From NCBI GenBank assembly GCA_028693815.1, contig JAQUUP010000017.1:1-43320 (forward strand): 43,320 nucleotides of DNA, given 5' to 3'. Of this stretch, positions 1 through 43,320 are shown one piece after another. The notes beneath the pieces were generated by a model. It was not told the origin of the DNA and did no database searches. It saw only the letters and a list, made by a program, of their open reading frames with translations. Position 1 is the stretch's first letter. Each line of letters starts with the position of its first letter. The position numbers were made by a program, and so were the translations under genes. The stretch is from Candidatus Omnitrophota bacterium (GTDB lineage Bacteria > Omnitrophota > Gorgyraeia > Zapsychrales > Aceulaceae).

Positions 1-41
1 TCATTTTGAAAATCGTCAGCGGACTCAATGACCTCCGTTGA

Positions 42-2597
42 CTAATTAAGAACTACATCAAAATCAATTTTATATGTTTGCGATATTTTGTCTTTTAAAC
101 TCTGCTGACCAAAAGACAATTCTTGTTTCTTAAGCTGACGGTTATGCGCATCACTACGAATTTCTTCGAGCTTTCCTTCTACCTCTTTAATTTGAGGACG
201 CATCAAAGAAATCCGATTGTAAACATCTTCTTTTTGACTATCGTATGCCGTCAAGGCTTCCTTCAAGCTTTGCTTTTTCGATTCAAGCTCTTGTATTTTA
301 AAACGAATCTGCTCGCTTGACTGAATATGTTCTTTTTTCTTTGCCTGTCGCTCAGACGCTTCTGACTCAAGACGATGCAATTCTTCAACACCCCCATTGA
401 GTGTCTCTTCAAAAATTCTTAAGTTTTCTTCTTGTCCGGCTTCTTGCTCGCGAGAAGAATCAAGCTCGGTTTGAAGTTGCGCAATCTCAACAATCACAGC
501 TTCTCTCTGCTCTGATTTTCCAGCAATCTCATCTTGACGCTGACTGATGCGTGCTTTGAGATGACCGATCTCATCAGCGATCAAATTAAGCTGCTCAATC
601 AAATGATCTTCTCGAGACTTTAAATCATTTAAAGATTCTTTTGTCTCGATCAGTTCCTGACTAATAATATTAAGTTCCTCTAAAAGCTTGCTTGACTCAT
701 CTAGAATATTATTTTTGTCTGCTTCAAGTCGAGAAAGCTCTCGCTCATGCTGGTGAACATCCATATTAATATGATTAATTTCTTCTTGCTGCTCAGCAAT
801 TTGCCCTGCCATATGATTCTTTTCTTCAATATGACATGCAATCTGAGATGCAAGCTCTTCAATTTTGATGGTAATCTGCTCTGGCTCAAGCTCAATAAAC
901 TTTGTTTCGCAAGAAATCTCATACAATCCGTTTCCTTGAGCCGATTGAAAATGCTCAGCCAACGCCCTTTGCTTTGACTCATCACACCTTTGAACACCTT
1001 TGATTCTTCCGATAATTCCTTTGACTTCCTCAAGCGGTGGTTGTGATGTTAAAAGCGTTCCTTGGGCGACAGGATCCGACGTGTTTTCATACTGAGTGCG
1101 CATATCTTCGATAAATTCTCGTTTTGACAACAAAGATAATTTCGAATTCTCTAAATCATTAATTGTTTTTTCAAGAACAAAAAAACTTTGCTTGATTTGA
1201 TCAAGCGCATTTTTCTTTGACTCTTGATTTCCTTTAAGGTCGTCAATCCTCTCAGAACAACGGTCAATGTCTTCCGAAACACTTCGAAGTTTATTATCAA
1301 TCGCTTCCTTCTCTAAATGAACTTTATTGTTTTCAAGATCCAAACGACGCTTGCGCGCCAAAGACCCTTGAAAATTCTTCATGATCTCTGTTGATTCATT
1401 TTTCAAATGAACTTGATCTGTTGATTTCTCAAGAATAGCTTCTTCTTCCTGCTTGATTCCATTTTTATTTTCACGAATACTCTCCTCTAATTGAGCAAGA
1501 TCATCTTTTCTCGTCGTGACTGTCTCTAAATTTCGGATAATTGTTTCTTTGAGATTCTTAAAAGATGCTTTGAGAGAATTGATCTTTTCTTCTTGGGTTC
1601 GACATCTTTCTTTGAGCTGATTCTTTTGTTCTTCAATCTTTTGCTCATTTAAATCAATCGCAACAATGCGCTCTTCATTAAAACCGATTTGCCTATTTTC
1701 CATTTCAATCTGATTTTCAACTTTAATACTTTCTCGATGAAGTTCATTAGCTTTTTCATCTAATTCAGAAATCAAATTGTTTTCTTGAGACAACAAACCA
1801 TTTAAAGATTCTAACTGATCGTGAAGCGCTTGTTCTTCGACTTGAAAATCATTTAAGGAATTCTGAAGCTCATCTTGTCTTTGTCCGAAAGTAGACAACT
1901 GATGTTCCGCAAAAATAAACTCCAGCGCTTTAAGCCTTTCGAATGATTCTTTATAGCGCTGCGCCTTTTTTGCCTGACGCTCGATCGATGCAATTTGGCG
2001 TTTAACCTCAATCGTAATATCGTTGCTACGCAACAAATTGCCTTCGGTATCTTTTAATTTATTTAAAGCTTCACGTTTTTTGGATTTATATTTTGTAATG
2101 CCTGCGGCTTCATCAAAAATAAGACGTCGATCTTCTGGTCGAGCGCTAACAATCAAATCTACTTTTCCCTGCTGCACCAAAGAATAAGCCTCTGCTCCCA
2201 CGCCAGTTCCCATAAAAAGCTCCAAAACATCCTTTAAGCGAACAGGTGTTTTGTTCAAAAGATATTCGCTCTCGCCAGAGCGAAACAATCTTCTTGAAAC
2301 AGTAACTTCATCATATTCTATAGGGAAAACTTTGGTCTCGTTGGAAAAAGTAAGACTGACTTCGGCAAAATTTAAAGGCGCTCTTTTATTGGTTCCATTG
2401 AAAATAACATCTTCTCTAGAAGAGCCTCTTAATTCTTTTATGCTCTGCTCACCTAAAACCCATCGAATAGCGTCAAACACATTGCTTTTTCCGCAACCAT
2501 TAGGACCAACAACGGCAGTAATGCCCGGCTCGAAATTTAAGATAGTCCTATCTGCAAAAGATTTAAATCCAAAAATTTCAATTCGCTTCAAATACAT
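42..2597 (-). CDS. smc: Chromosome segregation SMC ATPase, N-terminal part (frame stops early)
   Basis: This is the N-terminal three quarters of an SMC protein, the DNA-organising ATPase of the bacterial condensin. The head starts at residue 1, with Walker [10 protein letters not shown] at about 31-39 and the Q-loop region VQQGKV at about 141-146. Coiled coil follows to about residue 500. A short non-coiled segment at about 500-585 ([11 protein letters not shown]) sits where the hinge belongs, and coiled coil then runs to the end. The signature LSGG and Walker B of the C-terminal head are absent, because the frame ends at a TAG (42-44) after 851 residues; complete SMCs are about 1150-1200. 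The start has a strong ribosome site (AAGGAAAGGG). In the same frame, translation past the TAG gives 13 sensible residues up to the window edge. The gene may therefore be split or nonsense-mutated. Family certain, intactness not. Confidence 0.9.
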
Positions 2598-2648
2598 ATT
2601 GATACCCTTTCCTTAAAGTAAGGTCTACAAAGAAGAATACAAAAACTA

Positions 2649-2915
2649 TTACGCAGATGTCTTTCCTGTCATAATATCGTCAACAATCCCTGCTGTTGCA
2701 TTTAGCGTTGTAAATTTTGGTAATGTGTCCTCTGGGATTACAATTTTATATTTCTTTTCAATCCCTGCCAGAATTTCTAACGCCATCATAGAGTCCATCC
2801 CAAGGTCCTTAACAAAATTCGCGTCCCCGTCAATTTCCGATGGATCTGACTCTAAAATTTCGGCAACAAGCGCACGTAGATCTTCAATAAGATCAGTTTT
2901 GCTTATATTTGCCAT
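2649..2915 (-). CDS. Acyl carrier protein
   Basis: This is an 88-residue acyl carrier protein, which carries acyl chains on a 4'-phosphopantetheine arm in fatty acid or related synthesis. The attachment serine is S42 in the motif LGMDSMM. The fold's helices are recognisable (LIEDLRALVAEILE, ALEILAGIEKKYKI, TAGIVDDIM). I chose the MANIS start at 2915 because AAGGAGGG lies just upstream; an upstream in-frame ATG would add 11 residues without a better ribosome site. The gene overlaps the end of the helix-turn-helix gene by 13 bases and is probably co-transcribed and coupled with it. No fatty acid synthase genes are beside it, so whether it is the housekeeping ACP or a specialised one is open. 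Confidence 0.9.
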   Translation of the reverse strand: MANISKTDLIEDLRALVAEILESDPSEIDGDANFVKDLGMDSMMALEILAGIEKKYKIVIPEDTLPKFTTLNATAGIVDDIMTGKTSA

Positions 2916-3097
2916 ACTCCCCCTCCTTGATTCTGAGTTTCCAACCACTGATCAATTTTCTCTTTTTTAAATCTCCATTGCCCGACTGTTTTAATTGCAG
3001 GGATCTTCCCTTTTTTTAACCAATCATAAACAGTGCGCTTTTTAACGCGCAAATAATCAGCAACTTCCTCTATAGTCATTAATGAATTAATGGCCAC
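2903..3097 (-). CDS. Small helix-turn-helix protein (excisionase/MerR-like HTH_17 type)
   Basis: This 64-residue protein is a single winged helix-turn-helix of the excisionase-family type. It has the typical order MTIEEVADYLRV (first helix), KKRTVYDWLKKGKIPA (recognition helix and turn) and WRFKKEKIDQWL (wing and last helix). Such proteins bind DNA. The start codon is GTG at 3097 with AGGAAG upstream; an internal ATG at residue 7 is the alternative. No integrase or mobile element is nearby, so a transcription-factor role is more likely than a true phage excisionase. It is the first gene of the run leading to the acyl carrier protein and smc, and it faces a divergent regulatory region that carries a TTACAT array, a conceivable target. 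Confidence 0.85.
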   Translation of the reverse strand: MAINSLMTIEEVADYLRVKKRTVYDWLKKGKIPAIKTVGQWRFKKEKIDQWLETQNQGGGVWQI

Positions 3098-3170
3098 TTC
3101 GTTTTCTTCCTATTTATTGCTTATTGAATCGTATTAAGCTTATTGATAACATTAACTATCTTTGAGAACT

Positions 3171-3199
3171 ACTTTATTACATTAAAGTTTGTATGTCAA
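3171..3199 (-). promoter_or_regulatory. Sigma-70-like promoter for the HTH-ACP-smc run
   Basis: On the minus strand a perfect -35 TTGACA (3194-3199) is followed after 17 bp by TAAAGT (3171-3176), and the next gene starts 74 bp further on. Sequence match only. Confidence 0.55.
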
Positions 3200-3286
3200 G
3201 TTATTTTACATATTTTTTTCTATATAATCTGTTGTTTATCATAAAAATCAACAAACTACGATTAGAGTCCTATATTAGCCATCAGA

Positions 3287-3321
3287 TTACATATAATTAC
3301 ATCAACTTACATATCTTACAT
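3287..3321. repeat. Four TTACAT direct repeats in helical phase
   Basis: TTACAT occurs at 3287, 3297, 3307 and 3316, so the spacing is 10, 10 and 9 bp. Further single copies are at 3206 and 3177. This lies between the divergent HTH and acyl-CoA dehydrogenase units and looks like an operator array. The surrounding 3098-3628 region is very AT-rich and holds no convincing gene. AT-rich composition lowers the significance. Confidence 0.5.
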
Positions 3322-3537
3322 TTACCCAGAAAATACAAGAAATCAAGAGTTTTTTATAACATCGTCTGCATTCCTCAAAAAAATGAAAAGATTGTTGAAG
3401 ACAAAGCAAATATTTCATTGCTTTGTGAATATTAGCAAACATTACTATCTCTAAATAATCAAAAAATAACCAAATGTATATATATTTTTATCATAAAATA
3501 CAATTTGATTTAACAAAAAGAAAAATCAAAAAAAATA

Positions 3538-3567
3538 TTGCCTAGCACGGCAACTGTGTGGTAGTAT
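3538..3567 (+). promoter_or_regulatory. Candidate promoter of the acyl-CoA dehydrogenase/Etf operon
   Basis: TTGCCT (3538-3543) and TAGTAT (3562-3567) are separated by 18 bp and lie about 60 bp before the first start codon. A short inverted repeat TTGCC/GGCAA (3538-3542 and 3549-3553) overlaps the -35 element. Prediction only. Confidence 0.45.
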
Positions 3568-3628
3568 GGAAAAGTTTCATAGAGACTAAATTAGATATTA
3601 TTTTATTCAATCAATCGGAGGAGTTATA

Positions 3629-4780
3629 ATGGATTATTTATTGACTGAAGAACAAGTGATGCTTCGGGATCTTTGCCGCGAAATCACTGTTGAAAAAATT
3701 ATCCCAGTCGCTGGAGAGCTTGATAAAACAGAAAAATTTCCTTGGGACATTGTCAAAGTCATGGCCGATTCTGATATTTTTGGCGTATACATCGACGAAA
3801 AATACGGCGGCATGGGTGGCGGACTCATGGAGCTATGCATCGCCATTGAAGAATTTTCAAGAGGATGTGCTGGTATCGCCCTTGCCTTTTCAGCCACAGC
3901 GCTTGGAACAGACCCTATCCTTTTATTTGGAAGCGAAGAACAAAAAGAAAAATATCTTCCAGACATCGCCTCAGGTAAAAAATTAGCTGCTTTTGGTATC
4001 ACAGAACCAGCTGCTGGTTCTGATGCCAGTGCCATGCAAACAACCGCTAAAAAAGTCGGCGATCATTATGTCCTAAACGGAACCAAGCATTTTATTACCA
4101 ATGGTGGTGATGCAGAAATTTACACTATTGTTGCGATGACCAACAAATCAAAAGGTGCCCGCGGCGCTAGTGTTTTTATCGTCGAGAAAGATACTCCTGG
4201 ATTTACCTTTGGAAAAAAAGAAGACAAAATGGGTATTCGCGCATCTTCTACACGAGAACTTATTTTTACAGATTGTAAAATTCCTAAAGAAAACTTAATT
4301 GGCAAAGAAGGCCAAGGATTTATTATTGCCATGCGCACTTTTGATATGTCTCGACCAGGCATTGGCGCTCAAGCTTTAGGAATCGCCCAAGGATCTTTGG
4401 ATGTTGCCGTCAAATACGCCAAAGAAAGAAAGCAATTTGGAAAACCGATTTCAAGTTTTCAAGGCATTCAATTCATGCTTGCGGATATGGCAACGCAAGT
4501 TGAAGCAGCGCGCGCTTTAGTCTATGCCTCTGCACGACAAATTGATGCTGGAGTGAAAAATTTAGCAAAAGATTCGGCCATGGCAAAAATGTTTGCCTCT
4601 GATACAGCCATGAGAGTGTCAACAGATGCAGTCCAGATTCTTGGAGGCTACGGATACATGCATGAATATCCTGCAGAAAAATTTATGCGCGATGCCAAAA
4701 TCACTCAAATCTACGAAGGCACCAATCAAATCCAAAGAAATATTATTGCACTCAACTTAATTAAGGAAACTTCAAAATAA
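3629..4780 (+). CDS. Acyl-CoA dehydrogenase (candidate bifurcating-complex subunit)
   Basis: This 383-residue acyl-CoA dehydrogenase is of normal family length. It oxidises or, in bifurcating complexes, reduces the alpha-beta bond of an acyl-CoA with FAD. Visible landmarks are FGITEPAAGSDA (FAD/substrate contact, about 125-136), the beta-barrel segment near TKHFITNGGDA, the C-terminal helical domain with KERKQFGKPISSFQ, and the catalytic glutamate E363 in IYEGTNQIQRN. The start has a clear GGAGGAG ribosome site. The gene is followed directly by etfB (one-base gap) and a ferredoxin-fused etfA, the order of carCDE in acetogens. Electrons therefore likely pass between this enzyme, the flavoprotein pair and ferredoxin. 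The acyl-CoA substrate cannot be read from the sequence. Confidence 0.93.
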   Translation: MDYLLTEEQVMLRDLCREITVEKIIPVAGELDKTEKFPWDIVKVMADSDIFGVYIDEKYGGMGGGLMELCIAIEEFSRGCAGIALAFSATALGTDPILLFGSEEQKEKYLPDIASGKKLAAFGITEPAAGSDASAMQTTAKKVGDHYVLNGTKHFITNGGDAEIYTIVAMTNKSKGARGASVFIVEKDTPGFTFGKKEDKMGIRASSTRELIFTDCKIPKENLIGKEGQGFIIAMRTFDMSRPGIGAQALGIAQGSLDVAVKYAKERKQFGKPISSFQGIQFMLADMATQVEAARALVYASARQIDAGVKNLAKDSAMAKMFASDTAMRVSTDAVQILGGYGYMHEYPAEKFMRDAKITQIYEGTNQIQRNIIALNLIKETSK

Positions 4781-4781
4781 C

Positions 4782-5564
4782 ATGAATATTATTGTTTCCA
4801 TTAAACAAGTCCCCGATACAACGCAAGTTCGTATCGACCCAGAAACAAATACGCTCATTCGTGAAGGCGTTGAATCTATTATCAACCCTTTTGATACCTA
4901 TGCTATTGAAGAAGGTGTGCGCCTCAAGGAAAAATATGGCGGAAAAACCATTGTCATTACCATGGGACCACCTCAAGCCGAAGCTGTTTTGAGAGAAGCT
5001 ATCTCAATGGGTTGCGACGAAGGCTATCTGATTAGCGATCGCGCATTCGCAGGATCGGATACACTTGCAACAGGATACACGCTTGCTATGGCAATTAAGA
5101 AAATTAAAGATTTTGATATTATTCTCTGCGGAAAGCAGGCCTCGGACGGAGATACAGCGCAAGTCGGTCCTGGCATTGCAACACAGTTGGACATCCCTCA
5201 AGTCACGTATGTTAAAAAGATTGAAGAAATTAAGGATAACGTTGCTCGTGTTGAACGCATGACCGAAGAAGGTTTTGATATTGTTAGAACAACGCTTCCT
5301 TGTCTTTTGACCGTTGTCAAAGAAATCAATGAACCTCGAATCCCTTCCCTAAAAGGGCGAATGAAAGCAAAAAAAGCAATCATCTCAACATGGAAAGCCA
5401 TCGACCTAGACCTTGATGAAGTGCGCCTTGGGCTAATGGGTTCTCCAACATGGGTTTCAAAAATATTTACTCCACCTCCTCGTCCTAGAGGAGAAATCTT
5501 TGAGGGTGAACCAGAAGACACAACAACAAAACTCACTGATTTGCTAAAGGATAGGTTAGTTTAA
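4782..5564 (+). CDS. etfB: Electron transfer flavoprotein, beta subunit
   Basis: This is a full-length EtfB (260 residues) that pairs with EtfA and binds AMP or, in bifurcating forms, FAD and NADH. The N-terminus MNIIVSIKQVPDT and the loop GKQASDGDTAQVGPGIA (about residues 113-129) are characteristic. The GDTAQVGP version of that loop is, from family knowledge, the form seen in electron-bifurcating Etfs rather than in classical mitochondrial-type Etfs. The start lies one base after the dehydrogenase stop with an AAGGAA further upstream, which suggests translational coupling. The next gene, etfA, also starts one base after this stop. The three genes form a tight operon. Confidence 0.95.
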   Translation: MNIIVSIKQVPDTTQVRIDPETNTLIREGVESIINPFDTYAIEEGVRLKEKYGGKTIVITMGPPQAEAVLREAISMGCDEGYLISDRAFAGSDTLATGYTLAMAIKKIKDFDIILCGKQASDGDTAQVGPGIATQLDIPQVTYVKKIEEIKDNVARVERMTEEGFDIVRTTLPCLLTVVKEINEPRIPSLKGRMKAKKAIISTWKAIDLDLDEVRLGLMGSPTWVSKIFTPPPRPRGEIFEGEPEDTTTKLTDLLKDRLV

Positions 5565-5565
5565 A

Positions 5566-6762
5566 ATGAGTATACAAGTGATTACAGATAAATGTACCGG
5601 ATGCACCCTTTGCGTCAAGGTTTGTGCGTTTGGAGCGATCACAATGGTCAACAAGAAAGCTGTTATAGATCTAGACAAATGCACACTCTGCGGCGCCTGT
5701 GTTGATTCTTGCAAATTTGACGCGATTGAACTTAAACGCGATTCTAGCAAAACACCAAACTTGGAAGACTATAAAGGAATTTGGGTTTTTGGTGAACAAA
5801 AAAAAGGTGTCATCCAATCTGTTGTTTACGAACTTTTGGGGAAAGCTCAAGATCTTGCTAAAAAATTAGATACAGAAGTTTGTTGTGTTGTCCTTGGACA
5901 CAATATCAAAGACAATCTTCAGCAGCTGATTCATCGCGGCGCAGACAAAGTTTATTTTGTCGATGCCCCTGAACTAGAAAATTTCTTAGATGAACCATAC
6001 ACAAAAGTTTTGGTTAATTTGATTCGTAAACACAGGCCAGAAATATTTTTGTGTGGCGCAACATTTATTGGCCGATCCTTAATCTCGCGTGTTGCCGTAA
6101 AACTGCACACCGGCCTCACCGCGGATTGTACAGGACTTGATATCGATGAAAAAGAAAAATTCTTGATGCAAACACGACCCGCATTTGGCGGAAATATCAT
6201 GGCCACTATTTTAAGCAAAAACCATCGCCCTCAAATGGCAACTGTTCGGCATAAAGTTTTTAAAGAAGCGGATATCGATACTTCTCGAAAAGGAGAAATC
6301 ATTGAAGAAACCGTTTCCAAGACACTCCTAAGCTCTCGAACAAAACTCTTAGACATTGTTGAAGAAGTGACATCCACGATCAATATTGCAGAAGCAGATA
6401 TTATTGTTTCTGGTGGGCGAGGGATGAAAGGGCCAGAGAATTTTGAAATCTTAGAAAACCTTGCCAAGGTCTTAGGCGGGGCTGTCGGTGCCTCTCGGGC
6501 GGCTGTTGACAGCGATTGGATTCCATATTCCCATCAAGTCGGCCAAACAGGAAAAACAGTCTGCCCAAAAATCTATATCGCCTGTGGCATCTCTGGACAG
6601 ATTCAACATCTGGTTGGAATGCAATCCTCTCGCATCATCATTGCGATCAACCAAGACCCTAGCGCACCCATCTTTACCGTTGCAAATTATGGTATTGTGG
6701 GTGATGTATTTAAAGTTATTCCTCTTTTAACCAAGAAATTTAAGGCTGTGCTGAACCAATAA
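5566..6762 (+). CDS. etfA: Electron transfer flavoprotein alpha subunit with N-terminal 2[4Fe-4S] ferredoxin domain
   Basis: This EtfA has 398 residues, longer than the usual 310-340 because of an N-terminal ferredoxin domain. Two CxxCxxCxxxC motifs (C10, C13, C16, C20 and C39, C42, C45, C49) can each hold a [4Fe-4S] cluster. The Etf alpha N-domain starts near residue 70 (IWVFGEQKKGVIQS), and the FAD domain follows with GGRGMKGPENFE, GASRAAVDSDW, GQTGKTV and ACGISGQIQH. Ferredoxin-fused EtfA occurs in CarE of the caffeoyl-CoA reductase complex and in some lactate dehydrogenase-Etf complexes. A built-in ferredoxin module offers a route for low-potential electrons. It is the last gene of the operon; a strong terminator follows 24 bp after the stop. 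Confidence 0.95.
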   Translation: MSIQVITDKCTGCTLCVKVCAFGAITMVNKKAVIDLDKCTLCGACVDSCKFDAIELKRDSSKTPNLEDYKGIWVFGEQKKGVIQSVVYELLGKAQDLAKKLDTEVCCVVLGHNIKDNLQQLIHRGADKVYFVDAPELENFLDEPYTKVLVNLIRKHRPEIFLCGATFIGRSLISRVAVKLHTGLTADCTGLDIDEKEKFLMQTRPAFGGNIMATILSKNHRPQMATVRHKVFKEADIDTSRKGEIIEETVSKTLLSSRTKLLDIVEEVTSTINIAEADIIVSGGRGMKGPENFEILENLAKVLGGAVGASRAAVDSDWIPYSHQVGQTGKTVCPKIYIACGISGQIQHLVGMQSSRIIIAINQDPSAPIFTVANYGIVGDVFKVIPLLTKKFKAVLNQ

Positions 6763-6786
6763 CTAACGAAATCTCAGAAATGCCAG

Positions 6787-6820
6787 AAGGTCGCAAGACA
6801 TTATTTTGTGACCTTTTTTT
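6787..6820 (+). terminator. Rho-independent terminator after etfA
   Basis: AAGGTCGCAA (6787-6796) pairs with TTGTGACCTT (6806-6815), with one G-U pair, and a T-run follows. It ends the dehydrogenase/Etf operon. Confidence 0.85.
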
Positions 6821-6972
6821 CATTTTTTTTAAACCTCCTTTCATCCCAATTTCTCACTGCCCTAAAACCATTTCTCGACGCTGATGAAGTTTTTTTACGC
6901 ATATTTTTTCCTTCTTCAAGAAAGCGTTTGCTCACCTTCCTCCTAAACGACCTTGTTTTTCAATGTTCTCAT
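6821..6972 (+). promoter_or_regulatory. Upstream block A, homologous to 10131-10274, with regulon box
   Basis: This stretch aligns with the region upstream of the second propeller gene. Shared words include CTTTCATCCCAATT (one difference), CGACGCTGATGAAG, CTTCAAGAAAGCG and CATGCTAT. It contains the box GAAAGCGTTTGC at 6920-6931, 43 bp upstream of the -10. A 78-codon open frame here is not conserved in the homologous copy, so I treat the block as regulatory DNA. Confidence 0.6.
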
Positions 6973-6980
6973 GCTATCTT
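6973..6980 (+). promoter_or_regulatory. Extended -10 promoter of the first propeller gene
   Basis: TGCTATCTT gives a TG-extended -10 (hexamer 6975-6980) with a possible -35 TTGTTT 16 bp upstream. The same CATGCTAT context precedes the second propeller gene. A 5' leader of about 215 bases is predicted. Confidence 0.5.
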
Positions 6981-7062
6981 TTTAAAAGAAATAAAAACTG
7001 TTCTTTTAAAATTTGAAATGAAAACTTTTCGAACGTCCTATTAGAAAAAACATATAAAAATA

Positions 7063-7118
7063 TTGTCTAGTGGGATAAAGACAAGCCCTGAGGGATCAGG
7101 CGACGCAAAGCCAGAAGA
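7063..7118 (+). promoter_or_regulatory. Structured leader with partial c-di-GMP-I (GEMM) signature
   Basis: The leader contains hairpin TTGTCT/AGACAA (7063-7068 and 7079-7084), hairpin CCTGA/TCAGG closed by a GGGA tetraloop of GNRA type (7087-7100), and the GEMM hallmark ACGCAAAGCC (7103-7112). The second helix and the 3' closing strand of a normal GEMM aptamer are missing, and no GGC partner lies at the 5' side. It is in the same place as the intact riboswitch of the next gene, upstream of the same hairpin. It could be a decayed or a variant aptamer. Confidence 0.4.
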
Positions 7119-7128
7119 ATAGATTTAT

Positions 7129-7162
7129 GGGCCCTATTCTCACCTTTTCGAGAATAGGGCCC
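7129..7162 (+). promoter_or_regulatory. Leader hairpin, 13-bp perfect stem (copy 1)
   Basis: GGGCCCTATTCTC (7129-7141) pairs perfectly with GAGAATAGGGCCC (7150-7162) around an 8-base loop. Only a weak T-rich tail follows, so it is not a textbook terminator. Stem and loop are identical to the copy at 10432-10465. Confidence 0.8.
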
Positions 7163-7204
7163 AACGTGTTTATAAAGATATTAAAAACCTTAAGGAGGGG
7201 CACA

Positions 7205-10072
7205 ATGAACAAGAAATTATTAATTATTTCGATTTTAGTCACAGCTTTTGTATCCATGGATTTTAGCACGGCACTTAGTAAGCCTTTTGATACATTCAAG
7301 GCAGAAAAAAATGTTACACCCTTTAGCCGTAATATCCGCACCCAGCAAGAGCTTCCTGATGATACTAAAGACATTTCGCTAAAGAAAATACCGAATGAGT
7401 TTTTTGAAGATAGCTTAGTTCAAAAAGACTCAAGAAGCATTCCTTTTGAAGCGATCAATCCAAATATTAACGGCTCTGCCGCCACCACAACCGCATGGGC
7501 CGATCTTGACAATGATGGTGATTTTGATCTCGTTTGTGGAAGCAGCCAATACGCTCTTTTCTCGATTTACGAAAATATGAACAATAATATTTTTATTCGC
7601 AAAGAAAATCCTTTAACACCTAATACGCCTTTTGCGGTAAAGGCGTTTAATATTTTAGACATTAACAATGATAATTTACTCGATTTAGTTTTAGTATCAT
7701 TAAACAACGACCCTGTTAAGCTTTATATCAATAACGGTAACCTTTCTTTTTCTAATATCAATATTGTTGGTGAACCTTTTACGTCCAACACTCGTTTTAC
7801 CAATGGAGATATCGATGGCGATGGTGATTTGGACATAGTAATCGCTGGGGAGGTGGGAACAGGATCCAGTCAAGAAACAGGCGGCATTATTTTAAGAAAT
7901 GATGGAATCATTGATGGTCAACTTATAATACACGTGCTTCGACCACTCGTGTATGAAAAAAATGGTAGCGTCTCTCATGTGTTTGTCAAGAGATTTGTGC
8001 CTGAATCGGCGCCTAAGCTGGTTGATCTGAACAATAATGGCATGCTCGATATTTTCTACACAATACCTGGCCGAAAACCATGCTTATATCGCAATGATGG
8101 TAATGGTATTTTTACGGATGTTTCTCCTGACAATTTCTTATCAAGATCTCATAGCTTTGTATTTGATATCAACAACAACGGTCAACAAGATGTGATTTTA
8201 TATACCTTCGGAGAAAGTAATACAAGAATCTTTGGAAACAATGGCAATTTTACCTTTACTGACATAGGTGATGGTGGAGCTATTACCAAAATTCCTGGCT
8301 CAAGTGCTTGGGGAGATTTCAATAATGATGGGTATATTGACATTGTCAGTGGCCCGTCTCCCAATGTTTATTATGGCGATCAAAACTGCGGATTTACTTT
8401 GGCGGGAAACATTAATGGAGTAGAAGCTACAGGATTTAACGCTGGCGACTATAATGGCGACCATAGTCTTGATGTAGTATCCAGAAGCCAATCTGCTAAT
8501 AAAATGCGTATTCTCAAAAATATCACTACCCTGCCCAACCAGGCACCGGAGCCTCCTCAGAATGTTCAAACGATCTTGAATCCCAACGGAACAATTATTG
8601 AACTTATCTGGGATCAAGGAACAGATGACCACACCCCTGCGAATGGACTAACTTACAATCTATTTGTGGGCAGCGCTCCAAATGAGGTGGATATTATTTC
8701 ACCCATGGCAGATCTTAACACAGGATATCGAAGAATCTCTCGACCAGGTTCTCAGGGTCAGAGTCTTTCGTTTGTTTTAGAAGACCTTCAGCCAGGAGAG
8801 TATTTCTGGGGAGTGCAATCTATTGATACCGCTTTTATCGGGTCGCCATTTCAAACAGGCACTTTTGTTATTGAAGATCCAAGCCAGTATGTTGTTGAAG
8901 GCAAAGTCAGCTCTGATAATGTTGGACTAGCGGGTATTGCGATCAAAGATGTGGACAATCCATCCATTACCTACGCGATCAGCCAATCCAATGGAACCTA
9001 TAGCTTTCTAGCTGATAAAGATACTTCTTTTAAAACACAAGCAGTGGATCCACAAGGGTTGTTCCTTGACTTTACGACGGTCACAGGTGAAGTTTTTTAT
9101 CAATATGAGGAAATTAATCAGAATTATTACAATCAAGACTTTAATAGCCAAACCTCGGTTTACACCATTAGTGGAAAAGTAACCTTAAATGGCGAAGGAT
9201 TAGCGGATGTCAATATTAAGGAAGGCGCGTATGTGTTGTTCACAACAACCAGCGATGGCAATTATTCGATTACCAAGCCTCAGAGTTGGAGCGGCACGTT
9301 GTATCCAGAAAAAGAAGAATATGTCTTTGCTCCTTTAAGCCGACCATATTATAATTTGCAAGAACACCATATCAATCAAGACTATATGGCATCAGAAGTC
9401 ATTGGCGAGACCTGTACCGTATCGGGCAAAGCATTCTTCGCGCCACCGGCTAAAAACGATAACACATTCAGACCTTTTATAGGTGCTGAACTTGTTAATG
9501 TGGACCCTGATTCTTATGAAATTATCGAACATCTAGGAGTATTTACTGATGAACAAGGACATTTCGAATTTTATAAACCCAGAGGCTGGAGCGGTAACAT
9601 AGCTTTGTATCGGCCGGCGAACGGAGAAATTCTGGTTTCATTCTTTGCCCTGATCGGAGAAGAAGGTCCATTTAAAATAGAAAACCTCCAACAAGACACT
9701 CTGGTGTATAATTGGACCCTGCCTCAAATGGGAGGGCCTTTACCTGTAGGAGATGTCTGGTGGATCGGATATCCGACTATGGTGCCTTATATTAAAGGAA
9801 AAGTTTTAGATAGTAACGGCACTCCGGTTGAAGGCGCACGTGTTTACAATACAACAGCTCCGATGTACGAAAGCTATACTAATAACCAAGGTGAATACAC
9901 CATCATCTATCCTTTTTTTGGCTTATTAGACATTACCCATACTGTGTCCTTGTCTAGAGTAGCGTTTGAACCAGAAACCATATATTATTCGATTCTGGAT
10001 CGGGATTTTCTTGATCAAGATTTCATCATGCAATCAAAAAAGAAAGGCAGTTCTCAGAATGAGAAAAAATAG
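7205..10072 (+). CDS. Secreted VCBS/FG-GAP beta-propeller protein with fibronectin-like and carboxypeptidase-regulatory-like domains
   Basis: This 955-residue protein is exported: MNKKLLIISILVTAFVSMDFSTALS is a signal peptide. I start at 7205 because AAGGAGGGG lies just before it; the longer frame would translate the leader hairpin. After a short pro-region with FSRNIRT and KIPNEFF come about seven repeats with calcium-loop motifs such as DLDNDGDFD, DINNDNLLD, DIDGDGDLD, DLNNNGMLD and DFNNDGYID. They fit a VCBS/FG-GAP propeller as in integrin alpha chains. Next is a fibronectin-III-like domain (from about residue 445), then at least four beta-sandwich units of carboxypeptidase-regulatory type (YTISGKVTLNGEGLADV, YIKGKVLDSNGTPVEGA). 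The tail is lysine-rich. No enzyme motif is seen, so binding or adhesion outside the cell is the likely role. The next gene is built the same way and starts with a similar pro-region. Confidence 0.85.
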   Translation: MNKKLLIISILVTAFVSMDFSTALSKPFDTFKAEKNVTPFSRNIRTQQELPDDTKDISLKKIPNEFFEDSLVQKDSRSIPFEAINPNINGSAATTTAWADLDNDGDFDLVCGSSQYALFSIYENMNNNIFIRKENPLTPNTPFAVKAFNILDINNDNLLDLVLVSLNNDPVKLYINNGNLSFSNINIVGEPFTSNTRFTNGDIDGDGDLDIVIAGEVGTGSSQETGGIILRNDGIIDGQLIIHVLRPLVYEKNGSVSHVFVKRFVPESAPKLVDLNNNGMLDIFYTIPGRKPCLYRNDGNGIFTDVSPDNFLSRSHSFVFDINNNGQQDVILYTFGESNTRIFGNNGNFTFTDIGDGGAITKIPGSSAWGDFNNDGYIDIVSGPSPNVYYGDQNCGFTLAGNINGVEATGFNAGDYNGDHSLDVVSRSQSANKMRILKNITTLPNQAPEPPQNVQTILNPNGTIIELIWDQGTDDHTPANGLTYNLFVGSAPNEVDIISPMADLNTGYRRISRPGSQGQSLSFVLEDLQPGEYFWGVQSIDTAFIGSPFQTGTFVIEDPSQYVVEGKVSSDNVGLAGIAIKDVDNPSITYAISQSNGTYSFLADKDTSFKTQAVDPQGLFLDFTTVTGEVFYQYEEINQNYYNQDFNSQTSVYTISGKVTLNGEGLADVNIKEGAYVLFTTTSDGNYSITKPQSWSGTLYPEKEEYVFAPLSRPYYNLQEHHINQDYMASEVIGETCTVSGKAFFAPPAKNDNTFRPFIGAELVNVDPDSYEIIEHLGVFTDEQGHFEFYKPRGWSGNIALYRPANGEILVSFFALIGEEGPFKIENLQQDTLVYNWTLPQMGGPLPVGDVWWIGYPTMVPYIKGKVLDSNGTPVEGARVYNTTAPMYESYTNNQGEYTIIYPFFGLLDITHTVSLSRVAFEPETIYYSILDRDFLDQDFIMQSKKKGSSQNEKK

Positions 10073-10090
10073 ATAAGGAATAAAAAGCAT

Positions 10091-10128
10091 AAAGAGCCCC
10101 CGCCTTTTGGCGGGGGCTCTTTTTTTTA
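10091..10128 (+). terminator. Strong terminator after the first propeller gene
   Basis: AAAGAGCCCCCGCC (10091-10104) pairs perfectly with GGCGGGGGCTCTTT (10109-10122) around TTTT, and more T residues follow. The same stem recurs at 14802-14832. Confidence 0.95.
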
Positions 10129-10130
10129 TC

Positions 10131-10274
10131 TTTTTTTAAGCCTCCCTTCATCCCAATTTTTTCCAACCTAAGACAATTACTCGACGCTGATGAAGATTCT
10201 TACGCGCCTTCTTTCTTTCTTCAAGAAAGCGCTTGCCTAAGACCTTGAAAATAACCTTTTTTGATTAAATCGCA
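10131..10274 (+). promoter_or_regulatory. Upstream block B, homologous to 6821-6972, with regulon box
   Basis: This is the second copy of the upstream block, alignable along its length with scattered differences. It carries the box GAAAGCGCTTGC at 10225-10236, 41 bp upstream of the -10. It is not coding: the frame that is open in the first copy is interrupted here. Confidence 0.6.
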
Positions 10275-10283
10275 TGCTATACT
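10275..10283 (+). promoter_or_regulatory. Extended -10 promoter of the second propeller gene
   Basis: TGCTATACT is a TG-extended -10 (hexamer 10278-10283) with no good -35, as is usual for extended -10 promoters. Transcription would start near 10290, about 40 bases before the riboswitch. Confidence 0.55.
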
Positions 10284-10327
10284 TTCATTAGATAAGTAAA
10301 TCGCTCTTTTATAGTCAGAAAAATTAA

Positions 10328-10417
10328 GATTCTCGAAAAGGCAAACTCGGGGCAACCCGGGTACGCAAAGCCACAGCTCCGCAGACATAACGCGGAGAGC
10401 TGAGCTATCGAAAGAAT
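10328..10417 (+). promoter_or_regulatory. Cyclic di-GMP-I (GEMM-I) riboswitch aptamer
   Basis: The GEMM-I parts occur in order. GGCAAAC (10340-10346) opens the first helix; ACTCGGG/CCCGGGT (10345-10351 and 10356-10362) is closed by a GCAA tetraloop. ACGCAAAGCC (10363-10372) follows. The second helix CAGCTCCGC with GCGG-AG-AGCTG (10374-10402) has a 9-base loop, and GCTATCG at the 3' side matches the conserved GGTAGC region. ATTCT (10329-10333) and AGAAT (10413-10417) can close the outer helix. It lies in the leader of a secreted surface protein, a common type of c-di-GMP target. Whether ligand turns expression on or off cannot be decided by eye. Confidence 0.87.
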
Positions 10418-10431
10418 AAAAGCTTTTTATC

Positions 10432-10465
10432 GGGCCCTATTCTCACCTTTTCGAGAATAGGGCCC
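10432..10465 (+). promoter_or_regulatory. Leader hairpin, 13-bp perfect stem (copy 2), likely expression platform
   Basis: Stem 10432-10444 with 10453-10465, identical to the copy at 7129-7162. Its loop and 3' arm (10446-10458) are perfectly complementary over 13 bases to the 5' strand of the riboswitch (10329-10341), so the two structures can exclude each other. It lies about 25 bases before the ribosome site. Confidence 0.75.
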
Positions 10466-10500
10466 AACTTGTTTAACACGCAACAAAACAGGAGAAAAAA

Positions 10501-13500
10501 ATGAGAAATAAATTTTTAGCCAGGCTGTTAACGCTAGTCATCTTTCTAAACTTTTCAATTCCAGGCCAAGTCCTTTCGGCTGCGATCGATGGCTCAAAAG
10601 CATTTACTCGTAATATCAAGACCGAATCAGCGACTGCTAATACTAAGAAACCAACAACCCCTAACCGCATCCCGGAGTCTTTCTTTAAGGAAGAAGACCC
10701 GGAACCAAAGGATGATTCTGGAAAATCAGGCGGCGACTGGGTGCAAAAACAAAAGATTTTAGCAAGCGATGGACTGACCTATGATCGCTTTTACCACCTT
10801 GCATCATCAGAAGACACTTTGATTATTGGGGCCTCATACGCTAACGTTAACGGAACAAGTAAAGCCGGAGCTACGTATGTTTTTACAAGAAACTTAAATG
10901 GCGAGTGGGTTGAGAATCAAAAATTAGTGGCAAGCGATGCTAACGCCAATAATAATTTTGGCCAATATGTTTCAATCGATAACGAAACTGCCTTAATTTC
11001 AAGTCCTTTTGCGAGTTTAAACGGAATAAATCAAGCTGGCGCTGCGTATGTCTTTACAAGAAACTTAAATGGCGAGTGGGCTGAGAATCAAAAATTAGTG
11101 GCAAGCGATGCTTCGAACGAAAGTCTTTTTGGTTTTTCGTCTTATATATCAGAAGAACTAGTTATTGTAGGATCACCTTACGCTAATATCAATGGTATCG
11201 AAAAGGCTGGGGCCGCATATGTTTTTATGAAAAATTCTGATGGTTTGTGGGAAGAGACTCAAAAAATCATTCCAAGCGACCCTATATATTCAAATAATTT
11301 TGGTTGGAAAATATCTGCCGACCAAAACATCTTAGCAATATCAACATCTTCAATGTATGGGGATGCGCCAGGATCTGTTTATATTTTTGTTAAAGATGAT
11401 GATGGTGTTTGGCAAGAATGGCAGAAATTAACTGCCAGCGATGCTACTAACGGAGATCAATTTAATCGCATCAGCTTATCAGGCAACACCTTGCTCGTTG
11501 GTGCTCCTTACGCAGATTTAAGCAACTTCGTAGATGCTGGGGCTGTTTATGTATTTAATAAAAACGCAGAGAATTTTTGGCAAGAGGAACAAAAAATAAC
11601 AGCAAGCGATATGGCAAACGACTTGGTCTTTGGGTTTGATACAGCTATTTCGGGAAGCAAAGCAATCATTGGGTCGCCCGCGCACTCTGGATGGACTGGT
11701 GCTGTCTATTTTTTAGAGAAAAACTCAGATGGGTCATGGATTGAGGCTGAGCAAATTATCGCAAGTGATGGACAACCAAATGATAAGCTTGGGATGTCCG
11801 TTTCAATATCTCAAGATTTTGCTTTTGCTGGAGCTTTAAATGGAGATGGCGTTCAAATTAACACAGGCGCAGTGTATGTCTTCGAAAAAGAAGGCGGCGC
11901 GGTCGAACCCGTCAACGTTCTTGCCAGTTTTGCCGCGGATAATTATTTCGCGGTCTATCACCAGGATCCTGAGACTGGAGAGTTGGTGTATGACTTTAGA
12001 GACGACGACGGTATTCAATGGGAAAAAGTCTACTCTCGTGCTTTTACGGTAGCTCCAGATTCGTATATCTATATTGTTGGTTTTAGTGATAAAGCTTCTG
12101 GTCAGGCATTGATCGGTCAAATCAAATTTCTAGATACCAATCAAACAATTTATACAAATCCAGACTGGGAAGTTTATGGGGCAGATATTTCTCCATGGAA
12201 TACCGGGAATCATTCGACAAAACCTAGCGCAAGTCTGTTACAGAGCGTATTAGATACTAACCCAGAATTTTCTCCCGTTAGCGATTGGATTAATTATGGA
12301 GTTTTTCCTTGGGGAACACGTCTAAATTGGGTTGCATATACCTATACTTTCGAGGGACAAACGTATCATATAGAGAACGGACCTCTCGATCCAAATACGC
12401 CATCGCAGTGGATATGGCAAGATGGAATGTCAGCAACTCCTCAGTATAAAGCAGAGAATAAAGAATTTTATATCTTTCGATACAAAATTCGCCCTCATTA
12501 CACTATATCGGGTATTGCAACCGATGTTAACGGTGAAGGCGTGGAGAATGTTCAAATTTTAGGTGAAAATAATGAAGAGCTAGCTATGACAGTTGAAAAT
12601 GGATACTATGAATTCCATAAAGAACATGGATGGACAGACCTTGGCGTTCATGCAGAAAAATCAGGACATGTTTTTTATCCAGAACATCGTGAATACATGG
12701 ATCTTAATCAAGATTGGATTAATCAGGACTACTCAGAAAATCCTAATGTCGAAACCTATACCATTTCAGGGACGGTGCTTTCTGGTTGCGGTGCAAATCC
12801 TACAAAAGGAATGATTATCCAGACGGTAAACAGTCATATTTTTCTGGCTGAAACAGACCTACATGGCGTCTATTCTTTCGAAATTGCAAGTAACCAACAT
12901 TTATTAGTAGAAGCCATCGACCCTGATCCAGAAACATATTGGGACCTTCGCACAGATCCAACAGAGGAACCATTTTATGAATATTTCAATGTTACTGAAA
13001 ACATTGTAGATCAAGATTTCAAAGGTCATAAGGTGCAAACTATCATTATGGGAGTAATAAGAATTAATGGTGCGCACGTCGTAGAATCTGGATATCAGCT
13101 ACGCGAATATGACACCTATGAACTCTTAGGAGTTGCTGACGAAGAGGGGGTCTATGTCCTTAGTCTGCCAAATCGCTTTAGAGACTTTAAAGTAAAAGCT
13201 TGTGATGTTCAAGGAAATGATATTGGTTTTCTTACATACCAAAGTGGAGAGCCATTTTATCATTACATTAATCCTGGCGGAGATTTGTTCCCGTTAATGC
13301 AACAAGATTTTAATTTAGATACAAATACTCAATACACACTAAGTTACAATGCTCAAAATGGGGGCATAATTCAAGGTCAAAACCCTCAATTCGTAACTCA
13401 GGGTCAATACGGAACAGAGGTTATTGCCCAACCCAATACCAGTTATCATTTTATGCAATGGTCGGACGGGATAATGACGCCGAACAGAACTGATGGACCG

Positions 13501-14784
13501 ATCTATGCCAACTTTGATGTGACAGCAGAGTTTGCCATTAATCAGTACACCTTAACCTACACCGCGGGGCCAGGCGGCAGCATCTCCGGTCCAACACCAC
13601 AGACTATTGTCTGTGGGGGCAATAGTTCTCCTGTCACAGCTGTGGCTGATACAGGATATTCATTTGTACAGTGGTCAGATGGAGTAACTGCTGCAGAGAG
13701 AACAGATGGTCCTATTTATGGTGATCTTAGCGTTACTGCTGAGTTTGCTTTACAACAGTTTACCATCACCTATTTCGCTACACCCGGCGGCTCTGTAAGC
13801 CTGCAGAGCGAAACAGTCGCCTATGGTCAAGACAGCACCCCTGTCTTAGCCACGGCCAATCCAGGGCATGAATTTTATTACTGGAGAAGCTTGTGTGGGG
13901 AAATCTTTGAAGATCCGATCAATCCCCTTCAAATCACAAACGTTACGAAAAACTATGGTGTGGTGGCATACTTCTGGCCCTTGTTAAGCATATCAGGAAC
14001 AGTGACCCATCAAGGACAGGGATTAGAAGGCGTTGCTGTCACTTTGAACGTCGCCGGAGAAGACGACCAAACCATACAAACCAATCCTGACGGGACATAC
14101 GCGTTTTCAGATATTGCGATCTGGAGCGATGTGAGCGTCATAGCTCAAAAGGAAGGCTATTCCTTTAATCCTCAAAGCTACGCAGATCCCTCTCTTAAGA
14201 AAAACAAGGTCTGGAATTTTATAGCTGACCCAGAAACCTTAATCATTTCCGGTATGGTTTATTCCATGCCCAATGATATGGCAATAAGCGGAGTTGATAT
14301 GATCAACGAGGAAGGTCTCAGCATAGCCACCACCGATGAGAATGGAATCTATAGTATCACGGTGGATTATGGCTTTAGTGATTCGCTAACACCGCTCAAG
14401 GCAGGATACACGTTTACTCCAATAAGCCGAAGCTATACGAATATTGAGAATGATCAAATAAATCAGAACTATGAGGCAACCCCAAAAACGCTTAATATTT
14501 CTGGTATAGTTTATTCCATGCCCAACGATATAGCTGTAGTCGGAGTTGATATGATCAATGAGGAAGGTCTCAGCATAGCCACCACCGATGAAAATGGGCA
14601 ATATACTATCAGTGTTGTTTATGGATTTAGCGGTAATGTCGTCGCGCAAAAGACAGGATACAAATTTAAGCCAGCGACATATACGTATCAAGACCTAACA
14701 GAAAATCAACAAGGAAAGAATTATCTGGCATCTGCGCAAAAATCTGGCAGCGATCTATCCGCGCCAGCGATAAAGAAGCGATAA
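10501..14784 (+). CDS. Large secreted FG-GAP propeller protein with carboxypeptidase-regulatory-like and InlB B-type repeats
   Basis: This 1427-residue exported protein has the signal peptide MRNKFLARLLTLVIFLNFSI and cleavage near VLSA. The pro-region FTRNIKT and RIPESFF matches the first propeller protein. Residues about 75-455 hold around seven FG-GAP repeats (for example NNFGQYVSI, GAAYVFTRNLNGEW, LVASDA), predicted to form an integrin-like propeller. Beta-sandwich units of carboxypeptidase-regulatory type follow (YTISGIATDVNGEGVENV). Three InlB B-type/Flg_new repeats then lie at about 945-1160 (HFMQWSDGIMTPNRTDGPIY, SFVQWSDGVTAAERTDGPIY). Three more sandwich units finish it, the last two nearly duplicated (ISGMVYSMPNDMAISGVDM and ISGIVYSMPNDIAVVGVDM). 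The ribosome site is AGGAG. A c-di-GMP riboswitch precedes the gene, and a terminator like that of the first gene follows. It looks like an adhesin or envelope protein; no catalytic motif was recognised. Confidence 0.87.
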   Translation: MRNKFLARLLTLVIFLNFSIPGQVLSAAIDGSKAFTRNIKTESATANTKKPTTPNRIPESFFKEEDPEPKDDSGKSGGDWVQKQKILASDGLTYDRFYHLASSEDTLIIGASYANVNGTSKAGATYVFTRNLNGEWVENQKLVASDANANNNFGQYVSIDNETALISSPFASLNGINQAGAAYVFTRNLNGEWAENQKLVASDASNESLFGFSSYISEELVIVGSPYANINGIEKAGAAYVFMKNSDGLWEETQKIIPSDPIYSNNFGWKISADQNILAISTSSMYGDAPGSVYIFVKDDDGVWQEWQKLTASDATNGDQFNRISLSGNTLLVGAPYADLSNFVDAGAVYVFNKNAENFWQEEQKITASDMANDLVFGFDTAISGSKAIIGSPAHSGWTGAVYFLEKNSDGSWIEAEQIIASDGQPNDKLGMSVSISQDFAFAGALNGDGVQINTGAVYVFEKEGGAVEPVNVLASFAADNYFAVYHQDPETGELVYDFRDDDGIQWEKVYSRAFTVAPDSYIYIVGFSDKASGQALIGQIKFLDTNQTIYTNPDWEVYGADISPWNTGNHSTKPSASLLQSVLDTNPEFSPVSDWINYGVFPWGTRLNWVAYTYTFEGQTYHIENGPLDPNTPSQWIWQDGMSATPQYKAENKEFYIFRYKIRPHYTISGIATDVNGEGVENVQILGENNEELAMTVENGYYEFHKEHGWTDLGVHAEKSGHVFYPEHREYMDLNQDWINQDYSENPNVETYTISGTVLSGCGANPTKGMIIQTVNSHIFLAETDLHGVYSFEIASNQHLLVEAIDPDPETYWDLRTDPTEEPFYEYFNVTENIVDQDFKGHKVQTIIMGVIRINGAHVVESGYQLREYDTYELLGVADEEGVYVLSLPNRFRDFKVKACDVQGNDIGFLTYQSGEPFYHYINPGGDLFPLMQQDFNLDTNTQYTLSYNAQNGGIIQGQNPQFVTQGQYGTEVIAQPNTSYHFMQWSDGIMTPNRTDGPIYANFDVTAEFAINQYTLTYTAGPGGSISGPTPQTIVCGGNSSPVTAVADTGYSFVQWSDGVTAAERTDGPIYGDLSVTAEFALQQFTITYFATPGGSVSLQSETVAYGQDSTPVLATANPGHEFYYWRSLCGEIFEDPINPLQITNVTKNYGVVAYFWPLLSISGTVTHQGQGLEGVAVTLNVAGEDDQTIQTNPDGTYAFSDIAIWSDVSVIAQKEGYSFNPQSYADPSLKKNKVWNFIADPETLIISGMVYSMPNDMAISGVDMINEEGLSIATTDENGIYSITVDYGFSDSLTPLKAGYTFTPISRSYTNIENDQINQNYEATPKTLNISGIVYSMPNDIAVVGVDMINEEGLSIATTDENGQYTISVVYGFSGNVVAQKTGYKFKPATYTYQDLTENQQGKNYLASAQKSGSDLSAPAIKKR

Positions 14785-14801
14785 ACAGAATAAAAAAACA
14801 T

Positions 14802-14832
14802 AAAGAGCCCCCGCCTTTTGGCGGGGGCTCTT
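14802..14832 (+). terminator. Terminator stem after the second propeller gene
   Basis: The same stem as at 10091-10122 (AAAGAGCCCCCGCC, TTTT loop), but with only a short T tail. It may be less efficient, with the bidirectional terminator at 14951-14986 as backup. Confidence 0.8.
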
Positions 14833-14887
14833 ATCTTAGAATTTAAATATCAGTTTTCCTTCTATCGATCAAACAACGTCTTTTTAG

Positions 14888-14930
14888 AAAAACCCAAGGT
14901 CCACCTCGAAGGTGACACGGGTTCGCTAGA
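14888..14930. repeat. Hairpin element, copy A (flanks the giant gene pair)
   Basis: The core GTCCACCTCGAAGGTG followed by ACGGGTT is shared with 31611-31637 in the same orientation. CACCT/AGGTG forms a short stem and AACCC/GGGTT can close it. In both places a GGGCCG-type terminator follows about 25-35 bases later. It is not a tRNA and not a riboswitch class I recognise. Confidence 0.6.
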
Positions 14931-14950
14931 AACGGTATATCTTTCATATA

Positions 14951-14986
14951 AAAAAGGGCCGCAAAAATATTTTTGCGGCCCTTTTC
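14951..14986. terminator. Bidirectional terminator between convergent genes
   Basis: GGGCCGCAAAAA pairs with TTTTTGCGGCCC, with an A-run before and a T-run after, so it works in both directions. It lies directly beside the stop of the giant minus-strand gene at 14991. Confidence 0.9.
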
Positions 14987-14990
14987 TTTA

Positions 14991-17900
14991 TTAACTTTTT
15001 TTCTTATCATAAACCTGCATACTTTGACAACACAGCATAGGCTCTACAAATGAATCATCTACATAACTTAGATGCTTTTCTTTTTCATCATTCTCTTTTA
15101 AATCATCTTCTCTTAGCCCCAACAATCCCATAAAATCCGTCACAGGTGTAATGTTAATGATAATCGGCACAAATCCTTCGATGCTACTAGAGGTGATATT
15201 TTGCAGATCCAAAGGAATATCAAAATCAATCTCATCTCCTTTGGTGGTCACGTTCATATTTTCAGCGTTAAAGTCAATACCGCCTTTAAGATTGGATGAT
15301 GCAACTCCAAACTTAGTATAATAATTCTCGCTGTCTAAATCTTCGGCTTGTACCTGCCGATAATAAGTTACATACGTTCCATTTGCAGAAGACCTAGAAT
15401 TGCCATCTTTGATTATTATTCGATCTCCTTGCCTAACTATTGTTATATGCATCCTTGAAATATATTTATTGTTCAGCTGAGGAAATCTATCTTGAAGGTA
15501 CTCTCTTCCAAGGATGACACTTTCATCATCTCGCAACGCTTTATACCCTCCTTTTTCATCTGTAATATAAAAATTAATTCTTGGATTGGCAATTTCTTTA
15601 AGAGGATCCGATTCCTCCAAATCAACATTTTTTGAAATTTTTAATTTTTCTACGCCAGATAAATCGATCGTGATAGGCTTCGAGTATTCAATCTCAATAG
15701 ATTTTCTTTGAGTCAATTTAATATTTAATTGTAAATCAGCCTGTTGATAGCTTTTTATAGATGGCAAAACAGTTCTTTCAAATGCTTGATGATAAGTTTC
15801 AAACATCCCGTGTGAAGAAAAATATTTTTTATCTACATCTCCAAAATAATTCTGTGCGATATCGAAAACTCTATATGATCCACTTTTTGCTTGGTATACG
15901 GCCCAACCGTGCCCTGGACCTCTAACATAATAAACTTTACCGCGCAAATAGCCTTCTTTAATCATTTTTTCAAGAACAGAGGCAACTAAAATTCCCATAT
16001 GGCGACAAACCCCACCTTTTTCGAGAGTCTCGCCAATAAGGACTTCTTCTCCTGCCTTATCGCTAAAAGCATACTCATCATATCGAATCGCAGCATCAAC
16101 AGCGTCATAAACACTTTCGAGATAATCAAGCTTGTATAAAAGAGTATCTTGATCAGCCTTAGACTTATCAAGGTGGCTTATTGCATTCTTGTAAATTTGA
16201 TTTAAAATCTCATCGTTTTCCCAATCGACTTTGATGACTTCCCTCGTGTCTCTTCCTGATCTTCCTGTGCTCTCACCTCCAGCTATCAGATGCCCAAGAG
16301 GACCCATTTGTTTTCCAATCTCGAATGTTGACGATGCGGTATCGGCGGGGTCGATGCCACCTTTTATATCCGACGATGAGGTTGTGGCGTTGGAATCGAT
16401 ACCGCCCCTAGGGTTGAAAGGATCCTCATTTGAAATTTTACCGATTTGAGAAAATCTGTTGATCGCTTTAAAAATATTCCCATTCTCACCTTTTTGAAAA
16501 ATACCTTCCTTCACTGATTCATTCAACCCCTTGCGAAGGTTAAACTTAATTTCGGGCATTTCTTCAAATAATAAGTCTGCGAGCCATTCCAAATAATGAT
16601 AAGCACTGTCTATTTCAAAATCATTAATATCAATTGACGAGGGAATTCTGCAAGTTAAGACTGATTCATCAAACCCTTCGCTTCCTTCCTTGACCTGATA
16701 CTCAACAAATTCTGGAAAATATTCCGCAACTTCTTTTAACTTCCTAATAGAACTAAAAAAATTCTCTGAAAATTTATTAAGCTTACCATCGTGATCTAGC
16801 CATTGATTCTGAAAAGAAATCTCATCTAATAATTCCTCTATTTCATCAAAAGTCTCTTTAATTTTAAATATTCTTACCGTGATATTCTCAAGTCCTGACA
16901 GCCCTGCCAAGTCTGATCTATGATTTCCATCTAGAACAAAATAATTCCCATCCTCAAGATCCAAAACATCTATAATATTATTTTCTGTAAAATCCTTTAC
17001 GGAAGAATCGCTATCTCTTAAATAATTCATCATGCCAATTAATTTGATTAATGATGTGGCGTGTCTTCGTTTTAATTTTGAAACAGGAATTTCCTTCGTT
17101 CCTTTTTCTTCCCACCATTTTTCTTCGTCTTTCAAATCATTAATTTTATTTTTATAATAATTAATATCATTGTGAACACCTGTTTTAAGAGTCAACAAAA
17201 ATACCTCGGTAGGGACAGGCATAAACAATATTTTCTCGACTAGCTTAAAAAATGCAAGTAAATCTTTGTCTATCCTAACTTTTGTTTTTGTTTGATGATC
17301 GGCGTCAAATGCATCCAAAATGACATAGCTTCTTTCTTCGGATATCGAAAAAATATCCGACGATGCGATTTCATCGATTTTTTCGGGGTCAACAGTTTTA
17401 GAATCACCGCTCCATTCTCTGATTCCTGTGCTCTCCATAAGATTTCCATAGGCAAACAAGACATTGATCGGGGTTGTTATCGTGCTCAATGAATCTGATG
17501 TATTTCGTGAAATGGGGGCTAAAACTTTGATGCCCAATTCTTGAGCCTCACGAGTCATTTCTTCAATCGGCGGTAAACCTTTTGCATTTTTTTCAGCTCC
17601 TAGGACAATTTGGATATCGGTCATTCCTAAAGATGAATCTGTTAAATACTGTAGAACAGCTTTGTATTGTTCATATAAAGGGCCTTTTTTTCCAAAAAAA
17701 TCATTCTCTTTAGGAAATAAATGCACGTGACCGATAACCGTTTTATTGTTTTTCCTGGCTCTGATATCAAGACTCGTACAGACAGCATGCCCTAGCGAAA
17801 GAAGGGCTCCCTTTTCTTCTGGTGCTAACTCAAACAAAACAAAAGAGCCCCATCCCACCCGAATCACAAAGCCTAATTGTGGATCCTGTATAATCTGTGT

Positions 17901-20900
17901 GGCTACTGGAGAAATAGAAATTCTTCCATCCTCATTAAGCTCGTAAACTGAAACCCCTGGCGGAGCAGGTTGATCAATAGCGAAATTACTTGTGCTGACC
18001 CTATGAAATATTTTTCCTATCATTTCTTCTTTTATTTCGAAGGGCTGAGAACTTACAGCTTGCACTCCGTCGCCTATTGTTGGTATATGGCTACTGATCC
18101 CCAAAGATCTATCTTTAAAGGCAGAAGCTTTTGGCGCAATGTCGACAACGAGAAGACCGGAATAAAATGATTCAATATCCTGAAAAATTTCTGCAATCCC
18201 GTTACTAAAACCAACAATGGCGAGAAAAAATGCAAAAGAGTTGAGGTGGTCATAGATCTCATCCCCAATTTGATTAAAGGTTTTAGGGAGAAGTACTTTT
18301 TGTTTTTTAAGCAAATTTTCTCGTTCGTTTCGAAGTGATACAAAAACCCAATAAAGATACGCATCGCCAAGGTTATCAGCGTATTCTTTGGTTTCCTCAA
18401 AAGGGCGAATAATATCACTCAAATTTCTTTTTAAACCTGAAGTTCTTTCTCTTAAGCGAGCAATAAAAGGTTCGAAGTTTTCTTCTCTAAACCCTCCCTC
18501 CTTTTCCATCTCATCCACAATTTGCGTGAGATAACTTATCTTTTCATTAAACGGTTTGAGGAAACTTTCTTTATTGAAATATTTTTTGAATTTCTCAAAG
18601 CTTGAGAGGACATCAAGGACGCTGCGCAGGTTAATTTGCTTTGCAAAGCCCTTTTTCGCGAATACAGCCTGATTTCGCCCTCTAAGATTAAGGCCGAGAG
18701 TTTTTTTCAAGAAATGATAGTTCACAGGCATGTAAAGTGCACCAGAAAACCTAACCAATTCTCCCAAGCGATAGTTTTTTTCGTTTATCGCGATATCCAT
18801 TCTGCCGGAATCTACAAATTGCATCATTCCGCCTTTTGCAAGGTTATTATCATGAATTGTTTTAATAAATCTGGCAGCTCCAGGATCTAAGCTGATGCGC
18901 CCCGTAAACCCTTGTTGCTGTAATGATAAAAGATATCCGCGATCTGAAAGCTCACTGGCTGGAATTTCGTGATATTCTTCCTGCCATTTAATTTTGTTAA
19001 AAATTTTTCGGTCGAAATTCTTTAAAGATTTGATATCTTCATTTTTAATAAAATTTTTTATATCTTCGATAGTGTATGAATGTCCCAAGGAATCCAAAAC
19101 AATCTCGTTTGGCTTCATGTCAACGTATCCACGCAAGAACAACTTCTTAAAACCATCAAAGGTGACTTCAATAATTTCTTTAGGCAACGAATTGAGAATG
19201 AGATTGCCTCGGATAAGAAGGGCCTTTGGCAGATCTTTTGGTGGATTCAAGGCATCTGCTTGGACAAACTTAAAAATTTCCGGGTAACGACCAAGACGCG
19301 TTGATGATCGCAGAAACATGATTATTCTTTCTGAGTAGTCCATTACGTAATAACGTAGGCGCCCTAAATAATGGGTTCCTTTTTCTCGATCAAGATTCTC
19401 AAGCGCACGAAAGAAAATCCAAGCAGAGTATCCGTCCCCAGCACCCCATTCATGGACTACAATTTCCAGCGGCAATGTGTGTTGTCGATCCATTTCTCGT
19501 ATCTGTTCATAAAATTGCTCAGCACTTGCTTGGGCAGTGGCTTGGTCTAGGTTTCCTTCAGTGCGGTCTTTACTCCCCATTCCAAAGGCCTCTTCACCAA
19601 AGACACCATAATATAATTTGTTAAGGATATTCATAACGCTGTTGGTTTTATTTAGCGGAAAATAGCCATTTTGAAACCATGCAGATTCATCGATTTTTTG
19701 ATTTTCAACAACCACCTCTCCATCGTCCATTGATTCTATTGGTTCAGAATTCTCATCGGTGTAGGCGCGGAGGACACGATGCGGTCTTGTTTCTATTGAT
19801 ACGATCCTAGATTCTGTTTCTATGATAGTAGTTTTTGCGTTTTCAACATTTTCGAGACCCATATTAGCGATACCGTCCTCATCGTAACCATCGCTAATTA
19901 CCTGATCGAAAGAAGCTTGCGCAAGTTTTCTGTAAATTCTTGATTTAGGCCACAGAGATAGCCCCTTTTGAGAGAGAATCTCGGAATTATCTACGTTCAT
20001 GACAATATCAGCTGTGTTGCCGATGGCTAGGCTTAAGAGGTTATTCTTTAGGGTAATATTATCTATGATAAGCGCCATGGATTCCTTTTTTTGTTCGAAA
20101 TATTCATCAAAACTTTGATTTGCAGGTTTCGATTGTAAAATATTCTTTATAGCAATCAACTGATTGATAAGCAAATCATAGTCTGCCGAGGATAATTTTG
20201 ATCTTCCATCAACAGCAACAAAGAAGCTTTCCCGTGGAGCACCTTTAGGAAAATATAAGAATTTTTTTATGTCGGATTTCAACAAGATGGCTGCTTCAAT
20301 TTCCTCGAGTACCTTGGTGTAATTATTTTCTGGTACTGGAATAACCGACGATGAGATTTCGGTGGAGTTGCTCTCGCCAGGATTGCGCTCTTGTTTCTTA
20401 ATATCCGACGATGCGGTTGTGGTTGGGTCGATACCATCCAAATTCGATGAAACCACAGTCTTTGCCTGGCTTATCGGAGTATCTGGCAAAGAAGAAAAAT
20501 CAATATAATACATTTTATATGGATCAGGATCAGAAAGATGATATCCTCTTTTATTACAATAACGATTTAAGACTTCCAGCATTTGTGAAGAATAATTTGG
20601 AACATCCACAGCCGCTTGCGTATCAGGAGAAATATAGAAATCATTAAAAGAAAAATATAATCTCTCAATCTTTTGCAATTTAACCTGATTAATAATTTTA
20701 TCAAGCATTACAAATACATTATCATCATTTTCATATTTTTTATCTAATACAAAACTTTCTAAATTAAATCCATTGTTTTGTTTTACTTTCTTTAAAAAAG
20801 GCTTTTGATATCCTGCATACCCGACAAGATCGCCGGATTCAACAAACAACAAGAAATCAGTCTTGTCATTTAAAACATGATCCCAAAAACCAAAGTTCAG

Positions 20901-23900
20901 ACGTCTTTGATCAAAATTGAAGTCACTATTTCGTTTAGAATGAAGGTGTTTCATCTTTGAAGAGAAATGAGACTTCACCAAACTATTTGAAAAATCTTGA
21001 AAATACAATCCATCCTTATATTTATTTGGATAAAACGTAATCTCAAGGCGATTATTGACTCTCGGATCCTTAGAATAAGAAAGGTTAACATTTAGATTTA
21101 AATACCGAGCTAAATCTTTAGACACTTTTTGATCAGAAACGAACACCTTGTTTATAACAATTCTCTCCTCTCCTATTTTCTCCATAAAATCAGAAATAGA
21201 CTCCATCATCTTTCTTAAAACCTGATAACTATATTCTTGCGAATCAATTTCAATATTACGAATATTAAGATAATTGTTCGTGTCACTTTCTTCAATAATA
21301 CCTCTATTTATTCTCTTTTTTAATGATTTGCGAGAAAGACCAGCATGATTAATAAAATTATCCGTTTCAAGCAATACTGTACCTACAGGATCGTCATTGT
21401 CATCTACAACAAAAAACTCAATCTGATCAAACTTTTCAGCGTCTTGCATTCTTATTTCTTTTCCCGTTTTTTTGTTATAAATAAAAACTTTCAGATCACC
21501 AATATCCGACGATGCGGTTTGGGCGGGGTCGGAATGCTCGGCAGTTTCAATAGGTGTTTCAATCAAAAATTCCTGTTCCCCTGGGGTCACGACAGGGCCC
21601 TTCGAATCGTTTTGCACAACATCTGAAGCACCGCCTTCTTCTAGCCAATATCCGTCGCTGCCACCATCCGTTGGCAAAAATCCTTTTTTAAGCTGATGCT
21701 TTAAGGCTCCTTTACCAAAACCGTCTAAAGATACACCATCCCCACCAGCCGGATCTTTCGGCAAGTCCTTCTTGATAAACCGTCCATCTTGCTCAAACAG
21801 CTTCCCGATAACATGAGCTAAAAGAATATCGCTGGGAAGCCTTAAGTCTTCCCAGGCTTCAATAATCTCTTCTCTCTTTCCTTCTAAGACCTTATAAGCT
21901 TTTAGAACCTCTCGAATGTCCTCTATAGTCTTTTCTCTTGTAAACACTAAGTTCTCAGATTCATTAATCAAATCTTTAATCTCTGGGACATCCATTTTCA
22001 ACTGTTCAAGAATTTCTTTGTACCAGGATTGTGCATCAATATTGCTAAGAGAATGGAATCGAACTAGGATTTCTAAAATATCTTTAAGATCAAGCATCAG
22101 AAACTCTAATGCTCCTAAAGGCTCATCTCTTTCCATCCAATTTTCAACATGTTCTACAATTTCTTGTTTAATGGTATCTTTATATGCTCTGTTTCCTTCA
22201 GGCTGAACACCAAGAAGATATTGCTTAAAAGCATCCACGCTATCTTTTGTCGTGCTGAAAAACTGATCTAGCTGAGCCTCTGCATATCCCCAGGCACTGC
22301 TATATTGATTTTCCGCTGTAATATTTTCAAGATCCAAAGCCTTCAATATCTGTTGACTAGCTTTTTTGTATGCAGTCGTCCCAGAAAATTCTTTTGCCTT
22401 TACGCGCAATTCATGTATTCTTTGGATAAAGAATTCTGGCCCAACAATCGCCTGATAACCACCCAAGACATCTTCTAAAACTTCATTAAAAATATCTAGG
22501 GCTACTGAGGCGTTTTTCTCTGTAATGACATCACGATTTAGGGAATCTTCGAACATGGCCATAAGAATCTCAGCTTGAGCATCAAAGACAGCTTGGCGAA
22601 TTTCAAGGGCATATTGTTTACCTTCTTTTGTTTTTCTAAAACTTTGGATTTGTTCATAGAGTTTTTTAAGCTGAGGCCACTTATCTACCGTCCACTTTAT
22701 GCTAAAAGCTTCATAGCATTCAGCCTTTGTTAGAATCTGCTCAATTTGCGTAATAAATTCTTTAATAATAGGGCTAAGTTTTTTATCTAAAGATGCTTTT
22801 CTTGATTCTGGCTTATATTGACTCAACAAACCATTTCCTAAGATCGCATATGCCGTCTTTATGCGGCTAGAATCCAGATGACCATAAGGATTATTAATAT
22901 CTTCATCACTTATTTGTGCAACTTGAAAAAGGTCAATGCGATCATCTTTTTGAGAATCGTTCTCATTGTATAATTTTCCTCCCCCAGGCACTAAATGTCC
23001 AAAAGTTGCAACGTCAGAAGGAACATAATCTGTATAGCTCGGAAAATGCGTGCTTATCTCAAGAAGGGCTAATGCCAAAAGCTTAGGTTCTTGTTTAAAA
23101 TCGTCTGTGTTGTTGTCTGTAAACAAGCCGTCAACTTGCAAAGATTCCTGAAGCACAATATTCTTAAGATTCCCTTTGCTATCTTTTGCTGTCAAGCCCA
23201 ATGGTTTTATTAATCCTAAGCGAATAAGATTCTTAGTCATTAAATCTCCAAACAACGAACTAATAGACGGGTTAAGATGCAGTTCAAGGCATTTCTTTTC
23301 GTTTTGCCAAGAATGATTCTGAAAACGCAATGCAATGCTTGGCGCTAGATTTCGAAGAGCTTGGCCTTTATCGTCATCAGGGTTAATGTCCAAATGAATC
23401 TTGCCTCCTGATGTAGCAAAATTCTTAAAGAATTCTTTTTTAAGAGCATAGCGCTTGAATTTATCCTGATATTTCTTAAGATCAAAAGATTCACTGCTTT
23501 CCCGCAACTCATTAATATATTCAAGATTAATAGCAGACTCTTCAAAAAATGTTAACCCGAGCTCTTTGTGTTCTCCTAGCGTCATAAAAAGTTTTAAATT
23601 AGCTTCTTGGAGAACTTTGGTGTAATCTGCATAATGGCTCTCGATATTATCTCCTAATTTTCTTAATTGATTAAGATAATCGTTAAAGCTCAAATTTTCT
23701 TCAAACAGGGATTGAAGAACATCAAAAGATATATAGACGTAGCTTCCTGCACCTTGATTGAGCTTAGTAAGCTCAGGCGTTAAGTTAGAAATAGTTGCAA
23801 CAAAGTTATCTTTGGTGACCTTGCCCTTTTCAATACCTTGCGCAATCAAAAACTGAAGAGTTTTAAGAGCTCTAAGGGAGAAAAACCCGCCTACGTTATG

Positions 23901-26900
23901 GGCGAGCCTAACGCATTCTGCTACAACAACAGCAAAGTCATCTTTGGTGGTAATCATACCCTTTACCATTCCTATCGTTAGAAAGAGTTCAAGAGCTTTA
24001 TAAGATTTAGGAATACCGTTGTTCGCAGAATTAGCGCATTCTTCTAAAACAGCAAAGAAATCATCTTTAGTAGTAATCATACCGCTTGTAATGCCTAATG
24101 CAAACAAGGATTCAAAAGCTTCAAGGGACTCATCCACAACATATCCAGCGCCTTGGGCGAATTTAGCGCATCCTGCTGTAGCAGCAACAAAATCATTTTT
24201 GGTGGTAATCATGTCATTCTTACTGCCTAACGCGAGCAAAGATTGAAGAGCTTCAAGAGATTTAGGAATGGCAAATGTTGCACTTTGATAGATCCTAACA
24301 AGATGAGGGATTAGCTGAACTAACGCTTTCTTTGTCTCTTCACTTGGATTAAAATTCTCACCTTCAATATCTTCTCCAGCAACGTAAGATAACAACGAAT
24401 AAAGAACTTTCTTAAGCTCATCCTTTTCCGAAAATGAAGGAACTGTTGGTAACTTTACAAAAGCTAAGTCGTCTCTCGAATTTATCTTCGAATACATCTT
24501 AATCTTTTTTTCATATTGGGCGAGAATAGCTTTCTCATATTCCCCCTTAATCTCCTCCCATGACATTTCAGCCCCCATCGAGAGATCGCCTTGTTTTTCC
24601 TCTATGTCCGACGATGCAGTTTCAGCATTAAAGGCACTGTCATCAGCAGCTTCAGACTTTTCATTAAGAGATGATGACCCTGTTGGCTTGATCTCTTCTC
24701 CAAAAGTAATTGATTTGTCTAACTTTTCGTTAATTAGCCTTTCAAGTTTTTCTAAGGTATAGCCTTTTTGTTGTAACGCCTTTGGAATGTCAATTTTTGT
24801 AATTGGTTTTGGTTTTCTTATTCTTCTCAGATCATCATTAGCTATTTCTAGTTGAAATTCTCGAAATTTTTCATTAGAAAGAAGAACAAGCGCTTTTTTT
24901 TCGACTTCTCTTTTTTCTTTGGAGGTTTTTGCTGCATAATAAGCATTTACTAGATACCAAAAGGCCTGCCCATCTTTTTTTTCATTGGTTCCTTCGATCA
25001 CTTTTTCTGCAAAATTGATAAAATCTAGATAAGAAGTTTTTTCATGATTAACATTTTCACGGGTGATAACTTGGATAATTCTTATTCCAAGGTTCATGTT
25101 AGCAACTGCTTCAGTGTTGACGGGCTTATCGTCTATAAAAACAATTTCTGTTGCGTCAATTGGGTTACCTTCTTCTGCTGCTTTGGCTTGGAGTGGTTCA
25201 ATAGTTGCTTTTAACGCCTCTGCTTTAATTTTCCCCTCCCCTGATGTAAAAATAACTTGGTCAATAATAAACTTGTCTTTGTCATGATCGCCGGGCTGTC
25301 TTTTGCTTTTTTTATTAATAATTCCTAGAGATTGCAATACATGCAAAGTTACTTTTTCCTTGAGTTTTGGTCGTGCTGTAAAAGCTCTAATTTTTAAACT
25401 ATTTGTTGCGTCTCCTTTAAGTTCTTTTAAATCCTCTCTTCTAAGACCATCAGACATTTCAAGGAATCCAGAATCAGCCATATTTTTTTCGTCTTTATCG
25501 CCTTGTGTGTATACAACCCTTTGAGCTTTTTTAATGCTTTTTTCTGCAAGCTCTTGTATTTCATCATCATTCGGTATTTTTTTACTGGAGTTTTTTCCTA
25601 TTTTTAGAATTTCTGAAAGGAAAATATTTAGGGCTAATATTTTAATGCTAATCTCTTTTTGAATTTCTGAACCGATATATCCATTTGGCCAAAAAAAGCT
25701 ATTGTCTAAATCAAACAATATTAATCTTAATGCTCCTTTAGCCGCCTTTTCTTTAAGATCTGCCATAATATCTACCATCATCATTTTTTCAATAGATGAA
25801 GAAGATGATATAGCGTTAGGTTCCTCAAAACTTGGTATTTCAGTTAAGCTCGTATTAACGTCGTTAAGAACAACTTCTATCTTGTAATCATTTTTTGGTA
25901 AGCCGTTTTCTTGAATATATTCAAGAGCGATTTCCTTTCCCACTGAGTTAAATGTTGAATCCAATACCCAGCTCACGCCCCCCGAAAAATACTTTCTTGG
26001 AATATTTTTATGGGCATATTGATCATATTCAACTTTGATAAAGTCACAAACACCTTTTTTAAAAGAATCAACATATTGATTGTAGATATCTTGCGAGACA
26101 TCTTTAACGTCCACTCCCCTAATCTTGCTTTGATCAGAATAGACTTTGTTTATAATAGATTCTTTTAAGTTATGCTTAAACCAATAGGCTAGAATAAGAG
26201 AATTATATATCTGACGAAGCTTGGCAAAATTCTTGCCCGTATTAACTTCTTTTTCAAGAGCTGGGATGATGATTTCACGGATGATTTCTTTGGAGAAATC
26301 ATTCTGAGTATTTGGTATTTGGGATATGGTATTTGGTTGTTGATTATCGCCATATACTAAATACTCTTCACTAAATACCTGTTGCTTTGCTTGCAAAGCA
26401 ACATAGTCCGTCTCTAACATAACCTTTAATTTTGACTCCACCACAAAGGCCCTATCTTCTTGAACGTACACTTCTGCCTTCTCAGGCATGATCCAGACCT
26501 TGTTAAAGGTATCTACCGGGATATTAGCCCGGTCAAATTCACCTTGTGAATTTGACGAGGTCTCGCCATCTTTTAGATGGCGGATTGTTCCGTACTCCTC
26601 ATAAACTTTTTTATACACTCTATCCCAAAATTGTCTTCCTATCTTTTCATCTGGATTCATCAGAGATGCTGTGATTTGCTTTAAGATATAGTCTTGAGCT
26701 AACATGTCTGTACCCATATCTGTAGATCCAAGAATATCAGGAATAATTCGATCTTGTTCATGGGGAGAAAGATTAACCCATAGGTTATCTTCAGGAATTG
26801 TAAGGGCTGCTAGAAAGTATTTGATAAGTTTTTCAGATTCATTCTTTAATGCAGTGCCTGTAAGTCCAGTGTCACCAGAATCGACGATAAAGTCGAATTT

Positions 26901-27116
26901 AAGAGAATTGTTAGGATAGACTCTTATTCCACGAAGAATGGTAGGTGTGAACACTGGACTTAAAGACACCATAGTTCCCGGCACAGGAAGTCCTAACACT
27001 CCTTGGGCCAAGGCTTGAGATGGGATAACAACAGTTGCAAAAAAGCAGGCTAAGACAATGAGGCTGATTGTCTTAAATAGTATTCTAAATTTATTCTGCT
27101 TTACTATGCTTGTCAC
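14991..27116 (-). CDS. Giant secreted multidomain protein (4041 aa)
   Basis: Start is GTG at 27116; its last two bases are the first two of the preceding gene's TGA (4-bp overlap), so the two genes are coupled. Residues 1-38 are a signal peptide ending SQALAQ. Residues about 39-395 form a module shared with the 1388-aa paralogue (GVLGLPVPGTMVSLSPVFTP). Then, approximately: HAD-like region 464-665 (LFDLDN, VFIDDKP); four helical repeats with TTKDDF 960-1130; two GNAT-like regions 1872-2230; methyltransferase-like region near 2555 (HEWGAGDG); ParB-like loop near 3396 (FVLDGNHR); transglutaminase-like domain with C in GGVCRHMG (3703), H in GHGW (3737) and D in FDIAQNY (3750); FHA domain 3853-3916 (ILGR, SRMH, NGTY). 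A GGIDFNAENMNV module ends it. Linkers ending TASSDI separate blocks. The overall function is unknown; domain calls range from strong (FHA, transglutaminase) to tentative (GNAT, methyltransferase). Confidence 0.88.
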   Translation of the reverse strand: MTSIVKQNKFRILFKTISLIVLACFFATVVIPSQALAQGVLGLPVPGTMVSLSPVFTPTILRGIRVYPNNSLKFDFIVDSGDTGLTGTALKNESEKLIKYFLAALTIPEDNLWVNLSPHEQDRIIPDILGSTDMGTDMLAQDYILKQITASLMNPDEKIGRQFWDRVYKKVYEEYGTIRHLKDGETSSNSQGEFDRANIPVDTFNKVWIMPEKAEVYVQEDRAFVVESKLKVMLETDYVALQAKQQVFSEEYLVYGDNQQPNTISQIPNTQNDFSKEIIREIIIPALEKEVNTGKNFAKLRQIYNSLILAYWFKHNLKESIINKVYSDQSKIRGVDVKDVSQDIYNQYVDSFKKGVCDFIKVEYDQYAHKNIPRKYFSGGVSWVLDSTFNSVGKEIALEYIQENGLPKNDYKIEVVLNDVNTSLTEIPSFEEPNAISSSSSIEKMMMVDIMADLKEKAAKGALRLILFDLDNSFFWPNGYIGSEIQKEISIKILALNIFLSEILKIGKNSSKKIPNDDEIQELAEKSIKKAQRVVYTQGDKDEKNMADSGFLEMSDGLRREDLKELKGDATNSLKIRAFTARPKLKEKVTLHVLQSLGIINKKSKRQPGDHDKDKFIIDQVIFTSGEGKIKAEALKATIEPLQAKAAEEGNPIDATEIVFIDDKPVNTEAVANMNLGIRIIQVITRENVNHEKTSYLDFINFAEKVIEGTNEKKDGQAFWYLVNAYYAAKTSKEKREVEKKALVLLSNEKFREFQLEIANDDLRRIRKPKPITKIDIPKALQQKGYTLEKLERLINEKLDKSITFGEEIKPTGSSSLNEKSEAADDSAFNAETASSDIEEKQGDLSMGAEMSWEEIKGEYEKAILAQYEKKIKMYSKINSRDDLAFVKLPTVPSFSEKDELKKVLYSLLSYVAGEDIEGENFNPSEETKKALVQLIPHLVRIYQSATFAIPKSLEALQSLLALGSKNDMITTKNDFVAATAGCAKFAQGAGYVVDESLEAFESLFALGITSGMITTKDDFFAVLEECANSANNGIPKSYKALELFLTIGMVKGMITTKDDFAVVVAECVRLAHNVGGFFSLRALKTLQFLIAQGIEKGKVTKDNFVATISNLTPELTKLNQGAGSYVYISFDVLQSLFEENLSFNDYLNQLRKLGDNIESHYADYTKVLQEANLKLFMTLGEHKELGLTFFEESAINLEYINELRESSESFDLKKYQDKFKRYALKKEFFKNFATSGGKIHLDINPDDDKGQALRNLAPSIALRFQNHSWQNEKKCLELHLNPSISSLFGDLMTKNLIRLGLIKPLGLTAKDSKGNLKNIVLQESLQVDGLFTDNNTDDFKQEPKLLALALLEISTHFPSYTDYVPSDVATFGHLVPGGGKLYNENDSQKDDRIDLFQVAQISDEDINNPYGHLDSSRIKTAYAILGNGLLSQYKPESRKASLDKKLSPIIKEFITQIEQILTKAECYEAFSIKWTVDKWPQLKKLYEQIQSFRKTKEGKQYALEIRQAVFDAQAEILMAMFEDSLNRDVITEKNASVALDIFNEVLEDVLGGYQAIVGPEFFIQRIHELRVKAKEFSGTTAYKKASQQILKALDLENITAENQYSSAWGYAEAQLDQFFSTTKDSVDAFKQYLLGVQPEGNRAYKDTIKQEIVEHVENWMERDEPLGALEFLMLDLKDILEILVRFHSLSNIDAQSWYKEILEQLKMDVPEIKDLINESENLVFTREKTIEDIREVLKAYKVLEGKREEIIEAWEDLRLPSDILLAHVIGKLFEQDGRFIKKDLPKDPAGGDGVSLDGFGKGALKHQLKKGFLPTDGGSDGYWLEEGGASDVVQNDSKGPVVTPGEQEFLIETPIETAEHSDPAQTASSDIGDLKVFIYNKKTGKEIRMQDAEKFDQIEFFVVDDNDDPVGTVLLETDNFINHAGLSRKSLKKRINRGIIEESDTNNYLNIRNIEIDSQEYSYQVLRKMMESISDFMEKIGEERIVINKVFVSDQKVSKDLARYLNLNVNLSYSKDPRVNNRLEITFYPNKYKDGLYFQDFSNSLVKSHFSSKMKHLHSKRNSDFNFDQRRLNFGFWDHVLNDKTDFLLFVESGDLVGYAGYQKPFLKKVKQNNGFNLESFVLDKKYENDDNVFVMLDKIINQVKLQKIERLYFSFNDFYISPDTQAAVDVPNYSSQMLEVLNRYCNKRGYHLSDPDPYKMYYIDFSSLPDTPISQAKTVVSSNLDGIDPTTTASSDIKKQERNPGESNSTEISSSVIPVPENNYTKVLEEIEAAILLKSDIKKFLYFPKGAPRESFFVAVDGRSKLSSADYDLLINQLIAIKNILQSKPANQSFDEYFEQKKESMALIIDNITLKNNLLSLAIGNTADIVMNVDNSEILSQKGLSLWPKSRIYRKLAQASFDQVISDGYDEDGIANMGLENVENAKTTIIETESRIVSIETRPHRVLRAYTDENSEPIESMDDGEVVVENQKIDESAWFQNGYFPLNKTNSVMNILNKLYYGVFGEEAFGMGSKDRTEGNLDQATAQASAEQFYEQIREMDRQHTLPLEIVVHEWGAGDGYSAWIFFRALENLDREKGTHYLGRLRYYVMDYSERIIMFLRSSTRLGRYPEIFKFVQADALNPPKDLPKALLIRGNLILNSLPKEIIEVTFDGFKKLFLRGYVDMKPNEIVLDSLGHSYTIEDIKNFIKNEDIKSLKNFDRKIFNKIKWQEEYHEIPASELSDRGYLLSLQQQGFTGRISLDPGAARFIKTIHDNNLAKGGMMQFVDSGRMDIAINEKNYRLGELVRFSGALYMPVNYHFLKKTLGLNLRGRNQAVFAKKGFAKQINLRSVLDVLSSFEKFKKYFNKESFLKPFNEKISYLTQIVDEMEKEGGFREENFEPFIARLRERTSGLKRNLSDIIRPFEETKEYADNLGDAYLYWVFVSLRNERENLLKKQKVLLPKTFNQIGDEIYDHLNSFAFFLAIVGFSNGIAEIFQDIESFYSGLLVVDIAPKASAFKDRSLGISSHIPTIGDGVQAVSSQPFEIKEEMIGKIFHRVSTSNFAIDQPAPPGVSVYELNEDGRISISPVATQIIQDPQLGFVIRVGWGSFVLFELAPEEKGALLSLGHAVCTSLDIRARKNNKTVIGHVHLFPKENDFFGKKGPLYEQYKAVLQYLTDSSLGMTDIQIVLGAEKNAKGLPPIEEMTREAQELGIKVLAPISRNTSDSLSTITTPINVLFAYGNLMESTGIREWSGDSKTVDPEKIDEIASSDIFSISEERSYVILDAFDADHQTKTKVRIDKDLLAFFKLVEKILFMPVPTEVFLLTLKTGVHNDINYYKNKINDLKDEEKWWEEKGTKEIPVSKLKRRHATSLIKLIGMMNYLRDSDSSVKDFTENNIIDVLDLEDGNYFVLDGNHRSDLAGLSGLENITVRIFKIKETFDEIEELLDEISFQNQWLDHDGKLNKFSENFFSSIRKLKEVAEYFPEFVEYQVKEGSEGFDESVLTCRIPSSIDINDFEIDSAYHYLEWLADLLFEEMPEIKFNLRKGLNESVKEGIFQKGENGNIFKAINRFSQIGKISNEDPFNPRGGIDSNATTSSSDIKGGIDPADTASSTFEIGKQMGPLGHLIAGGESTGRSGRDTREVIKVDWENDEILNQIYKNAISHLDKSKADQDTLLYKLDYLESVYDAVDAAIRYDEYAFSDKAGEEVLIGETLEKGGVCRHMGILVASVLEKMIKEGYLRGKVYYVRGPGHGWAVYQAKSGSYRVFDIAQNYFGDVDKKYFSSHGMFETYHQAFERTVLPSIKSYQQADLQLNIKLTQRKSIEIEYSKPITIDLSGVEKLKISKNVDLEESDPLKEIANPRINFYITDEKGGYKALRDDESVILGREYLQDRFPQLNNKYISRMHITIVRQGDRIIIKDGNSRSSANGTYVTYYRQVQAEDLDSENYYTKFGVASSNLKGGIDFNAENMNVTTKGDEIDFDIPLDLQNITSSSIEGFVPIIINITPVTDFMGLLGLREDDLKENDEKEKHLSYVDDSFVEPMLCCQSMQVYDKKKS
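16328..16403 (-). repeat. Two adjacent linker repeats (GGID..TASS, GGID..SSSDI)
   Basis: Two copies of the recurrent linker stand back to back: one reading GIDPADTASS and one GIDSNATTSSSDI. They mark the boundary before the transglutaminase-like domain of the giant protein. The DNA words (CATCGTCGGATAT on the minus strand and variants) are shared with the other linker sites. Confidence 0.7.
17353..17390 (-). repeat. Linker repeat DPEKIDEIASSDI
   Basis: Recurrent interdomain linker of the giant protein (about residue 3250), just before the ParB-like region. It has the shared DNA word for ASSDI. Confidence 0.65.
20341..20438 (-). repeat. Linker repeats GIDPTTTASSDI and STEISSSVI
   Basis: A full linker (20401-20438) and a divergent copy (20341-20370) lie 30 bp apart, ahead of the methyltransferase-like block of the giant protein. 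Confidence 0.65.
21502..21531 (-). repeat. Linker repeat DPAQTASSDI
   Basis: Recurrent linker at about residue 1868 of the giant protein, immediately before the first GNAT-like region. The DNA is nearly identical to the copy at 20401. Confidence 0.7.
24603..24631 (-). repeat. Linker repeat FNAETASSDI
   Basis: Recurrent linker at about residue 835 of the giant protein, between the HAD-containing block and the helical-repeat block. A weaker relative (TGSSSL) lies about 70 bp upstream in the gene. Confidence 0.65.
26300..26402. repeat. Variable in-frame segment with short irregular repeats and a perfect palindrome
   Basis: Short words such as ATTTGG and ATACTAAATAC recur. The segment ends in a 22-bp palindrome at 26381-26402 (GTTGCTTTGC, 2-base loop, GCAAAGCAAC). 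The paralogous gene has different, also repetitive, sequence at the same site (about 30450-30530). Confidence 0.6.
26526..26585. repeat. In-frame insertion made of two inverted repeats
   Basis: GTCAAATTCAC/GTGAATTTGAC (26532-26542 and 26546-26556) and CGCCATCT/AGATGGCG (26564-26571 and 26575-26582) are perfect hairpins side by side. They encode about 19 residues (RHLKDGETSSNSQGEFDRA) missing from the paralogue, which reads straight from EEYGT to NIPVDTF. Confidence 0.75.
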
Positions 27117-30100
27117 GATACTTTATCTCCTGCAAGTTCATGTTGACTAATCTGTTTTTCTTTAATTTCATCATCTGCATCAAGGCCGAGTAATCCCATA
27201 AAATCCGTCACAGGGGTAATGTTAATAATAATCGGCACAAACCCTTCAATGCTGCTAGAGGTGATATTTTGCATGTCCAACGGAAGATTAAAATTAATCT
27301 CGCCTCCCTTTGTTGTGACGTTCATATTTTCAGCATTAAAGTCAATACCGCCTTTTATCGTTGACGATACTTTTCCTTTTTTACCCGCCTTCTTTTTTGA
27401 TTCATTTTCTCTATTTACTTCACTAAGCTTGGCCTCAATAATATCTAAACTTTCTGGTGATGGCGTATACTGACCATCCGTTAAAGTTTTTTCAATCTTT
27501 CGAAAATGATAATTAACTTTTTCTCTTCTTCTTCTTTGTCTATTTAAGAAATCAACACCTGCCATTCCACTCTTAACGTGTGCATAATACTCAATATCAT
27601 TTTTACTATATCGAGAAGCAACGCCAAAAAGGAAATCAAACAAAACCGCAGGGCTTTGTTGATACGGATAAATACTTTCTTCCTGAAACTCTGGGTTAAG
27701 ATCAATAATCTCATTCATTAATCTTAATGTTAATTGTTGAAGTTCTTGCGGACTTGGATGCATATTAAAAAGTCCATAAATCAGCATCATAGAAAATTTC
27801 TGAAGATCCATCTCGCTTAACCCTTCTGGCAAAATCCATTTTTGCTCAAGTCCCATTTCAAGATTTTGAGACAAAAATCGATTATTTTCCAAATATTTTT
27901 TTAAATTTGGCGTTTGATATACTTCTGAAAAATTTTTAGGAGATAAATATTTATCAATAAGATCTAAAACTTGATTTGATAATGGTGATTGTACTGTCTC
28001 TTGAATGCTATTAATCGTGCTACTAGCAATTTTCAACTTCCCATCCATCGCCTCTGTTCTTATTGCCTCTTGATTTCGACCATTCCAGAAAAAAGTGTGA
28101 TCAATTCCATAACCTACTACAGAAGTATCGCTGGCATCAACAAGGTTGATAAGCTTTGCGGATTTTGTTCCAGCTATCCAGACAGACAAGTTTTGTCCTT
28201 GGCTTACGGCAAGACCAACAGCTTCGCTTAATTTTTGAGCAACGTCGTCATTTTTCTTTATTTCAAACGTTTCCCCACCAGCTTGATAGCTAAAAATATC
28301 TTTAAAATCTTCTGATGCAACCGGAGAAACTTTTAAAATATTTTTCTTATCTAAACTTTTCTTAAAAATTTTCATATCTCTTAATACTTTTGCTCCGCCG
28401 CCAACTTTTGCAGCATTTTCATGAACTTGCATATAGCCTTCATCCTCTGATCTTTTCCAACCAAAACCTTTTTTATATAAAATATTTCTTCCTGAAACAA
28501 ATCCTGTATTGTAATATAAATATATCCAAAATTCTTTTTGTTCTTCAGAAAGTGTTTTCCACTTTTCTGAACCCCATTTATTATCAACATCCTTTTTAAA
28601 TTGTTCTTTTCCATGAGCTAACTCCGTAGCAATTCCTTTTAGTGCTTGGTTTTCTTTTATTACAATCATTCTAAGCTGCATGCCGCCTTCGTTCTTTTCA
28701 GGAGAAAGTAATTTTTCAATTTTAATTCTTATTCCCGCTTTCAATAGCAAAGGAAGATCGTAATAAAGTCTATCAATTCCTATATCTCGATAAGTATCGA
28801 CATTTCGATTAGAGTTATATCCACCGTTATATCGGTTTTTAAGATGTACCTCTGCTCCTCCTTCTTGAGCATAAGCCGCCATAATAAATTCTGGGCTTAA
28901 TCCAGTAAGTTCAGAGGCTAAATATAAATCATGAACATAATCTGAATTTAGAAATCCAATTAAGCCGATAGGTTTTATTCCTTGGAAAAAATTTGCAGCA
29001 TTTTCTTTGTATTGAAAATACTTAGGAAGAGAATTATTTATAATTTTAAGATATAGTTTTTTAGCGTTATCAGCTGTTTGATCAACTTTTGCAGAATCTA
29101 TTTGAGGTTCCTTTTTGAGATTAGCGAGGGTTCCGCTTAATATTGAATCCATCTCTTCTTTGAAAGAAGGATATTTTTCATATAAAGATGAATAAAGTGG
29201 TTCGTATGCACGCGCTGCCCAGGGGTCTTGTTTTGCAGAATACAAGATTGTTTCTACGGCAAAATCTTCGTTTTTATACTGATCTGCATAAGCGAGTGCT
29301 GCATGAGGACTTTTTTCCCGAACGCTTGCCACTGTTTCTTCTACTCCTGAAATGTGCTTGTATTTTCCTAAGGAAGAAAAAAAGATCCAGGGATCTTTTG
29401 AAAGAACATCATTTACTATTTTTGGCGCGGAAGGTGAATCTTTGTAAAAATTAAAGAATTTTGCAGCTTCAAATAAATAATCACTTGAAGAAGATATTAA
29501 AAGTCGTTCAGAAAAAACAAATCCTTTGTAATCGTTATAATGATAAAAAGCATTTAAAGGCTTGTTTGGAAAAATAATCTCTAAGATTTCTTCAGCAAAT
29601 GAAAAATTTCTATACTTTGGAATCATTGACGTCATTAATCCTGGGGATACCTTTGCAAAAACAAATAATAAATCTTTTCGAAAAGGAGTATTGATTAAGC
29701 TGTCAATAGCTCTAGCGGCACTTATCGGATCTTCTTCTATTTTTAAGGAAAGCAATTTTTTAGCAAATGGTTTATTGATGAATTCATTCATTCTTGCAAA
29801 ACAAACTACAGGATCTAAGTTTTGATACGCTTCAATTGTCTTTGCCGTGTTTTCAGGAGAACTATCGTCACCTTTAGATAAATCGATAGATGCGGAGCTA
29901 GGTGCATCTTTTGCTGTAGTCGTCATTTCTAGTGGATCAAAGGCTCCATTTTCATACGCTATCGCCTCTTGGCTCCCGAAAAAGCTAAACGCTGCTGTTA
30001 TAAGTATGATGGTTATTGCTTTCTTAAATCTTTTAAGAATCGCGCTCCCTGCTTCTTGCCCTTCAAGCGTATCAGACTTAATAAATTCAACACTTTCTCC

Positions 30101-31279
30101 AATTTTAAGTTTTCCAGTAAATCCCCCCGAAAAATACTTTCTTGGAATATTTTTATGGGCATATTGATCATATTCGACCTTGATAAAGTCACAGACACCT
30201 TTCTTAAAAGAATCAACATATTGATTGTAAATATCTTGCGAGACATCTTTAATGTCCACTCCCCTAATCTTGCTTTGATCCGAATAGACTTTATTGACAA
30301 TTGATTCTTTTAAGTTATGTTTAAACCAGTACGCTAAAATGAGAGAATTATAGATTTGTCTCAAGGAAGCAAAGTTCTTTCCTGTGTTAACTTCTTTTTC
30401 TAAAGCAGGGACAATGATTTCACGGACAATGTCTGAAGCTAATTTATTCCGTGAAGAGTGAAGCGTATCTTGTGAAGCGTTTGGCGTTTCACGATTCACG
30501 CTTAACGTTTCACTTGCGTGAGTTAGCGCGAGGTAGTCCTCTTCCAACATAACCTTCAACCTTGATTCCACTACAAAAGCTCTATCTTCTTGAACATACA
30601 CTTCAGCCTTTTCAGGCATGATCCAGACCTTGTTAAAGGTATCTACCGGGATATTGGTGGTTCCATATTCTTCATAGGCTTTCTTATAGATTTCTTGCCA
30701 GAACTGCTTACCTAGTTCATCTTCTGGATACATTAAAGAAGCAGTAACTTGCTTTAAGATATAGTCTTGAGCCAACATATCTGTGCCCATATCTGTTTGG
30801 GCAAGGCTATCTGGAATGATTCGATCTTGTTCATGGGGAGACAAGTTTACCCAGAGATTATCTTCTGGAATAGTCAGTGCTGCTAGGAAGTATTTGATTA
30901 ATTTCTCTGATTCGGCTTTTAAATGAGCGCCTGACTTACGAAAGCCTTCGGCTTTCGTCAAGTCAGCCTGCGCGAATTTACTCCGTGAGCCTTGCGACCC
31001 AGCAAGGCGAGTCGGAGCTTCCTCGCTTTCAATTATTTCATCTCCAGCGTCAACAATAAAATCGAACTTCAGCGGCTCATTGGGATAGACTCTTATTCCA
31101 CGAAGAATGGTAGGTGTGAACACTGGACTTAAAGACACCATAGTTCCCACCGCAGGAAGTCCTAATACTCCTTGGGCCATGGCTTGAGATGGGATAATGC
31201 TAGTGACCGTAAAAAAAAACATTACGGCTAAAGCAGTGATTTTTAAAGAAATATGACTTTTATTTTTATACTGAAACAT
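27113..31279 (-). CDS. Secreted paralogue of the giant protein with a lysozyme-like region (1388 aa)
   Basis: The signal peptide (MFQYKNKSHISLKITALAVM, ending SQAMAQ) is followed by the N-terminal module shared with the 4041-aa protein (to about residue 385). A hydrophobic segment lies at about 415-435 (ITIILITAAFSFF). A long helical region at about 450-720 looks like degenerate helical repeats. From about 785 a lysozyme/transglycosylase-like stretch is suggested by GLSPEFIMAAYAQEGGAE, with a candidate acidic catalytic residue, and later by FWIYLYYNTGF; this is tentative. The end repeats the GGIDFNAENMNV and SSSIEGFVPIIINI module of the giant protein. Ribosome site AAGGGG; start ATG at 31279. 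Its stop overlaps the start of the giant gene by 4 bp, so it leads the two-gene operon. Hydrolysis of peptidoglycan is an inference only. Confidence 0.85.
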   Translation of the reverse strand: MFQYKNKSHISLKITALAVMFFFTVTSIIPSQAMAQGVLGLPAVGTMVSLSPVFTPTILRGIRVYPNEPLKFDFIVDAGDEIIESEEAPTRLAGSQGSRSKFAQADLTKAEGFRKSGAHLKAESEKLIKYFLAALTIPEDNLWVNLSPHEQDRIIPDSLAQTDMGTDMLAQDYILKQVTASLMYPEDELGKQFWQEIYKKAYEEYGTTNIPVDTFNKVWIMPEKAEVYVQEDRAFVVESRLKVMLEEDYLALTHASETLSVNRETPNASQDTLHSSRNKLASDIVREIIVPALEKEVNTGKNFASLRQIYNSLILAYWFKHNLKESIVNKVYSDQSKIRGVDIKDVSQDIYNQYVDSFKKGVCDFIKVEYDQYAHKNIPRKYFSGGFTGKLKIGESVEFIKSDTLEGQEAGSAILKRFKKAITIILITAAFSFFGSQEAIAYENGAFDPLEMTTTAKDAPSSASIDLSKGDDSSPENTAKTIEAYQNLDPVVCFARMNEFINKPFAKKLLSLKIEEDPISAARAIDSLINTPFRKDLLFVFAKVSPGLMTSMIPKYRNFSFAEEILEIIFPNKPLNAFYHYNDYKGFVFSERLLISSSSDYLFEAAKFFNFYKDSPSAPKIVNDVLSKDPWIFFSSLGKYKHISGVEETVASVREKSPHAALAYADQYKNEDFAVETILYSAKQDPWAARAYEPLYSSLYEKYPSFKEEMDSILSGTLANLKKEPQIDSAKVDQTADNAKKLYLKIINNSLPKYFQYKENAANFFQGIKPIGLIGFLNSDYVHDLYLASELTGLSPEFIMAAYAQEGGAEVHLKNRYNGGYNSNRNVDTYRDIGIDRLYYDLPLLLKAGIRIKIEKLLSPEKNEGGMQLRMIVIKENQALKGIATELAHGKEQFKKDVDNKWGSEKWKTLSEEQKEFWIYLYYNTGFVSGRNILYKKGFGWKRSEDEGYMQVHENAAKVGGGAKVLRDMKIFKKSLDKKNILKVSPVASEDFKDIFSYQAGGETFEIKKNDDVAQKLSEAVGLAVSQGQNLSVWIAGTKSAKLINLVDASDTSVVGYGIDHTFFWNGRNQEAIRTEAMDGKLKIASSTINSIQETVQSPLSNQVLDLIDKYLSPKNFSEVYQTPNLKKYLENNRFLSQNLEMGLEQKWILPEGLSEMDLQKFSMMLIYGLFNMHPSPQELQQLTLRLMNEIIDLNPEFQEESIYPYQQSPAVLFDFLFGVASRYSKNDIEYYAHVKSGMAGVDFLNRQRRRREKVNYHFRKIEKTLTDGQYTPSPESLDIIEAKLSEVNRENESKKKAGKKGKVSSTIKGGIDFNAENMNVTTKGGEINFNLPLDMQNITSSSIEGFVPIIINITPVTDFMGLLGLDADDEIKEKQISQHELAGDKVS
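30926..31030. repeat. In-frame insertion of nested inverted repeats
   Basis: A 15-bp stem with one bulge spans 30932-30965 (TGACTT + ACGAAAGCC with GGCTTTCGT + C + AAGTCA). A nested hairpin spans 30981-31017 (CTCCG.. GCCTTGC with GCAAGGC.. CGGAG). Together they encode about 30 residues (PTRLAGSQGSRS and on) with no counterpart in the 4041-aa paralogue. Confidence 0.75.
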
Positions 31280-31329
31280 CGTCCCCTTCTCCGTATATAT
31301 GTATATACAATTCCTATCCTAACTATAAA

Positions 31330-31357
31330 AGTATAAACTATATATATGTGTTTTAAA
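31330..31357 (-). promoter_or_regulatory. Promoter of the giant gene pair
   Basis: On the minus strand TATACT (31330-31335) is preceded after 16 bp by TTTAAA (31352-31357). The leader is about 45 bases with ribosome site AAGGGG. The -35 is weak, which fits an activator-dependent promoter. Confidence 0.5.
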
Positions 31358-31377
31358 GGGGGTTTGGGGTGTTTCGG

Positions 31378-31389
31378 GAAAGCGCTTTC
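31378..31389. promoter_or_regulatory. Palindromic operator GAAAGCGCTTTC
   Basis: A perfect 12-bp palindrome in the style of LacI-family/cre sites, 42 bp upstream of the -10. Close relatives (GAAAGCGTTTGC, GAAAGCGCTTGC) stand at the same distance before the two propeller genes. Confidence 0.6.
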
Positions 31390-31399
31390 AAATGAAACC

Positions 31400-31474
31400 C
31401 AAGCTTACAGAATAAAATGATGTAAGCTTGCAGGTTGAATTTGTCCCGTTTTTCACAAAGTGAAAAATCGGGAC
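31400..31474. repeat. Two strong inverted repeats upstream of the giant operon
   Basis: CAAGCTTACA/TGTAAGCTTG (31400-31409 and 31421-31430), and GTCCCG + TTTTTCAC type arms (31443-31456 and 31460-31474) with one bulged base. They lie beyond the operator and could be regulatory or remnants of palindromic elements. Confidence 0.65.
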
Positions 31475-31524
31475 TTCATTAAACGAATCTTATCGGGGTA
31501 TCCTTATCAAGAAGTGCGTCAAGG

Positions 31525-31595
31525 CACATGTCACAAGACACATGTCACAAAAACCATGTTCAACCTCGCACCCTAACGGGCACAGGTAGGTTGAA
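31525..31595. repeat. Direct repeat CACATGTCACAA x2 and a long hairpin
   Basis: CACATGTCACAA occurs at 31525-31536 and 31539-31550. TTCAACCT (31559-31566) pairs with AGGTTGAA (31588-31595) around a C/G-rich internal part. No gene is seen in 31280-31710; the region is structured, noncoding DNA. Confidence 0.55.
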
Positions 31596-31603
31596 TTGGT
31601 TGC

Positions 31604-31640
31604 TAAACCAAAAGTCCACCTCGAAGGTGGTACGGGTTTT
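31604..31640. repeat. Hairpin element, copy B
   Basis: Second copy of the element at 14888-14930, with GTCCACCTCGAAGGTG identical and ACGGGTT three bases later. The two copies are direct repeats at either side of the giant gene pair. Confidence 0.6.
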
Positions 31641-31652
31641 TTGAAATCTATG

Positions 31653-31690
31653 AAAAAGGGCCGACCCACAAACGCGGGGCGGCCCTTTTC
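31653..31690. terminator. Terminator after glgC, usable in both directions
   Basis: GGGCCG..CCC pairs with GGG..GGCCC, with an A-run on one side and a T-run on the other. It ends glgC on the minus strand, 20 bp after the stop. Confidence 0.85.
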
Positions 31691-31710
31691 TTCATTATAT
31701 TATCTTAATC

Positions 31711-32931
31711 TTATTTAAAAGAAGCTTTTTTAGGAACAATCACAATACCGGAAGCTGTCACAGCAAATCGCTGACGATCAAGATCAAGATTATAACCGAT
31801 TTCAGTTTTGCTTGGAATCACAACTTCTTTATCAATAATCGCATTTTTTATCTTTGCGTCTTTGCCAACAATAACACCACCCATCAAAATGGAATCATTT
31901 ATTTTTGCTCCATTTTCAACACAAATATTTGGCGACAATACAGATCTTGTAATTTCTGCACCCTTAATAACGCATCCACCGGATATAAAAGAATCAATAA
32001 TAAGACCAGGCTTTGCTCCTTTTTCTCCGGATTTAGAAAGTATTTTGATCGGAGGATATTGCTCATGATACGTTCGAACAGGCCATTTTTTTCTAAATAA
32101 ATCAAAATCTGGGCGATGCTTTAGAAGATCCAAATTAGCCTCATAATAAGAATCACGCGTTCCGATATCACGCCAATAACGCGGCTTTCCGTTTTCATCT
32201 GCAAAATTATAAGCATACACTTTTTTCTTTTCTTTAATCATTTGCGGAATAATATTTTTTCCAAAATCATGCTGAGAATCCCCCCTCTTAGCATCCTGAT
32301 TAAGCTCCTCTAAGAGAACCTCTCGATCAAACAAATAAATTCCCATCGATGCATAAATATGTTTTGGGTCGTCTGGAATTGTTTTTGGATCTTCTGGCTT
32401 TTCTTGAAATCCACAAATACACCCATTGCGATCAACCTCAATGACACCAAAATGAATAGACAATGCTTTTGGCATTTTTACACAACAAACAGTCGCATGC
32501 GCCTTTTTAGTATTATGATGATTTAAAAGGCGTCCATAATCCATTCGATAAATATGATCTCCTGATAAAATCAGAACTTTTTTAGGGTTATAATCTTTAA
32601 TCGCATAAATATTTTGATAAATCGCATCCGCTGTGCCTTGATACCAATCAGACCCAACGCGCTGCTGAGGCGGAATCGCATCAATAAACTCGCCTAACTG
32701 GCTTGAAAAAATATCCCATCCTGTCAGCAAATGCTTCTGAAGTGAAAACGATTTGTACTGCGTCAAAACAAAAATGCGCCGTAAGCCTGAATTGATACAA
32801 TTACTCAACGTAAAATCGATAATACGATAAATGCCCCCAAAGGGAACTGCTGGTTTTGCCCGATCCCTCGTTAGAGGGTCAAGCCTTTCCCCTTTTCCTC
32901 CAGCCAAAATAAAAGTAAGAATGTCTCTCAT
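31711..32931 (-). CDS. glgC: Glucose-1-phosphate adenylyltransferase (ADP-glucose pyrophosphorylase)
   Basis: This is a full-length GlgC (406 residues). It makes ADP-glucose from ATP and glucose 1-phosphate for glycogen synthesis. The N-terminal nucleotide motif is FILAGGKGERLDPLTRDRAKPAVPFGG (seen at residues 7-33). Further landmarks are LSNCINSG, QQRVGSDWYQGTADA, LILSGDHIYRMDYG, GFQEKPEDP and YWRDIGTRDSYYEANLDLL, and a C-terminal left-handed beta-helix with hexapeptide pattern (VCVIKGAEIT-like repeats, about 290-390). The ribosome site AAAGG precedes the ATG. It is the last gene of the minus-strand run from pgk, so glycogen storage is placed with lower glycolysis and peptide uptake, although a 93-bp gap to the previous gene may hold its own promoter. 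Confidence 0.96.
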   Translation of the reverse strand: MRDILTFILAGGKGERLDPLTRDRAKPAVPFGGIYRIIDFTLSNCINSGLRRIFVLTQYKSFSLQKHLLTGWDIFSSQLGEFIDAIPPQQRVGSDWYQGTADAIYQNIYAIKDYNPKKVLILSGDHIYRMDYGRLLNHHNTKKAHATVCCVKMPKALSIHFGVIEVDRNGCICGFQEKPEDPKTIPDDPKHIYASMGIYLFDREVLLEELNQDAKRGDSQHDFGKNIIPQMIKEKKKVYAYNFADENGKPRYWRDIGTRDSYYEANLDLLKHRPDFDLFRKKWPVRTYHEQYPPIKILSKSGEKGAKPGLIIDSFISGGCVIKGAEITRSVLSPNICVENGAKINDSILMGGVIVGKDAKIKNAIIDKEVVIPSKTEIGYNLDLDRQRFAVTASGIVIVPKKASFK

Positions 32932-33024
32932 GAGAAAACCTTTCTATAACAAAATTAAAGTATAACTACATTATTACATTAACTTTTTACAATTACCACT
33001 TAAAACTCAATCAAAGCTTTACAT

Positions 33025-35238
33025 TTATTGCTTTAAGCACTGATCCATTTTTTGTTGTGCTAAACTCGAAGTCGGGTCAGCTTTCAAAGCAATCGCATAA
33101 ACATCTTTTGCAAAATCAATCTGATTTTCTTTCAACAGAAAATCACCTATGGTTAACAACTCGGCGATCTCCTCTGCTGAAAAATCCTTAGCCTTCTTTA
33201 AGATTTTGACGCTCTGTGAAAACCGACCAGTTTCAACATACATCTTAGACAACGTTAAGAAAACTTTGTTGCTTTTCGTCCCTTTTTTAACTAACCATTC
33301 ACAATGCTTTATCGCTTCTTTGAGATTACCGAGATTTTCATATCCTAAAGCCAAATAATAACGAATATCAGAATCTCCAGGCAAAATCATCGCTGCAATA
33401 CGAAAATCTTCAAATGCTTCCTTATATTTCTTCTGCTTTAAATAAATTTTGCCTCGAATAAAATAAGGCTCGCCATAACCGGGAGCAATTAAAAGCGCTT
33501 GCTGTACTTGATTCAGTGCCAGCTCATCAAAATCTAAAATTTCAAGAACGCGCGCCCTTTTAATCTGCTGATAAGGAGACACTCTAACTAGTCCTAACTC
33601 TTGAACATTTGTTTCTGAAAAAGATATACTATTTTTATCTAATCTTAAATTCTTAATAAAATCCTTATTCTCGTCGATGTCTTTCAAAAAAATAACCGCA
33701 TCATAATCTAAATAAACTAAAATCCAATGATCGTCATCATAAATTTCTCTTAAAAGTTTCTTGGGAATTTCGTGAAATGCAGAATTCAAAAAAACTCCAG
33801 TTAAATGATATTTTTTAGCTACAGTATCAAAAAATACCTTATCCCCTTGATCCCATATTTTTTTGTATTCATTAAAAAACTTTGGCCCATAGAGCTCTGT
33901 TCGTCCGTCAATAAAAACCCTGATATCCGGAAAACAATTTCCAATCAAATAAGCGCCAGAATTAAAATCATTGAAGAAATTTCCTTTAATATTGTTTTTA
34001 TTGAGAAAATTGACCGCCTGTGTTGGAAAGTTGCGACCACTAACTCCCCCAAAAGCGCTCTTCATTTCATAATTCTTAAAATCATAATAACGAGCTTCTG
34101 ATGCTTGGTAACCGTAATGAAACATCCAAATAATCAAAACAATTTTAAGGATGATCAATCCAATGTATCGTAAATTTTCTCGATTCTTAAAAACACGAGA
34201 AAGCTGCTCAAAATAAATATTTTTAAAATTCGAAACCGACACCCAAAATGCAATAAAAGAAAAATAAACCATATTTCTTAAAGCACTTGTTGATAGCACC
34301 AAAAAAAATGCCCATAAAATTAAATGAAAGAAATTAACTCTCTTGTAATTAACAACAAAACTAACGAATGAAATCAGAATTAATAACTTATAGTAAATAT
34401 ACTCGAGCGAGAGCAAGGTTGACCATGATAGTGGGCGAGCAAGCTCTTGAATGCTGCCAAAAAATACTTTGGACTCTCCTGTCATCTGAAGCAAAACTTC
34501 AAAAGGATATGTCAGGCCCTTAACAAGCTGCGGGTTAGCAATCGAAACTAAGAATGTGACAAGAAAAATAACTTTTAGAAAATGATACTCTTGATCGTTT
34601 AGTCGGTTTGTGACATTCCAACTCCAAGGAAGTTTTGTACGTCTTTTTATAAATTCAGAACATATGTACATTAAAATAATACCTGGACCAAAAATAAAGA
34701 ATCCATGCGTATTAACCCATAAAATTTGTATCGAGGCAAAGAAAAGAATGCTCCACTTTCTTGAAAGATGAAATTGCAACAAATAAATATAAATCGTGAG
34801 AAACAAAAGACTAAAAATATCCGGACGGATGGTAAATCGGGATTGATAAGACAAACCCACAAGGAGCAATAAAAAAACCGTTGTTAGCTGCCTTTTTCGA
34901 ATGTCCCCTAAGAAAAGCAAAAACATAAACGTAAAACCAATAACCAAAGACTGCATAGAAGAAACACCGTCAAAACCAAAAAGAGAAAACATCGAATAAG
35001 AAACAATTTGGAATAACCATTCGTGATTATTCCATGGCTGACCAAAAACAGTGCAAGAAAAAACATCAACACTTGGAATAAATCCATTTTGAATAATAAA
35101 TTGTCCAGATTTTAAGTGCAGCCACAAGTCAAAGGAACGAATTTCAATATTTGTCAGAAAAACAACGAGGCAGAGCAAAGCGGCAATGCTCAAAAAACCC
35201 AGAATATAATTTATTTTCTTAAAAATCTTTTCTATCAT
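33025..35238 (-). CDS. Polytopic membrane protein with C-terminal TPR repeats (GT-C-like)
   Basis: This protein of about 737 residues has roughly ten or more predicted membrane segments in its first 400 residues. A soluble part follows and the C-terminus has three or more TPR-like units (ARVLEILDFDELALNQVQQA, YFIRGKIYLKQKKYKEAFED, LALGYENLGNLKEAIKHC). The early periplasmic loop with DLWLHLKSGQFI and WNNHEWLFQ is typical of uncharacterised bacterial membrane proteins that resemble GT-C glycosyltransferases; the sugar-transfer role is inference. I start at the ATG at 35238 (MIEKIFKK) because AGGA precedes it and the longer frame would overlap the transporter ATPase gene. It follows the Opp genes with a 16-bp gap, so it is probably in their operon. 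Confidence 0.75.
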   Translation of the reverse strand: MIEKIFKKINYILGFLSIAALLCLVVFLTNIEIRSFDLWLHLKSGQFIIQNGFIPSVDVFSCTVFGQPWNNHEWLFQIVSYSMFSLFGFDGVSSMQSLVIGFTFMFLLFLGDIRKRQLTTVFLLLLVGLSYQSRFTIRPDIFSLLFLTIYIYLLQFHLSRKWSILFFASIQILWVNTHGFFIFGPGIILMYICSEFIKRRTKLPWSWNVTNRLNDQEYHFLKVIFLVTFLVSIANPQLVKGLTYPFEVLLQMTGESKVFFGSIQELARPLSWSTLLSLEYIYYKLLILISFVSFVVNYKRVNFFHLILWAFFLVLSTSALRNMVYFSFIAFWVSVSNFKNIYFEQLSRVFKNRENLRYIGLIILKIVLIIWMFHYGYQASEARYYDFKNYEMKSAFGGVSGRNFPTQAVNFLNKNNIKGNFFNDFNSGAYLIGNCFPDIRVFIDGRTELYGPKFFNEYKKIWDQGDKVFFDTVAKKYHLTGVFLNSAFHEIPKKLLREIYDDDHWILVYLDYDAVIFLKDIDENKDFIKNLRLDKNSISFSETNVQELGLVRVSPYQQIKRARVLEILDFDELALNQVQQALLIAPGYGEPYFIRGKIYLKQKKYKEAFEDFRIAAMILPGDSDIRYYLALGYENLGNLKEAIKHCEWLVKKGTKSNKVFLTLSKMYVETGRFSQSVKILKKAKDFSAEEIAELLTIGDFLLKENQIDFAKDVYAIALKADPTSSLAQQKMDQCLKQ

Positions 35239-35254
35239 ATTTTTCCTAAATTGA

Positions 35255-36118
35255 TTACTCCAAAACAAAATGATCTTTTTGCTTTTCCACAAGGCTCATG
35301 TTCTCATTAAGGAGAATTTCCTTTGTATCATTCTCTACTTTATAATAAATAGCAGCCGACAACAATTGTTTTGTATATAAATGCTGCGGGTTAGAAAAAA
35401 TCTGCTCACAGCTTGCCGACTCAACCACCTTGCCTTTGAACATGACAACAACCCTTGAACAAAGTTTTTTAACAACTTTTAAATTATGCGAGATAAAAAG
35501 ATACGTTAAGTTAAATTCTTTCTGTAATTCTCTTAATAACTCTAATATTTCTTCCTGAACCAAGATATCCAAAGAAGATACTGCCTCATCCAAGATAAGA
35601 AGCTCAGGGTTCGCACCAAGCGCCCTAGCAATCGCAATACGCTGACGCTCCCCGCCGCTAAACTCATGAGGAAAACGCTCCAAAATATCCGCTGGAAGCT
35701 TAACAGCCAAAAGAAGATCTTTGATTCTCTGCTCTTTTTCTTGCGCGTTACGAGATTGATCAAAAATCATAGCTTCCAAAATAATACGGCGCACTGTAAA
35801 GCGGGGATCAAGGCTCGTAAACGGGTCTTGAAAAACCATCTGAACTTTTTTTCGAAATTGATGCATTTGCTTTGAAGAAAACTTGGAAATATCTTGGGTC
35901 TCAAACAAAACCTTGCCTTCATTAAAATCTATTAATTTTGTGGCAATGCGCCCTAGGGTTGTCTTGCCGCATCCAGATTCTCCGACTAGCCCCACGCTCT
36001 CTCCTCTTCTCAAACCAAGGCTAAACCCATCAACAGCCTTGACGCATCTTTTTGGATCAGACAAAAATCCTTTTTGAAGAGGAAAATATTTCTTTATATT
36101 TTGTAGTTCTAGCAACAT
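35255..36118 (-). CDS. oppF: Peptide ABC transporter ATPase, OppF/DppF type
   Basis: This 287-residue ATPase energises a peptide importer. Walker A is GESGCGKTT, the Q-loop MVFQDPFTSLDPRF, the signature FSGGERQRIAIARAL, Walker B LLILDEAVSSLD and the H-loop ISHNL. OppF-type features are the N-terminal YFPLQKGF and the DPKRCVKAVDGFSL segment. The C-terminus is slightly short and ends in a charged tail. I chose the ATG at 36118 rather than a longer frame that overlaps the preceding ATPase gene; MLLELQNIKKYFP is the usual beginning. The start lies five bases after the stop of the partner ATPase, so the two are coupled. Confidence 0.9.
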   Translation of the reverse strand: MLLELQNIKKYFPLQKGFLSDPKRCVKAVDGFSLGLRRGESVGLVGESGCGKTTLGRIATKLIDFNEGKVLFETQDISKFSSKQMHQFRKKVQMVFQDPFTSLDPRFTVRRIILEAMIFDQSRNAQEKEQRIKDLLLAVKLPADILERFPHEFSGGERQRIAIARALGANPELLILDEAVSSLDILVQEEILELLRELQKEFNLTYLFISHNLKVVKKLCSRVVVMFKGKVVESASCEQIFSNPQHLYTKQLLSAAIYYKVENDTKEILLNENMSLVEKQKDHFVLE

Positions 36119-36123
36119 TATTT

Positions 36124-36900
36124 TTAAGCCAATTCCATTAATTTTTTTGTAAAATCTTGCTGGGGGCAATCAAAAACATCAGAGACACAACCCGACTCAA
36201 TAATGCACCCTTGATCTAAAACAAAAACGCGCTCTGCCAAAAAACGTACAACCCCTAAATCATGTGTAATCAAAAGCATGGAAATGTTTAGTTCATTTTT
36301 TATTTTCTTAAAAAGAGACAGAATTCTTGCCTGTATTGTTACATCCAAATTGCTTGTTGGTTCGTCGGCAATAATCAATTCTGGGTTTCCAGCAATTGCT
36401 TGCGCAATCATCGCACGCTGGCGAAGACCTCCGCTTAATTGATGAGGGTAGTACGAAGCCACTCGCTTCGGGTCAGGAACTTCAACAAGATCCAAAAGCT
36501 CAAAAACTTTTTCTCGGATTTGTCTTTGATTTAAACGCGTATGAAATTGCAGCACCTCTGCAATTTGATTTCCAATACGAAACACTGGATTAAACGCGCT
36601 TAATGGTTCTTGAAAAACCATGGCAATCTTTTTTCCGCGCATTTTTTGCATCTGCTTTTCTCTACATTCCAACAAATCTTTGCCATCAAAGAAAATCTTT
36701 CCTGACGTAATCTGCATCGCAGGCGACAAAAGCTGTAGAATGGCAAGCCCAATCGTTGTTTTTCCACCTCCAGAACCTCCGACCAAGGCAACAGTTTCGA
36801 GAGCATTGACATCTAGGCTAAGATTGCTGACAAGCGATCTTTTTTCGTCTTGTCCCTTAATATCAATTGATAAATTTTCTATTCTTAAAAGTTCACTCAT
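36124..36900 (-). CDS. oppD: Peptide ABC transporter ATPase, OppD/DppD type (short C-terminus)
   Basis: This 258-residue ATPase has Walker A GGSGGGKTT, Q-loop MVFQEPLSAFNPV, signature LSGGLRQRAMIAQAI, Walker B LIIADEPTSNLD and H-loop ITHDLG. Typical OppD proteins have about 320-340 residues; this one ends at TKKLMELA and lacks the C-terminal oligopeptide-transporter extension with its iron-sulphur cysteines. The nucleotide-binding core is complete, so it is probably functional. It lies between the permease and the second ATPase with small gaps. The final stop is shared-context with the next start (gap of five bases). Confidence 0.92.
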   Translation of the reverse strand: MSELLRIENLSIDIKGQDEKRSLVSNLSLDVNALETVALVGGSGGGKTTIGLAILQLLSPAMQITSGKIFFDGKDLLECREKQMQKMRGKKIAMVFQEPLSAFNPVFRIGNQIAEVLQFHTRLNQRQIREKVFELLDLVEVPDPKRVASYYPHQLSGGLRQRAMIAQAIAGNPELIIADEPTSNLDVTIQARILSLFKKIKNELNISMLLITHDLGVVRFLAERVFVLDQGCIIESGCVSDVFDCPQQDFTKKLMELA

Positions 36901-36908
36901 CTTGTCAT

Positions 36909-38006
36909 CTAGCCTTCCATCTTAAACGTTGGATCCAGCGCATCTCTTAGAGCATCACCAATAATATTAAAACAAATCACTGTTAAGAAAATAAAAAATC
37001 CCGGCAATAAAATCCAAGGAGCAAATCTGATTTGGATAATCCCCATAGCCTCGGACAAAAGATTGCCCCAGCTTGCATAAGGATCCTGAATGCCTAACCC
37101 TAAGAGACTTAGCGCACTCTCCCCGATAATATATCCTGGAATCGAAAGCATAATCGCTACAATCGAATACGACACCGTGTGAGGCAAAATATGATTTAGA
37201 ATAATCTTGATATCCGACAGACCTGCTACCTTTGCGGCTAAAACATATTCTCTTTGCTTAAGAGAAATCGCCATCCCACGAATAACACGCGCCAAAGAAG
37301 CCCACCCAATAAAAGAAAAAATCACCACAATTAAAATGTAAACCTGTAAAGAATTAAGATTCGGCGGAAAAGCTGCTCGCAAAGCCAGCATTAAATAAAA
37401 CCCAGGAATCATCATAACCATTTCACACATCCGCATGATCAAATTATCAATTTTTCCGCCATAATATCCAGAAATGCCGCCAATCAAAAGGCCAAAGAAA
37501 AATGAAATCGCAACACCGATAATACCGATCGACAGCGAGATCCGTCCGCCCCACAACAATCTCGAAAAAAGATCTCTCCCCCTAGAATCTGCGCCCCAAA
37601 GATGAAGCCGTCCAGGACTCTTGACGCCGAAAAAATGATAGCGCGACGGGATCATTCCTAAAATCTTATATTGATCTCCTTTGACGAGAAACTGAATTGG
37701 AAAACTTTGAGAAACATCTTCGCTGTAAACCCGTTTATGAAATTGATCAAAAGACAATGTCATCTGATTAACATACGGCCAAGTTAGTCTCCCTTGATTG
37801 CTAACAACATGAATTTTCATCGGTGGACAGTACGAATAATTTCGATCTTCATTATCATATGAATAAGGTGACAAAAATCCAGCAAAAGCAGCTGAAAAAT
37901 ACAACAAGATTAAAATGCCAACGCAAACCATGGCCAAGCGATTTCGTCGAAACATCGCCATCGCGGATTGAAACTGGCTTAAACTTTTTTTATCTTGCTT
38001 AATCAT
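36909..38006 (-). CDS. oppC: Peptide ABC transporter permease, OppC/DppC type, with long periplasmic insertion
   Basis: This 365-residue permease has an N-terminal membrane helix (AMVCVGILILLYFSAAF), a long extracytoplasmic stretch of about 100 residues (YSYCPPMKIHVV to PGRLHLWG), then the BPD-transporter domain. The domain has GADSRGRDLFSRLLWG and the EAA-type coupling loop EYVLAAKVAGLSDIKIILNHILP, and the end is DALRDALDP. The insertion is larger than in E. coli OppC and may contact the binding protein. ATG at 38006 is chosen over a TTG two codons earlier because AGG is well placed. It is followed by the two ATPases, so the transporter is complete. Confidence 0.93.
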   Translation of the reverse strand: MIKQDKKSLSQFQSAMAMFRRNRLAMVCVGILILLYFSAAFAGFLSPYSYDNEDRNYSYCPPMKIHVVSNQGRLTWPYVNQMTLSFDQFHKRVYSEDVSQSFPIQFLVKGDQYKILGMIPSRYHFFGVKSPGRLHLWGADSRGRDLFSRLLWGGRISLSIGIIGVAISFFFGLLIGGISGYYGGKIDNLIMRMCEMVMMIPGFYLMLALRAAFPPNLNSLQVYILIVVIFSFIGWASLARVIRGMAISLKQREYVLAAKVAGLSDIKIILNHILPHTVSYSIVAIMLSIPGYIIGESALSLLGLGIQDPYASWGNLLSEAMGIIQIRFAPWILLPGFFIFLTVICFNIIGDALRDALDPTFKMEG

Positions 38007-38045
38007 ATACAACCTATTAATAAAGATTTAATCTAAAATACTCGT

Positions 38046-39017
38046 CTAGGAATCAGTATAACGAATCCTCGGGTCAACCCATGCGAGCATAATATCTGCC
38101 AAAAGATTTCCTAAAAATAGCAAAACTCCGCCCATCAACATACTAGCCATCACCAAATATAAATCTTTCGCTCGAACAGCCGTGAGCATCACGGACCCAA
38201 TGCCAGGCCAGCTGCAAATAATTTCGATTAATGCCGCACCACTTAAAAGTCCTGACAAATGATATCCTAAGATTGTAATCAACGGATTAATCGCATTGCG
38301 CAGCGCGTGCTTATAGATAACACGACTTTCTGGCAGGCCTTTGGCTCGGGCCGCCAAAATATATTGCTGTCGCAAAACCTCCAAAAGATTGCCCCGCATA
38401 ATTCTCTGCAAACTTGCAATCGCGCCAATCGAAATAACAACCGTCGGAATAACCAGATGACGGCCAACATCTAGGAGTTTTCCCAAAAGACTCATTTGAT
38501 CAAAGTCTGCACTTTGCATTCCTCCCAAAGGAAGACCACCAAACTTTGAAGCAAAATACAGAAGAATAATCGCCAAGAAAAAACTCGGCACAGATAAACT
38601 AATAAAAGAAATGATCGATAAAAATTTATCAATAAACCGATTGCGATTAACAGCCATCACAATCCCCAAAGGAATCGCGATCAACCATGTGGCAAGCATC
38701 GCGCTGAGCGATAAAATGAAAGTATTAAAAAGTCGGCTTGAAATAATTTGAGAAACCGGAGCATTATAATAAAATGAATAGCCCAAATTAAAATGCAAAA
38801 GATTCTTAAGCCAATGCCAATACTGCTGAAACAACGACTTGTCGAGATAAAACAATTTCTCGTAATGAGCAATTGTCTGCGGCGATACTTGAGGGTCTAG
38901 CTTTAAGGTGTCAAAAAAATTGCCAGGAGTAATCTGAATCAAAAAGAATGTCAAAAGAGAAATGCCGAATAACAACGGAATCGAAATCAAAATTCTTTTT
39001 AAAATATATTTGAGCAT
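38046..39017 (-). CDS. oppB: Peptide ABC transporter permease, OppB/DppB type
   Basis: This 323-residue permease has six predicted membrane helices. Family landmarks are the N-terminal LLFGISLLTFFLIQITPGNF, the EAA loop QYILAARAKGLPESRVIYKHALRN and the C-terminal DPRIRYTDS. It forms the membrane channel with OppC. Its ATG overlaps the stop of the binding-protein gene by one base (TAATG), so translation is coupled. The order binding protein, B, C, D, F is the standard opp/dpp order. Confidence 0.95.
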   Translation of the reverse strand: MLKYILKRILISIPLLFGISLLTFFLIQITPGNFFDTLKLDPQVSPQTIAHYEKLFYLDKSLFQQYWHWLKNLLHFNLGYSFYYNAPVSQIISSRLFNTFILSLSAMLATWLIAIPLGIVMAVNRNRFIDKFLSIISFISLSVPSFFLAIILLYFASKFGGLPLGGMQSADFDQMSLLGKLLDVGRHLVIPTVVISIGAIASLQRIMRGNLLEVLRQQYILAARAKGLPESRVIYKHALRNAINPLITILGYHLSGLLSGAALIEIICSWPGIGSVMLTAVRAKDLYLVMASMLMGGVLLFLGNLLADIMLAWVDPRIRYTDS

Positions 39018-40786
39018 TATCGATATTTTTTCTTTATATAAAGTTCTTCTAAATTATGAAAGACACCACCATAGACGGTTGGGTTTAGATTCTCAAACTT
39101 ATTTCGCACCGCTGATATCCCTGCCCCTAAAACTGTATAAATCAAAGGAAGCTCTCTTGAAACAATCATCTGCCATTCATCGTACAAAGGCTTTCGGGCT
39201 TTATCGTCTAGCTCTTGGACCGCTAAATTAAAGATTTCATCCACCCGAGCTTCCCATTGCGTTTGAGGCTGCTCTTGTCCTGGATTCCAAAAATGAAGCT
39301 GGCCGTTGGAAACCCAGACATTTTTTCCAAAATGAGGTTCAATGCCGCCAGTCAATCCAATTAAAATCGCATCCCAATCATAAGCCCCAATTAATTTTGC
39401 GACTAAATTATTAAATTCCAAACCTAAAAAATTAACTTTTAAGCCAATCTTTTCTAAATCATGACGGATAATTGCTGCAATCTGAAGCCGTTCAGCAGAA
39501 TTGGAGCTCGTAAATAAATTAAATTCCACCTTATTGCCGTCTTTGTCCTCGCGGATTCCATCTTTATTTCGATCAACAAATCCGGCATCAGCTAAAATTT
39601 GTTTTGCCTTTTCTAAATCATAATCATATTTTAAAACATTCGGATTATAAAATATGCCCGCGCTTGGATTCATGGCCGAATATTGAGGATATCCAAGATC
39701 ATTCATAACAATTTGAACAATGCGTTTTTTATCAATGGCGTGCGCAACCGCTTTTCGAAATTCTAAATTTTGAAACCAGGACAATTTAATGGGATCAACA
39801 AAAGGCTTATTCGTTTTTGGATTAACTCTTGGATTCTGATTAAAAACAATAAAGTTGCTTCCAAAGGTCGCTCCCAGATCATAAACAGTAAAATTCTTTT
39901 CCTTTTCCAAGGGCTTTAAAAGCGGATAATCCGTTCCCCTAACGTCGCAAGAATCTGTTTCACCCTCTAAGAATTTTAAAAGGGCAACATCTTGATTTTG
40001 AACAATAAGATAAATGATTCTCTGAATAAATGGTAAGCGCTCACCCTCGCTAGATTTGCCCCAATAAAGAGGATTGGCTTTTAAAACAACGCGCTGACCC
40101 GGCTGATAAAGGCTTAACAGATACGGCCCTGTGCCAATAATTTGATCAACAGGCGTGTCAATGCCCCAGGTAAAACTAAACGTTTTGTCGTCTACAGCAC
40201 TTTTAAGTGCGTGCTTAGGCATAATGCTTGTGCCCATTGAACGCAAAAATGGAGCAAAGCGCATCGGCAAAGTAAATTGAACAACATGATCAGAAATTCT
40301 TTTAACTTCAAATTTCTTACCATCAATCGTAAAAATATCACGCGACGATGTTGGAATCTCATCATTATAAATCAGTTCATTAAATGTAAAAACAACATCG
40401 TCGGCAGAAAAAGGAACCCCGTCAGACCACAGAACATCCTCCCGAAGATAAAAAGTCCAAACCAAACCATTGTCGCTGACCTGCCAACTCTTTGCCAAGC
40501 TTGGCAAAACCTCTAATGTTGCCCCGTCTGTTTTGGTGAGCCCTTCAAAAAGATAACCAATCACAGCCGATGTCGAGTTTTCTTTTGCGACAACCGGATT
40601 AAAACTTCGAGGGTCAGAAGTCGTCGTAAAAACAAGCTGCCCTCCGTATTTGTCAGAAACAGTGTCTTGCGCCAAAGCAACTTGAACTGAACATAAAAAA
40701 ACTACTAATGATATTAGTAGTTTTTTTATTACTGTTGTTCTAATAAAAATATTCTTATTTCTGTGTTTCACTTGGTGGTACCGCAT
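39017..40786 (-). CDS. oppA: Extracellular solute-binding protein family 5 (peptide-binding, OppA/DppA type)
   Basis: This periplasmic protein would deliver peptides to the adjacent permeases. A signal peptide core (KKLLISLVVFLCSVQVALAQ) precedes the family-5 fold, with PSLAKSWQVSDNGLVWTFYL, LWSDGVPFSADDVVFTFNEL, GTGPYLL, FRKAVAHAIDKKRI and YNPNVLKYDYDLEKAKQILADAGF. It has about 589 residues from the ATG at 40786, which I prefer because it gives a basic n-region; this start overlaps secG by 32 bases and has only a weak ribosome site. A longer frame (from 40858) is unlikely. Codons for the signal core lie in a perfect inverted repeat that also looks like a terminator. Start uncertain, family sure. 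The ligand is not readable. Confidence 0.88.
   Translation of the reverse strand: MRYHQVKHRNKNIFIRTTVIKKLLISLVVFLCSVQVALAQDTVSDKYGGQLVFTTTSDPRSFNPVVAKENSTSAVIGYLFEGLTKTDGATLEVLPSLAKSWQVSDNGLVWTFYLREDVLWSDGVPFSADDVVFTFNELIYNDEIPTSSRDIFTIDGKKFEVKRISDHVVQFTLPMRFAPFLRSMGTSIMPKHALKSAVDDKTFSFTWGIDTPVDQIIGTGPYLLSLYQPGQRVVLKANPLYWGKSSEGERLPFIQRIIYLIVQNQDVALLKFLEGETDSCDVRGTDYPLLKPLEKEKNFTVYDLGATFGSNFIVFNQNPRVNPKTNKPFVDPIKLSWFQNLEFRKAVAHAIDKKRIVQIVMNDLGYPQYSAMNPSAGIFYNPNVLKYDYDLEKAKQILADAGFVDRNKDGIREDKDGNKVEFNLFTSSNSAERLQIAAIIRHDLEKIGLKVNFLGLEFNNLVAKLIGAYDWDAILIGLTGGIEPHFGKNVWVSNGQLHFWNPGQEQPQTQWEARVDEIFNLAVQELDDKARKPLYDEWQMIVSRELPLIYTVLGAGISAVRNKFENLNPTVYGGVFHNLEELYIKKKYR
40695..40727 (-). terminator. 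Perfect 15-bp hairpin after secG, within the signal-peptide codons of the next gene
   Basis: The arms 40695-40709 and 40713-40727 match perfectly around a 3-base loop. On the minus strand the hairpin ends in a run of T residues. It lies 28 bp after the secG stop and codes for part of the binding protein's signal peptide. Confidence 0.65.
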
Positions 40787-41123
40787 TTTCTGCGTTTGTA
40801 TTAATCTCGATTCTTTGCACGTTTTCAGAAGCTTCATCAAAAAGCTTGTCTGGGTCAAACTCTTCTTGAACCTTGCCTGCGTTCATTAAAAGCGATTTAT
40901 CTTTTTGCGCGGACAAGAAAGCAAGACTCAACGAAGTCACCAAGAAAATAATTGCTAAAACCGTTGTCGCTCTGATTAAAACGCTATTTGTTTGAGCCCC
41001 AAACATTGATTCAGCCGCTGCAAAACCATCCGTCAGGCCTCCTCCTCGCCCTGATTGCATCAAAACAACAACCGCCAGCAAAATGCACGTCAACACGTGA
41101 ACAATAATAAGAAATGTAAACAT
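40755..41123 (-). CDS. secG: Protein translocase subunit SecG
   Basis: This 122-residue SecG is a small membrane subunit that helps SecYEG-SecA export proteins. It has two membrane helices (FLIIVHVLTCILLAVVVLMQ, and VLAIIFLVTSLSLAFLSA at about 54-71) separated by the glycine-rich loop SGRGGGLTDGFA, the family hallmark. The C-terminal 50 residues are an acidic, low-complexity extension, longer than in E. coli. AAAGGGGAGT precedes the ATG. It lies 23 bp after tpiA, the common pgk-tpiA-secG arrangement, and runs into the peptide-transporter genes. Confidence 0.95.
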   Translation of the reverse strand: MFTFLIIVHVLTCILLAVVVLMQSGRGGGLTDGFAAAESMFGAQTNSVLIRATTVLAIIFLVTSLSLAFLSAQKDKSLLMNAGKVQEEFDPDKLFDEASENVQRIEINTNAENAVPPSETQK

Positions 41124-41146
41124 ATGACTCCCCTTTTATTTAATAA

Positions 41147-41899
41147 CTAACAATTTTTAATAATACCTAAGAATGAATCTATTTTTAAAGCAGCGCCACC
41201 AACAAGCGCACCGTCAATATCTTTTTGCCCCATTAATTCCTTTGCGTTGTCCGGCTTAACACTCCCACCGTACTGAAGACGTACACTTTGCGCAACTTCC
41301 TCGTTGTGCATTTCTTTTAAAAGACCACGAATAAACGAGTGTATTTCTTGCGCTTGCTCTGGACTTGCCGTCTTGCCTGTTCCAATTGCCCACACAGGTT
41401 CGTAGGCAATAATAATCTTTTTCATTTCGTCAGCGCTAAACCCTTTGAGAGAATTCTCGACGTGATCTTTAACAACGTCAAAAGCTTTATTGGCTTCTCT
41501 TTGCTCAAGATTTTCTCCAACACAAACAATCGGAATCAATCCACCGGCGAGCGCGGCTTTAACTTTGTTGTTAACCGTTTCGTTTGTTTCGCCAAAATAT
41601 TGTCGCCTTTCAGAGTGACCAATAATAACGTACTGGCACCCAGCATCCTTTAACAAAGGAACAGACACTTCCCCTGTAAAAGCACCAGAATCTTCCCAGT
41701 ACAAATCTTGCGCCCCAAGCCCAACGTTAGAGCCGGCGACCACTTTTTTCACTTCTGAAAGCGCTGTAAAAACTGGACAAACAACAATGTCGACATTTGT
41801 AATCCCAGCAGCTTCTTTCTTGATTCCAGAGGCTAATTCAACAGCTTCTGAAATGGTTTTATTTAATTTCCAATTTCCTGCAATAATTATTTTTCTCAT
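41147..41899 (-). CDS. tpiA: Triosephosphate isomerase
   Basis: This full-length enzyme (250 residues) interconverts dihydroxyacetone phosphate and glyceraldehyde 3-phosphate. The catalytic set is intact: K11 in GNWKLNK, H95 in IIGHSERR, E167 in AYEPVWAIGTG. The phosphate loop has YGGSVKPDN and GALVGGAAL. The start ATG at 41899 follows GGAGATC. It is a housekeeping glycolytic gene between a small four-helix-bundle gene and secG. Confidence 0.98.
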   Translation of the reverse strand: MRKIIIAGNWKLNKTISEAVELASGIKKEAAGITNVDIVVCPVFTALSEVKKVVAGSNVGLGAQDLYWEDSGAFTGEVSVPLLKDAGCQYVIIGHSERRQYFGETNETVNNKVKAALAGGLIPIVCVGENLEQREANKAFDVVKDHVENSLKGFSADEMKKIIIAYEPVWAIGTGKTASPEQAQEIHSFIRGLLKEMHNEEVAQSVRLQYGGSVKPDNAKELMGQKDIDGALVGGAALKIDSFLGIIKNC

Positions 41900-41947
41900 A
41901 ATGATCTCCGATCCAGTATCTAGTATATAGTATGTTGTATTTTGTAA

Positions 41948-42310
41948 CTAAACCAATTTCTTCAAAAGCGAAGAAATCATCTTGCCCAAGTAATTCATTT
42001 TTTCAAAAACATTTTTTAAATCTTCGAAACTAACATATTTTAACTTTTCAGCTACAATCAGTTGCGTTTCCAGCTCTGCCAAAGAACCAAGAGCAATAAA
42101 CAAAAATTGTCGATACTCCTTGTTATGATACCTTTTAAAACCTTCTGCAATATTTGAAGGAACCGATACGCTCGCACGTCTAATCTGAGAAGTCAGTCCG
42201 TAAATTTCTTCTTTAGGAAAAGCTTTTGTTATCCGATAAGAATCTTCTACTATCTCAATGCCTTTTTTCCAAATCCGAAGATCCTTAAAACTTTTTATCT
42301 TCTCTTCCAT
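41948..42310 (-). CDS. Four-helix-bundle protein (23S rRNA intervening-sequence family)
   Basis: This 120-residue helical protein has the family pattern: FKDLRIWKKGIEIVEDSYRI, the conserved LTSQIRRASVSVPSNIAEGF, and YRQFLFIALGSLAELETQL. The family was first seen in intervening sequences of 23S rRNA genes but is common as free-standing genes; its role is not established. It sits between pgk and tpiA, splitting a normally tight pair. The flanks (41910-41945 and 42311-42371) hold short irregular repeats (AGTATATAG, AAATACTAAATAC), which suggests it moved into the operon as a unit. ATG at 42310 is the first in frame. Confidence 0.92.
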   Translation of the reverse strand: MEEKIKSFKDLRIWKKGIEIVEDSYRITKAFPKEEIYGLTSQIRRASVSVPSNIAEGFKRYHNKEYRQFLFIALGSLAELETQLIVAEKLKYVSFEDLKNVFEKMNYLGKMISSLLKKLV

Positions 42311-42371
42311 CTTTACTGCTCGCTATTCCCTAATTACGACATCCCAAATACTAAATACCATATACTGCTTG

Positions 42372-43320
42372 CTATTTATCCTTCAAAGCTGTAATGCCTG
42401 GCAACTCTTTTCCTTCTAAAAATTCCAGCGACGCGCCGCCACCTGTTGAAATGTGTGTCATCGCATCTTCGACATTAAACTTGCTAACCGCAGCAGCCGA
42501 ATCCCCTCCGCCAACAATACTTGTCACACCCTTTAGCGTTGCAATATATTCCGCAATCTCTTTTGTGCCTTGGGCATATTCATCAACTTCAAAAACACCA
42601 ACTGGACCGTTCCAAACAATTGTCTTTGCCGTCGACAACACTTCTTCAAATTTCTTGATCGTTTCTGGACCGATATCAAGACTTTCCCAGCCATCAGGAA
42701 TATCTGTCACAATCTTTCGTGTTTCTGGTTTATCAAACCCTTCAACAATCAAAAAATCACTTGTCAGCTCTATGCGGACACCTTTTTCTTTTGCCTTTTT
42801 CAAAAGCTCACCTGCAATCTCAACTTTATCTGCCTCAAGCTTTGAATTTCCAACATTTTTTCCTTGAGATTTCAAAAACGTATACGCCATTCCGCCGCCG
42901 ATTAAAATCGCATCCGCTTTTTCAAGCAGATTCTCAACCAAAACAATTTTATCAGAAACCTTGGCCCCACCTAAAATAACAACAAAAGGTCTTTCGGGAT
43001 TTGTCACCACCCCTCCAAGATACTTAATTTCTTTTTCCAGAAGGAATCCCGCGCCAGCCGACAAATACTCTGTAATCCCCGCAACAGAAGCATGCGCCCG
43101 ATGCGCTGTTCCAAAAGCATCATTCACGTACACATCTGCCAAAGATGCAAGACTTTTTGCAAATTCCGGATCATTTTTCTTTTCTTGCTTATAAAAACGT
43201 AGATTTTCTAAAAGAATCACTCGCTCTTTAGATCCATCAATCTTTGCCTTAACCTCATCGCCAATGCAATCATCAAGCTTCAAAACTTTCTCGCCCAAAA
43301 GCTCTTCAAGGCGTGCCGCC
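42372..43320 (-). CDS. pgk: Phosphoglycerate kinase, C-terminal part (cut by the window end)
   Basis: About 315 residues of phosphoglycerate kinase are visible, which makes ATP from 1,3-bisphosphoglycerate. The frame stays open to the window edge (AARLEELLGEKV), so roughly the first 80 residues lie outside. Landmarks are ERVILLENLRF, VNDAFGTAHRAHAS, VILGGAKVSDKI, ILIGGGMAYTF, WNGPVGVFE and the nucleotide loop GGGDSAAAVSK. The end is normal (LPGITALKDK). An internal TTG at 43298 is not the start. It would be the first visible gene of the glycolytic run. Confidence 0.97.
   Translation of the reverse strand, partial: AARLEELLGEKVLKLDDCIGDEVKAKIDGSKERVILLENLRFYKQEKKNDPEFAKSLASLADVYVNDAFGTAHRAHASVAGITEYLSAGAGFLLEKEIKYLGGVVTNPERPFVVILGGAKVSDKIVLVENLLEKADAILIGGGMAYTFLKSQGKNVGNSKLEADKVEIAGELLKKAKEKGVRIELTSDFLIVEGFDKPETRKIVTDIPDGWESLDIGPETIKKFEEVLSTAKTIVWNGPVGVFEVDEYAQGTKEIAEYIATLKGVTSIVGGGDSAAAVSKFNVEDAMTHISTGGGASLEFLEGKELPGITALKDK

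What the first reader, a model, noticed from the sequence alone, without database searches (positions are those of the whole stretch)
14991..31279. Coupled pair of giant secreted proteins with shared ends and exchangeable middles
Both genes have a signal peptide, the same N-terminal module of about 350 residues and the same C-terminal module (GGIDFNAENMNV...FVPIIINITPVTDFMGLLGL), but unrelated middles: many small domains in one, helical repeats plus a lysozyme-like part in the other. This is the logic of polymorphic toxin or cargo systems, where constant ends handle export or sorting and the middle is the payload. DNA identity is very high in the shared parts; for example 66 bp at 26914-26979 are identical to 31083-31148, so duplication or gene conversion is recent. 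The family is, to my knowledge, not characterised.
Basis: partly seen in the sequence, partly recalled or inferred. Interest (0 to 1): 0.85.

Follow-up and report, generated by a model that had tools for sequence, protein, structure and literature searches.

The report
Exported head-and-tail enzyme cargo proteins
The two giant proteins belong to a large, undescribed family in uncultured Omnitrophota bacteria that exports very different cargos, in some species glycolysis enzymes almost stripped of cysteine except at active sites, between a constant front end and a constant back end, which suggests that these bacteria run enzymes outside their own cells, perhaps inside prey.

Summary
Observation confirmed. 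Genes A (4041 aa) and B (1388 aa) share a signal peptide, a ~345-residue head ending PRKYFSGG and a 57-residue tail starting GGIDF; their middles are unrelated. They are two of at least 21 such genes in this genome, 6.8% of its length. The same head-payload-tail design occurs in 34 of 36 sampled genomes of the order, often 20 or more tails each. The window site is empty in two relatives and holds a different payload in a third. The head has no Pfam or PDB match, but its core recurs in secreted-looking Streptomyces proteins. New here: recognisable payloads elsewhere in the order include PGI, PGM, aldolase, GAPDH, PGK, enolase and PEP synthase, some fused as pathway neighbours, beside ordinary cytosolic copies. 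Payloads are five- to ten-fold depleted in cysteine (0.11-0.22% vs ~1.2%), yet GAPDH and PEP-synthase active-site cysteines remain. I infer exported, catalytic cargo, most likely acting in a partner or prey cell; final location and delivery are not shown. Not classical polymorphic toxins: the variable part is internal and no immunity genes follow.

The parts
27113..31279 (-). Gene B, head-payload-tail protein, 1388 aa
   Evidence: ORF; head and tail match the family
14991..27116 (-). Gene A, head-payload-tail protein, 4041 aa, starts 4 bp inside gene B (GTGA overlap)
   Evidence: ORF
31175..31279 (-). B signal peptide (aa 1-35, cleavage expected AMA|Q)
   Evidence: Sec-I-like by a simple rule, 19 of 19 own members
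27006..27116 (-). A signal peptide (aa 1-37, cleavage expected ALA|Q)
30122..31174 (-). B head module (aa 36-386), ends PRKYFSGG
   Evidence: alignments A4, A6
25977..27005 (-). A head module (aa 38-380), ends PRKYFSGG
   Evidence: AF2 pLDDT 80, no fold match
29957..30037 (-). Second signal-peptide-like segment at the start of B's payload (aa 415-441, LKRFKKAITIILITAAFSFFGSQEAIA)
   Evidence: read from the translation; similar hydrophobic segments follow the head in several relatives
27353..30121 (-). B payload (aa 387-1309), no known family, one Cys in 923 aa
15285..25976 (-). A payload (aa 381-3944), many domains; FHA near its end; HAD-like, GNAT-like, methyltransferase-like and transglutaminase-like motifs seen by eye
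   Evidence: Pfam FHA E 5e-5; others by motif only
15366..15515 (-). FHA domain of A (aa 3868-3917)
   Evidence: Pfam PF00498
27182..27352 (-). B tail module (aa 1310-1366, GGIDF...GLLGL)
   Evidence: alignments A5, A7
15114..15284 (-). A tail module (aa 3945-4001, GGIDF...GLLGL)
6763..31710 (.). Variable interval between ETF-alpha (5566-6762) and GlgC (31711-32931): about 25 kb here, 66 bp in G289, 81 bp in G045, one other head-tail gene in G176
   Evidence: synteny
31378..31389 (.). Palindrome GAAAGCGCTTTC upstream of B, LacI-family-operator-like
26914..26979 (-). 66-bp block in A's head identical to 31083-31148 in B's head

Best explanation
A and B are members of an exported cargo family of Omnitrophota. 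A Sec signal peptide and a conserved head lead the protein out of the cytoplasm. A conserved C-terminal tail (GGID...GFxPVIINITP...LLG) sits at or near the end and probably acts as a sorting or release signal; the fixed junctions (YFSGG before the payload, GGID after it) may be processing sites. The payload between them is exchangeable and often a working enzyme or a chain of pathway neighbours, in several species glycolysis or gluconeogenesis enzymes. Several of these need ATP, ADP or NAD, which are not expected in the periplasm or outside the cell, and the cell keeps ordinary cytosolic copies, so I propose that the payloads work in a partner or prey cell, steering its metabolism to the bacterium's benefit. 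Shown: family, architecture, signal peptides by pattern, payload swapping, catalytic motifs in several copies, cysteine depletion. Inferred: passage beyond the inner membrane, function of the tail, processing, delivery, benefit.
For: Family: head in about 20 genes and tail in 18 places of the own genome; 34 of 36 same-order genomes have both; 74 of 80 head ORFs end in the tail. Export: Sec-like signals in 19/19 own and 65/74 relatives by a strict simple rule; the head core recurs in Streptomyces proteins with signal-like N-termini (hhalign 99.9%, E 6e-31), two with LAETG-type anchors just under NCBIfam's cut-off. Cysteine: payloads 0.22% own, 0.11% relatives, against 1.18% and 1.16% in neighbouring ORFs (p 1e-41) and 0.62% in 55 other signal-peptide ORFs; embedded PGKs have 0-1 Cys, and the invariant ordinary Cys110 is replaced in all listed copies. 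Catalysis kept: L262 (2991 aa) has four Cys, one in the signal peptide and two in its two GAPDH SNASCTTN motifs; L137's payload has a single Cys in 2078 aa, in the PEP-synthase CGNAPS motif. PGK, enolase and PGI motifs are intact in several copies. Pathway order: GAPDH-PGK-enolase plus aldolase, and PGI-PGM, in single proteins. Separate compartment: ordinary short copies also present. Swapping.
Against: No localisation data. The tail was not folded with confidence (pTM 0.25), so a sorting role is inferred from position and conservation alone. No delivery machine was identified. Glycolytic payloads are patchy (in 54 genomes, embedded PGK in about 10, PGI and enolase in 4 each, GAPDH in 2), and the window genome itself shows only a PEP synthase and a histidine phosphatase of that general kind. 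Most payload length, including nearly all of A and B, matches no known family. Some embedded PGKs have lost conserved residues, so not every copy need be active. Cysteine depletion points to an extracytoplasmic life but does not say which compartment.
Confidence: 0.5

Rival explanations
1. The payloads stay in the bacterium's own periplasm or another extracytoplasmic compartment and run metabolism there, somewhat like a glycosome.
For: Signal peptides and cysteine depletion fit equally well; enzymes form pathway-ordered fusions with ordinary cytosolic copies kept.
Against: GAPDH, PGK and PEP synthase need NAD, ADP or ATP, not known to be supplied to a bacterial periplasm (own knowledge); rapid payload replacement at fixed loci is unusual for core metabolism.
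Confidence: 0.2
2. Surface-displayed moonlighting proteins: glycolytic enzymes serve as adhesins or decoys rather than catalysts.
For: Glycolytic enzymes are classic moonlighting surface proteins (own knowledge); two Streptomyces head proteins carry LAETG-type wall anchors; giant Omnitrophota ORFs have been proposed as adhesins (PMC10066038).
Against: Active-site cysteines are kept while nearly all others are lost; enzymes are joined in pathway order. Adhesion requires neither.
Confidence: 0.12
3. Polymorphic toxins: the payloads are toxins against competitors, with export and anchoring by the constant parts.
For: Constant/variable logic; Streptomyces relatives carry deaminase-like (HSE..FCTRC) or PD-(D/E)xK-like N-terminal parts by eye.
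Against: No immunity gene follows; variable part internal, not C-terminal; recognised payloads are metabolic enzymes; the Streptomyces toxin-like parts gave no supporting Pfam or PDB hit.
Confidence: 0.08
4. Neutral gene capture: a recombining head/tail cassette swallows random genes that then decay.
For: Very long branches of embedded PGKs (mostly 0.8-6 vs about 0.2), patchy distribution, lost residues in some copies.
Against: Long open frames of 3-12 kb persist; catalytic motifs and active-site cysteines are kept; pathway neighbours are fused.
Confidence: 0.07
5. The proteins are not exported; the N-terminal segment is only a membrane anchor and the enzymes work in the cytoplasm.
For: Enzymes of cytosolic type; a few members have further hydrophobic segments.
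Against: Cleavable-type signals throughout, strong cysteine depletion, surface-type Streptomyces relatives.
Confidence: 0.03

Closest known systems
Amoebophilus asiaticus APD1/APD2 effector families (PMC3482391)
   Same: Signal peptide, conserved N-terminal prodomain, many paralogs with highly varied effector parts thought to be deployed in parallel
   Different: There a lipobox precedes the prodomain and the variable part is C-terminal; here no lipobox is seen and a conserved tail closes the protein; homology of the heads was not tested
Polymorphic toxin systems (Zhang et al. 2012, PMC3482391)
   Same: Constant trafficking part, recombining variable part
   Different: Variable part internal, no immunity genes found, payloads mostly metabolic enzymes
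Secreted microsporidian hexokinases (PMC6460350, PMC3976299, PMC5113988)
   Same: Normally cytosolic sugar-metabolism enzyme given a signal peptide, thought to act on host metabolism; works like, not related
   Different: Eukaryotic parasites, single enzyme, no head or tail modules
Giant ORFs of Omnitrophota, including Velamenicoccus (PMC10066038)
   Same: Same phylum, very long, apparently extracytoplasmic proteins of unknown role
   Different: Those are over 20 kb, with transmembrane helices or adhesion domains; no head/tail bracket or metabolic payload is mentioned in the passages read
Streptomyces head-bearing hypothetical proteins (WP_121549542.1, WP_331747086.1, WP_251091514.1, WP_266737726.1)
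   Same: Homologous head core (hhalign E 6e-31), GGIDF/GGVDF junctions, signal-like N-terminus
   Different: Payload-like part lies before the head; wall or membrane anchor instead of the tail; one place per plasmid record found

Membership tests
Polymorphic toxin systems | Conserved N-terminal trafficking region with a variable C-terminal toxin | tested here: not met
   74 of 80 complete head ORFs have a conserved tail after the variable part
Polymorphic toxin systems | Immunity gene next to the toxin gene | tested here: not met
   No recurring small gene downstream of own members; neighbours are unrelated, many housekeeping genes
Polymorphic toxin systems | Payload domains are toxins (nucleases, deaminases, peptidases etc.) | tested here: not met
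   Recognised payloads are mainly metabolic enzymes; most payload length unassigned
Polymorphic toxin systems | Recombination exchanges the variable part | tested here: met
   Different payload at the same locus in congeners, heads conserved
Polymorphic toxin systems | Toxicity of the payload | not testable with these tools
   Needs expression
Amoebophilus APD1/APD2 effectors | Signal peptide followed by a lipobox | tested here: not met
   Own members show AxA-type sites followed by Q or N; no Cys at the junction
Amoebophilus APD1/APD2 effectors | Sequence homology to APD1 or APD2 | not tested
   No APD sequence was compared
Omnitrophota giant adhesin ORFs | Adhesion domains (discoidin, laminin G, dockerin) or many transmembrane helices | tested here: not met
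   No such Pfam domain in own members; few hydrophobic segments, one member (C14:18145-23424) excepted
Exported enzymes (general) | N-terminal Sec signal peptide | tested here: met
   Simple rule, 19/19 own and 65/74 relatives; no dedicated predictor was available
Catalytically competent glycolytic enzymes | Active-site residues retained | tested here: inconclusive
   Retained in L262 GAPDH and PGK, L169 enolase, L280 PGI motifs; other PGK copies lost conserved residues
PEP-CTERM, LPXTG or similar C-terminal sorting tags | Tail matches a known sorting model | tested here: not met
   No NCBIfam or Pfam hit to the tail of A or B

The most novel reading that the evidence does not exclude
Uncultured Omnitrophota export a second, cysteine-purged central carbon pathway (glycolysis/gluconeogenesis and sugar-phosphate enzymes) as head-and-tail polyproteins and run it inside other cells, a bacterial counterpart to the secreted hexokinases of microsporidia.
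Probability: 0.35. Interest if true: 0.96.

Novelty: categorically new. Interest (0 to 1): 0.86.

Why it matters
Omnitrophota are widespread uncultured bacteria suspected of being predators or parasites (PMC10066038), and their giant proteins have been called poorly understood. A defined head/tail bracket gives a way to list the cargo of many genomes. Enzymes of central metabolism that have lost nearly all cysteines except catalytic ones would mean that bacteria can externalise core metabolism, which makes an open question (what these cells do to their partners) testable with ordinary biochemistry. The head core shared with Streptomyces surface-type proteins suggests a secretory module used across phyla that has no name in the libraries searched here.

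Tried and rejected
Lysozyme-like part of B: no Pfam or PDB support. Head fold: usable model (pLDDT 80) but no significant PDB or viral match. Tail fold: low confidence. Linker motif ASSx[IVLF] (as in TASSDI of gene A): enriched in own payloads (21 vs 3.0 in shuffles) and less in relatives (26 vs 10.4), not in control ORFs; seen at several likely domain borders of A, kept only as a curiosity. GGID as an internal domain separator: 4 internal hits, three of them tail starts, against 1.2 expected, rejected. Operator GAAAGCGCTTTC: core found upstream of 8 of 19 own members against about 1.4 expected, but several upstream regions are near-copies and 10 of 16 genome sites lie elsewhere, so suggestive only. 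Mobile-element origin: no head in the phage collection; 3 IMG/VR contigs carry it, not followed. Streptomyces N-terminal parts as known toxins: no database support. Tail homology to the Streptomyces GGIDF start: 13 columns only, probability 8%.
Full report
Observation. Gene A (window 14991-27116, minus, 4041 aa) and gene B (27113-31279, minus, 1388 aa) are as described. BLASTP finds two shared segments only: the first ~380 residues (66%) and the last ~78 (78%); the middles share nothing detectable. The 66-bp identity is exact. The genes overlap by GTGA. The lysozyme-like part of B has no support.

A family in this genome. Profiles of head and tail find the head in about 20 genes and the tail in 18 places of the 1.90-Mb assembly. 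I fetched these regions: 24 ORF pieces, 42,970 aa, 6.8% of the genome. Two pieces (C23 end and C20 start) are probably one gene split between contigs, since their outer flanks match both sides of L119, giving at least 21 genes. Heads of 19 members align over the full module with 63 invariant columns and all end in YFSGG; tails share GGID...G...P.II, with weaker outliers. Payloads within the genome are mostly unrelated.

Across the phylum. Of 80 complete head ORFs found by organism-named search (Ca. Aceula and many other Omnitrophota MAGs), 74 end in the tail. More distant class members have the head (E mostly 1e-50 to 1e-75), usually the same Y-x-S-G-G end, and mostly a GGID motif 10-140 residues from the C-terminus followed by other tail sequences. 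So the bracket is probably older than the present tail sequence.

Payload swapping. The window site between ETF-alpha (5566-6762) and GlgC (31711-32931) is 66 bp in G289 (same genus) and 81 bp in G045 (same family), and holds one 1813-aa head-tail gene in G176 (same genus). That gene's head and tail are 72% and 70% identical to B's, its promoter region also matches (78% over 140 bp), and the payloads are unrelated; instead its payload resembles that of another own gene, C2:1-3468 (46%). In other syntenic pairs heads are 49-80% identical while payloads range from unrelated to 26-38%; neighbouring housekeeping genes are mostly 65-95% identical.

What the payloads are. Own genome: PEP synthase domains, histidine phosphatase, HMGL-like, response regulator, Nudix, methyltransferases, cytidylyltransferase-like, cupin, FHA and others, several of them weak matches. 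In relatives: PGK, enolase, GAPDH, PGI, TIM, FBPase, PGM/PMM, UDPGP, starch synthase, glycogen debranching enzyme, glutamate-type dehydrogenase, PEP synthase, plus ankyrin, TPR, ABC1 kinase and more; only the top 25 families of each scan were displayed. L262 (2991 aa) carries GAPDH twice, PGK, enolase and a class II aldolase; L169 carries PGK and enolase; L280 and L281 carry PGI and PGM. Among 54 order genomes, embedded PGK occurs in about 10, PGI and enolase in 4 each, GAPDH in 2, while nearly all have ordinary short copies. The embedded PGI is a full-length 650-bit type, the ordinary one a ~430-aa type scoring 80-100 bits, so it is not a simple recent duplicate. Embedded PGKs lie outside the ordinary clade on long branches, with modest support.

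Cysteine. Payloads contain 0.22% (own) and 0.11% (relatives) Cys against 1.18% and 1.16% in neighbouring ORFs, p 1e-41. Other signal-peptide ORFs have 0.62%, cytosolic-like ORFs 1.38%. Distant class members show 0.25% against 1.12%. Embedded PGKs have 0-1 Cys. The few that remain are often catalytic: two SNASCTTN GAPDH cysteines in L262 and in L125, and the PEP-synthase CGNxPS cysteine in L137 (its payload's only one) and in the own C21 protein; a transglutaminase-like GVCRHMG in A and L098 and a CxxxCxxC cluster in L165 were read by eye. Many other remaining cysteines have no assigned role. I read the pattern as selection for catalysis in a place where free cysteines are costly, that is, outside the cytoplasm. 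This step is inference.

Export and the head. Signal peptides fit a simple Sec-I rule in 19/19 own members. The head model has pLDDT 80 and no significant fold match. A tblastn hit in Streptomyces plasmids led to 759-816-aa proteins with the head core (hhalign 99.9%, E 6e-31). Two match NCBIfam LAETG-type anchors just below cut-off; two end in a hydrophobic stretch with a basic tail. In these the payload-like part precedes the head, and GGIDF/GGVDF flank it. Their N-terminal parts look deaminase-like or PD-(D/E)xK-like by eye, without database support.

Mechanism. Shown: bracketed family, signals by pattern, exchange, enzyme content, cysteine pattern. Inferred: the tail as sorting or release signal, processing at YFSGG/GGID, and action in a partner cell. 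The last rests on cofactor needs (ATP, ADP, NAD), kept cytosolic copies, and published suggestions of predation, parasitism and ATP/ADP translocases in the phylum (PMC10066038), not on data from these organisms. The nearest functional parallel is secreted microsporidian hexokinase. Paper searches of the open library found no description of the family; subscription journals and preprints are not covered.

Verdict. I rate it categorically new because, although the constant-end logic has precedents, I know of no system in which a two-ended bracket carries pathway-ordered, cysteine-purged central metabolic enzymes behind a signal peptide; if the enzymes prove inert, 'new variant of a known kind' would be the fairer label.

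Noticed in passing
window 7127-10072 and 10501-14784 (+): Two large secreted-looking proteins with FG-GAP repeats and carboxypeptidase-regulatory-like domains (InlB-B repeats in the second) lie in the same variable interval; a protein with a similar N-terminus follows a head-tail gene at C26:24924.
   Followed up: partly
window 31378-31389; C25:10749, C23:4626, C26:19610, C23:30193, C21:20286: LacI-family-operator-like palindrome GAAAGCGCTTTC or a close variant upstream of several head-tail genes; 16 sites genome-wide, 6 of them at head-tail genes.
   Followed up: partly
L294-L297 (Streptomyces plasmids): Head-core homologs in Streptomyces hypothetical proteins, with GGIDF/GGVDF at both ends of the module and unassigned, possibly toxin-like N-terminal parts.
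   Followed up: partly
C2:81201-81207 and C42:5229-5293: Two own members are broken into two ORFs (head part and tail part); decay, assembly error or real split was not resolved.
   Followed up: no
starts of contigs C1, C2, C42, C20 and end of C23: Contigs tend to end inside or at head-tail genes, as expected if near-identical heads and tails break the assembly.
   Followed up: no
L291, L292, L293: Three IMG/VR 'viral' contigs carry a head (50-52% identity); not checked whether they are truly viral.
   Followed up: no
window 14991-27116 (gene A): Repeated linker motif TASSDI near likely domain borders; ASSx[IVLF] is enriched in own payloads.
   Followed up: partly
window 29957-30037 and similar places in relatives: A second signal-peptide-like segment follows the head in B and several others, as if an already secreted gene had been captured whole.
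   Followed up: partly
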